The position numbers were made by a program, and so were the translations under genes. The notes under the pieces were generated by a model. The model saw only the letters and a program-made list of their open reading frames with translations, was not told the DNA's origin and made no database searches. From IMG/VR virus record IMGVR_UViG_3300028569_002805, positions 1 through 58,397 of that record: 58,397 nucleotides of DNA, one strand, 5' to 3'. This DNA comes from a virus. Below, piece by piece: positions 1 through 58,397 of this stretch. Position 1 is the first letter of the stretch. Every line of letters starts with the position of its first letter.

Positions 1-1857
1 ATGGAAGAAAAGCAATACTTCAAAAGTATAAAAGAATCAGTCTGGCGTGGTAAGTTCAAAACATTAAGGGACTATTACCTTTCTGGGGGAATTATAGATC
101 CAGCCACAAAAAGGCTGCAATATGACCCTCAATATTATGAATTTGACAAATACGAATTACAGATAGATCCTGATGAACCACTTGAAAATATGGAAAAATA
201 TGACCCCATCAGAAGAAAAAAAGAACTGATTAAATGTGCTGAAAGTTTTGATTACTTTTGTCACAAATATGTCAAGATTCTTCACCCGATGAGAGGTCTT
301 ATACCATTTGTTCTTTTCAAGTATCAGCGCAAAACAATTCGTGATTATGAAAATTATCGTTTCAATATTATTTCTAAGTTTCGTCAGGGCGGTCTTACGA
401 CTGTAACGCTTCTTTGGGGCTTGTGGCGATGTATGTTTCAACTTGATCAGCAGATCATGTTGTTGTCGAAAACTGACCGTGAAGCTACAGATATTGGCAT
501 GATAATTGACAGAAGCTGTGAAAACATGCCTGAATGGCTTAAGCCAAGAAAAGACGCCAAATGGAATGACCACTTGAAGATGTTTACTGATACTGGATCG
601 GCCTTGAAATTTTATTCTCCAGAAGCTGCTCGTGGTAAATCAGTTACATTTTTGATTGTAGACGAATGTGCGTTCATTGATGACATGGAAAAGCATTGGA
701 AGGCTATGTGGCCTATCCTTTCAACAGGTGGTTCATGTACACTTGTTTCTACTGTCAATGGTCTTGGAAACTGGTATGAACAAACTTATAATGAAGCAAA
801 AGAAGGCCTCAATAAATTCCACGTCATTGATTTGGATTATTGGGAGCATCCTGATTACAATGATAAAAAGTGGGTTGCTGAACAGAAAGCACAGTTGGGC
901 GAAAAGGGATTTCGTCAGGAAGTTTTGCGTGAATTCCAAGGATCAGGTGAAACTTATTTTAGTGCAAAAATCATTACAGGCATGACAGAACAAACAAGAA
1001 ATAATTTCCCAAGTCGCAAGTTATTCCCAAAATGGGCAAACCAAATTGGTAGAATTGCACAGTTAGAGACTGATGATAATAGAGGAGCGATGTGGATTTG
1101 GAAAGATCCAGTAGAAGGTCATGAATATATTCTCACCGCAGACTGTGCTGAAGGTCAGGGAGAAAACAATGATAGTAGTGTTTTTCATATAATTGACACA
1201 GCAACTTTAGAACAAGTAGCTGAATTTTATTCAAATATTATTATACCACATGAATTTGCACAGGTAATCAATGAGGTAGCGACATTTTACAATAATGCAT
1301 TAGTTATAGTTGAAAATATGGGTCCGGGAGGAGCAGTTCTAAGCTCTTTACAGCACACTTTATATTATGATAACTTGTATTACGAGAATACAAAGGGTGC
1401 TAATGCAAAGCCGGGAGTGAAGGTAGGTCAGACCAATAGACCTTTGTATCTTGAAGCATTACAAAACAGGCTTACGAACATGACTGTTAGAATTAACAGT
1501 ATAAGATTTGTTACTGAATTACAGACATTTGAATATAATAGAGTAAGTAGAAAAGCACAGGCTCAAAAAGGAAAGCATGATGATGCCATCATGGCCATGT
1601 GTATTGGACTTTATATTCGTGATACTTTACTGCGTGATTTACCGATGGGATCTGAAAAGCCCAAAGAGTCTATGCAGATAGTTAAAAACCAAGTTTATGA
1701 AGACATAAAGAGACAATTGATGGAAGGATCGCCAGAAGAATTGCTTGCAGGAGATGATATTGATTTATTAGCACCAGAGAGAGATAACTATGTTGGTGGA
1801 TTTACATATATCCCTGAAAGAAAATTCGATAGACTTTTGAGAGAATTCGGTTTTTGA
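1..1857 (+). CDS. terL: Terminase large subunit (TerL, T4 gp17-like)
   Basis: This is the ATP-driven DNA packaging motor and headful nuclease. At 618 residues it matches the roughly 610 of T4 gp17. The N-terminal ATPase shows a Walker A-like loop, KFRQGGLTT, at residues 126-134, and a Walker B, LIVDECAF, near 218-225, followed by a coupling-type segment, STVNGLGNW, near 250. The C-terminal RNase H-fold nuclease has an acidic strand, ILTADCAEG, near 375-383 and a late acidic pair, KHDDAIMAM, near 523. The ATG is the first base of the window, so any upstream context such as TerS is cut off. A gene of unknown function follows 22 bases later on the same strand. Family assignment is firm; host and packaging type are not inferred. 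Confidence 0.96.
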   Translation: MEEKQYFKSIKESVWRGKFKTLRDYYLSGGIIDPATKRLQYDPQYYEFDKYELQIDPDEPLENMEKYDPIRRKKELIKCAESFDYFCHKYVKILHPMRGLIPFVLFKYQRKTIRDYENYRFNIISKFRQGGLTTVTLLWGLWRCMFQLDQQIMLLSKTDREATDIGMIIDRSCENMPEWLKPRKDAKWNDHLKMFTDTGSALKFYSPEAARGKSVTFLIVDECAFIDDMEKHWKAMWPILSTGGSCTLVSTVNGLGNWYEQTYNEAKEGLNKFHVIDLDYWEHPDYNDKKWVAEQKAQLGEKGFRQEVLREFQGSGETYFSAKIITGMTEQTRNNFPSRKLFPKWANQIGRIAQLETDDNRGAMWIWKDPVEGHEYILTADCAEGQGENNDSSVFHIIDTATLEQVAEFYSNIIIPHEFAQVINEVATFYNNALVIVENMGPGGAVLSSLQHTLYYDNLYYENTKGANAKPGVKVGQTNRPLYLEALQNRLTNMTVRINSIRFVTELQTFEYNRVSRKAQAQKGKHDDAIMAMCIGLYIRDTLLRDLPMGSEKPKESMQIVKNQVYEDIKRQLMEGSPEELLAGDDIDLLAPERDNYVGGFTYIPERKFDRLLREFGF

Positions 1858-1879
1858 AAAACCATATAAGGTAAATATT

Positions 1880-2857
1880 ATGTTTAGAAGTTATAAAGAA
1901 TTTTTTTCTCAAAAAAATGCCTCTAAGCCTGAAATAATTATTTCATTAGATCAATACCGTGAGCATGTCTATGTAAATTTAAGCGGCATGGTTCTAAAGC
2001 ATGATCCAATAGGTCGTGACGCTCTCAAGAAAACATTTGATGTAAATCAAATAAGAAGAAGGATGGAAGAAATAAGTTATCCTCACACAGAGGCTTTTGT
2101 TATTTCTATTCAAAATGGCGATCCTCTAAAAATAACAAAACAAATTGAAAATGTTGATTTGTGGGTTTATAGAAATTCAATACAAACTGATGTTGTTCAA
2201 TTTCTTGAAGATATTTTCCTTGCATATCAATCCAATGTCATCAAAAAGACCATTCATCCAAATGATGTTGACAAGGCTGTTCTTTCATTTGTTGAAAAGT
2301 CTAGAATTGTTCTGGGCGAAATGACATCAAAAATTGAATCAATCATAGATAAGATTTCTTGGAACAATCATCCTATTTACATAGAAGCTTTAATTCCAGA
2401 GAATGATTGGATTGCCGATACAGCTAGAGTTTATATTGGCGAATTTTATAAGTCAAGTTTTGAAATAAAAAAAACAAATAAAGGCTTAAAAATAGAAAAT
2501 ATTATTTTCAACGAAATGCCTCAAAAGATGACAGACCAAATAAAAAATTTAATATCAAGGTTGAAAGAAAGTCCAAATATCAAAAAGATATTATCTCTTT
2601 ATATGTCTCAACCTTCAAAAAATAGAACTTTATTTGAAAGAAAGAAAAGAGATATATCTTTGGGAATCAAGGCTTTTCTTCCTCAAGGAACAATGTTAAC
2701 AAATTTGCCTTATTCTGAAAGCGATGATGTTTGGAAAGTAAAAATCGACGATGAGGGACTCATGAATAATTTGCAAGAAGGCAATATTGTCGGTTATCAT
2801 TTAATCGAAGATGCAAACATAAGGTGGATTGATTTAGTGAGGACTGGAAAATCATGA
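1880..2857 (+). CDS. Hypothetical protein downstream of terminase
   Basis: I do not recognise this 325-residue protein. It begins FRSYKEFF, a short aromatic-rich start like several other proteins in the window, then has mixed alpha/beta sequence with many Lys, Ile and Asp residues. There is no signal peptide, membrane segment or evident catalytic motif. It lies 22 bases after the terminase, with AAGG in the short gap as a weak ribosome site, and its TGA overlaps the next ATG in an ATGA junction. It is probably co-transcribed with terL. A virion or packaging role is possible from position only. Confidence 0.75.
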   Translation: MFRSYKEFFSQKNASKPEIIISLDQYREHVYVNLSGMVLKHDPIGRDALKKTFDVNQIRRRMEEISYPHTEAFVISIQNGDPLKITKQIENVDLWVYRNSIQTDVVQFLEDIFLAYQSNVIKKTIHPNDVDKAVLSFVEKSRIVLGEMTSKIESIIDKISWNNHPIYIEALIPENDWIADTARVYIGEFYKSSFEIKKTNKGLKIENIIFNEMPQKMTDQIKNLISRLKESPNIKKILSLYMSQPSKNRTLFERKKRDISLGIKAFLPQGTMLTNLPYSESDDVWKVKIDDEGLMNNLQEGNIVGYHLIEDANIRWIDLVRTGKS

Positions 2858-3198
2858 AAAACAATACTGAAGATTTGAAAAATCATTTGATGAAAGCATT
2901 GGCTCATTCTCCAAATGATTTTAACCTACAAGAAGTTAAAAGGTTGATTGTTAAAGCAATCGATCTAGTTGAGGATGTAGAGAAGAAAAGAAATATCAGG
3001 GAAGTTAATCATGAGAAAAAGAAAAATACATTTGTTGTCAAAAAATCAGATTATTTTGGCGCTTTGAATGCTATTGATAAAGAACTCAACGCAGAAAAAA
3101 CAAAGCTTGAGCAAATTAAAAATAGACGAAATTTGCCAAAACCAACTATTGATGACGATGACAATTATGACAATGAGTTGCAAAATGTATTTGGATAA
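2854..3198 (+). CDS. Small hypothetical, charged helical protein
   Basis: This 114-residue protein is rich in Lys, Glu, Asp and Asn and looks largely helical, with a possible short coiled coil near residues 75-95 and an acidic tail rich in Asp. No known domain is visible. Its ATG overlaps the TGA of the preceding gene by four bases, and its own end overlaps the start of the 2H phosphoesterase by 14 bases. It therefore sits in a translationally coupled four-gene string behind the terminase. Function unknown. Confidence 0.7.
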   Translation: MKNNTEDLKNHLMKALAHSPNDFNLQEVKRLIVKAIDLVEDVEKKRNIREVNHEKKKNTFVVKKSDYFGALNAIDKELNAEKTKLEQIKNRRNLPKPTIDDDDNYDNELQNVFG

Positions 3199-3697
3199 AA
3201 CTTATATTTTGGCTGAATTGCCTGAAGATCTTGCCGATGATGTTATATCATGGGGATATGATTATGTAGATGATGATTTTCTTTATAAAGAAAATGATGA
3301 TTATGGAAGAACACATAATACACATGTTACTGTTCTTAGTGACTTAAAACAACAAAACATAAAAAATATAAAAGAAACAATTGAAACAGAAATTCCATTT
3401 AATTGCATTTTTGGTAATATAAAAAAATTTACAACAAATAGTAAGTTTGATGTTCTTTACATTGAGATATTGAACGAAGAAATTAAAAAAGTACATAATT
3501 ACTTAAGTAATTCTATAGCGCATGATTCATTTTATTCAAATTACATACCACATGTAACGATATGCTACTTGAATAAAGGTTGTGGAGAAAAGTTTTTAGA
3601 CAATAAATACTTTTACGGCAGAACATTTAGAATTGATGAACTTTTATTTTCATCACCTGAATCGAAAATTAAATTAATTTTAGGAAAGAAAAAATGA
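3185..3697 (+). CDS. 2H phosphoesterase family protein
   Basis: The protein (170 residues from this ATG) carries the two H-x-T signatures of the 2H superfamily: H47-V-T49 in a THVTVL strand and H123-V-T125 in a PHVTICYL strand, about 75 residues apart. Members include RNA 2',3'-cyclic phosphodiesterases (LigT/ThpR), and the phage anti-CBASS enzyme Acb1 uses the same fold on cyclic nucleotides. Which substrate applies here cannot be read from the sequence. The reading frame is open further upstream, to 3068, but that part lies inside the previous gene. The ATG at 3185 gives a start directly before the first predicted strand. Its stop overlaps the next ATG by four bases. Confidence 0.82.
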   Translation: MYLDKTYILAELPEDLADDVISWGYDYVDDDFLYKENDDYGRTHNTHVTVLSDLKQQNIKNIKETIETEIPFNCIFGNIKKFTTNSKFDVLYIEILNEEIKKVHNYLSNSIAHDSFYSNYIPHVTICYLNKGCGEKFLDNKYFYGRTFRIDELLFSSPESKIKLILGKKK

Positions 3698-4203
3698 AAA
3701 CAGCATGGCGTGGGATTCTCAAGATCGACCAAATTGAGCATATCAGAGAAGGAGAAGTTATTTGGAGTGATGAGAATATTCACAATGTCCTTCATCAAGA
3801 AGGCGAATCTTTTCTTCTTTCTGTCTGTTTTGCAAATGATGGCTCGATATTGCCAAGCAATTATTATTTTGGTCTTGATGCAAGAAGCACAATTGCGATA
3901 ACAGATACCATTTCGTCTTTGTTTGATGAACCAATAAGTGGTGGTTATTCAAGAATTCCAATCAGTTCTTCATCTCAATTTACAATAGAATCGGTTAACG
4001 GCATCTACCGTGCAACAAGTCCATTTATCATCTTTACAGCATCAGGAGCAGGATTTGGACCTGTAAGCAATCTTTTCATGGTAACCAGTTCAGATAGTTC
4101 TGGTGTTTTAATTTCTTCTGCTTCTTTAAGTTCTGCAATAACATTAGCTTCTGGTGATACAGTAAATCTTAAAATGTCTTTGCAGTTACACGATTCTGCT
4201 TAA
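3694..4203 (+). CDS. Probable beta-rich virion protein
   Basis: This 169-residue protein is rich in Ser, Thr, Ile and Gly and looks all-beta. It has a central YYFGLD segment and a C-terminal stretch of alternating hydrophobic and polar residues, as in small phage tail or fibre proteins. The layout (N-x-V near residue 30, a glycine, then a GLD or GTG turn) loosely resembles the 160-residue protein at 25363-25845, so the two may be distant paralogues; this is by eye only. It starts in an ATGA overlap with the 2H gene. Its TAA shares the tetramer TTAA at 4200-4203 with the convergent gene's stop. Confidence 0.65.
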   Translation: MKTAWRGILKIDQIEHIREGEVIWSDENIHNVLHQEGESFLLSVCFANDGSILPSNYYFGLDARSTIAITDTISSLFDEPISGGYSRIPISSSSQFTIESVNGIYRATSPFIIFTASGAGFGPVSNLFMVTSSDSSGVLISSASLSSAITLASGDTVNLKMSLQLHDSA

Positions 4204-4643
4204 TTAATTGTTTTAGTCAAAACTTCAATTGGTCTTATATCAATGTAATGAATTAGATGATGAAGTTCATCATTAACTTGAATCTTTTGATAGAGTCTGA
4301 ATTCACAAAATTCTTTGCCTCCATCGGCAAGATCAAGTAACGATTCACTTGTTCCTATTTTGTTCTGTGCTGTTTTCATTAATTCTTCGTTTACGCTATC
4401 ATCTGCTTCTAAATTTGGCATGATGATTGTAAATCCATCATCGGTTTGTTTTATATTAACGCCTTGTCTTGGATTTTGAATTTTATATTTACAAAAAATC
4501 TCTTGTGCTGGTTCACTAGTATTTCCTTTACTAAACCATACTGGTACGCATATGCCAACAACATCTATGTCTTTGCCTTCATTTAGGCTGTAGCGTTGCT
4601 CTTTGGTCAAATACAAATAGTGCGAGACAGTGAGTGTTGCCAT
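4200..4643 (-). CDS. Hypothetical protein
   Basis: This is a 147-residue protein with no recognised domain, signal peptide or membrane span. Mixed alpha/beta sequence ends in a HYIDIRPIEV strand. A good ribosome site, AAGGA, lies seven bases before the ATG, and the AATATATAG box of a likely late promoter is just upstream at 4661-4669. It therefore appears to be a single-gene transcription unit. The gene is convergent with the preceding virion-like gene, sharing TTAA as the stop for both strands, and divergent from the secreted protease. Confidence 0.68.
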   Translation of the reverse strand: MATLTVSHYLYLTKEQRYSLNEGKDIDVVGICVPVWFSKGNTSEPAQEIFCKYKIQNPRQGVNIKQTDDGFTIIMPNLEADDSVNEELMKTAQNKIGTSESLLDLADGGKEFCEFRLYQKIQVNDELHHLIHYIDIRPIEVLTKTIN

Positions 4644-4660
4644 GATTAAATCCTTAAAGA

Positions 4661-4669
4661 CTATATATT
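4661..4669 (-). promoter_or_regulatory. Putative late promoter box AATATATAG
   Basis: On the minus strand AATATATAGTC is followed by TTTAAGGA, which doubles as ribosome site, and the ATG at 4643 lies 18 bases after the box. The same box with nearly the same flank occurs before the gene starting at 10112, and on the plus strand before 48367. It resembles the T4 late promoter TATAAATA. Activity is inferred. Confidence 0.5.
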
Positions 4670-4694
4670 TTAGGCTGACAATACCGGAGTTGCA

Positions 4695-5591
4695 ATGCTT
4701 AAAAAAATAACTTTTTTCTTTATAATTTTTCTTACCATAGTTTTTCCTGTTAATTCATATCAAGATGCACAAAGATTTTACGACATTGATTCTTTCGACA
4801 ACATGCCCATTCTCGAAAGAGATAATTTTGGGAATGACAATTCACCACCAGTTCCAAAACGTGGGCCAGAATTTAGAAGATATTTAGCTCCTTCTGTAAA
4901 AATTGCCGTCAATGGGTCATCAGGCTCTGGAACAATTATACATTATGATAAAGTTAAAAATATTGCTTACGTTGCAACATGTGGTCACTTATGGAATCAA
5001 GGAATCATGAATGCTGATGAAGGTAAAAAGCGCAATATTAAGTGTAAAGTTATAACATGGTATCACAATGATCTTAAGTTGGATTCACCAAAATCATATG
5101 AATCAACAGTTATTTTTTATAGTTACATTAATGGTCAAGATACTGGGCTTATTACTTTTAATCCTGATTGGGAACCAAATTATTTTCGTTTAGGATCAAA
5201 AAATTATAATTACATTGCTGGTCAATATGCTCACTCTGTTGGATGTGATGCAGGCACTGAAGTGGCTCATTATGAAATTAAAATGCTCGGAATAGAGGGT
5301 GCAGATCTTGTTTCTGAGCAGAACTCACCTCGTCCCGGCAGAAGTGGTGGTGGGTTAATGGATGATAATGGTTATTATATTGGAACATGTTGGGGAACCC
5401 AATATCGTGACGGTACTGGCAAAGGTTATTTTACGCCTTTATCTGTAATTCATAAATTTTGGTCGAAACAAGCTGGATATAATTTTCTTTTGGAACAAAA
5501 GCAAATTATTGGAAACGCCAAACAGATAAAAATTAATGACAGAAGCGGAAGCAAAGAAGAATTTAGACCAGAATATATATTATTGCCTTAA
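4695..5591 (+). CDS. Secreted trypsin-like serine protease
   Basis: This is a 298-residue chymotrypsin-fold peptidase. An N-terminal signal peptide (Lys-Lys, then a Phe/Ile-rich core to about residue 18, cleavage likely after VNS at 21) predicts export. The catalytic triad is visible as H98 in VATCGHLW, D149 in GQDTGLI and S217 in GRSGGG, in the correct order and spacing. A C-terminal extension after about residue 255 is rich in Lys and Gln. GGAG sits six bases before the ATG. It lies in a strand-switching accessory region; the stop shares TTAA with the convergent nuclease gene. Secreted trypsin-like enzymes are unusual in phage genomes. Possible roles are degrading host surface protein or processing virion or envelope proteins. 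Confidence 0.85.
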   Translation: MLKKITFFFIIFLTIVFPVNSYQDAQRFYDIDSFDNMPILERDNFGNDNSPPVPKRGPEFRRYLAPSVKIAVNGSSGSGTIIHYDKVKNIAYVATCGHLWNQGIMNADEGKKRNIKCKVITWYHNDLKLDSPKSYESTVIFYSYINGQDTGLITFNPDWEPNYFRLGSKNYNYIAGQYAHSVGCDAGTEVAHYEIKMLGIEGADLVSEQNSPRPGRSGGGLMDDNGYYIGTCWGTQYRDGTGKGYFTPLSVIHKFWSKQAGYNFLLEQKQIIGNAKQIKINDRSGSKEEFRPEYILLP

Positions 5592-6364
5592 GTAGTGCGA
5601 TAAGCAACACATATTTTGCGCCAATCACAACGACGACACTGATCGCCTACACGACCATAAGTGTCATCTGGATTTGTTGAAATAATATGTTTGTATGCTT
5701 CGTGAAGTTCTTGTTCTGCTGTCATAATTGACTCTTCATTGAATCTCGTAGAGACTAAGTCATTGCCATCTAGGTAGAGCAAGGCTGCTCTGATGTTTTC
5801 TGGTTTTGCGCCAAAATGTTTGTTGACTACTCTTGCGTAGCATCTAAGTTGTAAGTCTTTGCCAATATTGCCAGCATTTTTACGCCATTTGCCTTTTTTG
5901 GTTGTTTTATAATCAAGAATAAAATATTTATCATCACGAATGATAAGACGGTCAATGACTCCTGTAATCATGTGGTTGTCAGGAGGCTGCATGTCATACT
6001 TGAACAACCATTCAAGTTCACCGTCATAGCCAATTTGATCATTAATTTTTTTAATGTTTCTTAAATGTTCAGGTAATTTCTTCTTATAGTCAGGGTCGAT
6101 TATTGGAGCAGGCTTTCCTTCTTCGACTGGAATTTTTCCTGAAAGAACTTCCGCAGCAATTGTTTCAATCGCTTTTTTGCCTTGCTCTTGAACATAAACT
6201 TCTGCTATCTTATGGACAACTTTTCCATAGGTGAAGTATGACTGAACAGGTTGGTCTGAAACCATTTTTAGGTGGTATCGGTATTTGTAGGCAAGTTGAC
6301 AAGAGTCCCAAGTTTGTTTTCTTGAAACGGATATGTGTTCGCAGATGAGTTTGTTGTTTTCCAT
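5588..6364 (-). CDS. PD-(D/E)XK nuclease with Fe-S cysteines (Cas4/AddB-type)
   Basis: This 258-residue RecB-family nuclease shows H51, D138 in TGVIDRL, D151-x-K153 in ILDYKTTK and a following Q172 in LQLRCYA, the standard PD-(D/E)XK core. Four cysteines are placed as in Cas4 and AddB [4Fe-4S] nucleases: C22 near the N terminus, then C243, C246 and C252 in a C-x2-C-x5-C group at the end. It probably processes DNA ends or acts in recombination-dependent replication. It is divergent from the primase gene, 38 bases away, consistent with a DNA metabolism role. There is no CRISPR array nearby, so a Cas4 role in adaptation is not supported. Confidence 0.88.
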   Translation of the reverse strand: MENNKLICEHISVSRKQTWDSCQLAYKYRYHLKMVSDQPVQSYFTYGKVVHKIAEVYVQEQGKKAIETIAAEVLSGKIPVEEGKPAPIIDPDYKKKLPEHLRNIKKINDQIGYDGELEWLFKYDMQPPDNHMITGVIDRLIIRDDKYFILDYKTTKKGKWRKNAGNIGKDLQLRCYARVVNKHFGAKPENIRAALLYLDGNDLVSTRFNEESIMTAEQELHEAYKHIISTNPDDTYGRVGDQCRRCDWRKICVAYRTT

Positions 6365-6402
6365 ATAATCATTCTAATGGTCATGAAACAAAAGGTAAAG
6401 CC

Positions 6403-7470
6403 ATGGGAATACCATTCAAAAAATTTGAACAGTGGGCTATAGATCGATTTGGAGCAGAGAATGTAGTTGTAAGACCTCCTGAAATTAGAATAAATAGCAT
6501 TTTTGAAACAGATGACGATGATTTTCACTTGTGGTGTAATCCATCTGGAGGCAAGAAGAAACGCAAACACGGTTCTTTTCATTGCTTCAAAACAGAAAAA
6601 GTTGGGAGCTTAGTAAAGCTTGTGATGATTGTCGATTCCTGTGACAGGGATACGGCAATTGCTCGTTTGAATGGCGTCACCAGTATTCGAGAATTAGAAA
6701 AACAACTAGAAGCAATGTTTGCAGCAGAAGATGGACTTGTTGTAGAAGAAGTGCCTCAGAAAAAAGAAGGTTTGTCTTTGCCTCCTAATTGTCTTTTGAT
6801 TTCTGATTTAGGAACAAACAATTGGTGGCGACAAAAAGCTGAAACTTATTTGGAATCAAGAAAATTATCAATCAATGGTTTGTATATTTGCAATGATGGT
6901 CGATATAAAGGCAGAATTATAATTCCATATTATGATCGACAAGGAAAATTAATTTATTTCAATGGTCGTGCCTTGGGTAATTCAAAATGCAAATATTTAG
7001 GTCCACCAAAAGAAATTGGAGTAGGAAAAGAAGATGTAGTTTACATGGCTGGTCCATGGCCACCCGCAAACAGCCTTGTTTACATCTGTGAGGGCGAATT
7101 CAATGCAATTAGCCTTAGACAGGCTGAACTGAATGCTGCTGCCTGTGGTGGCAAAAACATGGGTGAAAAGCAAGCCTTACTTTTAAGTGATTACAGAGCA
7201 GTTCTTTGTTTGGATAGAGACAATGCTGGTAAGTCTGGAACATTGAAGATGAGTTCAATAATTACCACTTTGGAAACAGCGAAGAAAACAACTGAAAAAT
7301 TATTGTATGTCATTCCTCCCAAAGGATATAATGACTGGAATGAATTTTTAGTTAAAAATAGTCCTGCTTTATTGCATCATTACATTATAAAAAACCAAAG
7401 GCCCCTAGATTATTCGGGGCCTCGTGGAACAGTTGCAGATTATTTAGCTTTTAGTGATATATGGCAATGA
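6403..7470 (+). CDS. DNA primase (TOPRIM, DnaG-like)
   Basis: This 355-residue protein makes RNA primers for DNA replication. The N-terminal third holds a degenerate zinc-binding region (C45 in LWCNPSGG, H56, C61 in FHCFK) rather than a clean CHC2 finger. The TOPRIM domain is clear: E230 in YICEGEFNA, then D271-x-D273 in LCLDRDNAGK, with a PPKGYNDWNEF segment near the end. There is no helicase domain, so the helicase must be encoded elsewhere. It diverges from the PD-(D/E)XK nuclease gene. A strong GGCCCC/GGGGCC hairpin lies inside its last 80 bases. Confidence 0.9.
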   Translation: MGIPFKKFEQWAIDRFGAENVVVRPPEIRINSIFETDDDDFHLWCNPSGGKKKRKHGSFHCFKTEKVGSLVKLVMIVDSCDRDTAIARLNGVTSIRELEKQLEAMFAAEDGLVVEEVPQKKEGLSLPPNCLLISDLGTNNWWRQKAETYLESRKLSINGLYICNDGRYKGRIIIPYYDRQGKLIYFNGRALGNSKCKYLGPPKEIGVGKEDVVYMAGPWPPANSLVYICEGEFNAISLRQAELNAAACGGKNMGEKQALLLSDYRAVLCLDRDNAGKSGTLKMSSIITTLETAKKTTEKLLYVIPPKGYNDWNEFLVKNSPALLHHYIIKNQRPLDYSGPRGTVADYLAFSDIWQ

Positions 7471-7471
7471 G

Positions 7472-7963
7472 TTATTTTTTCATCCAGTTACCTTTTCTTT
7501 TTCTTAAGGCACTAGCAAGAGCCCCCGCACCAGCAGCAGCACCAAGAGCTCCACCCAATCCAACTCTTTTTTCTATTGGCATATCTGAAAATGCATCCAT
7601 GGCTGTGTGTTTTGCTCCAACCGCATGATGCAATGCATTTTTAGGATCAAAATTTTTCGTATGAGGCGCAGCCGCTCCTAAAAGCCCTCCAACACCAGCA
7701 CCTGCTAAACCAGCCAATAATATGCTTTTCGCATTTTCATCATACATTTCCCCATGATTTTCACTCAGCCATTCTGAAAATGTCGGTAATAAAAAAGATT
7801 GTTCGTTCTTCTTTTTCTTCTTTTCAGATTTATGTGATTTATATCCTTTTTTCTTCATGCTCGAAGCCAGCGCCCAAGGATTATCAATTTCTTTGTGTTT
7901 TTTCATAGCCTTGACAGTGCCTTCCCAACCGGAAGGAGCGACTTCATTAATTTTCTTTTTCAT
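7472..7963 (-). CDS. Glycine-zipper membrane or virion-associated protein
   Basis: The 163-residue protein opens with an APSGWEGTVKAMKKH segment followed by NPWALA and MKKKGYKSH, a short motif I associate with phage-encoded proteins in general. A lysine tract (48-53) follows, then FSEWLSENHGEMYDE at 62-76, which matches the N-terminal motif of two other proteins in the window. Two Gly/Ala-rich segments (near 82-98 and 134-153) look like glycine-zipper membrane helices. It is convergent with the primase, one base apart. An ATAAATA box lies 28 bases upstream and TTGGAG is a plausible ribosome site. Function unknown. Confidence 0.7.
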   Translation of the reverse strand: MKKKINEVAPSGWEGTVKAMKKHKEIDNPWALASSMKKKGYKSHKSEKKKKKNEQSFLLPTFSEWLSENHGEMYDENAKSILLAGLAGAGVGGLLGAAAPHTKNFDPKNALHHAVGAKHTAMDAFSDMPIEKRVGLGGALGAAAGAGALASALRKRKGNWMKK

Positions 7964-7990
7964 AACACTCCAATAATTGCAAGATGTTTT

Positions 7991-7997
7991 TATTTAT
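7991..7997 (-). promoter_or_regulatory. Putative late promoter box ATAAATA
   Basis: ATAAATA on the minus strand lies 28 bases upstream of the ATG at 7963, in the 57-base divergent gap. It matches the T4 late consensus core. Assignment is inferred from recurrence of the box upstream of other genes here. Confidence 0.4.
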
Positions 7998-8020
7998 CTA
8001 TAATGTATTGGGAGAATTCC

Positions 8021-8599
8021 ATGAGCGAAAAATTATACGAAGATCTTGATATAAAGGATGATCATTTTTTTGCAGGTCTTGACAAGATAATTAGCACAAT
8101 AAACTACGACACAAATAAAGTTGAGAAAAAACTTTACAGATCAGAAGTGACAAAAGATTATGCTCTGTCTAGGGTTTCAAAAGAATCTTTAGATGAAATA
8201 ATTAATGAAGATCGAAATGTAGCGACTCATGATTGCAATGTTTATAAATTCAATAACATTAGTTTTGATTTCTTGCACAAAAGACTTAGCCGACACTTAG
8301 TCGGCAGAAACATTAAATCGATGGGAATAAGTGGTCGGATATGGTATCCAGTTAATGGATATATGGGTTGGCATACAAATAGTAATAATAAAGGTTATAG
8401 GATTTACTGTACGTTTGCTAAAGAAAGCGAAAAATCATTCTTTCGTTTTCGTGATCCTGAAACAGAAGAGATCGTAACGTCTTGGGATAAACAGGGATGG
8501 AACTTTAGGATTTTTAAGATTGGTGAAAAGCCAATTTGGCATAGTGTTTTTTCTGAAACAGATAGAATTAGCATAGGATATAGTTTATACACATCATGA
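8021..8599 (+). CDS. 2OG-Fe(II) oxygenase-like protein
   Basis: This 192-residue protein has the C-terminal layout of the 2-oxoglutarate/Fe(II) double-stranded beta-helix: H118-T-N120 after GYMGW, an R-I-Y strand, FFRFRD, then H174 in PIWHSVF and R182 in DRISIGYSLY, which would bind 2OG. The usual H-x-D iron pair reads H-x-N here, so activity may be altered. Such phage enzymes can hydroxylate bases or proteins. The start is set by GGGAGA seven bases before the ATG at 8021, although the frame is open further upstream. Its end overlaps the next ATG by four bases. Confidence 0.68.
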   Translation: MSEKLYEDLDIKDDHFFAGLDKIISTINYDTNKVEKKLYRSEVTKDYALSRVSKESLDEIINEDRNVATHDCNVYKFNNISFDFLHKRLSRHLVGRNIKSMGISGRIWYPVNGYMGWHTNSNNKGYRIYCTFAKESEKSFFRFRDPETEEIVTSWDKQGWNFRIFKIGEKPIWHSVFSETDRISIGYSLYTS

Positions 8600-9015
8600 A
8601 AATTACATCTATAAAAAAATTACAAGAGCAATTTGTTGGAAAGGTATGCACTGTTTTAACAACTGGCATTGCCAAAAGTGATTTTGCAGACCATCAGTTC
8701 GCTGATTTTTTCACTGGAATAGTTGAAAGCATTGATGAAGATGGAGTTTTTACAAGACATCATGTAACTGGATGTAAAAATTTTTATACAATGCAATGCG
8801 TTGTTGGTATTGTTGAAGAACAAGTTATTGATGAAAACAATCCTGAATATCAGAATATTGTAGAAGAAATTAAGAAAAATCCACCAAAAAATCCTAATGG
8901 AATAATTGAAATTGATCCAAACAAATCACCATTCATTGATCCTGTAACACTAGCATCCTTGCAAAAACAAGCACATGATTTCAACAAAAAAATGATTGGA
9001 AAAAATCAACCTTGA
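8596..9015 (+). CDS. Hypothetical protein
   Basis: This is a 139-residue protein with no recognised domain. The first 75 residues look like a small beta barrel (alternating VCTVLTTG, FTGIVESI and MQCVVGIV strands). They are followed by a Pro/Asn-rich linker (residues 95-117) and a short C-terminal helix. It starts in an ATGA overlap with the oxygenase-like gene, so the two are probably translated together. Its end overlaps the convergent gene by 10 bases. Confidence 0.68.
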   Translation: MKITSIKKLQEQFVGKVCTVLTTGIAKSDFADHQFADFFTGIVESIDEDGVFTRHHVTGCKNFYTMQCVVGIVEEQVIDENNPEYQNIVEEIKKNPPKNPNGIIEIDPNKSPFIDPVTLASLQKQAHDFNKKMIGKNQP

Positions 9016-10112
9016 CAAAGTTGACGGAATTTCAAAATTTTTCTTTTGGTTGAGCCAACAATGTTAAATGATTCATTCGTTGTTCCCTCTTCTGGATCAA
9101 TACCTGTTAAAATACTATTTAGTAAAATATGGACTTCTCTAAGAGTTTTTGCTTTTCTGAATTGGGCAGTGAAGTATTCTTTTGGTCCACCAGAAGGTAA
9201 ACTTTCAAGCTCTATCTCGATGACATTATTTAATTCTTCATAAAAAGATTCTTTAGATTCTGGTAATCTTCCGTATAGTTCTTTGAGTTTTTCTGTGTTT
9301 CTACCAAGACTATCTAATTCTGAGATAATTATTTCAATGCGTTTCATTTCTTTTGATTTTTCTTTTTCTTGGTTTAATGGTTTAGTACTAATTGTTGGTT
9401 TATCTGCATCATCAGGTTTTGGAGAATTAACGGGTTTTGGAGAATCTTCAGTAGAAGTTAACGTATAATTTATTTTTAGTTTTTTACCTGACAATGGCTT
9501 TGTTTTTCCTATCCTATTTTCAGGGGAAAGAGGCGCTGTCTGGTCTCCAGATTTTATTTTCGGCTTTTTTTGAGGAGAAATAATTTCTGTTGTTTTTTTA
9601 ACATCTTTTCTTCTTACAATTTCTTCTTCTTCTGGACTTAGTGTATAAGATAATTTACCTAATTTTTCATATGCATCGGTGGAGGCTGTCAAAATTGGGA
9701 CAAGAACTTCTTTCATTTTTGCTTTTAGCATATTTGCATGTTTATCAATTATTTGCATAATACGCAAATTTGATAAATCTTCTTCATTTATTTTACTTTC
9801 TAGACTTTGACATGTCTCACGAAGATCGTTATAACTTTTCATTGATTCATTTTTAGATTCAGATCCAAGTCCATATCCTAATTTGTTTATTGAATAATAA
9901 GGATTTTTTTTGTTATCGTAACCATGCCATACATTAGCAACAAAATTCTTAAATCTATCCCAAATTCCACGGTTCTGAATACTTGACCCTGTTATAATTT
10001 CATGCTTTAGATCTGAAATCCATTGATTAACTACATTATCAATTTCAGAGGAAATTCTCTTAATTTCCTCTGATTTTTTTGTATCTTCGTTAATTTTTCT
10101 AAATTTCAACAT
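9006..10112 (-). CDS. Hypothetical, helical protein with Pro/Lys-rich linker
   Basis: The 368-residue protein has an N-terminal helical part (1-160), a disordered Lys/Pro/Ser-rich middle (about 165-245, with several SPKP and KP pairs) and a helical C-terminal part (250-345). It ends in a KRKILKFRQL tail that echoes its own N terminus, MLKFRKI. There is no known domain and no membrane span. AAGGAG precedes the ATG closely, and the AATATATAG box lies 16 bases upstream. A virion-associated role is possible but unsupported. Confidence 0.7.
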   Translation of the reverse strand: MLKFRKINEDTKKSEEIKRISSEIDNVVNQWISDLKHEIITGSSIQNRGIWDRFKNFVANVWHGYDNKKNPYYSINKLGYGLGSESKNESMKSYNDLRETCQSLESKINEEDLSNLRIMQIIDKHANMLKAKMKEVLVPILTASTDAYEKLGKLSYTLSPEEEEIVRRKDVKKTTEIISPQKKPKIKSGDQTAPLSPENRIGKTKPLSGKKLKINYTLTSTEDSPKPVNSPKPDDADKPTISTKPLNQEKEKSKEMKRIEIIISELDSLGRNTEKLKELYGRLPESKESFYEELNNVIEIELESLPSGGPKEYFTAQFRKAKTLREVHILLNSILTGIDPEEGTTNESFNIVGSTKRKILKFRQLCQG

Positions 10113-10127
10113 ACAATCTCCTTAAGA

Positions 10128-10136
10128 CTATATATT
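10128..10136 (-). promoter_or_regulatory. Putative late promoter box AATATATAG
   Basis: On the minus strand AATATATAGTCTTAAGGAG runs straight into the ribosome site and the ATG at 10112. It is nearly identical to the arrangement before the gene starting at 4643, which supports a real shared control element. Confidence 0.5.
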
Positions 10137-10144
10137 GTTTTTTT

Positions 10145-10603
10145 TCAATATTGTTCACTTATATATTCGCCTATTTTCTTTAGAGACATTAAGCATGAGT
10201 CAAAACGATGAAAATCACTTGAAATGTATTCAAGTGCTATTTCGTCGAATTTATCTGCCGCAACATCATCAACTTCAAAATAAATAGCTTTTCCACGTTT
10301 TCCAACAACTTTATACTTGTGCATAAGAATATAAGCGGCAGCACCAAGATCGGTTACGAACCTATAGTTTTGTGGATTGAAATTATATTCACCAATCTTT
10401 TTCAAACTCATGATGCAAGCATCAAATCGATGAAATTCACTTGATAAGTAATCAAGTGTAAGTTGGTCAAAATGTTCAATTGCGTGTTTGGGATCAACGA
10501 CAAAAAAAATGTCTCTTCCTTTTCTTCCAACTACCTTCAAATCATGCATAAGAAGGTAAGCGGCAGCACCTAAGTCGCTGACGCTCTTCTGATTATATTT
10601 CAT
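10145..10603 (-). CDS. Tandem-duplicated small domain protein (DUF5659-like)
   Basis: This 152-residue protein is two copies of one domain of about 70 residues. Each copy has DLGAAAY(L/I)LMH, then KVVG(R/K)(K/R)G, a FF/YF-x-V strand, LDYLSS or LEYISS, FHRFD and MSLKKIGEY. The pattern resembles small phage and plasmid proteins filed as DUF5659; function is not known to me. The copies are diverged at DNA level, so the duplication is old. It lies 15 bases downstream of the actin-like gene and is probably in its operon. AAAGG precedes the ATG. Confidence 0.75.
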   Translation of the reverse strand: MKYNQKSVSDLGAAAYLLMHDLKVVGRKGRDIFFVVDPKHAIEHFDQLTLDYLSSEFHRFDACIMSLKKIGEYNFNPQNYRFVTDLGAAAYILMHKYKVVGKRGKAIYFEVDDVAADKFDEIALEYISSDFHRFDSCLMSLKKIGEYISEQY

Positions 10604-10618
10604 TCTTTGCCTTTCTTT

Positions 10619-11626
10619 TCACTTCGATGAGGATTCTGCTGCTATCAAGCATCCTCTACTAACCGAATACAATGGGTCAGCAGGCTTGATGACATTGCCA
10701 ATTTTTATTGGCAATTCAAACCCGCTAAGGGTTTCCTTAAATATTTCTGTAAATCCATTAGGAGAACTGGTTCCACCAGCGATTACCACATCAATTTCGC
10801 CATCAGTCCTGACAGACTTATTGATGTCTGAGAATCCTTTTTTTAGTCCATTAACAGCATGCTCGATCATAAGTCTATACTGAGTATGGATTGCTCTTTC
10901 GATAAGATTAGTTGGAGATTTAGATAAATCTATTTTAGTCTTTTCTTTATTGATAAATGAAATGCTTTCGCCAGTAGCCTTAGCTGCCTGTCGATCAATC
11001 CAGTCTCCTGAGTTCACAATCGCAAAACTAAAGACAGGACTGCCATACATTGCATAGCAAACATTTATCATTCCTGCTCCAAAACTTGCGGCAATACCCG
11101 TGAAGGCTTTCTTCCCAAGTTCTGCATAAACTAATGCTAAGGCTTCGTTAATTGGATGCGCCTCTACTCTATATCCTGTTTCATTTTTATAAGCATTGAA
11201 AATTGCTTGTAGAATTCTCTGGTGATAATCAGCATCGGTGTCTTGATTAACGGCATTGGCTGGAACGCAATAATACAATATTTCGCCGTCTTTTTTAACA
11301 CCTTCAATCAAGTTGTGCATCATGATGCTCATGATTTGAAAAGCATCTTTTTCTTTTGGATTAACACATCCGTGAGTCATTGGGCGTTTGAGTTCCAATA
11401 CACTCATTGTATAAGTCATTTCAACTGCTGCTTCGCCAAGTGCGTATGCTCTTTTTTCAAGTTCAATCAATGGAACTCCAGCTTGTTTCATCATGTCAAA
11501 AACAAACCTATTTTCCAAAGGCATTTCAAGAAAAGCATTTACTTGACGATGATAAGTAAAGTTTCCTTCTTCATTTCTGCGGCAAAAAACGAGATTATAA
11601 GTTCCAACGTCCATTGAACAAGCCAT
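10619..11626 (-). CDS. Actin/MreB/ParM-fold ATPase
   Basis: This 335-residue protein has the three nucleotide-binding signatures of the actin-Hsp70 fold: MDVGTYNLVF at 5-14 (phosphate 1), SFGAGMINV near 190 (phosphate 2) and VIAGGTSSPNGF near 285 (adenosine). The length suits ParM- or MreB-like proteins, with no Hsp70 substrate domain. A filament role in DNA or virion positioning is a reasonable guess; a polymerising protein cannot be told from an ATP-dependent switch by sequence alone. AGGAGA lies six bases before the ATG. It is followed by the duplicated-domain gene and preceded by a small unknown gene 11 bases away, so a three-gene unit is likely. Confidence 0.75.
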   Translation of the reverse strand: MACSMDVGTYNLVFCRRNEEGNFTYHRQVNAFLEMPLENRFVFDMMKQAGVPLIELEKRAYALGEAAVEMTYTMSVLELKRPMTHGCVNPKEKDAFQIMSIMMHNLIEGVKKDGEILYYCVPANAVNQDTDADYHQRILQAIFNAYKNETGYRVEAHPINEALALVYAELGKKAFTGIAASFGAGMINVCYAMYGSPVFSFAIVNSGDWIDRQAAKATGESISFINKEKTKIDLSKSPTNLIERAIHTQYRLMIEHAVNGLKKGFSDINKSVRTDGEIDVVIAGGTSSPNGFTEIFKETLSGFELPIKIGNVIKPADPLYSVSRGCLIAAESSSK

Positions 11627-11637
11627 TTCATTTCTCC

Positions 11638-11898
11638 TTATACTTTCTTTCCAAATTCAACTTTAGGTGTAGAAGTAAAATCAGGAATCTCCCACTTAGG
11701 ATTGTCATTAGTTGTTCCTGTCTTTTTTGCAACAGGAGAATCTGCAACAACATGAGTGGGCGCAACGACAATTTTTAGATCGTCGCTGTTCAAATTGATT
11801 GTAAGCTCTAAAGAAATAGTGACATGTAGTTCGCCATCTTGAGTTACAACCTTAACCGTATTTGGCTTCAATAAATTAGCCAATTTGCCTCCACACAA
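11638..11898 (-). CDS. Small hypothetical protein with non-ATG start
   Basis: This protein of up to 86 residues has one beta-rich half (VKVVTQDGELHVTISLELTI) and a Pro/Lys/Thr-rich tail. There is no in-frame ATG. The longest form starts at TTG 11898, but a GGAGG ribosome site lies just before an internal TTG at 11883, which may be the true start (81 residues). It lies 11 bases before the actin-like gene on the same strand and could be its small partner. No domain recognised. Confidence 0.55.
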   Translation of the reverse strand: MCGGKLANLLKPNTVKVVTQDGELHVTISLELTINLNSDDLKIVVAPTHVVADSPVAKKTGTTNDNPKWEIPDFTSTPKVEFGKKV

Positions 11899-11917
11899 CC
11901 ATTCACAGTCATTATAG

Positions 11918-12865
11918 TTAGTTCTGCGAATGAATTTTATTTTTCCATGGCCATATTGTAAAAAGCTGGTCTATCCCTGATTTAATTTCATCATCAGAAA
12001 TCTCTGTTAAACAAGGCTTTAGTTCATTCTTTGTTTTTGGACAAGATCTGAAATTATAACATGGTCCACAATCCCATTTGCCACTGTCAATATGTTTTTG
12101 AACTAGAACAAAGTCATAATATTTTCCATAAGTCTTTCCATTAGCGAATGTAAATATGCCTAGAAGAGGCTTTTTAAGACCTCCAGCCAAATGAAATGTT
12201 GCTGTGTCTACAGAAATAACATAATCAGCTGAAGCGGTGTAATAGATCCATTCTGTCAAGCTAGTATTTTTTATTGTTTGAAATCCATATTTATCATTAT
12301 CTTTTTTACTTAAAACAACAACATTGAAATCACTCAAATAATTGTCAATGATATTCAAGTGATGAGGAGTAAGACATTTAGTTTTGATTGCAGAGTCAGG
12401 AGAAAAAATTATGATTGGTTGATCTTTCTTTTTTCGGAATTCTTCAAGTTTATTTTGATATATCTTCAAAAGATCGGGATTCAAATTAAAATGCATACTA
12501 TGATCTTCTAATTCATATCCGCATGATAATGCCCAGATATCAGATCGATGTAATTTACATTCAATTCCATAAAAGCTTTCATATTTATTTGAAATTTTAA
12601 CATCAGTTTGATAAAAAACTAAATATTCTTCTTTTTTAAGTTCTTGTGGTTTGATAAATTTATCTATAAAAGGATGATCTTTTATTGCGTCCAAATATTG
12701 ATCTAAACAGCAAAAATGAATTTCTGCATCTGGGATTATGCGTTTGACATCTGCAAGACACATTCTATGTATAATGATATCGCCAAGACCTCCCCAATCT
12801 GAAATAAAAAGTATTTTATTTCTTTTCGTGTAAAAGTCTTTGATAGAAAGATCGCCATTTCTCAT
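11918..12865 (-). CDS. Glycosyltransferase family 9 (heptosyltransferase-like)
   Basis: This 315-residue GT-B enzyme starts with a GGLGDI loop at 25-30 after the first strand, the GT9 N-terminal signature. The C-terminal half holds SVDTATFHLAGG, matching the D-(S/T)-x-x-x-HLA nucleotide-sugar motif. The last 60 residues carry several cysteines (CGPC, SCPKTK, CLTE). Known family members add heptose or related sugars to lipopolysaccharide core. In a phage it may alter host surface glycans or decorate virion proteins. It sits directly after the terminator of the putative abundant virion gene. Confidence 0.85.
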   Translation of the reverse strand: MRNGDLSIKDFYTKRNKILFISDWGGLGDIIIHRMCLADVKRIIPDAEIHFCCLDQYLDAIKDHPFIDKFIKPQELKKEEYLVFYQTDVKISNKYESFYGIECKLHRSDIWALSCGYELEDHSMHFNLNPDLLKIYQNKLEEFRKKKDQPIIIFSPDSAIKTKCLTPHHLNIIDNYLSDFNVVVLSKKDNDKYGFQTIKNTSLTEWIYYTASADYVISVDTATFHLAGGLKKPLLGIFTFANGKTYGKYYDFVLVQKHIDSGKWDCGPCYNFRSCPKTKNELKPCLTEISDDEIKSGIDQLFTIWPWKNKIHSQN

Positions 12866-12878
12866 AACCTAAAATAGT

Positions 12879-12904
12879 AAGGCCTAGTGCTGAGACTAGG
12901 CCTT
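12879..12904 (-). terminator. Hairpin terminator, 10-bp perfect stem
   Basis: AAGGCCTAGT pairs perfectly with ACTAGGCCTT around a six-base loop. It lies 25 bases past the stop of the gene at 12929-13507 and before the GT9 start. The trailing U-run is weak (ACTATTTTA), so efficiency is uncertain. Confidence 0.7.
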
Positions 12905-12928
12905 GAAGTTTGAAATATTTTATAATTT

Positions 12929-13507
12929 TCAGCTATTGCAAACGCTCTTAACAGAAACAATGATCTGTACAGTCTGATCATCACCGCTACTGTTGTCGAA
13001 ATTCAACTTGGTTACTGCGAGGTCGCCATAGTTGAAAACTTGTGTGTCGCCAGCTTTAAGATCAAATATAGCTCCAGCTAAACCATTAAGTTTTACACGA
13101 ATGTCGCCACCACTAGCATCTATTGAATTAATCTGAACAAAGTTAGCAGGATAGCCATAATCGCCTACTATATCAGCTTCATTCGCTGCAAAAGCACTTC
13201 CATCGTTTACGGATAAATCGTAAACTGTTGGGAAATTATTTTCTTCTGGGATATCGCTATAGATTGAGCCGTCATCAGTAACAACTTCAATGAATGCTTG
13301 ATCATAAGGAACTTGTGGATAGGCAAATTTCTTCCAGTAGTTGCAATCTGTAAAAGTATCACCATCAGCAAGTTTACGATAAATTTTGTTTGGACCAGTA
13401 ACGTAAATTGTACGTTGAATAGAAGTAACAAATTCAGTTGTAGTTGCTGGATTCAGGTCAAGAGTGCCCTGAACATTGTTATTCAAATTTACTCTGAATA
13501 CGCTCAT
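12929..13507 (-). CDS. Putative abundant virion protein (beta-sandwich)
   Basis: This 192-residue protein is rich in Asn, Asp, Thr and Val with predicted beta strands throughout and no signal peptide or catalytic motif, typical of a capsid decoration or fibre-associated protein. Expression signals are unusually complete: AAGGAGA just before the ATG, an ATAAATA box 44 bases upstream and a 10-bp terminator after the stop. A lone, strongly signalled gene of this type suggests a high-copy structural protein; the identity is inferred. Flanking genes are glycosyltransferase-like, so it might be their substrate. Confidence 0.65.
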   Translation of the reverse strand: MSVFRVNLNNNVQGTLDLNPATTTEFVTSIQRTIYVTGPNKIYRKLADGDTFTDCNYWKKFAYPQVPYDQAFIEVVTDDGSIYSDIPEENNFPTVYDLSVNDGSAFAANEADIVGDYGYPANFVQINSIDASGGDIRVKLNGLAGAIFDLKAGDTQVFNYGDLAVTKLNFDNSSGDDQTVQIIVSVKSVCNS

Positions 13508-13550
13508 TTTTCTCCTTGGAGGTTAAATAAAAATTTCCCTACCTCTTTTA

Positions 13551-13557
13551 TATTTAT
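13551..13557 (-). promoter_or_regulatory. Putative late promoter GCATAAATATAA
   Basis: The minus strand carries GCATAAATATAA, with the core at these bases, 44 bases before the ATG at 13507. The identical 12-mer occurs at the start of the gene beginning at 51101. The core fits the T4 late promoter TATAAATA. Confidence 0.6.
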
Positions 13558-13578
13558 GCAGGAGAAATCAGATCACAT

Positions 13579-14184
13579 TCACATCTGAATTATTTCTGCA
13601 AAAGGAAACATCTTCTTGAATAAATTTTCACCAATTCCCGTTGGAATTAGAGTTACTTTCTTACCTTCGGCGGCAGCTTCATAAAGTTGTTCATTTTCAA
13701 CGCCAATAACCCAATCATAATTTGCATATGGTTCGTTGATTGCGATAGTGCAATTTTTTAATTCAGCCAATTCAATTGCGCTTTTAATTTGATAATGATT
13801 CAAACTTCTCACAGGAGCGCAACAATTAGTTAAAAGAACTGCTGATCCTATATTTCCTTCTTCTGTTGAAATTGGCGGAATTTTTATTTCAGATTCATCC
13901 ATAAGTTCTTCAACTGGATGTATTGTGTTCTTGTATGATATTTCACGAATATATGCAAATTGTTTCTTATTGTCTATTAATGTAGATTTGTTGAGAGTTC
14001 TTGGTTCGTCTTTGAATAGATATGTCAAATCGTCTCTAGAACACAGGTATATTTGAATGCCCGGAAAAGCTGCTTCCATGCATGGTCTAAGAAGACGTAA
14101 TTGAACAAGGTATTCTTTGCTAAAACCAAAGTAAGCAATGCAATAATTATCTTTTATTTTAACATATTCAGGAAGCGGAATCAT
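13579..14184 (-). CDS. Putative glycosyltransferase-like protein
   Basis: This 201-residue protein begins with strand-turn-helix elements (CIAYFGFSKEY, IQIYLCSRDD) and has a C-terminal IGVENEQLYEAAAEGKKVTLIPTG segment like the second Rossmann half of GT-B enzymes. No family is firmly recognised. The ATG at 14184 is preferred to an upstream TTG because GGTGG lies four bases before it. This ATG abuts the divergent gene's ATG back to back in CATATG. The neighbours are a virion-like gene and further glycosyltransferase-type genes. Confidence 0.6.
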   Translation of the reverse strand: MIPLPEYVKIKDNYCIAYFGFSKEYLVQLRLLRPCMEAAFPGIQIYLCSRDDLTYLFKDEPRTLNKSTLIDNKKQFAYIREISYKNTIHPVEELMDESEIKIPPISTEEGNIGSAVLLTNCCAPVRSLNHYQIKSAIELAELKNCTIAINEPYANYDWVIGVENEQLYEAAAEGKKVTLIPTGIGENLFKKMFPFAEIIQM

Positions 14185-14325
14185 ATGAACCACCAAGATG
14201 AAATAGGATCAACTGTGAATGCACTCCAAGAATTTGTCAAGGAGTTTGGTTCTCAGGATGAGTATACTAAAATAGTAATGGAAATTCTACTTGAAGAACT
14301 TTTTTCAAAAACAAAAGAGAAATAA
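14185..14325 (+). CDS. Small hypothetical protein
   Basis: This 46-residue acidic helical peptide has no recognised domain. The ATG at 14185 lies in CATATG, immediately against the divergent gene's start. GGAAGCGGAA upstream serves as a weak ribosome site. It is followed two bases later by another small gene on the same strand, so the two probably form a pair. Confidence 0.55.
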   Translation: MNHQDEIGSTVNALQEFVKEFGSQDEYTKIVMEILLEELFSKTKEK

Positions 14326-14327
14326 AA

Positions 14328-14693
14328 ATGGCCAATAAAAAGACAGATGTTTATATTTATCTCGCAAAAAGAGATAAAGGTGCTGTAAGAATTTTACTTA
14401 TTTGCAGTGGATTGCCCATTATCGCCACAAGATTAGATAATACCGATATTCTCAGTCTTTCTCCTGAATTATTGGGAGAATTAAAACAAAAAATTTATGA
14501 TAATAGAATATATTGGGAACCATGGATTCAATCAGCTGATACATTTACTGATTTCAGGGCTGCTCTTAAAGTTCGTAGCTACAACAATATTCCTTTAAGT
14601 TCACAGCCCGAAATCTATAATGTCACAACACAAAGTACTGTAAATACAAAATCATTACCTCAAAAAACAATAATGATTCGCAAAGGTACTTAG
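14328..14693 (+). CDS. Hypothetical protein
   Basis: This 121-residue protein has an N-terminal ILLICSGLPIIATRL strand pair, a central helix and a WEPW motif near residue 64, then a low-complexity Ser/Thr/Gln tail. It lies two bases after the 46-residue gene and is probably co-translated. Its stop overlaps the convergent gene's stop within CTTAG. No domain recognised, no membrane span. Confidence 0.65.
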   Translation: MANKKTDVYIYLAKRDKGAVRILLICSGLPIIATRLDNTDILSLSPELLGELKQKIYDNRIYWEPWIQSADTFTDFRAALKVRSYNNIPLSSQPEIYNVTTQSTVNTKSLPQKTIMIRKGT

Positions 14694-15001
14694 TCTTCTG
14701 ATCTTTTCAAATGCATTCTGTGAATCATGAAGGAACCACTGTCTACTGAAACATACATGTAATGACCGTTTTCTTCTGTGATCGTGCCACCATTTTTCTT
14801 GAAATCTTTGGCGACTTCCAATAATTCGCCCTCTTGAGTTTCTATTCTTGAAATTAATTTTTTCAGAGGAATCTTTGACTCAATTTTAAGACCAACCATA
14901 TTAGATTTGTTAGCATCATGCTGATTTGACATCCATTTTTTGAAATCACTCAGATTGAATGGGCCAAAAGGATCGTCACTTGTGTAATTCCATTTATTCA
15001 T
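14690..15001 (-). CDS. Small hypothetical protein with F-x-x-W motif
   Basis: This 103-residue protein starts at the ATG at 15001, eight bases after GGTGG; the frame is open further upstream but inside the previous gene. Residues 20-31 (FKKWMSNQHDAN) resemble the F-x-x-W-(L/V) motif found in several other proteins of this window. The rest is a small alpha/beta fold ending in YVSVDSGSFMIHRM. Its start overlaps the end of the preceding gene by eight bases, so translation is likely coupled. Function unknown. Confidence 0.65.
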   Translation of the reverse strand: MNKWNYTSDDPFGPFNLSDFKKWMSNQHDANKSNMVGLKIESKIPLKKLISRIETQEGELLEVAKDFKKNGGTITEENGHYMYVSVDSGSFMIHRMHLKRSED

Positions 15002-15863
15002 ATTTTTCACCACCTTGTTGAAAAAACGGAAGGATATCTTCCTCACTTATATATGGTGCATGCTTATATTCTTGACTGCTTGAATGATCAGCTAATTTTG
15101 TTTCATAATAAGGGTGATTTTTAAGCCAATAAAAAAATCCATCAATAATTCCATGAGCCATTTGTTGTTGTGGATATTCATATAATCCGTTATTTAATTT
15201 TATTGATCCTGCCCTTTCTCCGCTAAAACTATCATCGCAACATAACAATAATATTTTTTCTGCCCCAAAATGATAGGCTAAATTTATTGCAGCACAAATA
15301 GAGTTTCTATTGTCATCAACCTGCCAACGAGCTTCTTTCATGCCAATTCCTGCATATTTACTTTCATTTACAGGATAATATTTATACTTTGCTCCTTTGT
15401 ATGCACTCATAAATTTATAATTAGTTCTAGATGATGATATACATTTAGGCAAAATTCTTCCTCTTCTTGGCAAATATTTCATGCATTCTTCGTATGGATT
15501 ATTGACTACATACCACGACATAGATCTTTCTGATAAATTCCATTTTGCCAAAGAACCATTAACTCCTATAATCGAAACTGATTTTGGTAAACTTGCGAGA
15601 ATATTCTGTTTTTTAACAAAATCATAACCATCAGAAACGATAACAACATCTTTTGTCTGAAAATTTTCAGAATCAATCCAAGTATATTTGTCAAGACTAT
15701 TTTTTGTTTCATTTTGCAAAAATGTAAAATAATCTTTATTGTCAATAGTTTGATTCAAATCAATATAAGGAACTTGCTCCATTGTAAAATCACGGACCCA
15801 CATCCCTTGTGGGGTTAAATAATATTTGTTGCCATCAGAGGCTTTTTTAATTCTTTCAGACAT
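14994..15863 (-). CDS. MptE/DUF115-like protein (Maf glycosyltransferase-related)
   Basis: This 289-residue protein contains DVVIVSDGYDF, VSIIGVNGSLAKW and AEKILLLCCDDSFSG segments with a Rossmann-like layout. It recalls the MptE-like/DUF115 family that includes Maf flagellin glycosyltransferases. The ATG at 15863 (MSERIKK) is chosen since the frame upstream runs into the preceding fibre gene. It lies 17 bases after the giant repeat fibre gene on the same strand, which suggests a job on that fibre, such as glycosylation. Family assignment is by eye and moderate. Confidence 0.6.
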   Translation of the reverse strand: MSERIKKASDGNKYYLTPQGMWVRDFTMEQVPYIDLNQTIDNKDYFTFLQNETKNSLDKYTWIDSENFQTKDVVIVSDGYDFVKKQNILASLPKSVSIIGVNGSLAKWNLSERSMSWYVVNNPYEECMKYLPRRGRILPKCISSSRTNYKFMSAYKGAKYKYYPVNESKYAGIGMKEARWQVDDNRNSICAAINLAYHFGAEKILLLCCDDSFSGERAGSIKLNNGLYEYPQQQMAHGIIDGFFYWLKNHPYYETKLADHSSSQEYKHAPYISEEDILPFFQQGGEKYE

Positions 15864-15879
15864 ATAATCAATTAAGTTA

Positions 15880-18800
15880 TCAAGCTGGTTTATTACAAGG
15901 AACAAGAGCGAAACATGGTTGGTCACCATTCTCACCTGTCAACTTACTAACATCAAGATTGATCTTGATATCAATAGGAGATCCCTTGTAAACAAGTTCA
16001 ATTTCTGGTTTATCAGGCATAACCAACTTGATTTCAGAAGGAGCTCCAAAAAGTTCAATAGCAGAAGGAATTCCAACAACTTGAATCTTGTCAGGAATTC
16101 CTGATGCATCTATTTGTATTTTTGGCATAATTTCTGGAACTTCCAGTTTAATTGAACTAGGAAGACCAAATGTTTCAAGCCTTATAGATGATGGTAAATT
16201 TGTTGTCAAAAGTTCAATTGTTGATGGGAAATTATCAGCATTAATTGTAATCTGACTAGGAATTGCAACATCAGGACCAATGATTTTTATGTCGGGAATT
16301 ACTGGTGCTTCAATCCTGATAATTGCAGGAATATCATGGATAATCCTAATATCGGGTATTTCTGGAACTTTCAAAGTAATTTCAGAAGGAATGCCAATAT
16401 CATTTGATTGAATTTCAACAGGCTCAATTGGACTATAAGATCTCTCCTCAGAGAAAAGATCTGTATTCCTATTCATTGCAAATGGAGTCGATGAAGGACA
16501 TGCAATTGTCACAACACAACTTACAACTGGAGGATTGCCCCAATCAATTTTAATTGGACCAAGAGTTGGAACACTAATGTAAATTGGCCCAAGTTTTGGA
16601 GCATCAATATAAATAGGACCAAGCTTAGGAACTATTACACTAATTCTTGATGGAATGTCATCAATAACGCTAATTTTATATGGGATGTCATCAATAACAA
16701 TGATTTGATATGGGATGTCATCCAAAACATATATAACATCTGGAATACTGTGAATTACTTGGATGACATCTGGCACATCATCAAAAACATATATTTCTAC
16801 AGGAATATCATCAAAAACTTCAATAGAAACAGGTATGTCTTCTATGACACTGATTCTAACTGGAATATCATCAATAACGCTAATTCTAATTGGAATGTCA
16901 TCAATAACACTAATTTTAGTTGGAATGGTGGCAACTACGCTAATTATGGATGGTATAGTGCCAACAACTGAAATTAAACTTGGTATTTCTTGAACAACTG
17001 AAATTAAACTTGGTATTTCTTGAACAACTGAAATTGTACTCGGTATTTCTTGAACAATTGAAATTGTACTCGGTATTTCTTGAATAACTGAAATTGTACT
17101 TGGTATTTCTTGAATAACTGAAATTAATGTCGGTATATTTGCTATTACTGAAATTAATGTCGGTATATTTGCTAGTACTGAAATTTCTAAAGGAATATCG
17201 TCAACCAGAATAATGCTTAATGGTATGCTATCAAGAACAGGAATGTTCAAAGGTATGCTATCAAGAACAGGAATGTTCAAAGGTATGCTATCTTGAACAT
17301 AAATTTCAGTAGGTACGCTATCAAAAACAGTAATAATCGAAATAAAAGGTCCGCCAATCAATGTAATCGTTGATGTTATAGGACCACCAACCAATGAAAT
17401 TATTGTTGGCAAATTTCCAGTAAATGAAACTATTGAAGGCAAATTTCCAGTAAATGAAATAGTTGTGGGCAAATCATCAATTACATAAATTATATCAGGA
17501 ATATCATCACTCAAAGATATAATCGATGGAAGAGGAGTAACTGAAATAATTGATGGAATATTAGTGAAAACTGAAATAATCGTTGGAATATCATCTTCTA
17601 CTATTATTCTATCAGGCAAATCATCAAGCAAAGGTATGTTGTCTGGCAAATCATCAAGCAAAGGTATGTTGTCTGGCAAATCATCAAACAAAGGTATGTT
17701 GTCTGGCAAATCGTCAATAAAAGGTATGTTGTCTGGCAAATCATCAAACAAAGGTATGTTGTCTGGCAAATCATCAAACAAAGGTATGTTGTCTGGCAAA
17801 TCGTCAATAAAAGGTATGTTGTCTGGCAAATCGTCAATAAAAGGTATGTTATCTGGCAAATCGTCAATAAAAGGAATAATATCTGGTAAATCATCAAGCA
17901 ATGGGATAATTGATGGAACATCATCAATCACAGGAATTTCGGTTGGAAAACTACCTGTTATGGAAATAGTTGTAGGAAGAGGAGTAATTGAAATAATTGA
18001 TGGAATATTACCTGTTATGGAAATAATAGTTGGAATATTACCAATCAAAGGAATTTCGCTTGGAAAACTACCTGTTATAGAAATAGTTGTAGGAATGAAT
18101 ATAGGTGTAACTGAAACTATAGAGGGAATGTTAATTGGCGGAACAATGCTGATAACGCTAGGTACATTGATTGGTCCAACAGGTCCAATATTCAAATATG
18201 GGAAAACAATTGGAGGAATTTGTGGTGTTACTGAAGGAACAGTTATGTTTGGCACTGTAATAAAAGGAAAATTTGGTATTACAGGAATAGGAATTTCAAA
18301 CGCAATTGTCGTGCTTGGTGTCTGTGGTTCATTAACACTCAATCTTTCAATAGGAGTCTGAATTATTGTGCAGTTATCGTTAGATGCAGTTAAAACAGGA
18401 TCTATTGTTGAGTTAGGTGGATATGTATGAGTTCCAGATGTTGATGTAGTTGTAAAAGTTCCATCACCAAAATCAAGTCTATAAGAAGTAAAAATTCCTG
18501 TAAGAGTAATATTGTATCTTGCGACAGTTCCAGTTGCAGGATTTACACTAATAATCAAAAAATCAAAAACAACATCAGGACACGAATAATCATCTATTAT
18601 TATGTCCAATGCGGCAAGATTTCTGATTCTCCAGTCAAGCGTTGTTGTGTCAGGTGTTTGATTATATCCAATAAATTTTTCAACTTTTATAACTGCATCA
18701 ACAAGCTGGTTGTGATGATTTCCAACTACAAATCCACGAACTTCTGATCCAGCAGGTGTTTTCTTAGTGTGTGTTCCGCTTAGATTCCTTGAACATCTTT

Positions 18801-19056
18801 TGAATTTATTTATTTTACCATTTTCATCGTAACCAACAGAATCGTAGTAAAATAATTCACCATCTATGTTGGCGAATCCATTTTTTGCCCATTGTTCTGC
18901 CGTAGTGGCAGAAACAGGAACAATTGGAATCTCGTCCGACCAAGGCAGATTTACTTCGCTGCTGACAGTTTCAGATGTATTGTACACGAGGTACAAAGTT
19001 TCGTCGCTGTCATAATTTTTTGGGTAGACAGGTGCTGGTGGAAAGTAGTTGGCCAC
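15880..19056 (-). CDS. Giant decapeptide-repeat fibre/adhesin with PKD domain
   Basis: This 1,058-residue protein has three parts. Residues 1-150 are an N-terminal domain shared with the next two upstream genes (NHHNQLVDAVIKVEKF near 112-127). Residues about 150-235 are a PKD-like Ig domain (YRLDFGDGTFT, THTYPP). Residues about 258-830 are some 45-50 ten-residue repeats of the form (D)-(D)-(I/L)-P-x-x-I-x-V-(I), followed after a Cys-containing break by a second weaker repeat region to about 1030. The alternating hydrophobics predict a beta-solenoid or extended fibre. The start is GTG with AAAGGG upstream. Order in the operon (fibres downstream of the baseplate) supports a receptor-binding or fibre role. 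Confidence 0.8.
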   Translation of the reverse strand: MANYFPPAPVYPKNYDSDETLYLVYNTSETVSSEVNLPWSDEIPIVPVSATTAEQWAKNGFANIDGELFYYDSVGYDENGKINKFKRCSRNLSGTHTKKTPAGSEVRGFVVGNHHNQLVDAVIKVEKFIGYNQTPDTTTLDWRIRNLAALDIIIDDYSCPDVVFDFLIISVNPATGTVARYNITLTGIFTSYRLDFGDGTFTTTSTSGTHTYPPNSTIDPVLTASNDNCTIIQTPIERLSVNEPQTPSTTIAFEIPIPVIPNFPFITVPNITVPSVTPQIPPIVFPYLNIGPVGPINVPSVISIVPPINIPSIVSVTPIFIPTTISITGSFPSEIPLIGNIPTIISITGNIPSIISITPLPTTISITGSFPTEIPVIDDVPSIIPLLDDLPDIIPFIDDLPDNIPFIDDLPDNIPFIDDLPDNIPLFDDLPDNIPLFDDLPDNIPFIDDLPDNIPLFDDLPDNIPLLDDLPDNIPLLDDLPDRIIVEDDIPTIISVFTNIPSIISVTPLPSIISLSDDIPDIIYVIDDLPTTISFTGNLPSIVSFTGNLPTIISLVGGPITSTITLIGGPFISIITVFDSVPTEIYVQDSIPLNIPVLDSIPLNIPVLDSIPLSIILVDDIPLEISVLANIPTLISVIANIPTLISVIQEIPSTISVIQEIPSTISIVQEIPSTISVVQEIPSLISVVQEIPSLISVVGTIPSIISVVATIPTKISVIDDIPIRISVIDDIPVRISVIEDIPVSIEVFDDIPVEIYVFDDVPDVIQVIHSIPDVIYVLDDIPYQIIVIDDIPYKISVIDDIPSRISVIVPKLGPIYIDAPKLGPIYISVPTLGPIKIDWGNPPVVSCVVTIACPSSTPFAMNRNTDLFSEERSYSPIEPVEIQSNDIGIPSEITLKVPEIPDIRIIHDIPAIIRIEAPVIPDIKIIGPDVAIPSQITINADNFPSTIELLTTNLPSSIRLETFGLPSSIKLEVPEIMPKIQIDASGIPDKIQVVGIPSAIELFGAPSEIKLVMPDKPEIELVYKGSPIDIKINLDVSKLTGENGDQPCFALVPCNKPA
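17615..17904 (-). repeat. 30-bp tandem repeats coding DDLPDNIP(L/F)(L/F/I)
   Basis: Nine to ten units of exactly 30 bp start at 17615, 17645, 17675 and so on to 17885. They are nearly identical, differing mainly at the codons for the last two residues. The units lie in frame in the fibre gene and there is no spacer, so this is not a CRISPR. High identity suggests recent expansion by slippage or recombination. Confidence 0.93.
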
Positions 19057-19087
19057 TTTAGTATTTTTCCCTTTGTTCGGTTCAAAG

Positions 19088-19094
19088 TATTTAT
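19088..19094 (-). promoter_or_regulatory. Putative late promoter box ATAAATA
   Basis: CAATAAATACTTTG on the minus strand lies 32 bases before the GTG at 19056, in a 47-base gap. The core matches the other ATAAATA boxes in this window. Confidence 0.4.
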
Positions 19095-19103
19095 TGATTC
19101 AAA

Positions 19104-21425
19104 TTAAAAAATAGCCATATTCCATTGACTTCCAGATGGTCTACTTGTCACACTACTAAATGTAGTGTCTATATCGTTAAACTTGAAGAAAGACTTTTGA
19201 CTATAATCAAAACTTAGATAAACCACATGATCATTATCAGAAGCAGCCAGTAAAGTCTGATTTTCACTATCAAAACCAACAACTGTTGAATCTTGCAAAG
19301 CCTTGAATGATGGAGAATTAACTCCGGGACCACCCGTTCCCCACACTCCTGTTGTTGCATTATAAGCTGAAACAGAACCTGAATTATTGAAAAAATAAAC
19401 ACCTGTTGACAATGAAACAAGTTGTCCTTCTATTTTAGATGGCCCAGCCATATCAGTTAATTTTCTAATATCAATAAATGGTTCGCTTGTATTGCCACTG
19501 GTCTTATAAAAACTTCTAATCCTAAAAAATGTACCAGTTCCTTGATTCCTAAGTAAAAATCCAGAATCACTATGCCAGCAAGATCTGTATATGCTAATGT
19601 GTCCTTGTACAGGATTTCCGTTTTCATCATATGTTACTTCATTTTGCTGTAACTCATCAGCACCATTCTTATAATTAGATGATAATAAAGTAGAAGCAGG
19701 ATTAACAGAAGCCAAACTTGATAACGATACAACATCTTTATCTTGATTTGTTGGTGATGTGCCAGATGGAACAGAACCTACTACTCCTCCAAGAGCAAAA
19801 TAAATATTTGTACTTGATGCAAAACTTACCCAGTTCCAAGGTCTTTGGATTTCTACCCCAGCTTTAGAAAAACCTGATGTGTAAACTTGCGTAAAACCAT
19901 TAAATTGAGAACTATGTATTTTTTCATTTAGTGAAGAACTATTTGCTGGTCTTCCACTTGCCCAGAACAGTATTCCAGTACCGCCATTTCCTGAAGATGC
20001 TGCTGTTCTTGGAGCAAATCCAACATTCCTGTTAAATTCCTTAAGCTGTTGTGCAGAATTAACTACAGGATTTGTATTGGTGTTAACAAGGAAAGATTGA
20101 TTTACATTCAAAGAAACTGGAGCAACAGCATTTTTGAATGTTTCACTTAACAAACCAAATTCGCATACAGAAGCTTGTGTTTTTGAATTGTTGTAAATCC
20201 AAAGCCAAAGATTGACTTTTTCTACAATGTCGAAGGCATTATCATATGTAGTTATTTTGTAGGCACCAAACCTTGTATCACATCGCAATACAAGGTCGTA
20301 ATTTCCTCCAACACTGTATACTGCTCTTGTAGTGTTTGAGTTTCCATGGCCTAAATCATCTGAAAGTGACCAAGTATATGTTTCAATAGGATCAATAATG
20401 TTTCCGTCACTAATTACTTCTCCTCCATATGTTACTCCGGGTGTGTTGGGATTTTCACCAGTAGGAATATACATGTCAATAAGTGAATTAATTGATGCAC
20501 GAAGAATTGGTGTTGTAGTAAAAGGACCACCTGATGGTATGCCTTCTTGTTCAATAATCTGATTTGCTCTTGAAACGAATGCAATACAGGCATCGTTGGG
20601 AGCGGGGAATCGAGCAGAAATTAAATCATTGAATATTACTGTATCTTCACCAAAATCATTGATGACTGTAAGTTTTACGGTGTAAAGGCCGGGTTCATTA
20701 TATGTTTTTGTTATTGATTCGCCATCTATATCTTCAACTATAACATTTGAAATACTCGTTGGAACATATGATGTTAAAGAAATATTTGATGCGGTTGATT
20801 CAAGAGTTATTCCAGAAATGACAGATACGGTATTATCGCCAAAATCCCAAATATGTTTCACATTTATAGAAGAACCATCTGTTCCAAGTCTAAAACTCTG
20901 ATCGGTGAATGTAACTGTAAGAGGAGCAAGACCAATGTTTTTATTTATTGTAAACCAAGCCTTTGGTTGCAAAGCAATATTGCGAAGATAATTAATTCTT
21001 TGCTCCATTGTGCCTTGTGTGGGCTTTGTCCCAACTTCACCTTTTTTCCCAGCAAATTTTTCAATAGCTATGACTGCATCTTTCAAGTTGTTATGATGCT
21101 GGGCCATCACATTTTGTGTAACACTTGTTAGATTTTTCGGTTTTGCATTATCGACAAATCCTGACAACAAAGTTAAACCTTCAAATGTTGTCAAGGTTCT
21201 TAATGTATATGAAAAACTAATTGCTCTTTGTTCTGGTTCAGCACACTGATCAGTCAGGGTTATAATTCCTGTGTCGCTGAAAAGACGCATTGTAGTTTCA
21301 TCACCAAGGACTGTAATGATGGTATCGCCTACATTATAGTCTTCTATAAGTTTGACCCGTAGGCCATCTGCCACCTGATAAAGGGTGATGTCGCTATCAA
21401 GAGTATTTGGGAAGTTACTTGCCAT
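19104..21425 (-). CDS. PKD-domain tail fibre/adhesin-like protein
   Basis: This 773-residue protein has the same N-terminal architecture as its neighbours: a beta-rich start (SDITLYQVAD), MAQHHNNLKDAVIAIEKF near 105-122, then at least one PKD-like repeat with HIWDFGDNTVS and GLYTVKLTV (residues about 160-260) and a second, weaker one (YTWSLSDDLGHG, about 345). The C-terminal 370 residues are Ser/Asn/Gly-rich and beta-like, with strings recalling propeller blades (SLSTGVYFFN, VVGFDSENQTLLAAS). GGTGGAA precedes the ATG, and the start overlaps the previous stop by one base. A surface-binding tail protein is the likely role. Confidence 0.75.
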   Translation of the reverse strand: MASNFPNTLDSDITLYQVADGLRVKLIEDYNVGDTIITVLGDETTMRLFSDTGIITLTDQCAEPEQRAISFSYTLRTLTTFEGLTLLSGFVDNAKPKNLTSVTQNVMAQHHNNLKDAVIAIEKFAGKKGEVGTKPTQGTMEQRINYLRNIALQPKAWFTINKNIGLAPLTVTFTDQSFRLGTDGSSINVKHIWDFGDNTVSVISGITLESTASNISLTSYVPTSISNVIVEDIDGESITKTYNEPGLYTVKLTVINDFGEDTVIFNDLISARFPAPNDACIAFVSRANQIIEQEGIPSGGPFTTTPILRASINSLIDMYIPTGENPNTPGVTYGGEVISDGNIIDPIETYTWSLSDDLGHGNSNTTRAVYSVGGNYDLVLRCDTRFGAYKITTYDNAFDIVEKVNLWLWIYNNSKTQASVCEFGLLSETFKNAVAPVSLNVNQSFLVNTNTNPVVNSAQQLKEFNRNVGFAPRTAASSGNGGTGILFWASGRPANSSSLNEKIHSSQFNGFTQVYTSGFSKAGVEIQRPWNWVSFASSTNIYFALGGVVGSVPSGTSPTNQDKDVVSLSSLASVNPASTLLSSNYKNGADELQQNEVTYDENGNPVQGHISIYRSCWHSDSGFLLRNQGTGTFFRIRSFYKTSGNTSEPFIDIRKLTDMAGPSKIEGQLVSLSTGVYFFNNSGSVSAYNATTGVWGTGGPGVNSPSFKALQDSTVVGFDSENQTLLAASDNDHVVYLSFDYSQKSFFKFNDIDTTFSSVTSRPSGSQWNMAIF

Positions 21426-22483
21426 TATTCCACCGTAATATTTTCATTCAAGAATGATCTCTGAAGCTTTTGATTTTCATAAAGGACTAATAAAGAAGGA
21501 TTGTATTTACCCGGTTTATCATAAACATATGAAATATAATGAATATTTGGGTTGGTTTCAGTAATGCTTTCTCCATTAACTGGAGATCCATTGTTAGTTC
21601 CAGAACCATCAAATACCCAAAATCGCTGTATTATATCACCATCTGTTTGATCTACAAAATTAAATGTTGTTGCCATGTTTGGATTACCCATGGAAATAGC
21701 TGTTTCCATTGAAATTCCAATTGTTGGTTTGATGTAAAAAAATGGTGGAATTGTTGTTTGATCAATAGTAATATAATTTTTCTTTTCTGAAACTCCTTGA
21801 GCTCCAAGATTACTAATGATATTCAGCTTAATCGTATATTTTCCTTCTTTCAAATATGTATGGGTTGGCGATCTTTCAATAGATGTTGTTCCATCTCCAA
21901 AATCCCATAGATATCGAACTACTGAACCAGTGCTAAAGTTTTGTAGTCTTATTTTGGTCCCCGGAGGGCCGCTTTTAGGATATGCACGAAATATGGCTTT
22001 AGGGGCAAGATACTTGCTCTCCTGAGCCTTTAATATGCCATTTAACGAGGTTACAGAAGGATTGCTTATCAATCCAAGATTTGTTTCTATGTTGATGACT
22101 GCATCTTTTACAGAATTGTGATGTTCTGCGAATACTGCTCCTGTTACATAACTTCCTATTGGCCAAGGATTCTGTCTTGAACCGGCAAATCCACGAATTA
22201 TATTTTTGAACACTCCTTGGGTTTTAGTGTCATAATATATCATCTCAGCAGCACCTTGTTGACCATGTGCTGGACCAACACGGATTATGCCGCTGCTTGG
22301 AAAATTATCATTGTTATCTACTACTACGAACTTGGCAGAATATGTCAAAGACTGTGCTAGTTGTGTTTCGCAATTGTTCTTAGCCTCATAAAGCTGATAT
22401 TTTGAATCATAAGCTTGAGGATAAACAGAAAGATCGCCAGTTACATATCCTGTGTCGTATGAGCTAATTTTTGTAACCGCCAT
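21425..22483 (-). CDS. PKD-domain tail protein, third paralogue
   Basis: This 352-residue protein comprises a beta-rich N-terminal domain, FAEHHNSVKDAVINIE near 120-135, and a canonical PKD domain (YLWDFGDGTTS, THTYLKEGKYTIKL, residues about 180-240) followed by a second Ig-like stretch. It ends without any large C-terminal receptor domain, so it may be a shorter attachment subunit for the two longer paralogues. The ATG at 22483 follows AAGGAGA; a TTG one codon upstream is less likely. The start shares its A with the TGA of the preceding gene. Confidence 0.75.
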   Translation of the reverse strand: MAVTKISSYDTGYVTGDLSVYPQAYDSKYQLYEAKNNCETQLAQSLTYSAKFVVVDNNDNFPSSGIIRVGPAHGQQGAAEMIYYDTKTQGVFKNIIRGFAGSRQNPWPIGSYVTGAVFAEHHNSVKDAVINIETNLGLISNPSVTSLNGILKAQESKYLAPKAIFRAYPKSGPPGTKIRLQNFSTGSVVRYLWDFGDGTTSIERSPTHTYLKEGKYTIKLNIISNLGAQGVSEKKNYITIDQTTIPPFFYIKPTIGISMETAISMGNPNMATTFNFVDQTDGDIIQRFWVFDGSGTNNGSPVNGESITETNPNIHYISYVYDKPGKYNPSLLVLYENQKLQRSFLNENITVE

Positions 22484-23190
22484 CAATTCTCCTTGTCTAT
22501 CTTTGTCTCAAGTCTTTTTGCAGTTTCCGCTAGTTTATGAAGTATTTCGTTTTGTTTCACATTGAGAGTTTGCAATGTCTGTTGCTTGATTTTAACATCA
22601 TCGGGCAGAGCTACTATTGTCTCAATAAGTTCAGTATCGATTGAATTTTGTGTTAACATTTTAAGATTGACTTTTTGCGTCAATTTCTCATGCCAATATT
22701 GTTTTTGCGCCTCCAAATCATCAAAATGCTTCAATGGTTCAATCTTGAGGAGATTTTTGTATGTTTCCAAGAAAAATCTACACTCTTCAGAAATTGATTT
22801 TTTCCTTTCTTCAATTTCTTTAATATTTTGTTCCAAAGATTTCTTTTGACGACCAAATTGACGGATTTTTATTTCACATTCTCTCATGTAAAGATTATTT
22901 GAAACTTGATCCGTAATTTGAATATTTTCCATGTCATGACGAATTCTTTCAACACTAATATCTAGTAGTTCTAGCTTATCTTTTAACTCTTCAGTTTCCA
23001 ACTCTATATTTTTAGTTGTATCATTACGATTCTTCATTTCACGCAAACATTGCCACATCTTTGATTGAACTGTTGGTTCTTTACCAATAAGGAAATACTT
23101 CAACTGAAAATAACTATGTCTTTGCGATATTTCATTTTCGCTCAAAACTTTGTCAACTTCTGCATAAACGCTCAATTCAACATTATTCAT
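22483..23190 (-). CDS. Coiled-coil protein upstream of fibre genes
   Basis: The 235-residue protein is almost wholly helical and strongly charged, with heptad-like Leu/Ile spacing over residues about 60-150 and again 180-230. No enzyme motif or membrane segment is present. It is translationally coupled (TGATG) to the PKD fibre gene, and AGGAGA precedes its ATG. By position it could be a fibre assembly chaperone, but nothing in the sequence proves that. Confidence 0.65.
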   Translation of the reverse strand: MNNVELSVYAEVDKVLSENEISQRHSYFQLKYFLIGKEPTVQSKMWQCLREMKNRNDTTKNIELETEELKDKLELLDISVERIRHDMENIQITDQVSNNLYMRECEIKIRQFGRQKKSLEQNIKEIEERKKSISEECRFFLETYKNLLKIEPLKHFDDLEAQKQYWHEKLTQKVNLKMLTQNSIDTELIETIVALPDDVKIKQQTLQTLNVKQNEILHKLAETAKRLETKIDKEN

Positions 23191-23200
23191 TTCAATCTCC

Positions 23201-23737
23201 TCAGCACATCTTGCTGCCTATTATTGCCTTAAACTTACATCCATACTCAATAGCTGACATTGCCCATTCTGCTTTTACAAATTCTAATGAACCTTCATCA
23301 TTCATTTCTCCAACTTCTTTGAATGTTTTTTTGTTAATGAAAAGACCATTTAATGTTCCATCAATAAAATTATATTTTCTGTTTGCTACAGGAAAAAGAA
23401 TATCTTTTTCACTTCCAATATAAAAAGAAAATTTTTCGTTCAATTTTTGTCTTACGTTTGTTCCTGAAAAAATAAGAAAAACCCAATCTAAAGGAGCGTG
23501 ACGCATCCCAACATTAATCAAAGATGTAATTGTATCTTTGCCTTTATAAACTGGACAAATTTCTTTAATTTCAGCAGTCTCTTCTTTTGTTGCTTTTGAA
23601 TCTACAACAGTTATACAGGGAATATCAGGATAATGATAATTAATTGAATTGTAAGTAATATTGATAAGACTTTTAGAGTGTTCTGGAGCCAGAATCACAA
23701 AACAATATTTCAATGTTTTTAATGCAAAAGTTTTCAA
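23201..23737 (-). CDS. GT-A glycosyltransferase-like protein
   Basis: This 178-residue protein begins with a CFVILAPEHSKSLINITYNSI strand-helix and continues with PCITVVDSKATKEE, KDTITSLINVGMRHAPLDWVFLIFSG and LFINKKTFKEVG. This is the layout of GT2-type GT-A folds, where an Asp-x-Asp would be expected; here the position reads FSGTN, so activity is doubtful. The start is TTG at 23737, with GAGGG nine bases upstream inside the preceding terminator stem. It lies 10 bases before the coiled-coil gene on the same strand. Confidence 0.55.
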   Translation of the reverse strand: MKTFALKTLKYCFVILAPEHSKSLINITYNSINYHYPDIPCITVVDSKATKEETAEIKEICPVYKGKDTITSLINVGMRHAPLDWVFLIFSGTNVRQKLNEKFSFYIGSEKDILFPVANRKYNFIDGTLNGLFINKKTFKEVGEMNDEGSLEFVKAEWAMSAIEYGCKFKAIIGSKMC

Positions 23738-23741
23738 AACA

Positions 23742-23772
23742 AATCACCCTCTTACATAATAAGAGGGTGATT
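23742..23772. terminator. Bidirectional hairpin terminator, 13-bp stem
   Basis: AATCACCCTCTTA pairs perfectly with TAAGAGGGTGATT around a five-base loop, followed by TTTTT on the plus strand and TTTGTTTTG on the minus strand. It separates the kinase gene from the next minus-strand gene. Its stem also supplies the ribosome site of that gene. Confidence 0.85.
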
Positions 23773-23780
23773 TTTATAAT

Positions 23781-24503
23781 TCAAACTGAAAATGTGTCAA
23801 CAGTATCAACCTTATCGAAACCTTCTGAAGGACTGACCTTTTCAAAACTCGAAACCATCCTGCTAATCACATCATCACCAATTGTTTTACTTCCACCTTC
23901 TGCTGCAATTTTTGCGCTTCTATCACGCATGCGTTTTAACAAATTAGGCAAGTCAGACTCACTCATCGTGAAGACCACTGCTCTACGGAAGAAATCTTTT
24001 CCTTCTGCATACTTCAAGGCGCTTTGACGACTTGTTGTTGTCATATTGGTCATATCAACAACAACATTCTTGCCAGAATCAATTCCTTCTTTGAATCTCT
24101 TTTTCAACATGTCATTTATTCGATCATTTGCATCCTGAACCTTATCGAAAACAACTTTAGTCCACCTCATCCAAGATGGAGCTTGCTTCACAAGTCCATA
24201 TTTTTCCATGCCAGAAACAGATGTATTCGGAACAGAATCCTTAGGAGGCAACACAAACATATCATCATATGTCATGCCTATACCATCAGATATATAATTT
24301 ACAATATCATCACGATTAATGACGAAAACATCATCAGAAGGAAACTTCTGAGCTACATATGTGCTTTTCCCAACTGCTGGAGGCCCAATCAAAACAACAA
24401 GTTCTTTTCTTTGATCCAAATTTTCATCACCAAACTCATCTTGAGAAATGGATTCAAAAAAGTTTGAATCTCTATTCTTTACCCAATTTTTGAAATCACT
24501 CAT
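23781..24503 (-). CDS. P-loop kinase, polynucleotide-kinase-like
   Basis: This 240-residue protein has a Walker A, GPPAVGKST, at 40-48, an INRDDI segment at 62-67 as in T4 Pnkp-type kinases, and a VVVDMTNMT Walker B-like strand near 120. No phosphatase domain is attached; an HAD gene lies elsewhere at 50182. The first 20 residues (FKNWVKNRDSNFFES at 4-18) precede the kinase fold and match the N-terminal motif of the gene at 45949-46461, suggesting a tag. It may phosphorylate RNA or DNA 5' ends; the substrate is inferred. A strong terminator follows the stop. Confidence 0.78.
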   Translation of the reverse strand: MSDFKNWVKNRDSNFFESISQDEFGDENLDQRKELVVLIGPPAVGKSTYVAQKFPSDDVFVINRDDIVNYISDGIGMTYDDMFVLPPKDSVPNTSVSGMEKYGLVKQAPSWMRWTKVVFDKVQDANDRINDMLKKRFKEGIDSGKNVVVDMTNMTTTSRQSALKYAEGKDFFRRAVVFTMSESDLPNLLKRMRDRSAKIAAEGGSKTIGDDVISRMVSSFEKVSPSEGFDKVDTVDTFSV

Positions 24504-24514
24504 GAAAAACCTCG

Positions 24515-25348
24515 TTAAGTAACAGCGATATCAAAGTCTATACTGATGATATCACTCGACGTAATTGCCGTAAGTAATGTAAATGTACCAGTAAGATGAT
24601 CAGGTGTAAAGCGATTGGCAATCCAAGAAGTAACATCACTGTTTGGAACATAAACATTGTACACAGAATTTAATCTGACACCATTGATGTAAACACGAAG
24701 AGTGTCTTCCATGTAAGGAGTAGAAGGCATGTTGACTTGGTAATTCTGGTAATCTGAGGTAATTGGATCGAGATTATAATAATGTCTATGAGCAAAAGCA
24801 ATAGAAAATTTAATTTCTGGCTTTACTGAATTAGGACCTTCAAATGTCCAACTTATTGAATCTGACTCGATCAAATCAAGTGTGTTGATCCCATCGCCAA
24901 ATGTATAAATCAATGATGGAGTGTTAACATTGACAACAATATTGGTAGCTTCATCTGCAACAAGAGATAATTTATCACGCTCAGCCTCAAGCATTCTTAC
25001 AAAAGGAACTGGATTAACAACTCCAATATAACCTAAAGTATTATAATCTGATAATTCTGAACCACTAACTGTCTTGCTTCCATCTCCATGTTCAGCAATG
25101 TTGTGTAAAGTCTGATTAACTGCTGTTGTTTTAAGATTCCCATCTTCTTCAACAGACTGATTTAGCCTGTTAGCAAGTGTTCCAACAGTGCCAGAGCAAT
25201 TTCTCAAAATCTCAGAATGTGTGTCAACAACACCATTGATAAGTTCATCTCTGTCCGAAAGCGTTTTTAACGGAAGATTGTCATATTCCCAATGATAAGG
25301 CTGTGTGGCATTATATTGTGGAACTGGAAGTGCATTTAAGTCGGGCAT
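24515..25348 (-). CDS. Probable tail fibre or baseplate-associated protein
   Basis: This is a 277-residue protein. Residues 1-135 look helical with a trimeric-fibre flavour (HSEILRNCSGTVGTLANRLNQS), and the second half is beta-rich (SISWTFEGPNSVKPEIKFSIAF, DTLRVYINGVRL, SSDIISIDFDI). TAGGAGA precedes the ATG. It lies in the baseplate operon downstream of the I-like gene, where fibre genes are expected. No named domain recognised. Confidence 0.65.
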   Translation of the reverse strand: MPDLNALPVPQYNATQPYHWEYDNLPLKTLSDRDELINGVVDTHSEILRNCSGTVGTLANRLNQSVEEDGNLKTTAVNQTLHNIAEHGDGSKTVSGSELSDYNTLGYIGVVNPVPFVRMLEAERDKLSLVADEATNIVVNVNTPSLIYTFGDGINTLDLIESDSISWTFEGPNSVKPEIKFSIAFAHRHYYNLDPITSDYQNYQVNMPSTPYMEDTLRVYINGVRLNSVYNVYVPNSDVTSWIANRFTPDHLTGTFTLLTAITSSDIISIDFDIAVT

Positions 25349-25362
25349 TTTTTCTCCTACGA

Positions 25363-25845
25363 TTAGATAAAGCTTAGAGTCCAGTTCCAGATAATACTCA
25401 TTTGATCAGTTTTCGTTAAATCTGGAAAAGTCACCATACTGTACAAGTTGCCAGTAGCCATTTGTAAGGCCATCTCATTTAGAGTTTGCCCTACAGCATC
25501 ACTTGTAGTGAGAACTGATGTGAGAATTACTTGTGATGGGATATTTGGGTCAACGGCAGAAATAACGGGCTTAGATGACACTGGAGAGCCACTAAAAAGA
25601 CCGTTCCTACCTGCATCGACATATTTCACTGTGCCACCGGCTGTTCCGCCAGTTCCGAAGATCATGCGATTGATATAAAAATCATAGCTTCCTGAAAATC
25701 TATTGGCTAATGAAGCAGCTAATGCTTCACGACCTTTATAAAGAACAGTATTTGGAAACTCGATAATTTTCTTTTCCCCATTATTGTAGCTGATTATCAT
25801 TTGAACATCGCCACGGGTCTTAATGCTATTGTTGAATGATGTCAT
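25363..25845 (-). CDS. Small tail-associated virion protein
   Basis: The 160-residue protein has a helical segment after EFPNTVLYKGREALAASL, then YINRMIFGTGG and a beta-rich C-terminal half ending WNWTLSFI. This is the kind of layout seen in small tail or fibre-connector proteins, and it is loosely like the protein at 3694-4203. Its ATG overlaps the TGA of the large I/gp7-like gene by four bases, so translation is coupled. GGAAGAAGGA lies before the ATG. Confidence 0.65.
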   Translation of the reverse strand: MTSFNNSIKTRGDVQMIISYNNGEKKIIEFPNTVLYKGREALAASLANRFSGSYDFYINRMIFGTGGTAGGTVKYVDAGRNGLFSGSPVSSKPVISAVDPNIPSQVILTSVLTTSDAVGQTLNEMALQMATGNLYSMVTFPDLTKTDQMSIIWNWTLSFI

Positions 25846-28800
25846 AGTTTTCCTTCTTCCTTCGATCCGTTCGTGTATTCTATTTTATAAGAGATTGACT
25901 CGTTTTGTTTTATAAACTCTATTGGCATTCCATTATTTTCATCAGCACTCAATGATTTAACAATAGTATTGTTTAATTCATTAGTACCAACAACATTAGG
26001 ACTTCCAGACCTATCGATCTTTTGGAATGTGTGAGTTGGCAAATCATATTGTTGACCGGGAATAGTTGCTCCTTTGCTTTCATATTTATATATGTTTATG
26101 ACAGCAGGTGTTCCTCCCGCTCCTAATGTAGTCCAATAAAAATCACGACCATAAAGATTGATTGTTGTGCTTCCAGCAGGACTATTTCCATTAATTCCAG
26201 CAATCCAATAATCTTCACCGTTAACTTCCACAAGGAAATTTTCTTTGAACTGATTTACAACAGGATCTGTGTATGGCAAAATATTGTTTGCGCCATTTTG
26301 AATTCCAAGACTAGTCTCATAATCAACGCCAGATATTAAAATGTTTTGACCACGATGAGTCATATAGCCAACCACATTATCAATAATTCTTTGATTTATG
26401 ATAAGGTTTGTTCCAGCAATTGCTCCTCTAGTGTAATTTGCAATGTAAAATTGATCGTCAGTTCCATCTATAAGACTTATTATTTCATAGTCAACTGAAG
26501 AAACAGTCTGATAGAAATTAGAAGTTCTGACCATACTACTAATCGGCAGTAACGAAGCATTCAATACAGTTGTTCTTCCTCTGTTTGTTATTGTCAAAGA
26601 TCCTAAAGTGCCACTTGAAACAGGTGTCGCCCCGTTGTAGATAGTGTAACTCAACCCTGATGTCGAAGATGAAGGGAAACTACTATCGTATTCTAAAATC
26701 AAATTTCCATTAGAATCAACATTTAGAATTGTATAATTAGAAACACTATATGCAGGAATAGAAATTTCCCATGCAGCCAAAGCTGTTCCTTGATTTACAT
26801 CAAATTGTGATTGAACACCCATTTCTCCAAAATTTTCAGTTGTGTCACCAAATACTACAAGATCGTCTTGAACAATATCGCAAAGAGAACCATAATTGTA
26901 ATTGTCAATTACTGGATTAAAAATCCTAAATGGAAAAGAACATGTGCTAACCGTTCCGTTATATGCAAAAAGATTATTACATTCATCTATTGGTTCAAGG
27001 GGTTCAATATTAAAGAAAACAGTCCTGTTCTCAACACGATAAACTTGATATGATCCAGTATAAGATCCATCGAGAATTTGTATTACAGCACTATGATCGT
27101 TCATAATTCCTAATCCGCCAAGTGGCGAAGATGGACAATAAACGACAATGTCTGAATTATAAGCTGTTGCTGATACTCCAGATATAACTTGAGTTTTATC
27201 GGCTAATTCATCACGGAATATGCATTCACTGTTAGGAAGATTATTGATATTGCTTTTTCTCATAGTTCTATTGAAATAAGTCTGACCTTCTCCAGATATG
27301 CAATATTGTAACTGACTATATTTTACAAGACATTCAATGCTTTCTTGAGGAGATGCAATAAATTCTTGTAGTCCACCATAAAAATTAACTGTATTCAAAA
27401 CTGCATGAACTGGCATGTTTTCAATTAAAATTTCATAAAACTCATCAATTCTATCATTAGATATTTTATCTATTTCTACATCAACATTATAACTGCTGCT
27501 TATACATGACAAACATGAGTCTATGAACTTGCGACCAATATCACAAGGAATCTTAGAATTCCTAATGCTACCGTTGTATTCTTCCATATTATAAATATTT
27601 TCACTGTAAGGAAACTCAGTCCTTACTTGACCGAATACAAGGAATTCATGAAATGGATTGCGAGATGGAATTATAAGATTAAAAAGCATGTCATCTGGTT
27701 CAATTCCACGCACATTCCAATTTTTCAAAGGATATATCTGACTACGTTCATCACGTTTGTCAATAAGAGTCAAAGTTCTTACATAATCTTCTAAACTTTG
27801 TTCTGTAGGATTAGGCACATTTGAGTATTGATATAAAATCTTTACAATGTCACCTGAAACAAGAGTGATTGGGTCAACCATCAAAGTATCGCCAACCCAT
27901 GTCATGGTGGTAATACCATTTGCAGTACTAAAAGAAACATAGTTCTGAGTCAAAATTGTATATGTGTCAGAATCGTATAAGCGCAATGATATTTCAAAAT
28001 TATCAAGATCAATTGGTTCAATTATAGTTTTCTCAAGATCCCAAGAAACAGTAGAACCATCATATTCAAATGATTCTTGCCATGTATACTTAGAAATTAC
28101 TTGCCAAAGCTGTTTGTAACTATAAAGTTTCATGCCAGCAAGCATGAAAGACTCGTTCAGTCCTTTTCTTGTTCCCTTGCTCTTATATTGAGATACTGCT
28201 CTAACAATTTGGCCACGCCATCTCGTAGGATCATCACTTTTAAGTTTCAAATTAAAAAGATTTGAAAGATATGGAAGCAATGGCTCTGAAAGTACATTCG
28301 GGTCTTGAAGATCTACTATTTGATTAGTAAGATTTTCAAGTGTCGTAAATCCAAGAGCAACAGACTGATTGAATCTTTCAATTACAGTTGGCGTAAGGTC
28401 ATCATCAGAAATAATTGTCTTAAACATTTCTGGAGTATACTTTTCCAAAAGTGTTGTGTATTTATCTGGATTTGTAAAATGTGTTGGTATACTGGTTGTT
28501 ACCTTGGTATTACCAGAAAGATTAAACTTTATGTGTGATGAAAGAGTGCTTCCTCCTACAAGTGGAGTCCATTTCCAACAAACAAAATAGTCTCCTTCTC
28601 TCACTCCTTTTGGTTGCCAATAATATTCAAAAAGACCTATTGTTGTTTTGTTGTTTGAAACAAAAGGATAAACTGAATTGTTACTGTCTTCTAAGGCTGT
28701 ATACCACATGCCGCTTGTCCCAGCGGTATAGCTTATATCACTAAGATCGAAATCAACTGAAAAAGAATTACTGTTAATATAAGTTATCTTGTATTTTCCA

Positions 28801-29294
28801 TCAATAGGAGGAACAGAATTGCTGGCATAAATATTTATAATATCGCCGTTTGACAGACCATGACTTGCAGATGTAATGACAGTTGGATTTGCCTTACTTA
28901 TTCCAGTAATAACATGACCAGTAAGCCATGCTGGATCTGTTGCTGTCCCAACAATTTTTACAGGACTAGCTTCTGTAAAATAGAAAGAATTTGTAGTCAC
29001 AACTATATCTGCATTTATTCTTGCATTTTTTGCAATAGTAATGTTTTCAGATGTAGGATTTGAACAAGCAACAGCTTCAAGTTTATTTGCCAATTCGACC
29101 TTGGCAGGATCATAAACGCTTTCAAGGTATTCACTTGTTTTTGGACTTGAAAAATTCCTCTCAACAAAATAAATTGTTAAATTATCAAACTTATACGGTA
29201 AAGCAGGAAAACACCCATTTGAATCGGGAGTATAAAATGCAAATCTAACCGTATCAGTAATTGATGGATTATTATTATAATCGACTGCCACCAC
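25842..29294 (-). CDS. Large baseplate wedge protein (P2 I / T4 gp7-like)
   Basis: This 1,150-residue protein contains a tail-protein-I-like segment at about 288-395: LPYLSNLFNLKL, then WRGQIVRAVSQYKSKGTRKGLNESF. This matches gpI proteins that join fibres to the baseplate. The flanking regions are beta-rich, with many short strands, and are much longer than P2 I (about 180 residues), like an expanded wedge protein such as T4 gp7. The start is GTG at 29294 or 29291, with AGGAG upstream. It is directly downstream of the J/gp6-like gene, in the expected order. Paired cysteines near 610-700 are unusual. Confidence 0.75.
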   Translation of the reverse strand: MVAVDYNNNPSITDTVRFAFYTPDSNGCFPALPYKFDNLTIYFVERNFSSPKTSEYLESVYDPAKVELANKLEAVACSNPTSENITIAKNARINADIVVTTNSFYFTEASPVKIVGTATDPAWLTGHVITGISKANPTVITSASHGLSNGDIINIYASNSVPPIDGKYKITYINSNSFSVDFDLSDISYTAGTSGMWYTALEDSNNSVYPFVSNNKTTIGLFEYYWQPKGVREGDYFVCWKWTPLVGGSTLSSHIKFNLSGNTKVTTSIPTHFTNPDKYTTLLEKYTPEMFKTIISDDDLTPTVIERFNQSVALGFTTLENLTNQIVDLQDPNVLSEPLLPYLSNLFNLKLKSDDPTRWRGQIVRAVSQYKSKGTRKGLNESFMLAGMKLYSYKQLWQVISKYTWQESFEYDGSTVSWDLEKTIIEPIDLDNFEISLRLYDSDTYTILTQNYVSFSTANGITTMTWVGDTLMVDPITLVSGDIVKILYQYSNVPNPTEQSLEDYVRTLTLIDKRDERSQIYPLKNWNVRGIEPDDMLFNLIIPSRNPFHEFLVFGQVRTEFPYSENIYNMEEYNGSIRNSKIPCDIGRKFIDSCLSCISSSYNVDVEIDKISNDRIDEFYEILIENMPVHAVLNTVNFYGGLQEFIASPQESIECLVKYSQLQYCISGEGQTYFNRTMRKSNINNLPNSECIFRDELADKTQVISGVSATAYNSDIVVYCPSSPLGGLGIMNDHSAVIQILDGSYTGSYQVYRVENRTVFFNIEPLEPIDECNNLFAYNGTVSTCSFPFRIFNPVIDNYNYGSLCDIVQDDLVVFGDTTENFGEMGVQSQFDVNQGTALAAWEISIPAYSVSNYTILNVDSNGNLILEYDSSFPSSSTSGLSYTIYNGATPVSSGTLGSLTITNRGRTTVLNASLLPISSMVRTSNFYQTVSSVDYEIISLIDGTDDQFYIANYTRGAIAGTNLIINQRIIDNVVGYMTHRGQNILISGVDYETSLGIQNGANNILPYTDPVVNQFKENFLVEVNGEDYWIAGINGNSPAGSTTINLYGRDFYWTTLGAGGTPAVINIYKYESKGATIPGQQYDLPTHTFQKIDRSGSPNVVGTNELNNTIVKSLSADENNGMPIEFIKQNESISYKIEYTNGSKEEGKL

Positions 29295-29302
29295 ATCGCT
29301 CC

Positions 29303-30862
29303 TTACTCAAATGTGAAAGTAATATTGATCACATCTGGTCTGATGATCTCAAAGAACCTTGCATTTACTATATTGCCACCATTGTTGGGATTGTCAGTAG
29401 TAAAAGTAATATCAATATTTTTTATTTCCTTCAAATCTGACAATGTTTTTGTAATGTCAATTTCTCTAAGCTGTTCTCCAAATTCCCAATTGTTAATTGC
29501 AAAGAACTGATCAAGCCTTCTTTTTATCTTAATCCTAAATTCTTCTTCAAATTTTCTATACAACCTGTCCATAACGACATCAACACTTATATCTACGGCA
29601 ATGATCGCTCCATTTCTTATACAAACAAAATCAGTGATCATCTTTACATTTTCAAGATATTTTTCTAAAGAAACTTTTAGATCAGAACTTGCTTCCTGCA
29701 AACCATCTAATCCATTTCTAGCTAGAACATAAATATCAACAATATTACCAGAACATCCATGATTACGCAAAACAACAGTTGATTTTCCGATCAATCCTTG
29801 ATATGGAGTTGAAAACTGATCTGTCAGAGTTTTATAATCAAGACCAGTTACTGCCCTGTTTTGAGATCTTGTCCAAGCTGGCAATTTATTTCTAATGTCA
29901 TCAATAGTATCGCCATCATAGCCATACTCACCCTTTGTGTAATTTCTTAACACTACAGGAATTCCATAAGGAATTCCTGCAATACTGACAATTGCCTGCT
30001 TTTCAATTGTTCCGCTGACAATGTTTCCTATTGTTCCACCTCCCTGACGATAAACAATTTTAATTACACTTCCTGAACTAGGAACAAGACCAGCTATGTT
30101 GTTTCCAAAAATAACGAAAGCTGTCCAAGTTGAGTCATACTCAACACGATATTCTCTTCTAGGCTGAGAATCAGTAAAATATGGAACTTGATCCCACTTC
30201 ATACCATCAACATAAACCATTATTGAATCAAATATGACAGGATTATTGTTAAGAGTAATTGTTTGGCCAACAGTACCATTGCCAGAAGTATTAATTGTTC
30301 TCGTTTTGCCTTCAAGACCAATAACACTGGCATTCACAATATTACCAGCTGGAATTATTATATCTTGGTCAAAAATAGGATTGTTATCAGCGTCAGCAGG
30401 ATAAAGTTCAATTGTAATCGACTGACCACCAGCATTGACTGAAACATCAAAAGGAGCAGGAATTGGAACGTCTTGAAGAATAGGATTGTTCAGATTTGCT
30501 GTCCATAGTGATCTAGCAGCAATAGGAGGCTGTGGATCAAAACCAACCAATCTAGCAAGCCTAAACGCATTTTCTACTTCTGTCACAGTATCAATGAATA
30601 TTTCATTTGCTATCTGATCCATTTTGAAAGACAAAGTATCAGCTAAAAATGACCAGTTCTCAATCAACATGATTGCAATAGAAGATTCAACGAAATCTGC
30701 AAAATCTGTGCTGAATTTTTGCCTGACATATTCAATCAGACGAGTCTTCATGCTCCAAAAATCTTGGTTCGTATAATTCAAATTAAATATACTAGGCGTA
30801 GTAATCAGTTGCGACTGAGTATATGGCGTAATATCAAATGGACAGCTATTGTTTGTCGCCAT
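29303..30862 (-). CDS. Baseplate J-like wedge protein (T4 gp6/P2 J)
   Basis: This 519-residue protein forms the baseplate inner ring. The N-terminal helical region (FADFVESSIAIMLIENWSFLADTLSFKMDQIANE, given in part) is typical of the gp6/J family. A mid-protein YDGDTIDDIRNKLPAWTRSQNRAVTGLDYKTL block near 310-345 resembles the conserved J core, and the C-terminal half has short helices and strands. AAGGAGA lies before the ATG. Position between the gp25-like and I-like genes is as in P2 and T4. Confidence 0.85.
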   Translation of the reverse strand: MATNNSCPFDITPYTQSQLITTPSIFNLNYTNQDFWSMKTRLIEYVRQKFSTDFADFVESSIAIMLIENWSFLADTLSFKMDQIANEIFIDTVTEVENAFRLARLVGFDPQPPIAARSLWTANLNNPILQDVPIPAPFDVSVNAGGQSITIELYPADADNNPIFDQDIIIPAGNIVNASVIGLEGKTRTINTSGNGTVGQTITLNNNPVIFDSIMVYVDGMKWDQVPYFTDSQPRREYRVEYDSTWTAFVIFGNNIAGLVPSSGSVIKIVYRQGGGTIGNIVSGTIEKQAIVSIAGIPYGIPVVLRNYTKGEYGYDGDTIDDIRNKLPAWTRSQNRAVTGLDYKTLTDQFSTPYQGLIGKSTVVLRNHGCSGNIVDIYVLARNGLDGLQEASSDLKVSLEKYLENVKMITDFVCIRNGAIIAVDISVDVVMDRLYRKFEEEFRIKIKRRLDQFFAINNWEFGEQLREIDITKTLSDLKEIKNIDITFTTDNPNNGGNIVNARFFEIIRPDVINITFTFE

Positions 30863-30873
30863 CGAATCTCCTT

Positions 30874-31290
30874 TTATGCTAGCGGAATTTCTAAAACCAA
30901 CTGTTGTACTTCTTTAATGTTTTGCGGATCAACGAAAATAATTTTCACTGACAAAATATGCTCTGATTCTGTTGCGTCATCATCATTATTGAGTGAGGAT
31001 GAATCTATTTGTGAAGTTACTTCTATATTTTTAATTGCAATTCTTGGTTCCCACTTTGCAATTGCATTGGTTATGACAGATCTAGCTTGATTTTGCAAAG
31101 TCACATCATTTTGCTCAAACAATAGTTTTTTTAATGGCGTACCAAATTCTGGAATCATTACCCTTTCACCGGGATTAGTCAGCAAAAGACAAAGTAAATC
31201 AGATTTGATCTGATTTACCCCTGTCTGTGAATGCCAATAACCTCTAGGTGTTTTTCTCGTTGGATAAGGTAAACCTTCAAAATTTGTCAT
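30874..31290 (-). CDS. Baseplate wedge gp25/W-like protein
   Basis: This 138-residue protein fits the gp25/GPW family in length and motif: LLCLLLTNPGERVMIPEFGTPLKKLLFE at about 32-60, then ITNAIAKWEPRI near 85 and a beta-rich end. This protein starts sheath assembly and joins wedge to hub. AGGTTAAT precedes the ATG. It lies between the spike and J-like genes, the order seen in P2 (V, W, J). Confidence 0.92.
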   Translation of the reverse strand: MTNFEGLPYPTRKTPRGYWHSQTGVNQIKSDLLCLLLTNPGERVMIPEFGTPLKKLLFEQNDVTLQNQARSVITNAIAKWEPRIAIKNIEVTSQIDSSSLNNDDDATESEHILSVKIIFVDPQNIKEVQQLVLEIPLA

Positions 31291-31291
31291 A

Positions 31292-33421
31292 TTAACCTGC
31301 TGCTGGAGTTGTTGGTGGAGTATCCTTTGGAGGATCTTTGAAGAAAGGCTTCAATTGGAATATACTCAAAATTGACGCATCTGGTGAACAACTTGCAAAA
31401 ACACGATCACTTGCCCTAATTGCACCATCCTTCAAAACACAAATCGGAGCCAAACAAGCAGATTTCTCAGCTTGTTTCAATTTTTCTTCAGGAGTTCCTT
31501 CTGGAGGAGGACAGTCTCTACCAGCTAAAAGAAGTATCTTATCTTTAGCTATAAACAACTGACTTCTTTCTGTGACATTGATATAAGCATCTTTAGTATA
31601 TACTAAGTTATACTTGGTAACGTATTGAATTGAACTTGCAGGTTCTTCTTCTGTTCCGACAACTGTAAGGTGATTGTCAACAGTAATGCAAACATAATTT
31701 CCAGCAACTCTCAAGAAAACTAAACCGGGAGAATTGCCCGGAGCATCTTGGAAAAGCATTAAATTCGGGCCTTTTTTGTTTTGTTTGTTGGGAGTGTAAA
31801 TTTTAATGTTTTGAGTCTCAGATTTATCACCCTGATTGAAATCATCATTAAAACTCATCTCAAGACCATATCCAGTCCTTATCTTAACAAAAGCTTTTTT
31901 TGCCTTTGCAACAGGAACTCCGCCTTCTACACGACATGGTCCGCATTGTTCATTTCCCTCATCGCACATTTGAATAGTATGGTTGCTTGTGCTTTGAAGA
32001 ATGATTCCTCTTCTTTCACCACCTGTGTTTGGAGGACATTCGCTACATTTTGGCTTAGATTCTGTGTGATCATTTAATTCAATTCTATTACCACTGGCAG
32101 ATTTAATGCGAATGAAATTGTCTTCACCTCTTAAAGCATCATTTTCATCACCTGCTTTTCCTTCGACATCACTCATTTCTATCTGATGTCCAGTAGCTGA
32201 TTTCCAATAAGTTCTTCCAACATATTTATTATTACAACCAAAATCAAATTCTCTTTCCCATGTTGGAGAACCACTTGGCTCTTCAACAGAATCATCCATT
32301 ACAAATGTATGTCCTGAAATCGAATGAAATTGAATTCCACTCTGAGGAAGATCTACAGAATTATTCTGCGGAGTAGGTGATCCTCGATAAGGACGACATT
32401 CCTGCCTATGCTTGAAATAAGGATTAGCACCAACTTGAGAAGGATAAGAATATGTTGTGCCGGGAGCTCCTGTTCGAGGATGACCTCCAATAATTTTTTT
32501 ATTGCTTTTCTTTTCTTCACATGCGTTTTCTTCTTTTTTCTTTCCAAACCTTGGCGATAAACTTGCAGTATTAGTATTTGATGCATCGCCTTCATCACAG
32601 CTTACATCTCCATCCTGAACGATACCTCCACAATCTGCATTGGCCCACTGACCAGCATAATGCATATGATCATCTTTTAACATTATCCAGTTTCCACAAC
32701 TGGACATAATTTCAAATCTTTTCCATTTTCTATTACACCTTGGGTCGCCATCGACCATCTTAATCATGTGTTTTTCTGGAGTCTTGAAACCATATATGTT
32801 TGGATATGTGATTAACCTTTGAGCTTCTGGATTACTACTAAAGTCAACAGCTGAAGTTAAATCAAAACCATTATAATTTTCAGTGTTCCAAGGAGGGAAA
32901 ACTTGCGATCCATCATCGGGACCAACTAAATAACCTCTTCTCTTCCCTTCCCAAATTTTATAATATTCATCAATATTATAACCCCAAACATGTTTTCCAT
33001 CTGGTCCACGATTGCGATGCCATGTTGTCCCAATATAATATGGAGCACTTCTATTGCCACTCTCAAACATAATACAAACTGTTGAACCAGCAGGAGGAAC
33101 CCAAGTCATACCACAATCATCAAAACCACCCATATTACTCACTGCATTTGCCCAAGGCAATTGCTCAACTTTCATTGTGGGTTTTTGAAACAAAGGTGAA
33201 TAAAATCTGATTCTATTCTGTTTCCAAATGTCAACAGTATCAATACACAAAGCTGTATACATGCCATACTGCATTTGCGATTGATCAACAACTGTTCCAC
33301 CTGATGCTATTTCACCTCTAACAACCTCACGCATGTCATAGATCATACCTCCCATCTGGTTTTCGATGGTCGATATTCGTTTTTCAACGGCTTTAAGTTG
33401 ATTGCAAGTTACTAAACTCAT
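31292..33421 (-). CDS. Baseplate spike (gp5/gpV-like) with OB-fold
   Basis: This is a 709-residue protein. Residues about 55-150 form a gp5/VgrG-type OB-fold domain (YGMYTALCIDTVDIW, GCTVCIMFESGNRSAPYYIG-like strand). The rest contains repeated S-(A/I/T)-(S/T)-(G/N)-x-x-(I/F)-x-(M/L)-x-D blocks (SISGHTFVMDD, SATGHQIEMSD, SASGNRIELND, STSNHTIQMCD) that would build a trimeric beta-helix spike. Cysteine pairs (CSEC, CGPC, CPPP) in the C-terminal half could bind metal or cross-link. There is no lysozyme domain, unlike T4 gp5. GGTTAAAAA precedes the ATG. Confidence 0.82.
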   Translation of the reverse strand: MSLVTCNQLKAVEKRISTIENQMGGMIYDMREVVRGEIASGGTVVDQSQMQYGMYTALCIDTVDIWKQNRIRFYSPLFQKPTMKVEQLPWANAVSNMGGFDDCGMTWVPPAGSTVCIMFESGNRSAPYYIGTTWHRNRGPDGKHVWGYNIDEYYKIWEGKRRGYLVGPDDGSQVFPPWNTENYNGFDLTSAVDFSSNPEAQRLITYPNIYGFKTPEKHMIKMVDGDPRCNRKWKRFEIMSSCGNWIMLKDDHMHYAGQWANADCGGIVQDGDVSCDEGDASNTNTASLSPRFGKKKEENACEEKKSNKKIIGGHPRTGAPGTTYSYPSQVGANPYFKHRQECRPYRGSPTPQNNSVDLPQSGIQFHSISGHTFVMDDSVEEPSGSPTWEREFDFGCNNKYVGRTYWKSATGHQIEMSDVEGKAGDENDALRGEDNFIRIKSASGNRIELNDHTESKPKCSECPPNTGGERRGIILQSTSNHTIQMCDEGNEQCGPCRVEGGVPVAKAKKAFVKIRTGYGLEMSFNDDFNQGDKSETQNIKIYTPNKQNKKGPNLMLFQDAPGNSPGLVFLRVAGNYVCITVDNHLTVVGTEEEPASSIQYVTKYNLVYTKDAYINVTERSQLFIAKDKILLLAGRDCPPPEGTPEEKLKQAEKSACLAPICVLKDGAIRASDRVFASCSPDASILSIFQLKPFFKDPPKDTPPTTPAAG

Positions 33422-33431
33422 TTTTTAACCT

Positions 33432-34985
33432 TTATACTGTGGTTGCGGCTGGAGCATCTGAAAACTTCTGTTCAAGACTACCACAACCGTTGCCTCCAAG
33501 AGTTGAATCGAAATCCATATCTGTGTTTGGCAATGCTAGCAGTAGTTTTAATGTAGTTGTATAACTTCCAATTGAAATATTATGATTTATATTTTTAATC
33601 ATATATCTTTTATTACTCAACATTGTGTTGCAATTTGAAGTTTGAAGCCAAGTAGGACCTTCAGGATCACCAAAGTAGTAAGGATTTATAAATAAAATCG
33701 ATACAGACCTTCCAACCAGAGCTAATGCGTCTCCATAAAAGGGATTGCCCTGTATTTTCAAACTGGCCTCCCAACCACCTTTGCCTCCAGAACCGGGACC
33801 ACTTCTTTGTTCGGTTGTAGTGGCACACCGAAAAGCGTCGAAAGCCTTCTCAGCATGATCATCTGGTGAGCGGAAATTAATGACATGTTGATCAATAAAA
33901 GGACTCGATTGAGTACCAGTTATTTGAATATTGTCTTGAGGTTTCAAAATAGGATTTCCACCACCAGATGCACCACCACTCGTACCGCCCTTGCCGGGAA
34001 TCATATTGGGAAGCCATTCAACAGATGGACTAAACTCTATGACTGGAGAACAATTTCCTCCATTTATAACATATGTCGCAACACTTCCCCTACAACAATC
34101 AGAATTCTTATCGAAAGGATCTTCTTTGATTATTACTGCGTTTGCTTCTGGATCATATAAAATAAGAACTCCACGACCTTCTTTAGAAGTAACTGTTGTA
34201 AGCCACTGCCTTGTGACAGCAAGAGCATTCATTTGGTCCATTGGCCATGATGATTTTGGACCATTTTTCCCTTGGTCAGAGTTCTTGAACTCTAATTCTC
34301 CTCCATCATCAACCTCATTGCCTTGATCATCAATAGTCCCTGCACTTTTGAATTTCACATCAGAAATTCCGACTTCTTCACTTGTGAGAAGCTGCCTAAT
34401 CGCTTCTTTTAGATCAACAGGTTGGTCAGTGCTACCAATTGTTCCTGTCTGAGAAATATCTCCTGTAGTAGGTGCGCTTAATGTTAATTTTATCTTTATG
34501 TTTCCACCAGCAAAACTAGTTTCTGCTTTCATGAACATTCCACGAAGAAATTTTCCTGTTGTTGTTTTAAGAGTATGAGGAGTTGGTATGCCGTTTCCTC
34601 CATTTTCCATAGGATTTGTAATAATCCATCCAAAATCTATTTCAACAGTATGAAATTCTTTTTTTCTTGTTTTAACGGTTTTATTCAAATTTCGGATAAT
34701 ATCTTTATACATGGCACCGCCATGATCAATAATTTCCATGCTAATTCCAAATCCCGGTCCTCCAACCTCGCCTCCATATTCAAATGATGTTATTGCAGCT
34801 AGATTACCAGTTGGTGCCGAATTATTGCCTACAGTCAAAACAATTTTTGTTTCCTTTTGAAGAGAACCAAAGCCCATTTCTACATAAGGAGCATATATTG
34901 CTCCTTCAATTGGAGTTGATGGAGTAGAACATGCAAACTTTTTTATGCATTCTTCATTAACATTACATGCTTTAGGTACTGCCAT
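33432..34985 (-). CDS. Probable baseplate hub protein (gp27/gpD-like)
   Basis: This 517-residue protein is rich in Gly, Thr and Ser with many beta strands (KIVLTVGNNS, FGISMEIIDHGG, VEIDFGWIITNP). Assignment rests mainly on place: upstream of the spike gene and downstream of the LysM/gp53-like gene, where P2 has gpD and T4-like hubs occur. A Gly-rich loop (GGTSGGASGGG) lies near residue 330, and a block of Cys-containing segments near 298-312. No other role suits it better. Confidence 0.65.
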   Translation of the reverse strand: MAVPKACNVNEECIKKFACSTPSTPIEGAIYAPYVEMGFGSLQKETKIVLTVGNNSAPTGNLAAITSFEYGGEVGGPGFGISMEIIDHGGAMYKDIIRNLNKTVKTRKKEFHTVEIDFGWIITNPMENGGNGIPTPHTLKTTTGKFLRGMFMKAETSFAGGNIKIKLTLSAPTTGDISQTGTIGSTDQPVDLKEAIRQLLTSEEVGISDVKFKSAGTIDDQGNEVDDGGELEFKNSDQGKNGPKSSWPMDQMNALAVTRQWLTTVTSKEGRGVLILYDPEANAVIIKEDPFDKNSDCCRGSVATYVINGGNCSPVIEFSPSVEWLPNMIPGKGGTSGGASGGGNPILKPQDNIQITGTQSSPFIDQHVINFRSPDDHAEKAFDAFRCATTTEQRSGPGSGGKGGWEASLKIQGNPFYGDALALVGRSVSILFINPYYFGDPEGPTWLQTSNCNTMLSNKRYMIKNINHNISIGSYTTTLKLLLALPNTDMDFDSTLGGNGCGSLEQKFSDAPAATTV

Positions 34986-34987
34986 AA

Positions 34988-35314
34988 TTATCCCATAATT
35001 GAATCAGGTAAACGAATATTCAAACCAGACTTGAATTCAAAAATATCCTTTATATTATTTGCTTCCATAATCTTCCACCAGTAATCAACTGTTCCATAAG
35101 CTGACAATGATACTAAATCTGGCCTATATTCTCTTCCCGGTGGCACAACATAATATTTATCCCTACTTGTTCTAGGTATTACTGTTTTTTTATATGTCGG
35201 AAATGTTAAAAGTTTGTTTTCAGTATAATAAATCACTGGAGACTCAACATAACGACTTGATACTGGAACAAATCTTCTAGGACTTATATTTGTTGTTTCG
35301 ATATAATTAGCCAT
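34988..35314 (-). CDS. Baseplate wedge gp53 / LysM-like tail protein
   Basis: This 108-residue protein contains YYVVPPGREYRPDLVSLSAYG followed by YWWKIMEANNI and an INIRLP-type end (GLNIRLPDSI). This is the LysM-like pattern of tail protein X and T4 gp53. Such proteins stabilise the hub or wedge during assembly. AAGGAAATTT lies before the ATG. It sits between the tube-cap-like and hub genes, as expected from P2 order. Confidence 0.8.
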   Translation of the reverse strand: MANYIETTNISPRRFVPVSSRYVESPVIYYTENKLLTFPTYKKTVIPRTSRDKYYVVPPGREYRPDLVSLSAYGTVDYWWKIMEANNIKDIFEFKSGLNIRLPDSIMG

Positions 35315-35322
35315 AAATTTCC

Positions 35323-35880
35323 TTAAATATCAGTGTCTGAAAAAATTAACTTTGATCCGGGCAAATTCGACTGATTGAAAATTATATCAAATGTCATGTC
35401 GATATCAAACTTATAAGGTAAAAATGTCTCTTCATCCCATGGGACAGAAGTATCAAATTTAATTGAATAATTTTTCATTATGGCATTCAATGGACCAGAA
35501 TGTGACAATAACTTGCCACATTGTATTTGACAAACTGGTGGTGGAGCATAAGGAGCTCCACCAGTAGTACCATCTCTATTGTCAAAAGGATAAACAGCTG
35601 ATTGAATAGCCCTTATATAACTAAAAAATAATTTTATATCTGATTTTTTAGTAACGATATAGTGAGCAGTCCAACTAATTGCTCTATTATCAGAATTGCT
35701 ATAAGTCTTGAATGGTGTGCTTCGACCAATTCCCGACTCATCAGTATAAGTAGCAGACTTACCATCAGAAATATCAGGTAAACTTTGCATCAATATGTCA
35801 GTTCCACCATCTGGAGTATTGATGCGAACATAACAGTTCGGAATATTAACTAATTGACCATCTGCAAGAGTAGCTTTCAT
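35323..35880 (-). CDS. Putative tube initiator / baseplate cap protein
   Basis: This 185-residue protein is beta-rich at both ends (YVRINTPDGGTDILMQSL, FDIDMTFDIIFNQ) with a central helix and a Pro/Cys-rich loop (APPPVCQIQCG). Its place right after the tape measure gene matches gpU or T4 gp48/gp54, which cap the tube at the baseplate; the match is positional, not motif-proved. AAAGG lies before the ATG. Confidence 0.6.
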   Translation of the reverse strand: MKATLADGQLVNIPNCYVRINTPDGGTDILMQSLPDISDGKSATYTDESGIGRSTPFKTYSNSDNRAISWTAHYIVTKKSDIKLFFSYIRAIQSAVYPFDNRDGTTGGAPYAPPPVCQIQCGKLLSHSGPLNAIMKNYSIKFDTSVPWDEETFLPYKFDIDMTFDIIFNQSNLPGSKLIFSDTDI

Positions 35881-35896
35881 TTATCTTTACCTTTCA

Positions 35897-38800
35897 TTAT
35901 GGTCCCGGAGGTCCCATATTCAGAGCTTGTTTGCCCGGTCCACGACTAACCTGACCAGTGGTTGATTTGAAGAATTTAGGAGGATTTTTACCCCTAACCC
36001 TATTGAGTCCAGTACAAGCTTCTTCTCCTCCTCCACTTGAATTTGCAGAACCAGCTTTCATCATTGTCATAAACTGCTTGAACATTTCAACTAGTTCTTC
36101 TGTTAATTGAGTTTGTTTCTCAGAGGATTCAGATATATCACTCAATTCTTTTGAAGAAACTATACTTGAAGCAGGTTTGTCTCCAGCTTTCTTAGCAGCT
36201 ACTCTTGAACCTAAATTATCTGCTAATGACATTGGCGGTATAGATGAAGTGTTAACTTCGACTTCAGGCTTAACAGTACTAGATATGCTGCCTCCAGCTG
36301 CACTAACTCCCTTTTGTGACACTTGGGCCAATGCTGCTAGTTTGTCAATTGGAAGGGCATTTATCGTGTTGAAATCTAATCCAAGTCCTCCAATACTATC
36401 CATGGTATCACTGACGCTTATCATGGCATCTTTGACCTTGTCCAAAATAGTAATTAAACCATTAAGCTGATCAACAACCATATCAAGTTCTGACTTTTTA
36501 GGCATAAATTTCAAAATAGGTTGAATCAATCCATAATTCAAACTGTTAGCCATGTTCATGAATGATTTCTGGAAGTAAGTCTGATCCCATCTTCCAAAAA
36601 TAGCACTGAAAACTCCAGTTATAATTCCAAAATCATTGAATGTCGCACCCATTCTCTTCATTGAATCAGAAGCAGCATCAACAACGTCTGCTAAACCATT
36701 AATGGTCCCTACTACCCTATCAAGTCCTTCTTTATCTGGCATTTTTGATATAGGTTCAATAATTCCATAATTCAAAGTGTTTGCTATTCCTCCAAAAATA
36801 CTAGAAAAAATCATAGCTCCAAATCCAATACCTGTGAATTCCAACCACATCACAGTTGGCAACAACTCTTGAAGTGCTGTTCCTAAATTAATAAGGAATC
36901 CCGGAACCATTCTTATTACTTTAACAAGATTTTCTAGTCTAACTGAAGCTTCTTCTACTTCATCTGAACTTGGGAAGAAAACTAGAATAGGATCAACAAT
37001 TCCTTCAGTTATAAATTCGGCTACGCTATAAAACCATATTGAGAATATTGGTGCCATTTTTGAAATAATAGCAATTGGAGCTTTACTGAAAGATTTTTTT
37101 GGACTAAAACCTTCAAACAATGAAGCCAAATTTGTTATTACAGATTTTAGATTCGTAAGTAATTGATTGTTTGCAATTAAAATCTTCGCTGCTTCTTGAA
37201 CATTCTTTGCATCAGGCATGTTTTCTAGGATTGGATCAACTATACCTTCTTTCATGAATTTAGTAGTTGACAAAAAGAAATCTCTAAATTTTTGCTTATT
37301 TGCCTCAATTCTATTGGCAGGAATACTCTTCAAGTCTTTGTCGGGACAATCAACCAATGGAATAAGACCATTAGCAAAGTTTTTTATCACTTGAGGAATT
37401 ATTATGACAAGAGCATTCATGGCTGACATGATTCTCCACGCTATCTGAATATTCTTTGGATCAGGTATTTCTTCTATGATTGGGTCAATTATCCCTTCTT
37501 TCATAAATTGAGCTGTCTCTCTGAAGAAACCACGGAACTTATCTTTTGAAGCCATGATCCTATCAAGAGGGAATTCGGTATCAATAGTACCGCCTCCTTC
37601 TTGACTCATCATGCCAAGAGCACCAGCCAGATTTTTAATCATTGGTGTAATACTTGCAGCAATCTGAGCCATCGAAACAATTATTTTAGTAGCAGCACCA
37701 ATATTAATTCCATCCATGACTTCCAAAGTTGGAATAACTATACCATCACGAACAAATAATCCAATTTCAAAAAACCATTTTGAAAATAGTTCTTTACCTT
37801 CAATAATTTTCTGCATTGGAGCTTTATCAAACCATGTCTTACCGTCTGTGGCTAAAGCAATAGCTGTAGCAAGATTTTTAATCATTGGAACAATTGATGT
37901 TGCAATGGTAGCCATAGAAGATATAATCTTAGTTGCAGAAAGAAGTTCTGTAGTATCATCGAAAATTGTAATTACTGGTTCTACTATTCCGTTTTTGACG
38001 AATAATCCAATTGAAAAGAACCAACTAGAGAAAAGGTACATGTTTTCAACAATTTTTTGCATTGGTGATTTTCTATCGAAAAGTGAAACTGGGTCCATTA
38101 ATTTCATGACTTCAGAAAGAGATTTAATTGTTATTGCTGTTTCAGAACAAACTTTGGAAACAGAAGTCATGATAGCTGATGCACTCTTCAACGTGGAACC
38201 ATCAGGAATAACATCCATAATAGGACCGACAATTCCATCAGTGATGAATTCTGCAATACTATAAAAATAATATCCGAATAAGTCTTTATATAACATGATC
38301 TTAGCAATTGGACTAGATTTGAAAAGACTTCCATCCATCATGCCTACAGTTTCAGCAAGAGATTTAATTGCCGTGCTGGTTTCTGACATAAGAACAGATA
38401 TAGCAGCCATGGCCTTAGCAGCTTTTTTCAATTCTTCTACATTTTCCATTTTTGCTATTGGACCAACAATTCCGCTTCCAATTAAATCTGCAATTGATTT
38501 TATGAATTTTTCTAATTCAGGTTTAGCCTCAGTAATCTTGTCTACTACTGATTTTCCACTCCACCATCCCTTTTCAACAAATGGGGCAATATTTGTTCCA
38601 AGAGAATTAATTGCCTTAGATACTTCATCAATAATAACGCCAATTAAAACCAATGTTTTTGCAGTTGATTTAAGTTTTCCTGTTCCCTCAAATTTAGACT
38701 GAACTTCAGTTACAATTGATTTTATCAAATCAAACATTGCTGGGAAAAATGTTGCTAATTTATTTTTTGCTTCCATCAATATATCAACAGGAGATTTTGT

Positions 38801-41800
38801 AAACCATCCGGCTGTTGTCATTGGGACAATCTTGGAATTCAAGTCGCTCATAATATCTGATACTTTTGCGATTATTTCAGATGTAGCATTTATTGTCTTT
38901 GTGGCAGTTTTAGCAACAGATGGAGTTACAACAATTGACAAAGCATTAGTAAAACCTACAATTGACATTATAAAATCAAATATTGGATATTTCATTTCGT
39001 TGAAAGCCTTTACTCCCATACGAAGAGCAGGCAAAGTAAAAAGGAAAAGTTTGAAAACTCCTTCGCCCATTCCTATACTAACAATTTTATCTCTAATTTT
39101 CTGGAATTCATCAGATATTTCCGATATAGCACGAAGCATAGTTGTAACTCCTTCTGATAAAGATTTTACTTTATCAGGAGGAATTATCATCGCTAATACT
39201 GTAGCAAAGAAAACAATAGCATTGGCATAATCAAAAACAGGCTTTGCCATCATATAAAGTGCTGTAGCAGCAAGACTCATAATAGGAGCAATAATCCACA
39301 TTAAAGGAACTGTTGTTCCCAAATTCATAAGTTTTGGAATCATTCCCATCATGGAATCTGAAATATGAGCGGCTCCACTTAGAATTGATGTCACAGCTTT
39401 TTCAGCTTCTTCTGCATCTTTTGGTGTCATTATGGAATTAAGCAAAACTGCAACATATTTTGCAGCAAAAGCAAAAAAAGCAAGTGGTTGGGAAAGGACG
39501 ATAAGTGCTACACCAGCACCGCTCATTGACAAAGCAATTAAAGGTGAAAAAGTTCCTATCATTGACATATACATCATTGTCGGAATCATTCCCACTATTG
39601 CCAAGCCTATCTTTGCCGCTCCATTCAGAATTGTCGTAACAGCATTAACGGCTTCTTCTACTTGTGCTGGAGGTAAAGCTCCTGACAAGTTTTTTGCTAC
39701 AATGGCAGTAGCTTGTGCGAATTCAACCATTGGTATAGCTAAAATGCGAAGTCCAGCCGCAGCAGGCAACATGGCAATTGCAATAAATGGAGAAATAAGT
39801 CCAATTGCTCCTAAGTTAACGCCAATTGCAGCAAATCCAATTAGCATAGTTGCTATTATCAAAGCAGCACCAAGAATTGACGCTATAGAACTGACACATT
39901 CGTTGACTTTATTTAATGGCATTGCTCCTGACAAATTTTTAGCTATTATCACAGCGGCTTGTACAAATTCAACCATTGGTGTAGCTAAAATGCGAAGTCC
40001 AGCCGCAGCAGGCAACATGGCAATTGCAATAAATGGAGAAATAAGTCCAATTGCTCCTAAGAAAACAGAAACAGTTGCCATAGCGACAACAGCTGCGCCA
40101 ATAAGTGCCGCAGCACCAAGAATACTTGCAATAGCCAAAGCAGTTTCACCAGCTTGTTTTGGTGTTACAATAAATTTCGATACTAATATTCCCATCCATA
40201 TTATAGCAGATGCAAGAAGAAGCATTGCAGGTGTGAAAATCAATAAAGCTGATGCTCCTATATCCATTAAGGCTGGCAATCCAGTTCCGAAAATAATAGC
40301 TGTTATTAATCCAAGTGCTGCAAGACCAATCATCGCAACGCTCAAAGCAGCCGATATCAATGCAACTCCAGCAAATAATGCGTATATGATTAATGTTGTT
40401 TTAGCAATTGAAGCTAAATTTAATCCTGTAATAGAAAAAAGCATCTTGGAAAGAAAAACTATTGCAGTTCCAAGAAGAAGCATTCTTGGACCTATGATTA
40501 ATAAAGCTAAATATCCAATTTCCATAAGTCCAATCAAAGGACTTCCAAGAATAACAGCTGTTATAAATCCAAGTGCTGTCAAACCAACCATGGCAGCACC
40601 CAAAGCTACGGAAATCAAACCAACTGCTACAAATATAGCAGAAATTGCCATTCCAATTTTCATTGCTGTGCTTGCATCAATCCCAGCTGCTCCAAGAACT
40701 ATTTTCCCAAAAAACATAAGTGCTGTGCCAAGCAAAAGAATTGGTGGGCCAAGTTTAAGCAAAACTTCAGCGCCAATTAACATCAAAACAGCTGGAGGAA
40801 GAGGAACTGGACCGGGGGCTGGAGTTAAAAGCCACTCAGTTAAGTACCCAAGAGCGGCCAATCCAGCAAGAGATCCAATTAGGGCAAGTGCGATTAATCC
40901 AACAGAAAGCATAATTGCAGCTATTGTTGCTCCAACTTTAAGAGCAGTAGATGCATTAATCCCCGTTGCTGCCAATATATATTGAGAAAACATTATGATA
41001 GCAGCGCCAATCAATACAATTGCCGGTGCCAACAAGAGAAGTGCAATTGATGCTTTCGCAATTAAGACAATAAATTTTGCAGGGTTTCTTTTCAAATTCT
41101 GCCACATTTTATTTCCTTCAAGTTCTTCTAAGAACTCAATAAAATGTGCTGTTGCAACTGCTATTGCTCCGACAACGCCTGCTATTGCGCCAATTGTCAT
41201 GCCAATTTCCATTGCTTTTGAAGCATCAATTTTCATTATTGACAAAATCTTATTCACAACAAATATGATTGCTGCTCCCAATAAAACAAGAATCAATGAC
41301 ATTGGAACTATTGTCATTGCTGCTTGAAGCATACTTGCTCCTCCTCCTTTCATTTTATCAATGCTTTCTTTGTTTTCATCAATGGCTTTATGTGCCGCTG
41401 CTCCAGCCATAATAAGAGCAAGAGTTGCTCCGACAATTGCTGCAATCGTACTGGCAACCTCAACTACTTTCCCAAGATCAAGTCCTAAAGCACTTAAAAC
41501 CTTAGAACCAACAAAGAATAAAACAACAGCAATAGCCATTGCTCCTGCAACCATCAATGCTATTGCAGCAGCAGTTTTCATCATTGCTTGACCACCTTCC
41601 ATTAATGAGGCTGGATCAAGAACTGATGCTTCTGGTGGACCCTTAGATGCAGCTATTACTGAGTCTTCTTTCTTATTTATTTCTTTTTGAGCTCCAACAA
41701 GTGCGTTTTGCTCCTTAGTTATTTTGGTATTATTTTTAAGATTCAAATTTTCTTGCTTGCCTCTTTTTGTGTCATCTATAACATTTTTTGTTTGTTGTTT

Positions 41801-44587
41801 TTGAACGTCTTGAGGAACTGATGGTGGAGCAGCTGCTGCTGTCGATGCTGCTGGTGTTGGAGAAGGAGTTGATGGTGGCGTAGCTGCTGCTTTGCAAATA
41901 CACTTTATAATTTCAGACAATCTATTTGCGGCAACATCAACTCTATCAGTCATCAACTCCAATGCAGCAAGTATGTCTTGGAAAATCTTAATGCTTTTTT
42001 CAGCCTTAGGGGCAGGAGTTGTTGGGCCAGCAGCGTTGGCAGCAGGTTCAGCAGTCGATGGTTTTTGGCCCATTTTTTCAACCATACTCATCGATTCTGC
42101 TGATGGTTTTTGATTTGCAGGAGAAGGAGTTAATGGGGCAACAGCAGGAGTTGGAACAGTAGGTTTAGGAGTTTCTGGTGGTTTTGGAGCAGCACCAGCG
42201 AGACCAGCAGGGCCACCAGCACCACCAGCACCACCAGCACCAGCGAGACCAGCAGGGCCAGCGGCACCAGCAGCAGCTTCTTTTTTGTCGAAAAATTTTC
42301 CAAAAATACCTTTTATATTTCCGACTAAACTTTCTTCACCTCCATAAGATCCAGTTTCTGCTTCTGTTCCTCCCATAGCAATCTTTTTGACAAGTTTCTT
42401 TATTTCTACTGCTTGAATAACTATTCCGGCTATAGATGCTGCTATTGTTCCTAAAACAACAAAAGTAACTAATCCTCTTCCTACTACACTGTTAAATCCT
42501 TTGGATATAATATTTTGAGACAAATTTCTCATTGAATCATTTATTTCAGACAATGTTTGATTTGTTTGTGTGACAGGATCAAGCTGAGCTTTTTGTGCTG
42601 TAGCTATCTTTTGGTCACCATCTGCGATTTTAGCTGTCAATTCTCTTAGTGCTGCTGGATCTTTAAGTGCCTTTTCAATTTCAGATGCATCAATCTTTAA
42701 TTCATCCTTACCTGCATCTTTCAGTCCTACATTTACACTTTCTATTGCTCCCTTAAGAGCATCTTTTGCGACTTGAGTTGAATCTTGCCAGCTACTTCCT
42801 AATGATTTCAAATCACCTTCAAAATCCTTTTTCCTTTCTCCGAATTTTGCAAGAGCGCCATTCATGTCTTTGGCACCTTTTGCGGCTTCGTCCAAGGCAG
42901 TAAGCATTTCGAGTTGTTTTGATGCTTTAAGTTTTCTCTGCTCTTCCATCAATGCTTTTCTTTCGTCAGTAGTGATGTTAGCCTTCATCTTTTTATTGAT
43001 ATCTTCTAGCCTGTCCCCTAATCCCTTTCCTGATTCATTTACTGATTCAATCAATGATCTAAATTCACCAAGTTCCATACCAACTACAGACTTAAGTGAA
43101 ATGTTAAGACGAGTTTTTGCTTCATCTGAAAGATTATCAATTTCTTCAAGACTGCCAACACCGAAATCTCTTAGAATTCCTTCAAGACCTTTACCTAAAG
43201 ACTTAACTCCTTCTTTAGTCTTCAAAAGAGTTCCATTCATTGCCTCATTCATCTTTCCAACTTTACCAGCAGCCATGAAAATCATGGTCTGAGTCTGCTG
43301 GGAAGATTCCATCAGCAATTTTCCGCCACTTGTAAGTCCACTTTGCAATGTCTGCATTTGCTGATCAACACCTAACTTCTTTGCGTTTGCGCTTAACTCA
43401 ATAACATTTTTTGCAGCCATTGATGTTAGACTTGCAGCATTTCTCAATTGATTAACTATCTCACGACTTGATTCAATTGCTCCTTTAAGAGCTTCTCCTG
43501 TAAGTCCTGTATTCTTTGCTACTTCACGCATTCCACGTCCCATATCAGAGATTTGACCCTTGGTCATGCGTCCTGTTTGGGCAAAAGATTGGAATGTATC
43601 TTGAAGAGATCCTGCTTCCATTCCCAACTGAATTTCAGTATTAAGTTGAGATTTTGTAATGTCTCTTGCCAAAGATAAATCTTTTACACCACTTTTAAGT
43701 GCTTTTAGATAAGATTCTTGGAATTTTGTTCTATCTGCTCCTGTTGAAGAAACAGTAGTCCCAATATCCTCATATGCTCTTTGAAGCCCGTGACTACTTT
43801 TTGTTAATCCATCTGTTTCATATGCAGCAGCACGAATTTCTCTTGTATATTTAATTTCCTGATCAACAAGACCTCCAGTCAATGTTTCCATTGCTTTAAG
43901 TCCTAAAGCACCTTCCATTGAACTAAATACACTTTTAATCTCGCCAATTTGACGTGCAAAACCCTGTAATGCTCTTGTCTTTTTGCTAATAAGGTCTAAT
44001 GCTTTTGCTTCTTCTAAATTACTGGCACCATATATCTTTATTAGTCTCATATTTTCTTTGACTAATTTCATCTGTTCTTCATTTAAGTCTGATGCTTGTT
44101 GATATTCGGCTATACTAATTTGACCTCGTTCTTTAAGTGAAGATAAAGCCTTTTCCATAATTCCTATTTCTTCTTTTGATACATTTTTCATCTTCTTTTG
44201 TAATTTTTCTAATCTAATTCTTCTTTGTTCGCTCATTTCCTCTTTTTTATTTTTACTTTCATCTTGTGAATCACTTCCTCCTGCTGTCGGTGCTGCTTCT
44301 TTCTTTGCTGATGAATTTGCGCTTCTTTCACTATTGACGCTCTTCATGGAATTAACTATATCTTCCATGTATTTTTTCTGTTCTACGGCAGTTTCTTTGA
44401 AATCTTTGACAAAACTTTGCATTATCTTTTCAAGTTCGCCAATAGAATTTTCTGGTCCTTTCTTATCTGCTCCAACGCTTTTTGCAGAACCTGTTGTGGC
44501 ACTTGCAATTGCGCTTTGCAGATCTTGAAGGCTGGTTATAATTCCGCCAACGCTACGATTAAGATTGTCTAATATGACTGGGTCCAT
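35897..44587 (-). CDS. Tape measure protein, 2,896 residues
   Basis: This protein sets tail length and probably exits with DNA. Residues 1-700 are coiled-coil and charged helices. A membrane-like helix (LVTFVVLGTIAASIAGIV) follows near 715, then a collagen-like Gly-Ala-Pro stretch about 770-805 and Pro/Ala-rich linkers to 930. A long run of hydrophobic helices at about 1000-1780 includes repeats such as (I/L)-(D/N)-A-S-T-A-x-K-(I/V)-G. Another repeat series (FxxGIVxPI-type) covers about 1830-2670. At about 0.15 nm per residue it would span roughly 430 nm. It lies upstream of the baseplate genes on the same strand. Confidence 0.92.
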   Translation of the reverse strand: MDPVILDNLNRSVGGIITSLQDLQSAIASATTGSAKSVGADKKGPENSIGELEKIMQSFVKDFKETAVEQKKYMEDIVNSMKSVNSERSANSSAKKEAAPTAGGSDSQDESKNKKEEMSEQRRIRLEKLQKKMKNVSKEEIGIMEKALSSLKERGQISIAEYQQASDLNEEQMKLVKENMRLIKIYGASNLEEAKALDLISKKTRALQGFARQIGEIKSVFSSMEGALGLKAMETLTGGLVDQEIKYTREIRAAAYETDGLTKSSHGLQRAYEDIGTTVSSTGADRTKFQESYLKALKSGVKDLSLARDITKSQLNTEIQLGMEAGSLQDTFQSFAQTGRMTKGQISDMGRGMREVAKNTGLTGEALKGAIESSREIVNQLRNAASLTSMAAKNVIELSANAKKLGVDQQMQTLQSGLTSGGKLLMESSQQTQTMIFMAAGKVGKMNEAMNGTLLKTKEGVKSLGKGLEGILRDFGVGSLEEIDNLSDEAKTRLNISLKSVVGMELGEFRSLIESVNESGKGLGDRLEDINKKMKANITTDERKALMEEQRKLKASKQLEMLTALDEAAKGAKDMNGALAKFGERKKDFEGDLKSLGSSWQDSTQVAKDALKGAIESVNVGLKDAGKDELKIDASEIEKALKDPAALRELTAKIADGDQKIATAQKAQLDPVTQTNQTLSEINDSMRNLSQNIISKGFNSVVGRGLVTFVVLGTIAASIAGIVIQAVEIKKLVKKIAMGGTEAETGSYGGEESLVGNIKGIFGKFFDKKEAAAGAAGPAGLAGAGGAGGAGGPAGLAGAAPKPPETPKPTVPTPAVAPLTPSPANQKPSAESMSMVEKMGQKPSTAEPAANAAGPTTPAPKAEKSIKIFQDILAALELMTDRVDVAANRLSEIIKCICKAAATPPSTPSPTPAASTAAAAPPSVPQDVQKQQTKNVIDDTKRGKQENLNLKNNTKITKEQNALVGAQKEINKKEDSVIAASKGPPEASVLDPASLMEGGQAMMKTAAAIALMVAGAMAIAVVLFFVGSKVLSALGLDLGKVVEVASTIAAIVGATLALIMAGAAAHKAIDENKESIDKMKGGGASMLQAAMTIVPMSLILVLLGAAIIFVVNKILSIMKIDASKAMEIGMTIGAIAGVVGAIAVATAHFIEFLEELEGNKMWQNLKRNPAKFIVLIAKASIALLLLAPAIVLIGAAIIMFSQYILAATGINASTALKVGATIAAIMLSVGLIALALIGSLAGLAALGYLTEWLLTPAPGPVPLPPAVLMLIGAEVLLKLGPPILLLGTALMFFGKIVLGAAGIDASTAMKIGMAISAIFVAVGLISVALGAAMVGLTALGFITAVILGSPLIGLMEIGYLALLIIGPRMLLLGTAIVFLSKMLFSITGLNLASIAKTTLIIYALFAGVALISAALSVAMIGLAALGLITAIIFGTGLPALMDIGASALLIFTPAMLLLASAIIWMGILVSKFIVTPKQAGETALAIASILGAAALIGAAVVAMATVSVFLGAIGLISPFIAIAMLPAAAGLRILATPMVEFVQAAVIIAKNLSGAMPLNKVNECVSSIASILGAALIIATMLIGFAAIGVNLGAIGLISPFIAIAMLPAAAGLRILAIPMVEFAQATAIVAKNLSGALPPAQVEEAVNAVTTILNGAAKIGLAIVGMIPTMMYMSMIGTFSPLIALSMSGAGVALIVLSQPLAFFAFAAKYVAVLLNSIMTPKDAEEAEKAVTSILSGAAHISDSMMGMIPKLMNLGTTVPLMWIIAPIMSLAATALYMMAKPVFDYANAIVFFATVLAMIIPPDKVKSLSEGVTTMLRAISEISDEFQKIRDKIVSIGMGEGVFKLFLFTLPALRMGVKAFNEMKYPIFDFIMSIVGFTNALSIVVTPSVAKTATKTINATSEIIAKVSDIMSDLNSKIVPMTTAGWFTKSPVDILMEAKNKLATFFPAMFDLIKSIVTEVQSKFEGTGKLKSTAKTLVLIGVIIDEVSKAINSLGTNIAPFVEKGWWSGKSVVDKITEAKPELEKFIKSIADLIGSGIVGPIAKMENVEELKKAAKAMAAISVLMSETSTAIKSLAETVGMMDGSLFKSSPIAKIMLYKDLFGYYFYSIAEFITDGIVGPIMDVIPDGSTLKSASAIMTSVSKVCSETAITIKSLSEVMKLMDPVSLFDRKSPMQKIVENMYLFSSWFFSIGLFVKNGIVEPVITIFDDTTELLSATKIISSMATIATSIVPMIKNLATAIALATDGKTWFDKAPMQKIIEGKELFSKWFFEIGLFVRDGIVIPTLEVMDGINIGAATKIIVSMAQIAASITPMIKNLAGALGMMSQEGGGTIDTEFPLDRIMASKDKFRGFFRETAQFMKEGIIDPIIEEIPDPKNIQIAWRIMSAMNALVIIIPQVIKNFANGLIPLVDCPDKDLKSIPANRIEANKQKFRDFFLSTTKFMKEGIVDPILENMPDAKNVQEAAKILIANNQLLTNLKSVITNLASLFEGFSPKKSFSKAPIAIISKMAPIFSIWFYSVAEFITEGIVDPILVFFPSSDEVEEASVRLENLVKVIRMVPGFLINLGTALQELLPTVMWLEFTGIGFGAMIFSSIFGGIANTLNYGIIEPISKMPDKEGLDRVVGTINGLADVVDAASDSMKRMGATFNDFGIITGVFSAIFGRWDQTYFQKSFMNMANSLNYGLIQPILKFMPKKSELDMVVDQLNGLITILDKVKDAMISVSDTMDSIGGLGLDFNTINALPIDKLAALAQVSQKGVSAAGGSISSTVKPEVEVNTSSIPPMSLADNLGSRVAAKKAGDKPASSIVSSKELSDISESSEKQTQLTEELVEMFKQFMTMMKAGSANSSGGGEEACTGLNRVRGKNPPKFFKSTTGQVSRGPGKQALNMGPPGP
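39721..39815 (-). repeat. 95-bp direct repeat in tape measure, copy 1
   Basis: This stretch is repeated at 39967-40061 with one mismatch, offset 246 bp (82 codons). It encodes LGAIGLISPFIAIAML and following residues. Flanking repeat DNA is much more diverged, so this block was copied or converted recently. Confidence 0.9.
39967..40061 (-). repeat. 95-bp direct repeat in tape measure, copy 2
   Basis: Second copy of the block at 39721-39815, differing at one base (A versus G). Together they mark an 82-residue tandem unit in the hydrophobic part of the tape measure. Confidence 0.9.
42183..42275 (-). repeat. GC-rich Gly-Ala-Pro repeat tract in tape measure
   Basis: This is a short GC-rich island in AT-rich DNA, coding collagen-like G-x-y triplets (AGLAGAGGAGGAGGPAGLAG). 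The run AGCACCAGCGAGACCAGCAG occurs twice, about 45 bp apart. It probably forms a flexible linker. Confidence 0.8.
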
Positions 44588-44620
44588 GAACGCCTAAAAA
44601 TAAATAAAAAACTTTGTTAT

Positions 44621-44660
44621 TTACATGAGTATGTAAGCATGTGATAAAACACTTATCACA
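44621..44660. promoter_or_regulatory. Two inverted repeats upstream of tape measure gene
   Basis: TTACAT-GAGT-ATGTAA (44621-44636) and TGTGATAA-(5)-TTATCACA (44640-44660) lie in the 89-base gap before the tape measure start. No clear U-run follows either. They may be operator-like sites or a weak terminator for the gene at 44677-45165. Confidence 0.4.
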
Positions 44661-44676
44661 ATAAAAAACAGTATTT

Positions 44677-45165
44677 TTAGACCGTCATTTCACCTGTAGG
44701 TGCTGCCCTTTGATTGACAAGCTGGCGAATTTGCTCTCGTACTGATCGGCGTATCGCTTCTATCTCGTTTGGATCGAATGATCGAGTTAGGCCAAGAGCT
44801 TTCACTATAAAAGCACAATCCAGTTTTCTAAGTCTCTGAACTCCATTGCGCTTATACTGACGGAATGCTGAAGTTATGTATTCATTTCCTTTTATATATT
44901 GATATGTGAAAACTGGATTGTCACAAACAGTCTGATTCGGAGAAGGAAATACCAAATTTTTTATAGTTGGGAAAGTTAGGTAATTTAGGTTAATTCCACG
45001 AATATAATTTGGCCAGATATCTGTTATAAGAACAACTGGATTTGGATCATGTCCGGGTTTGTGAAAAATATAATTAAATGAAACTAGGCTTCCACGACCT
45101 ACAGGTTTAACTATAGGTCTCAAATTTGATCCGGGTAGCATAGCATCAACAAAAGCAACTGCCAT
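44677..45165 (-). CDS. Conserved-looking virion or tail assembly protein
   Basis: This 162-residue protein has GRGSLVSFNYIFHKPGHDPNPVVLITD, then YIRGINLNYL, AFRQYKRNGV and a helical C terminus (NEIEAIRRSVREQIRQLVNQ-like). The RGINLNYL pattern recalls proteins found beside the tape measure in other large myoviruses, though I cannot name the family. The ATG is preceded by ATAGGTT. A terminator upstream separates it from the YqaE-like gene, so it probably starts its own transcript. Confidence 0.65.
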   Translation of the reverse strand: MAVAFVDAMLPGSNLRPIVKPVGRGSLVSFNYIFHKPGHDPNPVVLITDIWPNYIRGINLNYLTFPTIKNLVFPSPNQTVCDNPVFTYQYIKGNEYITSAFRQYKRNGVQRLRKLDCAFIVKALGLTRSFDPNEIEAIRRSVREQIRQLVNQRAAPTGEMTV

Positions 45166-45186
45166 AACCTATGTATTAATTTGTAA

Positions 45187-45218
45187 AAAAAAGACCCGCA
45201 CAAATGCGGATCTTTTTT
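45187..45218 (-). terminator. Rho-independent terminator
   Basis: On the minus strand AAAAGATCCGCA pairs with TGCGGGTCTTTT around TTTG, with one A-C mismatch, followed by a run of T. It lies just past the stop of the YqaE-like gene (45258) and before the gene starting at 45165. Confidence 0.88.
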
Positions 45219-45257
45219 GTTTGTTGCTACCGGAATAATCGCTTCTTTTTTCTAATG

Positions 45258-45461
45258 TCATTTATTGACACGATCCTTCAGGATAATATAGAGTGCGTGA
45301 ACGATACCCGGTAGCCATCCAAACATGGTCAACAAAACACTTATAAAAAGCTGAATATCCATTCCTCTTTTAATTGCAACACCAATTGGTGGAAGAAAAA
45401 TGGCTAAAATTAAAGCAATTGTATCATCAGTTTCACTTTGAGATTTCACTTTGTCTTCCAT
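45258..45461 (-). CDS. YqaE/PMP3 family small membrane protein
   Basis: This 67-residue protein matches the UPF0057/PMP3 pattern: LAIFLPPIGVAIKRGM then LLTMFGWLPGIVHALYII, two membrane helices joined by a short loop. Cellular members are stress-linked membrane peptides affecting membrane potential. In a phage it might influence the host membrane or be virion-associated, but no such role is known to me. It ends a group of unknown genes (48325 down to here) and is followed by a clear terminator. The start is at ATG 45461, with AAGGAAA upstream. Confidence 0.85.
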   Translation of the reverse strand: MEDKVKSQSETDDTIALILAIFLPPIGVAIKRGMDIQLFISVLLTMFGWLPGIVHALYIILKDRVNK

Positions 45462-45468
45462 ATTTTCC

Positions 45469-45945
45469 TTAAATTCTATTTAGAACAGTACTGCTGTAAT
45501 CAGAACCACCTGTCTTAACAATCATTCCAACCCCATCCTTCTGACCAGTTCTGAGCTTTTCTTCCGCTTCTGCACTTTTATGGAAGAATTTCTTGATCTC
45601 CTTACCAATTTCATGTATTACTTTTTCAGCAGCTTCTTTATCATCCATGCCTTCGCCCATAAAATCATTAAACATTTCATCTGCGTTTAATGAATATGAC
45701 TTTCCATAAGGTTCTGTTTTTTCAAGTTTTTGAACTCTATAGGCTATTCCGTCTCCTATAGGATAAATTCTTATTCCCTCAAAACTTAACTTTTTATTAT
45801 TCGCTTTAACAAAAAGATGAGGATCATCATCTTCAATATGAGAATAAACATGAAGCTTTGACTTCCGAAGAGCCTTTTCTACAAGGCGCAACTGACGTTT
45901 AGCTTCACGCTGCTTTCTATCAATAAATTCTAGAAATACTTGCAT
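45469..45945 (-). CDS. Hypothetical protein of late operon
   Basis: This is a 158-residue protein. A basic N-terminal helix (residues 8-30, many Arg/Lys) is followed by a small beta part (HLFVKANN, GIRIYPIGDGIAYRVQKLE) and a charged helical tail. No known domain. It lies three bases after the gene at 45949 and seven before the YqaE-like gene, clearly in one operon. Possibly virion-associated by location only. Confidence 0.65.
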   Translation of the reverse strand: MQVFLEFIDRKQREAKRQLRLVEKALRKSKLHVYSHIEDDDPHLFVKANNKKLSFEGIRIYPIGDGIAYRVQKLEKTEPYGKSYSLNADEMFNDFMGEGMDDKEAAEKVIHEIGKEIKKFFHKSAEAEEKLRTGQKDGVGMIVKTGGSDYSSTVLNRI

Positions 45946-45948
45946 AAT

Positions 45949-46461
45949 TTATCTTCTTTTTTTCTTGCCAAAAATTCTGTTTAATAATCCTCTTTTAGTA
46001 CCACCCATCTGATGATATCTGCTGTTATCGAAATTTTTTGCCAAAACTTGTCGAACTGGTCCAAGTGATCTTAAATATGCTTCAGCGTCATCAGAAGATT
46101 TTTTAGACCTAGAAGGTTGTGAAGATGGCCTAGTAGGTTGTGGAGATGATCTAGTAGGTTGTGGAGATGATCTAGAAGGTTGTGGAGATGATCTAGAAGG
46201 TTGTGGAGGTGCAGATGGAGATGCAGATGGAGATGCAGGTTCTTCTTCGTCTGAATAATCCCAATCATCTTCATCTTCTTGACTAGAAGGACTTTTTGCT
46301 TGTCTGCCACCATATCCTGCGAACAAACCCATTGCTCCTAAAGCTCCCAATCCCAATAATCCTCTTCTTGACATTCTTGTTTCTGATTCTTTTTGTTCGT
46401 CACTTATTTCTTCGTATAAAATAGGATCACGGTTTCTTAAATAATCTTCAAATCTATTCAT
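45949..46461 (-). CDS. Hypothetical protein with tag-like N terminus and Tat-like segment
   Basis: The 170-residue protein begins FEDYLRNRDPILYEE at 4-18, matching the kinase at 23781-24503. Residues 31-52 (SRRGLLGLGALGAMGLFAGY) look like a twin-arginine signal but lie inside the chain unless translation starts at M30 (46374). An acidic patch (EDEDDWDYSDEEE) and five SPQPxRS heptads follow, then a basic C terminus. It sits in the operon ahead of the tape measure. Disordered repeat and basic tail suggest a virion-internal or DNA-associated protein; function unknown. Confidence 0.65.
   Translation of the reverse strand: MNRFEDYLRNRDPILYEEISDEQKESETRMSRRGLLGLGALGAMGLFAGYGGRQAKSPSSQEDEDDWDYSDEEEPASPSASPSAPPQPSRSSPQPSRSSPQPTRSSPQPTRPSSQPSRSKKSSDDAEAYLRSLGPVRQVLAKNFDNSRYHQMGGTKRGLLNRIFGKKKRR
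46109..46213 (-). repeat. 21-bp tandem repeats coding SPQP(S/T)RS
   Basis: Five units of 21 bp begin at 46109, 46130, 46151, 46172 and 46193, each in frame with the host gene and nearly identical. They form a Pro/Ser/Arg-rich disordered linker and are prone to copy-number change. Confidence 0.9.
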
Positions 46462-46470
46462 ATTTTTCCT

Positions 46471-47802
46471 TTAGCAATTACGAAGTAAAATTTCTGGACT
46501 ACTTGGAACACATCTCATTAAAACTTGCAAATCGCTTGGGTTTCCAGTATAAGGATTTTCCTTAAGAACTATGCCTCCAAAAGATGATGCAGCTTCTTTT
46601 AATATATTGTATTGTGCAGTCACAAATAAAATTCCATCAATTCTTTCCATAAAATCATGTTCTTCTTTTGCTGGCTTTCCTTCATCATCAACTCCACCAG
46701 CAGCATCTTTGACATAAACTACTTTTATATCAACATAAGGTATTATTGCTCCATCTTCGTCAATCATTGCCTCGCTATTCGCCCCTTGAAGCAATTTTAC
46801 TTTTAATTTACCGCTTTTATAGGCATTTATAAGGCTTCCACCAATATCCCAGCCAAGTGTATTTATTGTTCCGTCTTGACCTACAACATTAATGATGAAT
46901 GAACGCTTTTTGAAGTTATCCGCAATTGATTCAAGAACAACTCTATGTCTTAGCACTTCTTTTTCTTCTGGACTTCCTTCATCAAGTCTTTTTTGTTCAG
47001 GTTCAGTAAGGTAACGCTCTGGATCATCTTCTCTCATGCTCCATCTACCAATATCAACTTTGCCCCATCTATCATTAAAACGAGTTGAAATCCTTATTGA
47101 ATAGTCTCTTTCATTATAAATCAAGTCTTCATTATTGGCACCGCTTCCAACCTGAACAGCACCTATAAGTCCTGCAATGAACTTTCTGTGCATATCACCT
47201 TTCATTCCAAGCAAACCTTTTAGCTTGATGAAAATGTTGTTCAATTCAGGCATTGTCTGAATTGTTGTAAACATATGATTCACAACACTAACTGAAGGAT
47301 TGTTCTGATCAAGGTTTTGCTTGATGTTGTTACGGATTGATTTGCAGGCTTTGTCAATATTGGCATTTTGACGAAGAAAGCAAATTTGAAGATTATCTTC
47401 AACAAATTTACGAGGATAAGCTTCTAGGTTGGCATCTCTAATTTGCTGAATCATTTCAATCATTTTATTGATATCGCCACGAACACTTTCCTTGAAAAAT
47501 TCATTTTTCCAGCTTTCAAAATCCTGATCTGTTTTCTTGTCTGAAGGCATATCAGGTGCGCTTGGATCACCACTGATATCTTCTGGCATTTCAGATTTAG
47601 GCTTCGCATTTGCATCAGGACTATTCTGTTGCATTCCGGCAACAGGAGGAGTCATCTGATCTGGCATGTTAGCGGCATTAGGATCGCCAGCAGGAGGCCC
47701 TCCTGCTGCTGGTGGTGAATCCGGTTGGCCCATTGGTGATTGACCTCCTGCTACATCACCAGAAGCCTCATAGAGCCATGATTCAAGTGCGTGTCTGCTC
47801 AT
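46471..47802 (-). CDS. Hypothetical late-operon protein with Pro/Gly-rich N terminus
   Basis: This is a 443-residue protein. The first 90 residues are low-complexity Pro, Gly, Ala and Asp; a helical region (95-240) and a mixed alpha/beta region follow, ending in a Cys. A short LESWLYEAS near the start and FESWKNEFF at about 94 recall the F-x-x-W motif of other proteins here. No catalytic or membrane motif is seen. It lies between two unknown genes with gaps of one to nine bases. A structural protein is likely by place; not recognised as portal or capsid. Confidence 0.65.
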   Translation of the reverse strand: MSRHALESWLYEASGDVAGGQSPMGQPDSPPAAGGPPAGDPNAANMPDQMTPPVAGMQQNSPDANAKPKSEMPEDISGDPSAPDMPSDKKTDQDFESWKNEFFKESVRGDINKMIEMIQQIRDANLEAYPRKFVEDNLQICFLRQNANIDKACKSIRNNIKQNLDQNNPSVSVVNHMFTTIQTMPELNNIFIKLKGLLGMKGDMHRKFIAGLIGAVQVGSGANNEDLIYNERDYSIRISTRFNDRWGKVDIGRWSMREDDPERYLTEPEQKRLDEGSPEEKEVLRHRVVLESIADNFKKRSFIINVVGQDGTINTLGWDIGGSLINAYKSGKLKVKLLQGANSEAMIDEDGAIIPYVDIKVVYVKDAAGGVDDEGKPAKEEHDFMERIDGILFVTAQYNILKEAASSFGGIVLKENPYTGNPSDLQVLMRCVPSSPEILLRNC

Positions 47803-47803
47803 T

Positions 47804-48325
47804 TTATTCCTTTGGTTTCTTCTTTGCTGCGTTGATGGCTTTTATTATGTCCTTACGATTAAATTCTGTGTTTTCTGATCCAATATTTATATTGTTCTGC
47901 TGCAAAGCATTCAAATGAGGACCAGAATAAGCATAAGGATTCTTCAATTTCAGCCTTGTCATCAAATCTGCGGCCTTCAACATTTTATCCTGAAGATTAA
48001 CCTTTGTATTTATAAGGTTGACCAATGCTTCTTTACTTGATGTTGTCGCATCTCCATCATTAAGAACCATGTCTGAAAATGTATCAATAAAATCACTTAC
48101 CTGTTTACGATCTTCTCTCATATTGGTCATTATTTCATCAATAAAACCAAGATATTGTTCATCAGAAATCAATTGATTCTGCTCAGGAACAGGTCCTGTC
48201 TGCGGAACACTGATGTTCATTGGCGGAAGAAATGATTCAACTGTATCACTGTCGATATGAGATAAAACCTCAATTTCCTCAGCGATAACTGTTGAATTTT
48301 CTTGTATTTTTTCTATATTACTCAT
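47804..48325 (-). CDS. Hypothetical, mostly helical protein heading the operon
   Basis: This 173-residue protein has a Pro-rich segment near 50 (PQTGPVPEQNQ) and a helical region from 55 to 135 containing DGDATTSSKEALVNLINTK and AADLMTRLKLKNPYAYSG. Length and helix content are compatible with many phage assembly proteins, including small terminase, but no diagnostic feature is present. It starts the minus-strand operon leading to the tape measure and diverges from the gene at 48367. Confidence 0.65.
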   Translation of the reverse strand: MSNIEKIQENSTVIAEEIEVLSHIDSDTVESFLPPMNISVPQTGPVPEQNQLISDEQYLGFIDEIMTNMREDRKQVSDFIDTFSDMVLNDGDATTSSKEALVNLINTKVNLQDKMLKAADLMTRLKLKNPYAYSGPHLNALQQNNINIGSENTEFNRKDIIKAINAAKKKPKE

Positions 48326-48331
48326 TGCTTT

Positions 48332-48340
48332 AATATATAG
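48332..48340 (+). promoter_or_regulatory. Putative late promoter box AATATATAG
   Basis: The plus strand carries TTTAATATATAGAG 27 bases before the ATG at 48367. Third copy of the AATATATAG box that also precedes the starts at 4643 and 10112. On the other strand CTATATATTAAAG faces the start at 48325, so the element may serve both directions. Confidence 0.5.
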
Positions 48341-48366
48341 AGTTATGGACTAAGAAATGGAAAAAC

Positions 48367-48663
48367 ATGTCACCACCAAAAAGCCAATCACAAGAGACAA
48401 TTGATTCCATTATTGGGATTGTTTCAAGAAATGATGAGAAAATGAAAAATCTCATTCAGAACTATGAAAGCATTTCCAATGACATGTCTCAAGTAATGAA
48501 AGATTTGAGCCAAGTTAAGCTTTCACTTGAATCATATAAGTTGCAAGTGGACAACTTAAACAATTTTTGGGAAAAAGTTTTTGACAGTTCTTGGAAGCTT
48601 GCTCTCATGGTCATTGGAGCAGCAATACTTTATTTTCTTAGATTACAATCTCCTCCAACTTAA
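48367..48663 (+). CDS. Coiled-coil protein with C-terminal membrane anchor
   Basis: The 98-residue protein has a long amphipathic coiled coil (about 15-65) and a single membrane helix (LALMVIGAAILYFL, about 77-90) at the end. This layout matches XhlA-type lysis accessory proteins, though the family is too loose for a firm call; a membrane-tethered scaffold is equally possible. It starts a plus-strand run and is preceded by an AATATATAG box. No endolysin is seen next to it. Confidence 0.6.
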   Translation: MSPPKSQSQETIDSIIGIVSRNDEKMKNLIQNYESISNDMSQVMKDLSQVKLSLESYKLQVDNLNNFWEKVFDSSWKLALMVIGAAILYFLRLQSPPT

Positions 48664-48712
48664 AATTGGAAGATTTTGCTAAATAATTATATTCTTTTGT
48701 AGGGATTCAAAT

Positions 48713-50185
48713 ATGAGCAGCTTATTTTCCAAATATTTTAGACTTCGTGAAGAACAAGAAGATTCGCCAGTAGTTGGCGTAACTTCTCATATTAAACTTC
48801 AGAAAAAACAAGGAAACAATGATTTTTCACCATTTGTAATCGACAAGTCAAGTCACGCAAACCTTGCTAGAATCGTCAAAGCATTTGTTAAATCAGACAG
48901 AGTAGATCTCGGATACACAACTATTGAAAAAAATAAGGGTGAAGTAAAGCCACAGCTTAAAAAGAAATCACTCTATCTTACAGGAGGAGCAGTAAGAGAT
49001 CATCTTGTAGGTAAAACTCCTAAAAACTACGACCTTGTCACAGATGCTACTCCCAGTGAAATAAGAATGATCCTTTCTCACGCTGGATTCAAGGAAGTAA
49101 AGCCACAAAGCGATATGCACAAATATGATAGGCTCGCAAGTAGCGTTGGCAAAGGTAAGATTTTTTATGCCAGCCGTTGGGATAAAAAAGGCAAAGAAAT
49201 GGAAATTGTAGCCATTGTAAATGGCCAACCATTCCCAATTTCAACTCTTTCCATTTCTCCAAAAAGCAAAAACTTTACTCCTGATGAAGCAAAAATGGCA
49301 GGAAGCATCGAAGAAGATGCCAGTAATCGTGACTTTACAATCAATGCCATGTACATTCCTCTTAACAACTATGATGGTTCAAATAACGACCTCATAGATC
49401 CATTCGGAGGAGCTAATCATCTAAAGTCTGGAGAAATAAAGCCAATCGGTGATAAATTGTCAGACAGAATGAAAGAAGATCCTGTCACAGCATTCAGACT
49501 TGTTAACCATTTTAATCGCTACGGAAAAGGTAATGATATTCCAGAAAAACATTTGAATGCTATAAATTCAGAAGATTATTTTGATAGTGTTGACCCTCAA
49601 ACAATGAAAGATGAGTTCGTTAAGGGTTTAGAAAATCCTGATGTTAATCCTAAAAAATTCCTTAAAACTTATAATCAAAGTGGTCTATTGAATGTTCTTT
49701 TCCCACATGTTGATTTTGATGATAAAGATGTTCCTAATGATCTTCGCTGTGACAGATGGATGGTTACTGCATGGATTCTAAGAAACAATAGCCCAGAAGA
49801 TGTTCGTGATATCTTGATTGCAGGTGGATGGAACAAACATGAAGCAAATGATGTTTCTTATCTTGTTAAGATGTATCAATGGGGTAAAGGAAAATTCGAC
49901 ACAGATAAATTCTATGACATGATACAAAGTCATACAGGTTTAACTAAATCAAAAATTGCAGATTGGATGAGCGTTGTAAAAATGCATGGGAATGAATCTC
50001 AACAATTCCTTAATTTTAATAAAGATGATTTTTCCCCCTATCAAACTAATGAAATTGGCGGTAAAACAACCAATCCAATGTATATTCATGTTTTAGGAAG
50101 AGAACCAGTAGGAGATGAATTTGAACCAATCAAGAAAATGCTCATGGGCCAAAGATGGAAGGATATGATCGGAAGACTTCTATGA
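48713..50185 (+). CDS. CCA-adding / poly(A) polymerase-family nucleotidyltransferase
   Basis: This 490-residue class II-type nucleotidyltransferase has GGAVRDHLVG at 91-100 and KNYDLVTDATP, where the usual D-x-D metal pair reads N105-x-D107. Further on are SNRDFTINAMYIPL and DPFGG, then DPVTAFRL in the neck region. An extra N-terminal 85 residues starts FSKYFRLREEQ. It would add CCA or short A tails to RNA 3' ends; the N105 substitution may change activity. TAGGGA lies before the ATG. It overlaps the HAD gene by four bases, a tight coupling suggesting joint RNA-end work. Confidence 0.85.
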   Translation: MSSLFSKYFRLREEQEDSPVVGVTSHIKLQKKQGNNDFSPFVIDKSSHANLARIVKAFVKSDRVDLGYTTIEKNKGEVKPQLKKKSLYLTGGAVRDHLVGKTPKNYDLVTDATPSEIRMILSHAGFKEVKPQSDMHKYDRLASSVGKGKIFYASRWDKKGKEMEIVAIVNGQPFPISTLSISPKSKNFTPDEAKMAGSIEEDASNRDFTINAMYIPLNNYDGSNNDLIDPFGGANHLKSGEIKPIGDKLSDRMKEDPVTAFRLVNHFNRYGKGNDIPEKHLNAINSEDYFDSVDPQTMKDEFVKGLENPDVNPKKFLKTYNQSGLLNVLFPHVDFDDKDVPNDLRCDRWMVTAWILRNNSPEDVRDILIAGGWNKHEANDVSYLVKMYQWGKGKFDTDKFYDMIQSHTGLTKSKIADWMSVVKMHGNESQQFLNFNKDDFSPYQTNEIGGKTTNPMYIHVLGREPVGDEFEPIKKMLMGQRWKDMIGRLL

Positions 50186-50775
50186 TAACTTTTGAAAGAT
50201 TTGTAACAATCAAGGAGTCAGAAGAAATTAAAAAATTAGTCATTTATGATTTTGATGGAACATTGTTCAAATCTCCTGATGATAAGGAAGGAAAAGAAAT
50301 TTACGAGGAAGAAACTGGTGAACCATGGCCATTCAAAGGCTGGTGGGGCAGAAATGAATCTTTGCTTCCACCCATAGTTCCTCAGAAGCCAGATCCTCAC
50401 TGGTATATTCAAGATGTTGTCAGTAATCAAAAGAAAGACTCTGAAGATCCAAACGCAAAAGTCGTCCTTATGACAGGAAGACCTTTCCAGATAAAGAATC
50501 GTGTCATGGAAATATTAGATCATGCAGGAATTAGTTTTGATAATACATTTTTTGCAGGACAATCAGGAACTAAAGGATCTGGAACATTTGAAATTAAATC
50601 AAATAATATAAAAATGTTGCTTAACAATGATTTTGATTTGCTTGAAATATGGGAAGATAGACCAGAACATGTTGAAGCATTTACTGATTTAGGACACCAA
50701 TTAAAGAAAACCAATCCTAGACTTCAAAGCGTTATAATCCATGATGTTCCAAATGGAACAACAAATCAATTTTAA
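50182..50775 (+). CDS. HAD-superfamily phosphatase-like protein (RNA-repair HAD type)
   Basis: This 197-residue protein has the HAD motif I, YDFDGTLFKSP (D23, D25), motif II-like LMTGRP near 107 and an IWEDRPEH segment near 160 giving acidic motif IV. The pattern resembles the HAD domain filed as Swiss Army Knife RNA repair. The start at 50182 forms an ATGA overlap with the nucleotidyltransferase gene and has GGAAG upstream. Possible role: removing 3' phosphates before nucleotide addition; inferred from context. The stop shares TTAA with the convergent metallopeptidase gene. Confidence 0.8.
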   Translation: MITFERFVTIKESEEIKKLVIYDFDGTLFKSPDDKEGKEIYEEETGEPWPFKGWWGRNESLLPPIVPQKPDPHWYIQDVVSNQKKDSEDPNAKVVLMTGRPFQIKNRVMEILDHAGISFDNTFFAGQSGTKGSGTFEIKSNNIKMLLNNDFDLLEIWEDRPEHVEAFTDLGHQLKKTNPRLQSVIIHDVPNGTTNQF

Positions 50776-51101
50776 CCATCAAAGTGTTTTTCATAAATTT
50801 GATAAACTTCACTGTAGGCAACTCCCCACATCGCATCATGGGAATTTTCATAAAAATCACAAATATCTTGGGAATCATGAAGATGATTCCAAGCCCTCGC
50901 ATGAGCAAATTCATGCAATAATGTATCAATTGCCAATCCTTCTGATATATTTTTATTGATTCTTATATAAAATTTCTTTTTATGAAGACAACAATCACCA
51001 TCTACTTCTGTCAATTCAATCCTGCGAACACTTACTGGAAAGGCAAGTGGACACTTTTCTTTTAGAATAGATACCAGTTTTCTGTATGACTCAAATGCCA
51101 T
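50772..51101 (-). CDS. HExxH metallopeptidase-like (SprT-type) protein
   Basis: This 109-residue protein contains LLHEFAHARAW, a zincin HExxH at 63-67, with a possible third ligand among H89 or E98. It is a minimal SprT/WSS1-like fold without the C-terminal zinc ribbon. Substrates of such small phage zincins are unknown. The ATG at 51101 is preferred to an upstream TTG. GTGGGT is the ribosome site, and GCATAAATATAA lies 40 bases upstream, an exact 12-mer match to the promoter-like element before 13507. Confidence 0.75.
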   Translation of the reverse strand: MAFESYRKLVSILKEKCPLAFPVSVRRIELTEVDGDCCLHKKKFYIRINKNISEGLAIDTLLHEFAHARAWNHLHDSQDICDFYENSHDAMWGVAYSEVYQIYEKHFDG

Positions 51102-51140
51102 ATTTGATACCCACAAAAAAGTTGCTAAATGTTACACTTA

Positions 51141-51147
51141 TATTTAT
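51141..51147 (-). promoter_or_regulatory. Putative late promoter GCATAAATATAA
   Basis: Exact 12-mer copy of the element at 13551-13557, again about 40 bases before a minus-strand ATG (51101). Recurrence and spacing support a promoter of the T4 late type. Confidence 0.6.
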
Positions 51148-51169
51148 GCCTAAGAAAAAATTCTAAAAT

Positions 51170-52057
51170 TTGAAAATTTACTCCTTTATTTTTATGGAAT
51201 ACTTCGTAAGCGTTGACAGAAAAGCCTATCACGATTGGCAAATTGAACTTCTACTAGAAAGTTTCAAAAATAATTTCATTTTCGACAAAATTTTTGTCGG
51301 GATAAACAGAACATTATATAATCGATATCCTTATATGGAAAATGCCAATACTCACACAAGCACTTATCTATATGATGATGTTGGACGAAAAAAAGGATTC
51401 GCACCTCTAAATGAGGTTTATCAACTATTATGGCTTTTGAATGCCAAAAAGATAAAAAATACAGTTGCAATCATCAAGCCTCACATGATTCTCAAAAGAA
51501 CAATAGAAGATATCATCCCAATTATTGAGGCCAGAGCCTTCCTTTATTCAAGTGATCCATTTTTCACATTTGATTCCGCAATAACTAATTGTGGAGAATT
51601 TTATAAAGAACTTAAAAATCCAAAAGAATTTTATGAAGAAAAATGGTTTAATCTTGGAAACGTATTCATTATCAGCGGAATTCCTGACTGGTTCATTCAA
51701 AAAGTAGCAAAAACCGCAGAAGAACTTATAACAATTCAAATAATTAACAATAAAACTGTATGGTCAGAAACAGTTAGGCTTGCTTGGGTTGTTTCTCTTA
51801 TTGAAGCTTCAAACGACATTGAAGTTTATGAATGCTCAGAACTGTCATCAATCATGAATGATGGCAAAAACACCATGTTCATAGATTACGAACATGGTGT
51901 TCCTCCTGATTTCAATAAATCAATGTTCACATTTCCACCTCCAAAATACATTTCATTTGGAGATCCAATAGAAGTAATATCACAATGTATCTCTACACCT
52001 AATGCCCATACTATGGCAAAAGTAGCGCAAAAAATATTAGCCAAAAGAAAAAAATAA
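51170..52057 (+). CDS. GT-A glycosyltransferase-like protein
   Basis: This is a 295-residue protein. The N terminus (KIYSFIFMEYFVSV) and the block GFAPLNEVYQLLWLL followed by AIIKPHMILKRTIEDII resemble glycosyltransferases that track sugar-donor sites, with a YSSDP segment at the place of a D-x-D. Not a firm family match. The start is TTG at 51170 if the first strand is included, or ATG at 51194; neither has a clear ribosome site. It is divergent from the HExxH gene and ends one base before the SpeD-like gene's stop. Confidence 0.55.
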   Translation: MKIYSFIFMEYFVSVDRKAYHDWQIELLLESFKNNFIFDKIFVGINRTLYNRYPYMENANTHTSTYLYDDVGRKKGFAPLNEVYQLLWLLNAKKIKNTVAIIKPHMILKRTIEDIIPIIEARAFLYSSDPFFTFDSAITNCGEFYKELKNPKEFYEEKWFNLGNVFIISGIPDWFIQKVAKTAEELITIQIINNKTVWSETVRLAWVVSLIEASNDIEVYECSELSSIMNDGKNTMFIDYEHGVPPDFNKSMFTFPPPKYISFGDPIEVISQCISTPNAHTMAKVAQKILAKRKK

Positions 52058-52444
52058 TTAAATTATTCCAATTTGCTTTGTTTCTGGCAATACAGTGTTC
52101 CTGTCGATAATCATGTAACCACCATGAATGATATCCATCGTTTCTTTAACAAAATCAATAATTCTATCAACACAAAAATCTTTACAAGAATAAATATCCA
52201 TTTTTATATAAGGCTCTTCTTCTTTGTGCCAAACATGGATGCTGCTATGACTCGTTTCAATAACGACAGTTCCTGTAACTCCTTCGTTCCCACATGTATC
52301 GCAGTATTTTGCCACAGGTTCTATAAGAATTTTCATGTCAATAATTTCAACAAGTTTCTTTAGCCAATTCCTGCAAGATTCCTCAGAAACGATAGGATTC
52401 CTAACTGTCGCATTAAGAATCATGTGCTTGTGATTTTTTTCCAT
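52058..52444 (-). CDS. SpeD-like AdoMet decarboxylase proenzyme
   Basis: This 128-residue protein has the pyruvoyl-enzyme core GTVVIETSHSSIHVW, with S65 as the expected self-cleavage Ser, H70, and C87 in MDIYSCKDF, spaced as in bacterial SpeD (about 125 residues). The residue before the cleavage Ser is Thr rather than the usual Glu. Known roles are decarboxylated AdoMet for spermidine synthesis; related SpeD-fold enzymes decarboxylate arginine or ornithine instead. Spermidine synthase is not in this window. GAGGA lies before the ATG. Confidence 0.8.
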   Translation of the reverse strand: MEKNHKHMILNATVRNPIVSEESCRNWLKKLVEIIDMKILIEPVAKYCDTCGNEGVTGTVVIETSHSSIHVWHKEEEPYIKMDIYSCKDFCVDRIIDFVKETMDIIHGGYMIIDRNTVLPETKQIGII

Positions 52445-52505
52445 TTTTCCTCAAAAAAAACATAATATATTGCTATCTAAAATCATCAGCACAGGAATAT
52501 TAATT

Positions 52506-52736
52506 ATGCCAAAAATTTATCATAAAAAAGGCATCATTTACATAAACTATGAAGGCGATAACTTTACAGTAAGTAATTGTAAAGAATTTTTGAAAGTATT
52601 AAACAAAATAAAAAACATTTCCTATGATATTGACGAACAATGTTTCTTTGAGCGAAAAATGATCGCAATCGATTTGCTTCATTACGCTCGAAAAGAATTC
52701 ATCAAATATCAGGAAAAACAATGTATAAAAAATTAA
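52506..52736 (+). CDS. Small hypothetical protein before ClpP-like gene
   Basis: The 76-residue protein is basic, with a short beta start (KGIIYINYEGDNFTV) and a helical remainder. No domain recognised. The ATG at 52506 with AGGA ten bases upstream is preferred over an upstream TTG. It overlaps the ClpP-like gene by 16 bases, so it may be co-translated with it. Confidence 0.6.
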   Translation: MPKIYHKKGIIYINYEGDNFTVSNCKEFLKVLNKIKNISYDIDEQCFFERKMIAIDLLHYARKEFIKYQEKQCIKN

Positions 52737-53323
52737 CAGTCGATCCAATCATCAGAGCTAAACATAGCGAACTACTTGATCAACCCGTAATTGTCGTAGT
52801 CAATAATTTTAATGACGAAGGTGTCAAAAACTTTCGTGAAGAAATGGAAAAGGCACACCACACAGGACAACCACTCATACCAGTTCTAATTGATAGCTAT
52901 GGAGGAAGCGTATACGGATGTCTTGATATGATAAGCCATCTAAAAAAATCAGAACTTCCAGTCCACACAATTATAACAGGAAAGGCAATGAGCGCAGGAG
53001 CTATCTTGTTTGGAATGGGACAAACAAGATATATGGCCGAAAACGCAACACTTATGCTCCACGATGCGGCAACTTGGACAGCAGGCAAAACAGAAGAAAT
53101 CAAAAGTACTTCAAAAGAATTAGAAAGACTCAACAAGCTAGTTTTTACTATCTTCGCTCAAAACTGCTGCCAAGAAGATGATTATTTCAACAAAATCATT
53201 CACGAAAAAGGTCACGCCGATTGGTTCCTTACTGCAAAAGAAGCTAAAAAACATAAAATCTGCACTCACATAGGAGTTCCTGAACTAAAAGTTCATGTTA
53301 GCGTGACATATAGTTTCAACTGA
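52721..53323 (+). CDS. ClpP-like serine protease subunit
   Basis: This 200-residue protein has the ClpP active-site pattern: GGSVYGCLDM after LIDSY, S91 in GKAMSAGAILFG, H114 in TLMLHDAAT and D167 in ADWFLTAKEAKKH. A cellular ClpP needs ClpX or ClpA; no Clp ATPase is in this window, so it may use a host partner or act alone. Roles such as prohead or tail processing, or host protein turnover, cannot be told from sequence. It overlaps the 76-residue gene. Confidence 0.88.
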   Translation: MYKKLTVDPIIRAKHSELLDQPVIVVVNNFNDEGVKNFREEMEKAHHTGQPLIPVLIDSYGGSVYGCLDMISHLKKSELPVHTIITGKAMSAGAILFGMGQTRYMAENATLMLHDAATWTAGKTEEIKSTSKELERLNKLVFTIFAQNCCQEDDYFNKIIHEKGHADWFLTAKEAKKHKICTHIGVPELKVHVSVTYSFN

Positions 53324-53330
53324 AATTGGC

Positions 53331-53359
53331 TTTACAAAACATTCTTTTTCGAGTATAAA
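53331..53359 (+). promoter_or_regulatory. Sigma-70-type promoter
   Basis: TTTACA, exactly 17 bases, then TATAAA, 43 bases before the ATG at 53403. Each hexamer is one base off consensus. It is distinct from the late-type boxes elsewhere and may be an early host-RNA-polymerase promoter. Confidence 0.65.
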
Positions 53360-53402
53360 GAAGTTGCGAAGAAACTTGCACTCAATACAAGGAATGGTAG
53401 CC

Positions 53403-53702
53403 ATGAACAAGGCCACAAAGAGACCCAAGGCCAAGAGAATCGTCGAAACCAAAGCAGTTGATCAATGCTTTGGTCTAGGTGAGGAAACAGTCAAAATCAT
53501 TGACGCAGATGTCGATCAAGTCATCTGCTTCATCGCTAAGAAAAATGATGAAGATCAAATCTATTTCCCAAAACCAGCTTCCCTTGCCGAAATCGAAGCA
53601 GTTGTTGAACTTCTTCAACGCAAGAAATTCAATCGATTTATGAATGAAGGCGAAATCGAAAAAGCACAAGAATATGCTAACCGAAAATTCCACATTGGTT
53701 AA
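53403..53702 (+). CDS. Small hypothetical protein
   Basis: This 99-residue protein has a basic start (Lys/Arg-rich to residue 17) and mixed alpha/beta sequence (TVKIIDADVDQVICFIA, EIEAVVELLQRKKF). The ATG at 53403 is chosen for AGGA nine bases upstream. It has its own sigma-70-type promoter and is followed by a long hairpin, so it is likely a single-gene unit, perhaps early expressed. Its GC content looks higher than its neighbours. Confidence 0.65.
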   Translation: MNKATKRPKAKRIVETKAVDQCFGLGEETVKIIDADVDQVICFIAKKNDEDQIYFPKPASLAEIEAVVELLQRKKFNRFMNEGEIEKAQEYANRKFHIG

Positions 53703-53712
53703 TTATTAAAGG

Positions 53713-53762
53713 TTGTCTTTCATTTTGTCAAATCAGAACGTATTTGACAAAATGAAAGACAA
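53713..53762. terminator. 21-bp perfect inverted repeat hairpin
   Basis: A left arm at 53713-53733 pairs without mismatch with 53742-53762 around an eight-base loop, CAGAACGT. The stem is AT-rich. It follows the stop of the gene at 53403-53702 by 10 bases and is probably a terminator, but its length and perfection also suit an RNA structure or protein site. Confidence 0.7.
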
Positions 53763-53773
53763 AAATATTTGTT

Positions 53774-53806
53774 GAAATAACGCACATCGACCGATGTGCT
53801 TATTTC
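53774..53806. terminator. Second hairpin, GCACATC/GATGTGC with GACC loop
   Basis: GAAATAA-C-GCACATC, loop GACC, GATGTGC-TTATTTC forms 14 pairs with one bulged C. It stands 11 bases after the first hairpin and ends six bases before the stop of the small minus-strand gene at 53812. The tandem hairpins may terminate from both sides. Confidence 0.6.
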
Positions 53807-53811
53807 ATGCC

Positions 53812-53973
53812 TCAATGTCTTTTCTTTTTAGCAGAATGCTTCTTTTCTTTTTTGATTAACCATTCTTGAAAACCAATATAACCCTCTCCGCACATAGGCA
53901 TGGGAGAAACAGGATCATGAAATTTCATCGGAATAGTCTTGTCAGGATACATCTTTAATTTTTTCTTTTTCAT
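53812..53973 (-). CDS. Small basic hypothetical protein
   Basis: This 53-residue frame starts KKKKLKMYPDKTIP, contains MPMCGEGYIGFQEWLIKK and ends in a Lys/His-rich tail. It overlaps the end of the glycosyltransferase gene by 32 bases. There is no good ribosome site at 53973; ATG 53952 is an alternative start. The Gly-Phe-Gln-Glu-Trp-Leu piece echoes the F-x-x-W-L motif of other proteins here, which slightly supports coding. Confidence 0.45.
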   Translation of the reverse strand: MKKKKLKMYPDKTIPMKFHDPVSPMPMCGEGYIGFQEWLIKKEKKHSAKKKRH

Positions 53974-54847
53974 TTTTTAGTCCATTTATTGTTGATCTTC
54001 TAGTATATTTACCTTTCTGAGAAAATAATTTATATTTCAAATTCAAGTGAGGCTTGAATACACCACTCTTAAAATATTTTCTCCAATACTTAATGTAATT
54101 TTGAGTCTGAGTATGATGTATTTTTGTCTTACACATTATGCTATTCGTTTGTATTTCTCTAAACTTTGATAACCTAAATTTTATGTTGTTATCATAAACA
54201 AACAAAGTAAAAGCAATCTCTTCTCGACCAAGCTTTCCAAATGTACCTTCAAAATTCTGGTATTCACTTAACCACTTCCCAACAGGATGATCGTCACCTT
54301 TCACTTTCATAGAAAGATCATAAACCTGACGACCATATTCCTGCAAAATACCATTGTTAAATAAAACGACACCAGAATTAAATGGACTTATCATCCGACC
54401 ATTATTCTGAAACTCTCCACCCCAATGACCCCAAGCATTAAGATCAACAACCATATCATGATATTTCAAAGAATCAAAAAAAGGCCTAACATCTTCAAAG
54501 ATAAATGTATCAGCATCAAGAAGAAGAATCTGATCGTCTTCGACCTGACTAAAAGCAACCCTCTGCAAAGGATGATATCCAGACTCTTCTCTCATATCAA
54601 GATCATGAACAAAATTAAAATTCACATTAAAAACTTTACAATCATTGACGAAAGTTTGTCTGTTAAATTTCTTTATGCCAAAATTATATCTTTCTAAACC
54701 GCCAATATGTCGATTATCACGACCTTTATCGCAAATATAAAGAATTTCTATTGGTATGTTTGGATTGAACTTTCTTACAGTACAAATGCTAAACCAAGCC
54801 ATCTGCATATAAAATGAAGACTCATTGAGAATATACAATATTTTCAT
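53942..54847 (-). CDS. Glycosyltransferase (GT-A, GT8-like)
   Basis: This 301-residue protein starts KILYILNESSFYMQMAWFSI and has ILLLDADTFIFEDV with a D-A-D metal site at 111-113, then SPFNSGVVLFNNG, typical of GT8-type GT-A enzymes. It probably transfers a sugar to host or virion glycans. The C-terminal 60 residues are strongly basic. It lies downstream of two membrane-anchored genes on the same strand, with a four-base spacing, suggesting one operon acting at the cell envelope. Confidence 0.78.
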   Translation of the reverse strand: MKILYILNESSFYMQMAWFSICTVRKFNPNIPIEILYICDKGRDNRHIGGLERYNFGIKKFNRQTFVNDCKVFNVNFNFVHDLDMREESGYHPLQRVAFSQVEDDQILLLDADTFIFEDVRPFFDSLKYHDMVVDLNAWGHWGGEFQNNGRMISPFNSGVVLFNNGILQEYGRQVYDLSMKVKGDDHPVGKWLSEYQNFEGTFGKLGREEIAFTLFVYDNNIKFRLSKFREIQTNSIMCKTKIHHTQTQNYIKYWRKYFKSGVFKPHLNLKYKLFSQKGKYTRRSTINGLKNEKEKIKDVS

Positions 54848-54850
54848 TTT

Positions 54851-55786
54851 TTAGAAACCATAAACCCTTTTGCACCAATCTTCGCCAAAATAATATTTGG
54901 CAAAAACTCTCAACTTCTCAGCTTCAGGCAGAGTTCTGATTAAATCAATATAGTCCTTAATTCTTTTCAAATCAACTTTTTGACCAATTCCTTCAACCCT
55001 ACAATGAGGACAAAATAATTTATTGTTAAAAATAACAGTCTTTTTCTGAATGACTCTGTCAATTTCCTCTCTGTCACTCGGAATACTAATCATAAATACA
55101 CGCTCAATATTCCATTTCATGAACTTTTTAAGTTCAGAATCACGATAATTACTTACATCTCTATCAATAATCATTGCCATATACATGCAATATACATTGA
55201 AATTATGAGCCTGAAGAAGCTCGAAATACCAACCCTCAAAGTTAAGTTCTTTACCAACTTCAGAACCATTGGTGAAAGCTATCCATTCATCCATCAAGTA
55301 AAGAGGCCTGTCATTCCACTTATCATTCTGCTCTATAAGATAAAGATTAAAGCTAGGACCACGAAGTTTATTTGGAATTTCTCTAGCAACATCATTAATC
55401 TTTATAAAAGGTTCTTTTAATATTATAGCCCTGTCTTGAAGAACGTAAAATCCATTGCATCCTTCCTTTATCATATTTTCATTGCGTATTACAGCATTAA
55501 TTCCATGAGTGACCTGATGAGCCCATGTAATCTTATTGTCATCTCGATAACTATGACCCTTCTTCAAATGACTTTCTAAATCTCCTAAAACAACACCCAA
55601 ATCAGGATCACTAGCCTCATAAATTCGATTCCATTTCTTCCAACGTGGCTCCTCTACTTTAATCAAATTTTCTTTTTGTAAATCTTCAATAAATTTAGCA
55701 TTTTCATTTTGTATGACATTTTTTTCTGGCCAAAAGAAAAAAATAAAACCTAAAAAGAAAATTATCAAAACTGCAATGTATTTCAT
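54851..55786 (-). CDS. Membrane-anchored hypothetical protein
   Basis: This is a 311-residue protein. Residues 4-20 form a single N-terminal hydrophobic helix (IAVLIIFFLGFIFFFW), so the rest is likely outside the membrane. Segments THGINAVIRN near 93, YLMDEWIAF near 163 and a FCPHCRVEG cysteine pair near 258 stand out, but I recognise no family. It lies between the C39-like protease and the glycosyltransferase with gaps of 15 and three bases, so it is probably part of an envelope-directed operon. Confidence 0.7.
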   Translation of the reverse strand: MKYIAVLIIFFLGFIFFFWPEKNVIQNENAKFIEDLQKENLIKVEEPRWKKWNRIYEASDPDLGVVLGDLESHLKKGHSYRDDNKITWAHQVTHGINAVIRNENMIKEGCNGFYVLQDRAIILKEPFIKINDVAREIPNKLRGPSFNLYLIEQNDKWNDRPLYLMDEWIAFTNGSEVGKELNFEGWYFELLQAHNFNVYCMYMAMIIDRDVSNYRDSELKKFMKWNIERVFMISIPSDREEIDRVIQKKTVIFNNKLFCPHCRVEGIGQKVDLKRIKDYIDLIRTLPEAEKLRVFAKYYFGEDWCKRVYGF

Positions 55787-55801
55787 TTTTTACCTTCCAA
55801 T

Positions 55802-56419
55802 CTATTTACAGTAGATGTACGAATAAGGATAAATTTCCAAAGCTTTTAACCAAAAAGATATCCACCAACTACAATCACGACCACTCAAATCTCCGCTCCA
55901 ACTCCAAGCTCTAAGGAATTCATTTTCAGATAAACCACTTAAATTACCATCACTTGGATTAGCATAAAAAATCATTTCCTCATTATAACCAATAACAACA
56001 ATGTAATGCCAACTATATTCACCACTCCTCACCAACACAATACATGGCTTGCCTTTACTTAAAATGCTCTTCAAGTCTTTTATCAAACCAGTACTTAAAA
56101 TTGAATCGCAACCATAATAATTCAAAGCATTTCTTATCAATTCTGGTGCGGTCATGCCAAAATCTTTACCATCATATGAAAACCAAACAGTCTTAGTTAT
56201 TTTCTTGACTTCTTCTACAGAAACATTTTTATTGTAAAACCTCAATAACATCGCAGTTGATGTGGGACCACATGTTATATCATCAGGCTGTTGTAAAAAA
56301 TCAATAAAATTATTCATGTATCTCGAAGGGTAATCTTTTCTAAACTTACTTGTCAAAGCAACAAATAAAAATAAGCAAAGACAAAAAAATGTCACTCTTA
56401 TAATCTGTGGAGGAAACAT
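55802..56419 (-). CDS. Membrane-anchored C39-like cysteine protease
   Basis: This 205-residue protein has a hydrophobic N-terminal helix at 9-22 and then a papain-fold core of the C39 type: QPDDITCGPTSTAMLLRF with C50, WHYIVVIGY with H138, and YANPSDG, with N154 at the usual Asp/Asn site. C39 enzymes cleave leader peptides or other proteins; here it is anchored rather than fused to a transporter. Its ATG overlaps the divergent gene's ATG by two bases in CATG, and AGGT lies upstream inside that gene. Confidence 0.8.
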   Translation of the reverse strand: MFPPQIIRVTFFCLCLFLFVALTSKFRKDYPSRYMNNFIDFLQQPDDITCGPTSTAMLLRFYNKNVSVEEVKKITKTVWFSYDGKDFGMTAPELIRNALNYYGCDSILSTGLIKDLKSILSKGKPCIVLVRSGEYSWHYIVVIGYNEEMIFYANPSDGNLSGLSENEFLRAWSWSGDLSGRDCSWWISFWLKALEIYPYSYIYCK

Positions 56420-57044
56420 GTTTTACCTGATCACTGATAGTAACAACAAAACTTGGCGTGATGTCACATGGGAAGAAAATATAACCCATGAACAAAACGA
56501 TAACCCAAACTATCTATTCAGCGTTTATGACGATCCAATACTGGCTCATATGATGAACTCTGCATACGAAGGATTCAAAAATCCAAATATATGGCTGGCA
56601 GAAGGAGAAGTGACAAATTCATTTGAATTTAGATACGAATGCAGTAAACTAACTGCAAAAAAACAAATTCAAGTAAATGTACCAACAGATGATCAAAGAA
56701 TAGCATTTGCTATTCTTTGTAGCATACAAATTGTTAGTAATCCAATATACAAAGAATGGGCTAAGAACTATCTCTCTGGAAATGACAGGACTAAAGAAAA
56801 AGCAGAATCGGTTATGAGAGAACTACAAGAAATTAAATTGGGAGAATCAAAAAACCGACAAGATGAATATGTCAGTTGTGCAATAGTATCAATTATGTCG
56901 ATAACAACAGATCCATGGACATTTTCTGCAAATACCGCACACAGAGCATTTTATGATAGCCCTGAAGAAGATAGAATCAATTTGATCAAGTTGTCAAACA
57001 TAGCAGTATCTCTCAAAATGGAAGAAATCGCAGAAATATTATAA
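56418..57044 (+). CDS. Hypothetical protein
   Basis: This 208-residue protein has an N-terminal mixed region with NPNIWLAEGEVTNSFEFRYECS and a long helical C-terminal half (AFAILCSIQIV, SCAIVSIMSIT). No known domain, no membrane segment. GGAGGAAAC is a strong ribosome site before the ATG at 56418, whose CATG is shared with the divergent protease gene. It converges on the next gene with a six-base overlap of stops. Confidence 0.65.
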   Translation: MFYLITDSNNKTWRDVTWEENITHEQNDNPNYLFSVYDDPILAHMMNSAYEGFKNPNIWLAEGEVTNSFEFRYECSKLTAKKQIQVNVPTDDQRIAFAILCSIQIVSNPIYKEWAKNYLSGNDRTKEKAESVMRELQEIKLGESKNRQDEYVSCAIVSIMSITTDPWTFSANTAHRAFYDSPEEDRINLIKLSNIAVSLKMEEIAEIL

Positions 57045-57665
57045 AGTCCAACGAGATTCATTGTATTTTGTCAAAGATTTCATAAATGATTCCTGCATGT
57101 TTCTTTCTCTATGCTTAAAAGCTCTCAGGAATTTTGCAAAATGCAAATGATCTGCTGCCTGTCCTGAAAAATTCTTCATAAAGTAATCTTTTGCAGCTTG
57201 TGGATCGGCAAACTTGCTGAAATCTCCATCACGACCTGTGCCACTAGGTCCATAAACTTCACCTTGAATTCTATTGTTGGCCCTACTTGAAACATTAGCA
57301 TAAATATCAGTTGGATCTGCTAGATCAATTATTTCATCAGGAGAAACTTTCTTACTGCCTTTTGCCTTCTTTGGCGCTTCATCAGATGAAACACCAAATG
57401 TTCCAATTTCACTTGGTTCGGCAAGATTTACTTTTGATTTCTTTGTTTTACCAGCCTTAAGAATAGGAGAAAAACTAATTGCGCCACCTCCACCAGTATT
57501 ACCATTCCATGTTGATTTTGTGAATTCTCCACGATCATAAAGAAAATTGGCTATGACATTTTTTAATTTAATATAATTAGGAGGCAATTCAGAATAAATG
57601 CTGGCTCCATCAAAGTCATGGTATAAATCACGAATTTTTGTCATTAAATATTCAATGCTTTCCAT
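57039..57665 (-). CDS. Hypothetical protein with disordered middle
   Basis: This is a 208-residue protein. A helical start (YLMTKIRDLYHDF) precedes a Gly/Lys/Ser-rich middle (about 60-105). A more ordered region from 115 ends in HHLHFAKFLRAFKHR-like helix and a NMQESFMKSLTKYNESRW tail. No domain recognised. The tail's F-M-K-S-L pattern might be a second location of the tag-like motif but the match is weak. The start is well placed for the intergenic gap of 75 bases. Confidence 0.65.
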   Translation of the reverse strand: MESIEYLMTKIRDLYHDFDGASIYSELPPNYIKLKNVIANFLYDRGEFTKSTWNGNTGGGGAISFSPILKAGKTKKSKVNLAEPSEIGTFGVSSDEAPKKAKGSKKVSPDEIIDLADPTDIYANVSSRANNRIQGEVYGPSGTGRDGDFSKFADPQAAKDYFMKNFSGQAADHLHFAKFLRAFKHRERNMQESFMKSLTKYNESRWTL

Positions 57666-57729
57666 TTTTACCTTTTTTAATAATCATTAATTAAAACAAT
57701 AAAATCTTAAAGTATTTACATAAGCTGCC

Positions 57730-57736
57730 ATAAATA
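57730..57736 (+). promoter_or_regulatory. Putative late promoter box ATAAATA
   Basis: GCCATAAATAATTC lies directly before the ATG at 57741. The short distance means transcription could start inside the reading frame, in which case ATG 57762 would be used. Assignment is weaker than for the other boxes. Confidence 0.35.
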
Positions 57737-57740
57737 ATTC

Positions 57741-58397
<657 letters not shown>

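Follow-up and report, generated by a model that had tools for sequence, protein, structure and literature searches.

A proline-marked repeat array of variable length in a putative tail fibre of huge phages

The window analysed here, which comprises the whole stretch of 58,397 nucleotides, is a 58-kb piece of the genome of a contractile-tailed phage. It contains a terminase, gp25, an OB-domain spike and gp6-like wedge genes, and a Tail_P2_I-like protein in the window scores slightly under the Pfam cut-off. Downstream of the contractile-tail baseplate genes and further along the window stand the genes of p353, p773 and a 1058-aa protein, which is referred to here as the fibre protein and is the subject of this study. 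The features of the window are given in Table 1. At the end of the contig, 13 ACA triplets are followed by 2.5 copies of an exact 63-bp unit, which suggests a repeat or an assembly break.

Table 1. Features of the window and the evidence on which each assignment is based.
Feature	Position	Strand	Evidence
Putative fibre gene, 1058 aa, GTG start	15880-19056	(-)	ORF listing
N-terminal domain, residues 1-150, common to p353 and p773	18607..19056	(-)	BLASTP, AlphaFold2, Foldseek
PKD-like domain, residues 158-240	18337..18585	(-)	profile match, Foldseek
Linker rich in proline, residues 241-320, PPIVFP conserved	18097..18336	(-)	alignment
Decapeptide array with five strict blocks (47 units in total), residues 321-838	16543..18096	(-)	
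14-unit sub-array, mainly DDLPDNIPFI, residues 370-509	17530..17949	(-)	
Strict block with the most units (23), residues 581-810	16627..17316	(-)	
Conserved C-terminus with degenerate P-x-x-I-x-Phi units, residues 839-1058	15883..16542	(-)	alignments, AlphaFold2
Neighbouring gene p773, PKD, related N-terminus	19104..21425	(-)	Pfam, BLASTP
Neighbouring gene p353, two PKD matches, related N-terminus	21425..22486	(-)	Pfam, BLASTP
gp6-like and gp25 genes of the baseplate wedge (tail module marker)	29303..31290	(-)	
Volactin (actin-family) gene	10619-11626	(-)	
GT9 gene, glycosyltransferase-like	11918-12865	(-)	
MptE-like gene, glycosyltransferase-like	14994-15863	(-)	
p178, glycosyltransferase-like	23201-23737	(-)	
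ORF in another frame of the array	17564-18361	(+)	
ORF in another frame of the array	17604-17927	(-)	
ACA triplets and 63-bp tandem unit	58148-58397		

The count of strict units in the array agrees with the 45-50 decapeptide repeats claimed in the original prediction, and the five blocks comprise residues 321-360, 370-509, 519-558, 581-810 and 819-838. An autocorrelation over residues 256-860 gave an identity of 0.529 at lag 10 as opposed to 0.117 in shuffles (z 31), with lags 20, 30 and 40 likewise elevated, and the DNA of the array contains 30-bp tandem repeats. The ten-residue period proposed for about 570 residues was recovered, although calling it strict slightly overstated the case, as the register is interrupted around residues 361, 510 and 560-580. 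Alignment of the units bore out the predicted consensus, which reads I/L, P (the anchor), S/D/T, x, I, x, V/L/I, I/V/L, D, D, with the isoleucine present in 52 of 61 units. When neighbouring units were compared by codon, pS was 0.39 and pN 0.22; in the isoleucine column, which was not used as an anchor, pN was 0.02 as opposed to a pS of 0.42, so that the repeat is kept by selection at the protein level. The open reading frames in other frames of the array are by-products of the 30-bp repeats and not genes.

With an N-terminal domain, a PKD-like domain, the array and a baseplate neighbourhood, the protein has the modular fibre or adhesin architecture that had been predicted. Its N-terminal domain had been described as common to two neighbours, which was confirmed by BLASTP among the N-termini of the fibre protein, p353 and p773 (3e-16, 9e-6 and 4e-13), the p773 match being short. 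The AlphaFold2 model of this domain has a pLDDT of mostly 75-89 over residues 31-110, and a Foldseek comparison of the N-terminal region with models of phage tail fibres gave BcepMigl at an E-value of 1.9e-4, with low TM scores and multi-domain alignments. It is probably the part that docks onto the baseplate. The assignment of a PKD domain held for the fold, as Foldseek matched PKD1 of PrtV with a probability of 1.00 and a TMt of 0.63-0.68 and a profile search matched a collagenase PKD structure (E 0.0044), but not for the Pfam sequence cut-off, as PKD_4 scored 17.9 bits and thus under the gathering threshold of 27 (PKD, PF18911/PF00801). The C-terminal region of about 220 aa is the probable distal end of the fibre.

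In line with the earlier statement that the unit belongs to no named family, neither the array nor the C-terminus was covered by a family in Pfam, PHROGs or the PDB. The C-terminal model found no match in the PDB, and in a structure search with the full-length model only the PKD/Ig-type and phage beta-domain matches were worth reading. Weak likenesses were rejected. An IpaH-type LRR protein (3cvr, phmmer E 0.003) has spaced "LP" motifs, but the match is compositional, Pfam gives no LRR family match, and the unit of the window family has 10-12 residues. The tail fibre of HTVC120P (E 3e-6) and PDB 9lc0 (E 0.1, a compositional match) are likewise phage fibres with ten residues per unit; however, their decapeptides are different, being of the N-I-x-x-V-x-x-V-A type with hydrophobics at 3-3-4 spacing and, in HTVC120P, without proline, and their N- and C-terminal domains are not in common with those of the window protein.

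Among 50,697 deposited phage records, the 595-kb uncultured huge phage LR756511.1 contains the sole relative with both conserved ends, and its units have 11 residues (type PPSFDCISFCQ). In IMG/VR, the whole protein retrieved 12 loci, the C-terminus 58 loci and the N-terminus 162 and 183 candidate stretches in its searches, the latter counts including a number of p353 paralogues and contigs that were retrieved more than once; the contigs with relatives reach 532,729 bases. In the collection of genome contigs, the sole relative confirmed at the sensitivity used lies in a Neisseriaceae MAG (L154, RXKI01000042.1), which may be a hint at the host or a mis-binned phage contig. Another IMG/VR candidate (L016, 3300020185_000107, 4245-12251, 26% identity, 2669 aa) is without both conserved ends and was treated as convergent; its ORF is made largely of FIDNVNTETP- and YIDNVNYQDN-like units and seems unrelated to the window family. 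Of the distinct N-terminal fibre ORFs, 34 are complete and 32 are cut off by the end of the contig, since the arrays break metagenome assemblies and the protein is therefore often seen as fragments only. A literature search found no relevant account of a repeat-fibre family in huge phages.

Between the fixed ends, the array may be absent or may extend to roughly 1580 aa (L097). Clear periodicity is lacking in 17 of the 32 full-length orthologues, about half of them, which counts against reading the repeat as a fibre shaft. Those that have an array show a dominant period of 10, 11 or 12, and a few fragments have a period of 8 or 9. A tree built from both ends requires at least six changes of the period state, and all three main periods occur among the window's nearest relatives; thus, the ten-residue period described for the window protein does not hold for the family as a whole. 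In units from across the family, which were anchored on Phi-P-x-x-[I/V/L], a hydrophobic residue occupies position P+5 in 90-95% of cases and position P+4 in 13-23%, an alternation that is beta-strand-like. Since this pattern is the same at every period, the core Phi-P-[S/T]-x-I-x-Phi is constant and the turn variable. In the nearest relative (L006), whose C-terminus is 93% identical, the units in the 3' half of the array align one to one apart from a single gap of 12 residues near 562-573, and in the 5' sub-array the DDLPDNIPFI units are mostly exchanged for DDITPTIIVE units at an unchanged period. Judged from such alignments, the array would turn over through local homogenisation. Some orthologues (L069, L071, L072, L074 and L002) have cysteine-rich 11-residue units such as FDCISFCQPPS and EPVCFCEPPSF; links through disulphides or metal are conceivable for these units.

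The full-length AlphaFold2 monomer, calculated from 24 sequences, is confident in the N-terminal and PKD domains, shows a short strand once per unit in most units of the array at a pLDDT of about 45-70 over much of residues 470-780, and has low confidence past residue 760. The C-terminal 235 aa, modelled as a monomer from 62 sequences, are extended with no intrachain sheet (pLDDT 61, pTM 0.15). The strands in most array units count against an oligomeric shaft and speak for a monomeric beta-solenoid, in which a unit would be one face or half-coil and the coils would stack within a single chain, with loops that can differ in length. However, the pLDDT is low, the more diverse C-terminal units are without intrachain sheet, and AlphaFold2 is reported to be biased to beta-solenoids, which it over-predicts for repeat sequences, so that the array strands are weak evidence for a solenoid (PMC11795689), and we regard this shaft as unlikely. 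The narrow beta-solenoid that had been suggested is not established. A largely extended or disordered proline-rich spacer with no fixed fold would agree with the low pLDDT, with the proline content of the arrays (11-29%) and with the rapid change in length, but it is very unlikely given that about 40% of the residues are hydrophobic and strictly alternating and that the isoleucine column is under selection; neither a confident disordered model nor a match to a well-described repeat family was obtained.

The sheet-free C-terminal model is mild evidence for a structure formed between chains, such as a triple beta-helix or a beta-bracelet; the low confidence of the monomer may also merely reflect a shallow alignment. 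In the triple beta-helix of T4 gp34, the beta-strands are hydrogen-bonded between chains only and no clear sequence motif is present (PMC5537660). The extended C-terminal monomer without intrachain sheet fits such bonding between chains better than a solenoid, and an inter-chain shaft is the reading that we prefer; as a triple beta-helix it would rise at the general beta-sheet spacing of 4.8 A per unit. T4 gp34, gp12 and gp5 are trimeric fibres of contractile tails with aliphatic-rich strands and short loops, although no sequence similarity was found between them and the window protein; in contrast to gp34, the window unit is highly regular and proline-marked, and a trimer of the window protein is putative. 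Another inter-chain arrangement is the beta-bracelet of the Orsay virus delta protein, whose 8-residue unit consists of a Phi-x-Phi-x-Phi strand and a 3-residue loop with a rise of about 15 A per segment (PMC7565637). A homopentameric or other bracelet-like fibre of this type, built end to end from units of five-residue strands and three-residue loops, would account for the short alternating strand and the short, often acidic loop of variable length (PMC7565637), but the window family has a period of 10-12 instead of 8 and a conserved proline, and thus falls outside the definition of a beta-bracelet. Furthermore, Orsay delta is a pentamer of an animal virus without the conserved proline, and no sequence match was found between it and the window protein. 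To our knowledge, a bracelet-like fibre has no precedent in phages, and we consider it very unlikely here.

The gene order p277-p178-phrog1409-p353-p773-fibre-MptE-like-p205-p192-GT9-volactin is recurrent and was kept in most of 150 related loci, either whole or up to the contig edge, several of these loci being overlapping views of one contig. Together with the resemblance of the N-terminal region to predicted fibre models, this neighbourhood makes the putative role as a tail fibre fairly well supported. Alternatively, the virion protein could sit at another site, as a tail whisker, head fibre or sheath decoration, since jumbo phages can bear whiskers along the tail, as described for phage CBB (PMC5259590); such a location is quite unlikely, however, as the gene keeps its place close to the baseplate genes and the protein has a fibre-like N-terminal region in common with two neighbours. 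The volactin gene (E 3.7e-63) also stays beside the fibre cluster in the related loci.

Glycosyltransferase-like genes lie beside the fibre genes as well. The GT9 gene was matched at an E-value of 8.6e-8, all 15 orthologues of the MptE-like/DUF115-type protein match PF01973 (best 2.7e-6), and p178 gave weak GT2 and GmaR hints only. The MptE-like/DUF115-type family includes the flagellin Maf glycosyltransferases, and the candidate enzymes in the window may glycosylate the fibre proteins or the host surface. A link between these genes and the array was considered and rejected: p178, p205 and GT9 are jointly absent from one array-less clade, yet a second array-less clade retains them, and they therefore have no specific tie to the array.

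Taken as a whole, we give about even chances to the reading that the protein is a huge-phage tail fibre with an intertwined, homo-oligomeric beta shaft that is lengthened by added units. We infer a component of the virion whose oligomeric, beta-structured shaft would help it to reach a receptor. The N-terminal domain would attach it to the baseplate, the PKD-like domain would serve as a spacer, the repeats would build the long shaft, and the conserved C-terminus would be a distal tip for folding or binding. Each unit would form a short beta-strand, Phi-P-[S/T]-x-I-x-Phi, with alternate side chains pointing inward, and would lead into a turn of about 3-5 residues. Several chains, most likely three, would intertwine, with main-chain hydrogen bonds formed mainly between chains. 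The turn would shift by 1-2 residues and whole units would be gained or lost; as only the strand would be constrained, the turn and the number of units would be free, and the length of the fibre could evolve fast with both ends fixed. More tentatively, and with doubt prevailing, the Phi-P-[S/T]-x-I-x-Phi repeat may represent a beta-fibre fold absent from solved structures, with a constant strand and an elastic turn, which serves as a shaft of adjustable length.

Tail fibres as such are known; what is new here is the proline-marked, putative shaft repeat in an undescribed protein family of huge phages. If the proposed reading is true, it would define the tail-fibre shaft of huge phages that belong to a widespread but uncultured lineage. 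The repeat, simple and modular and readily tuned in length by natural evolution, would then offer a test case for the relation between fibre length and host range.
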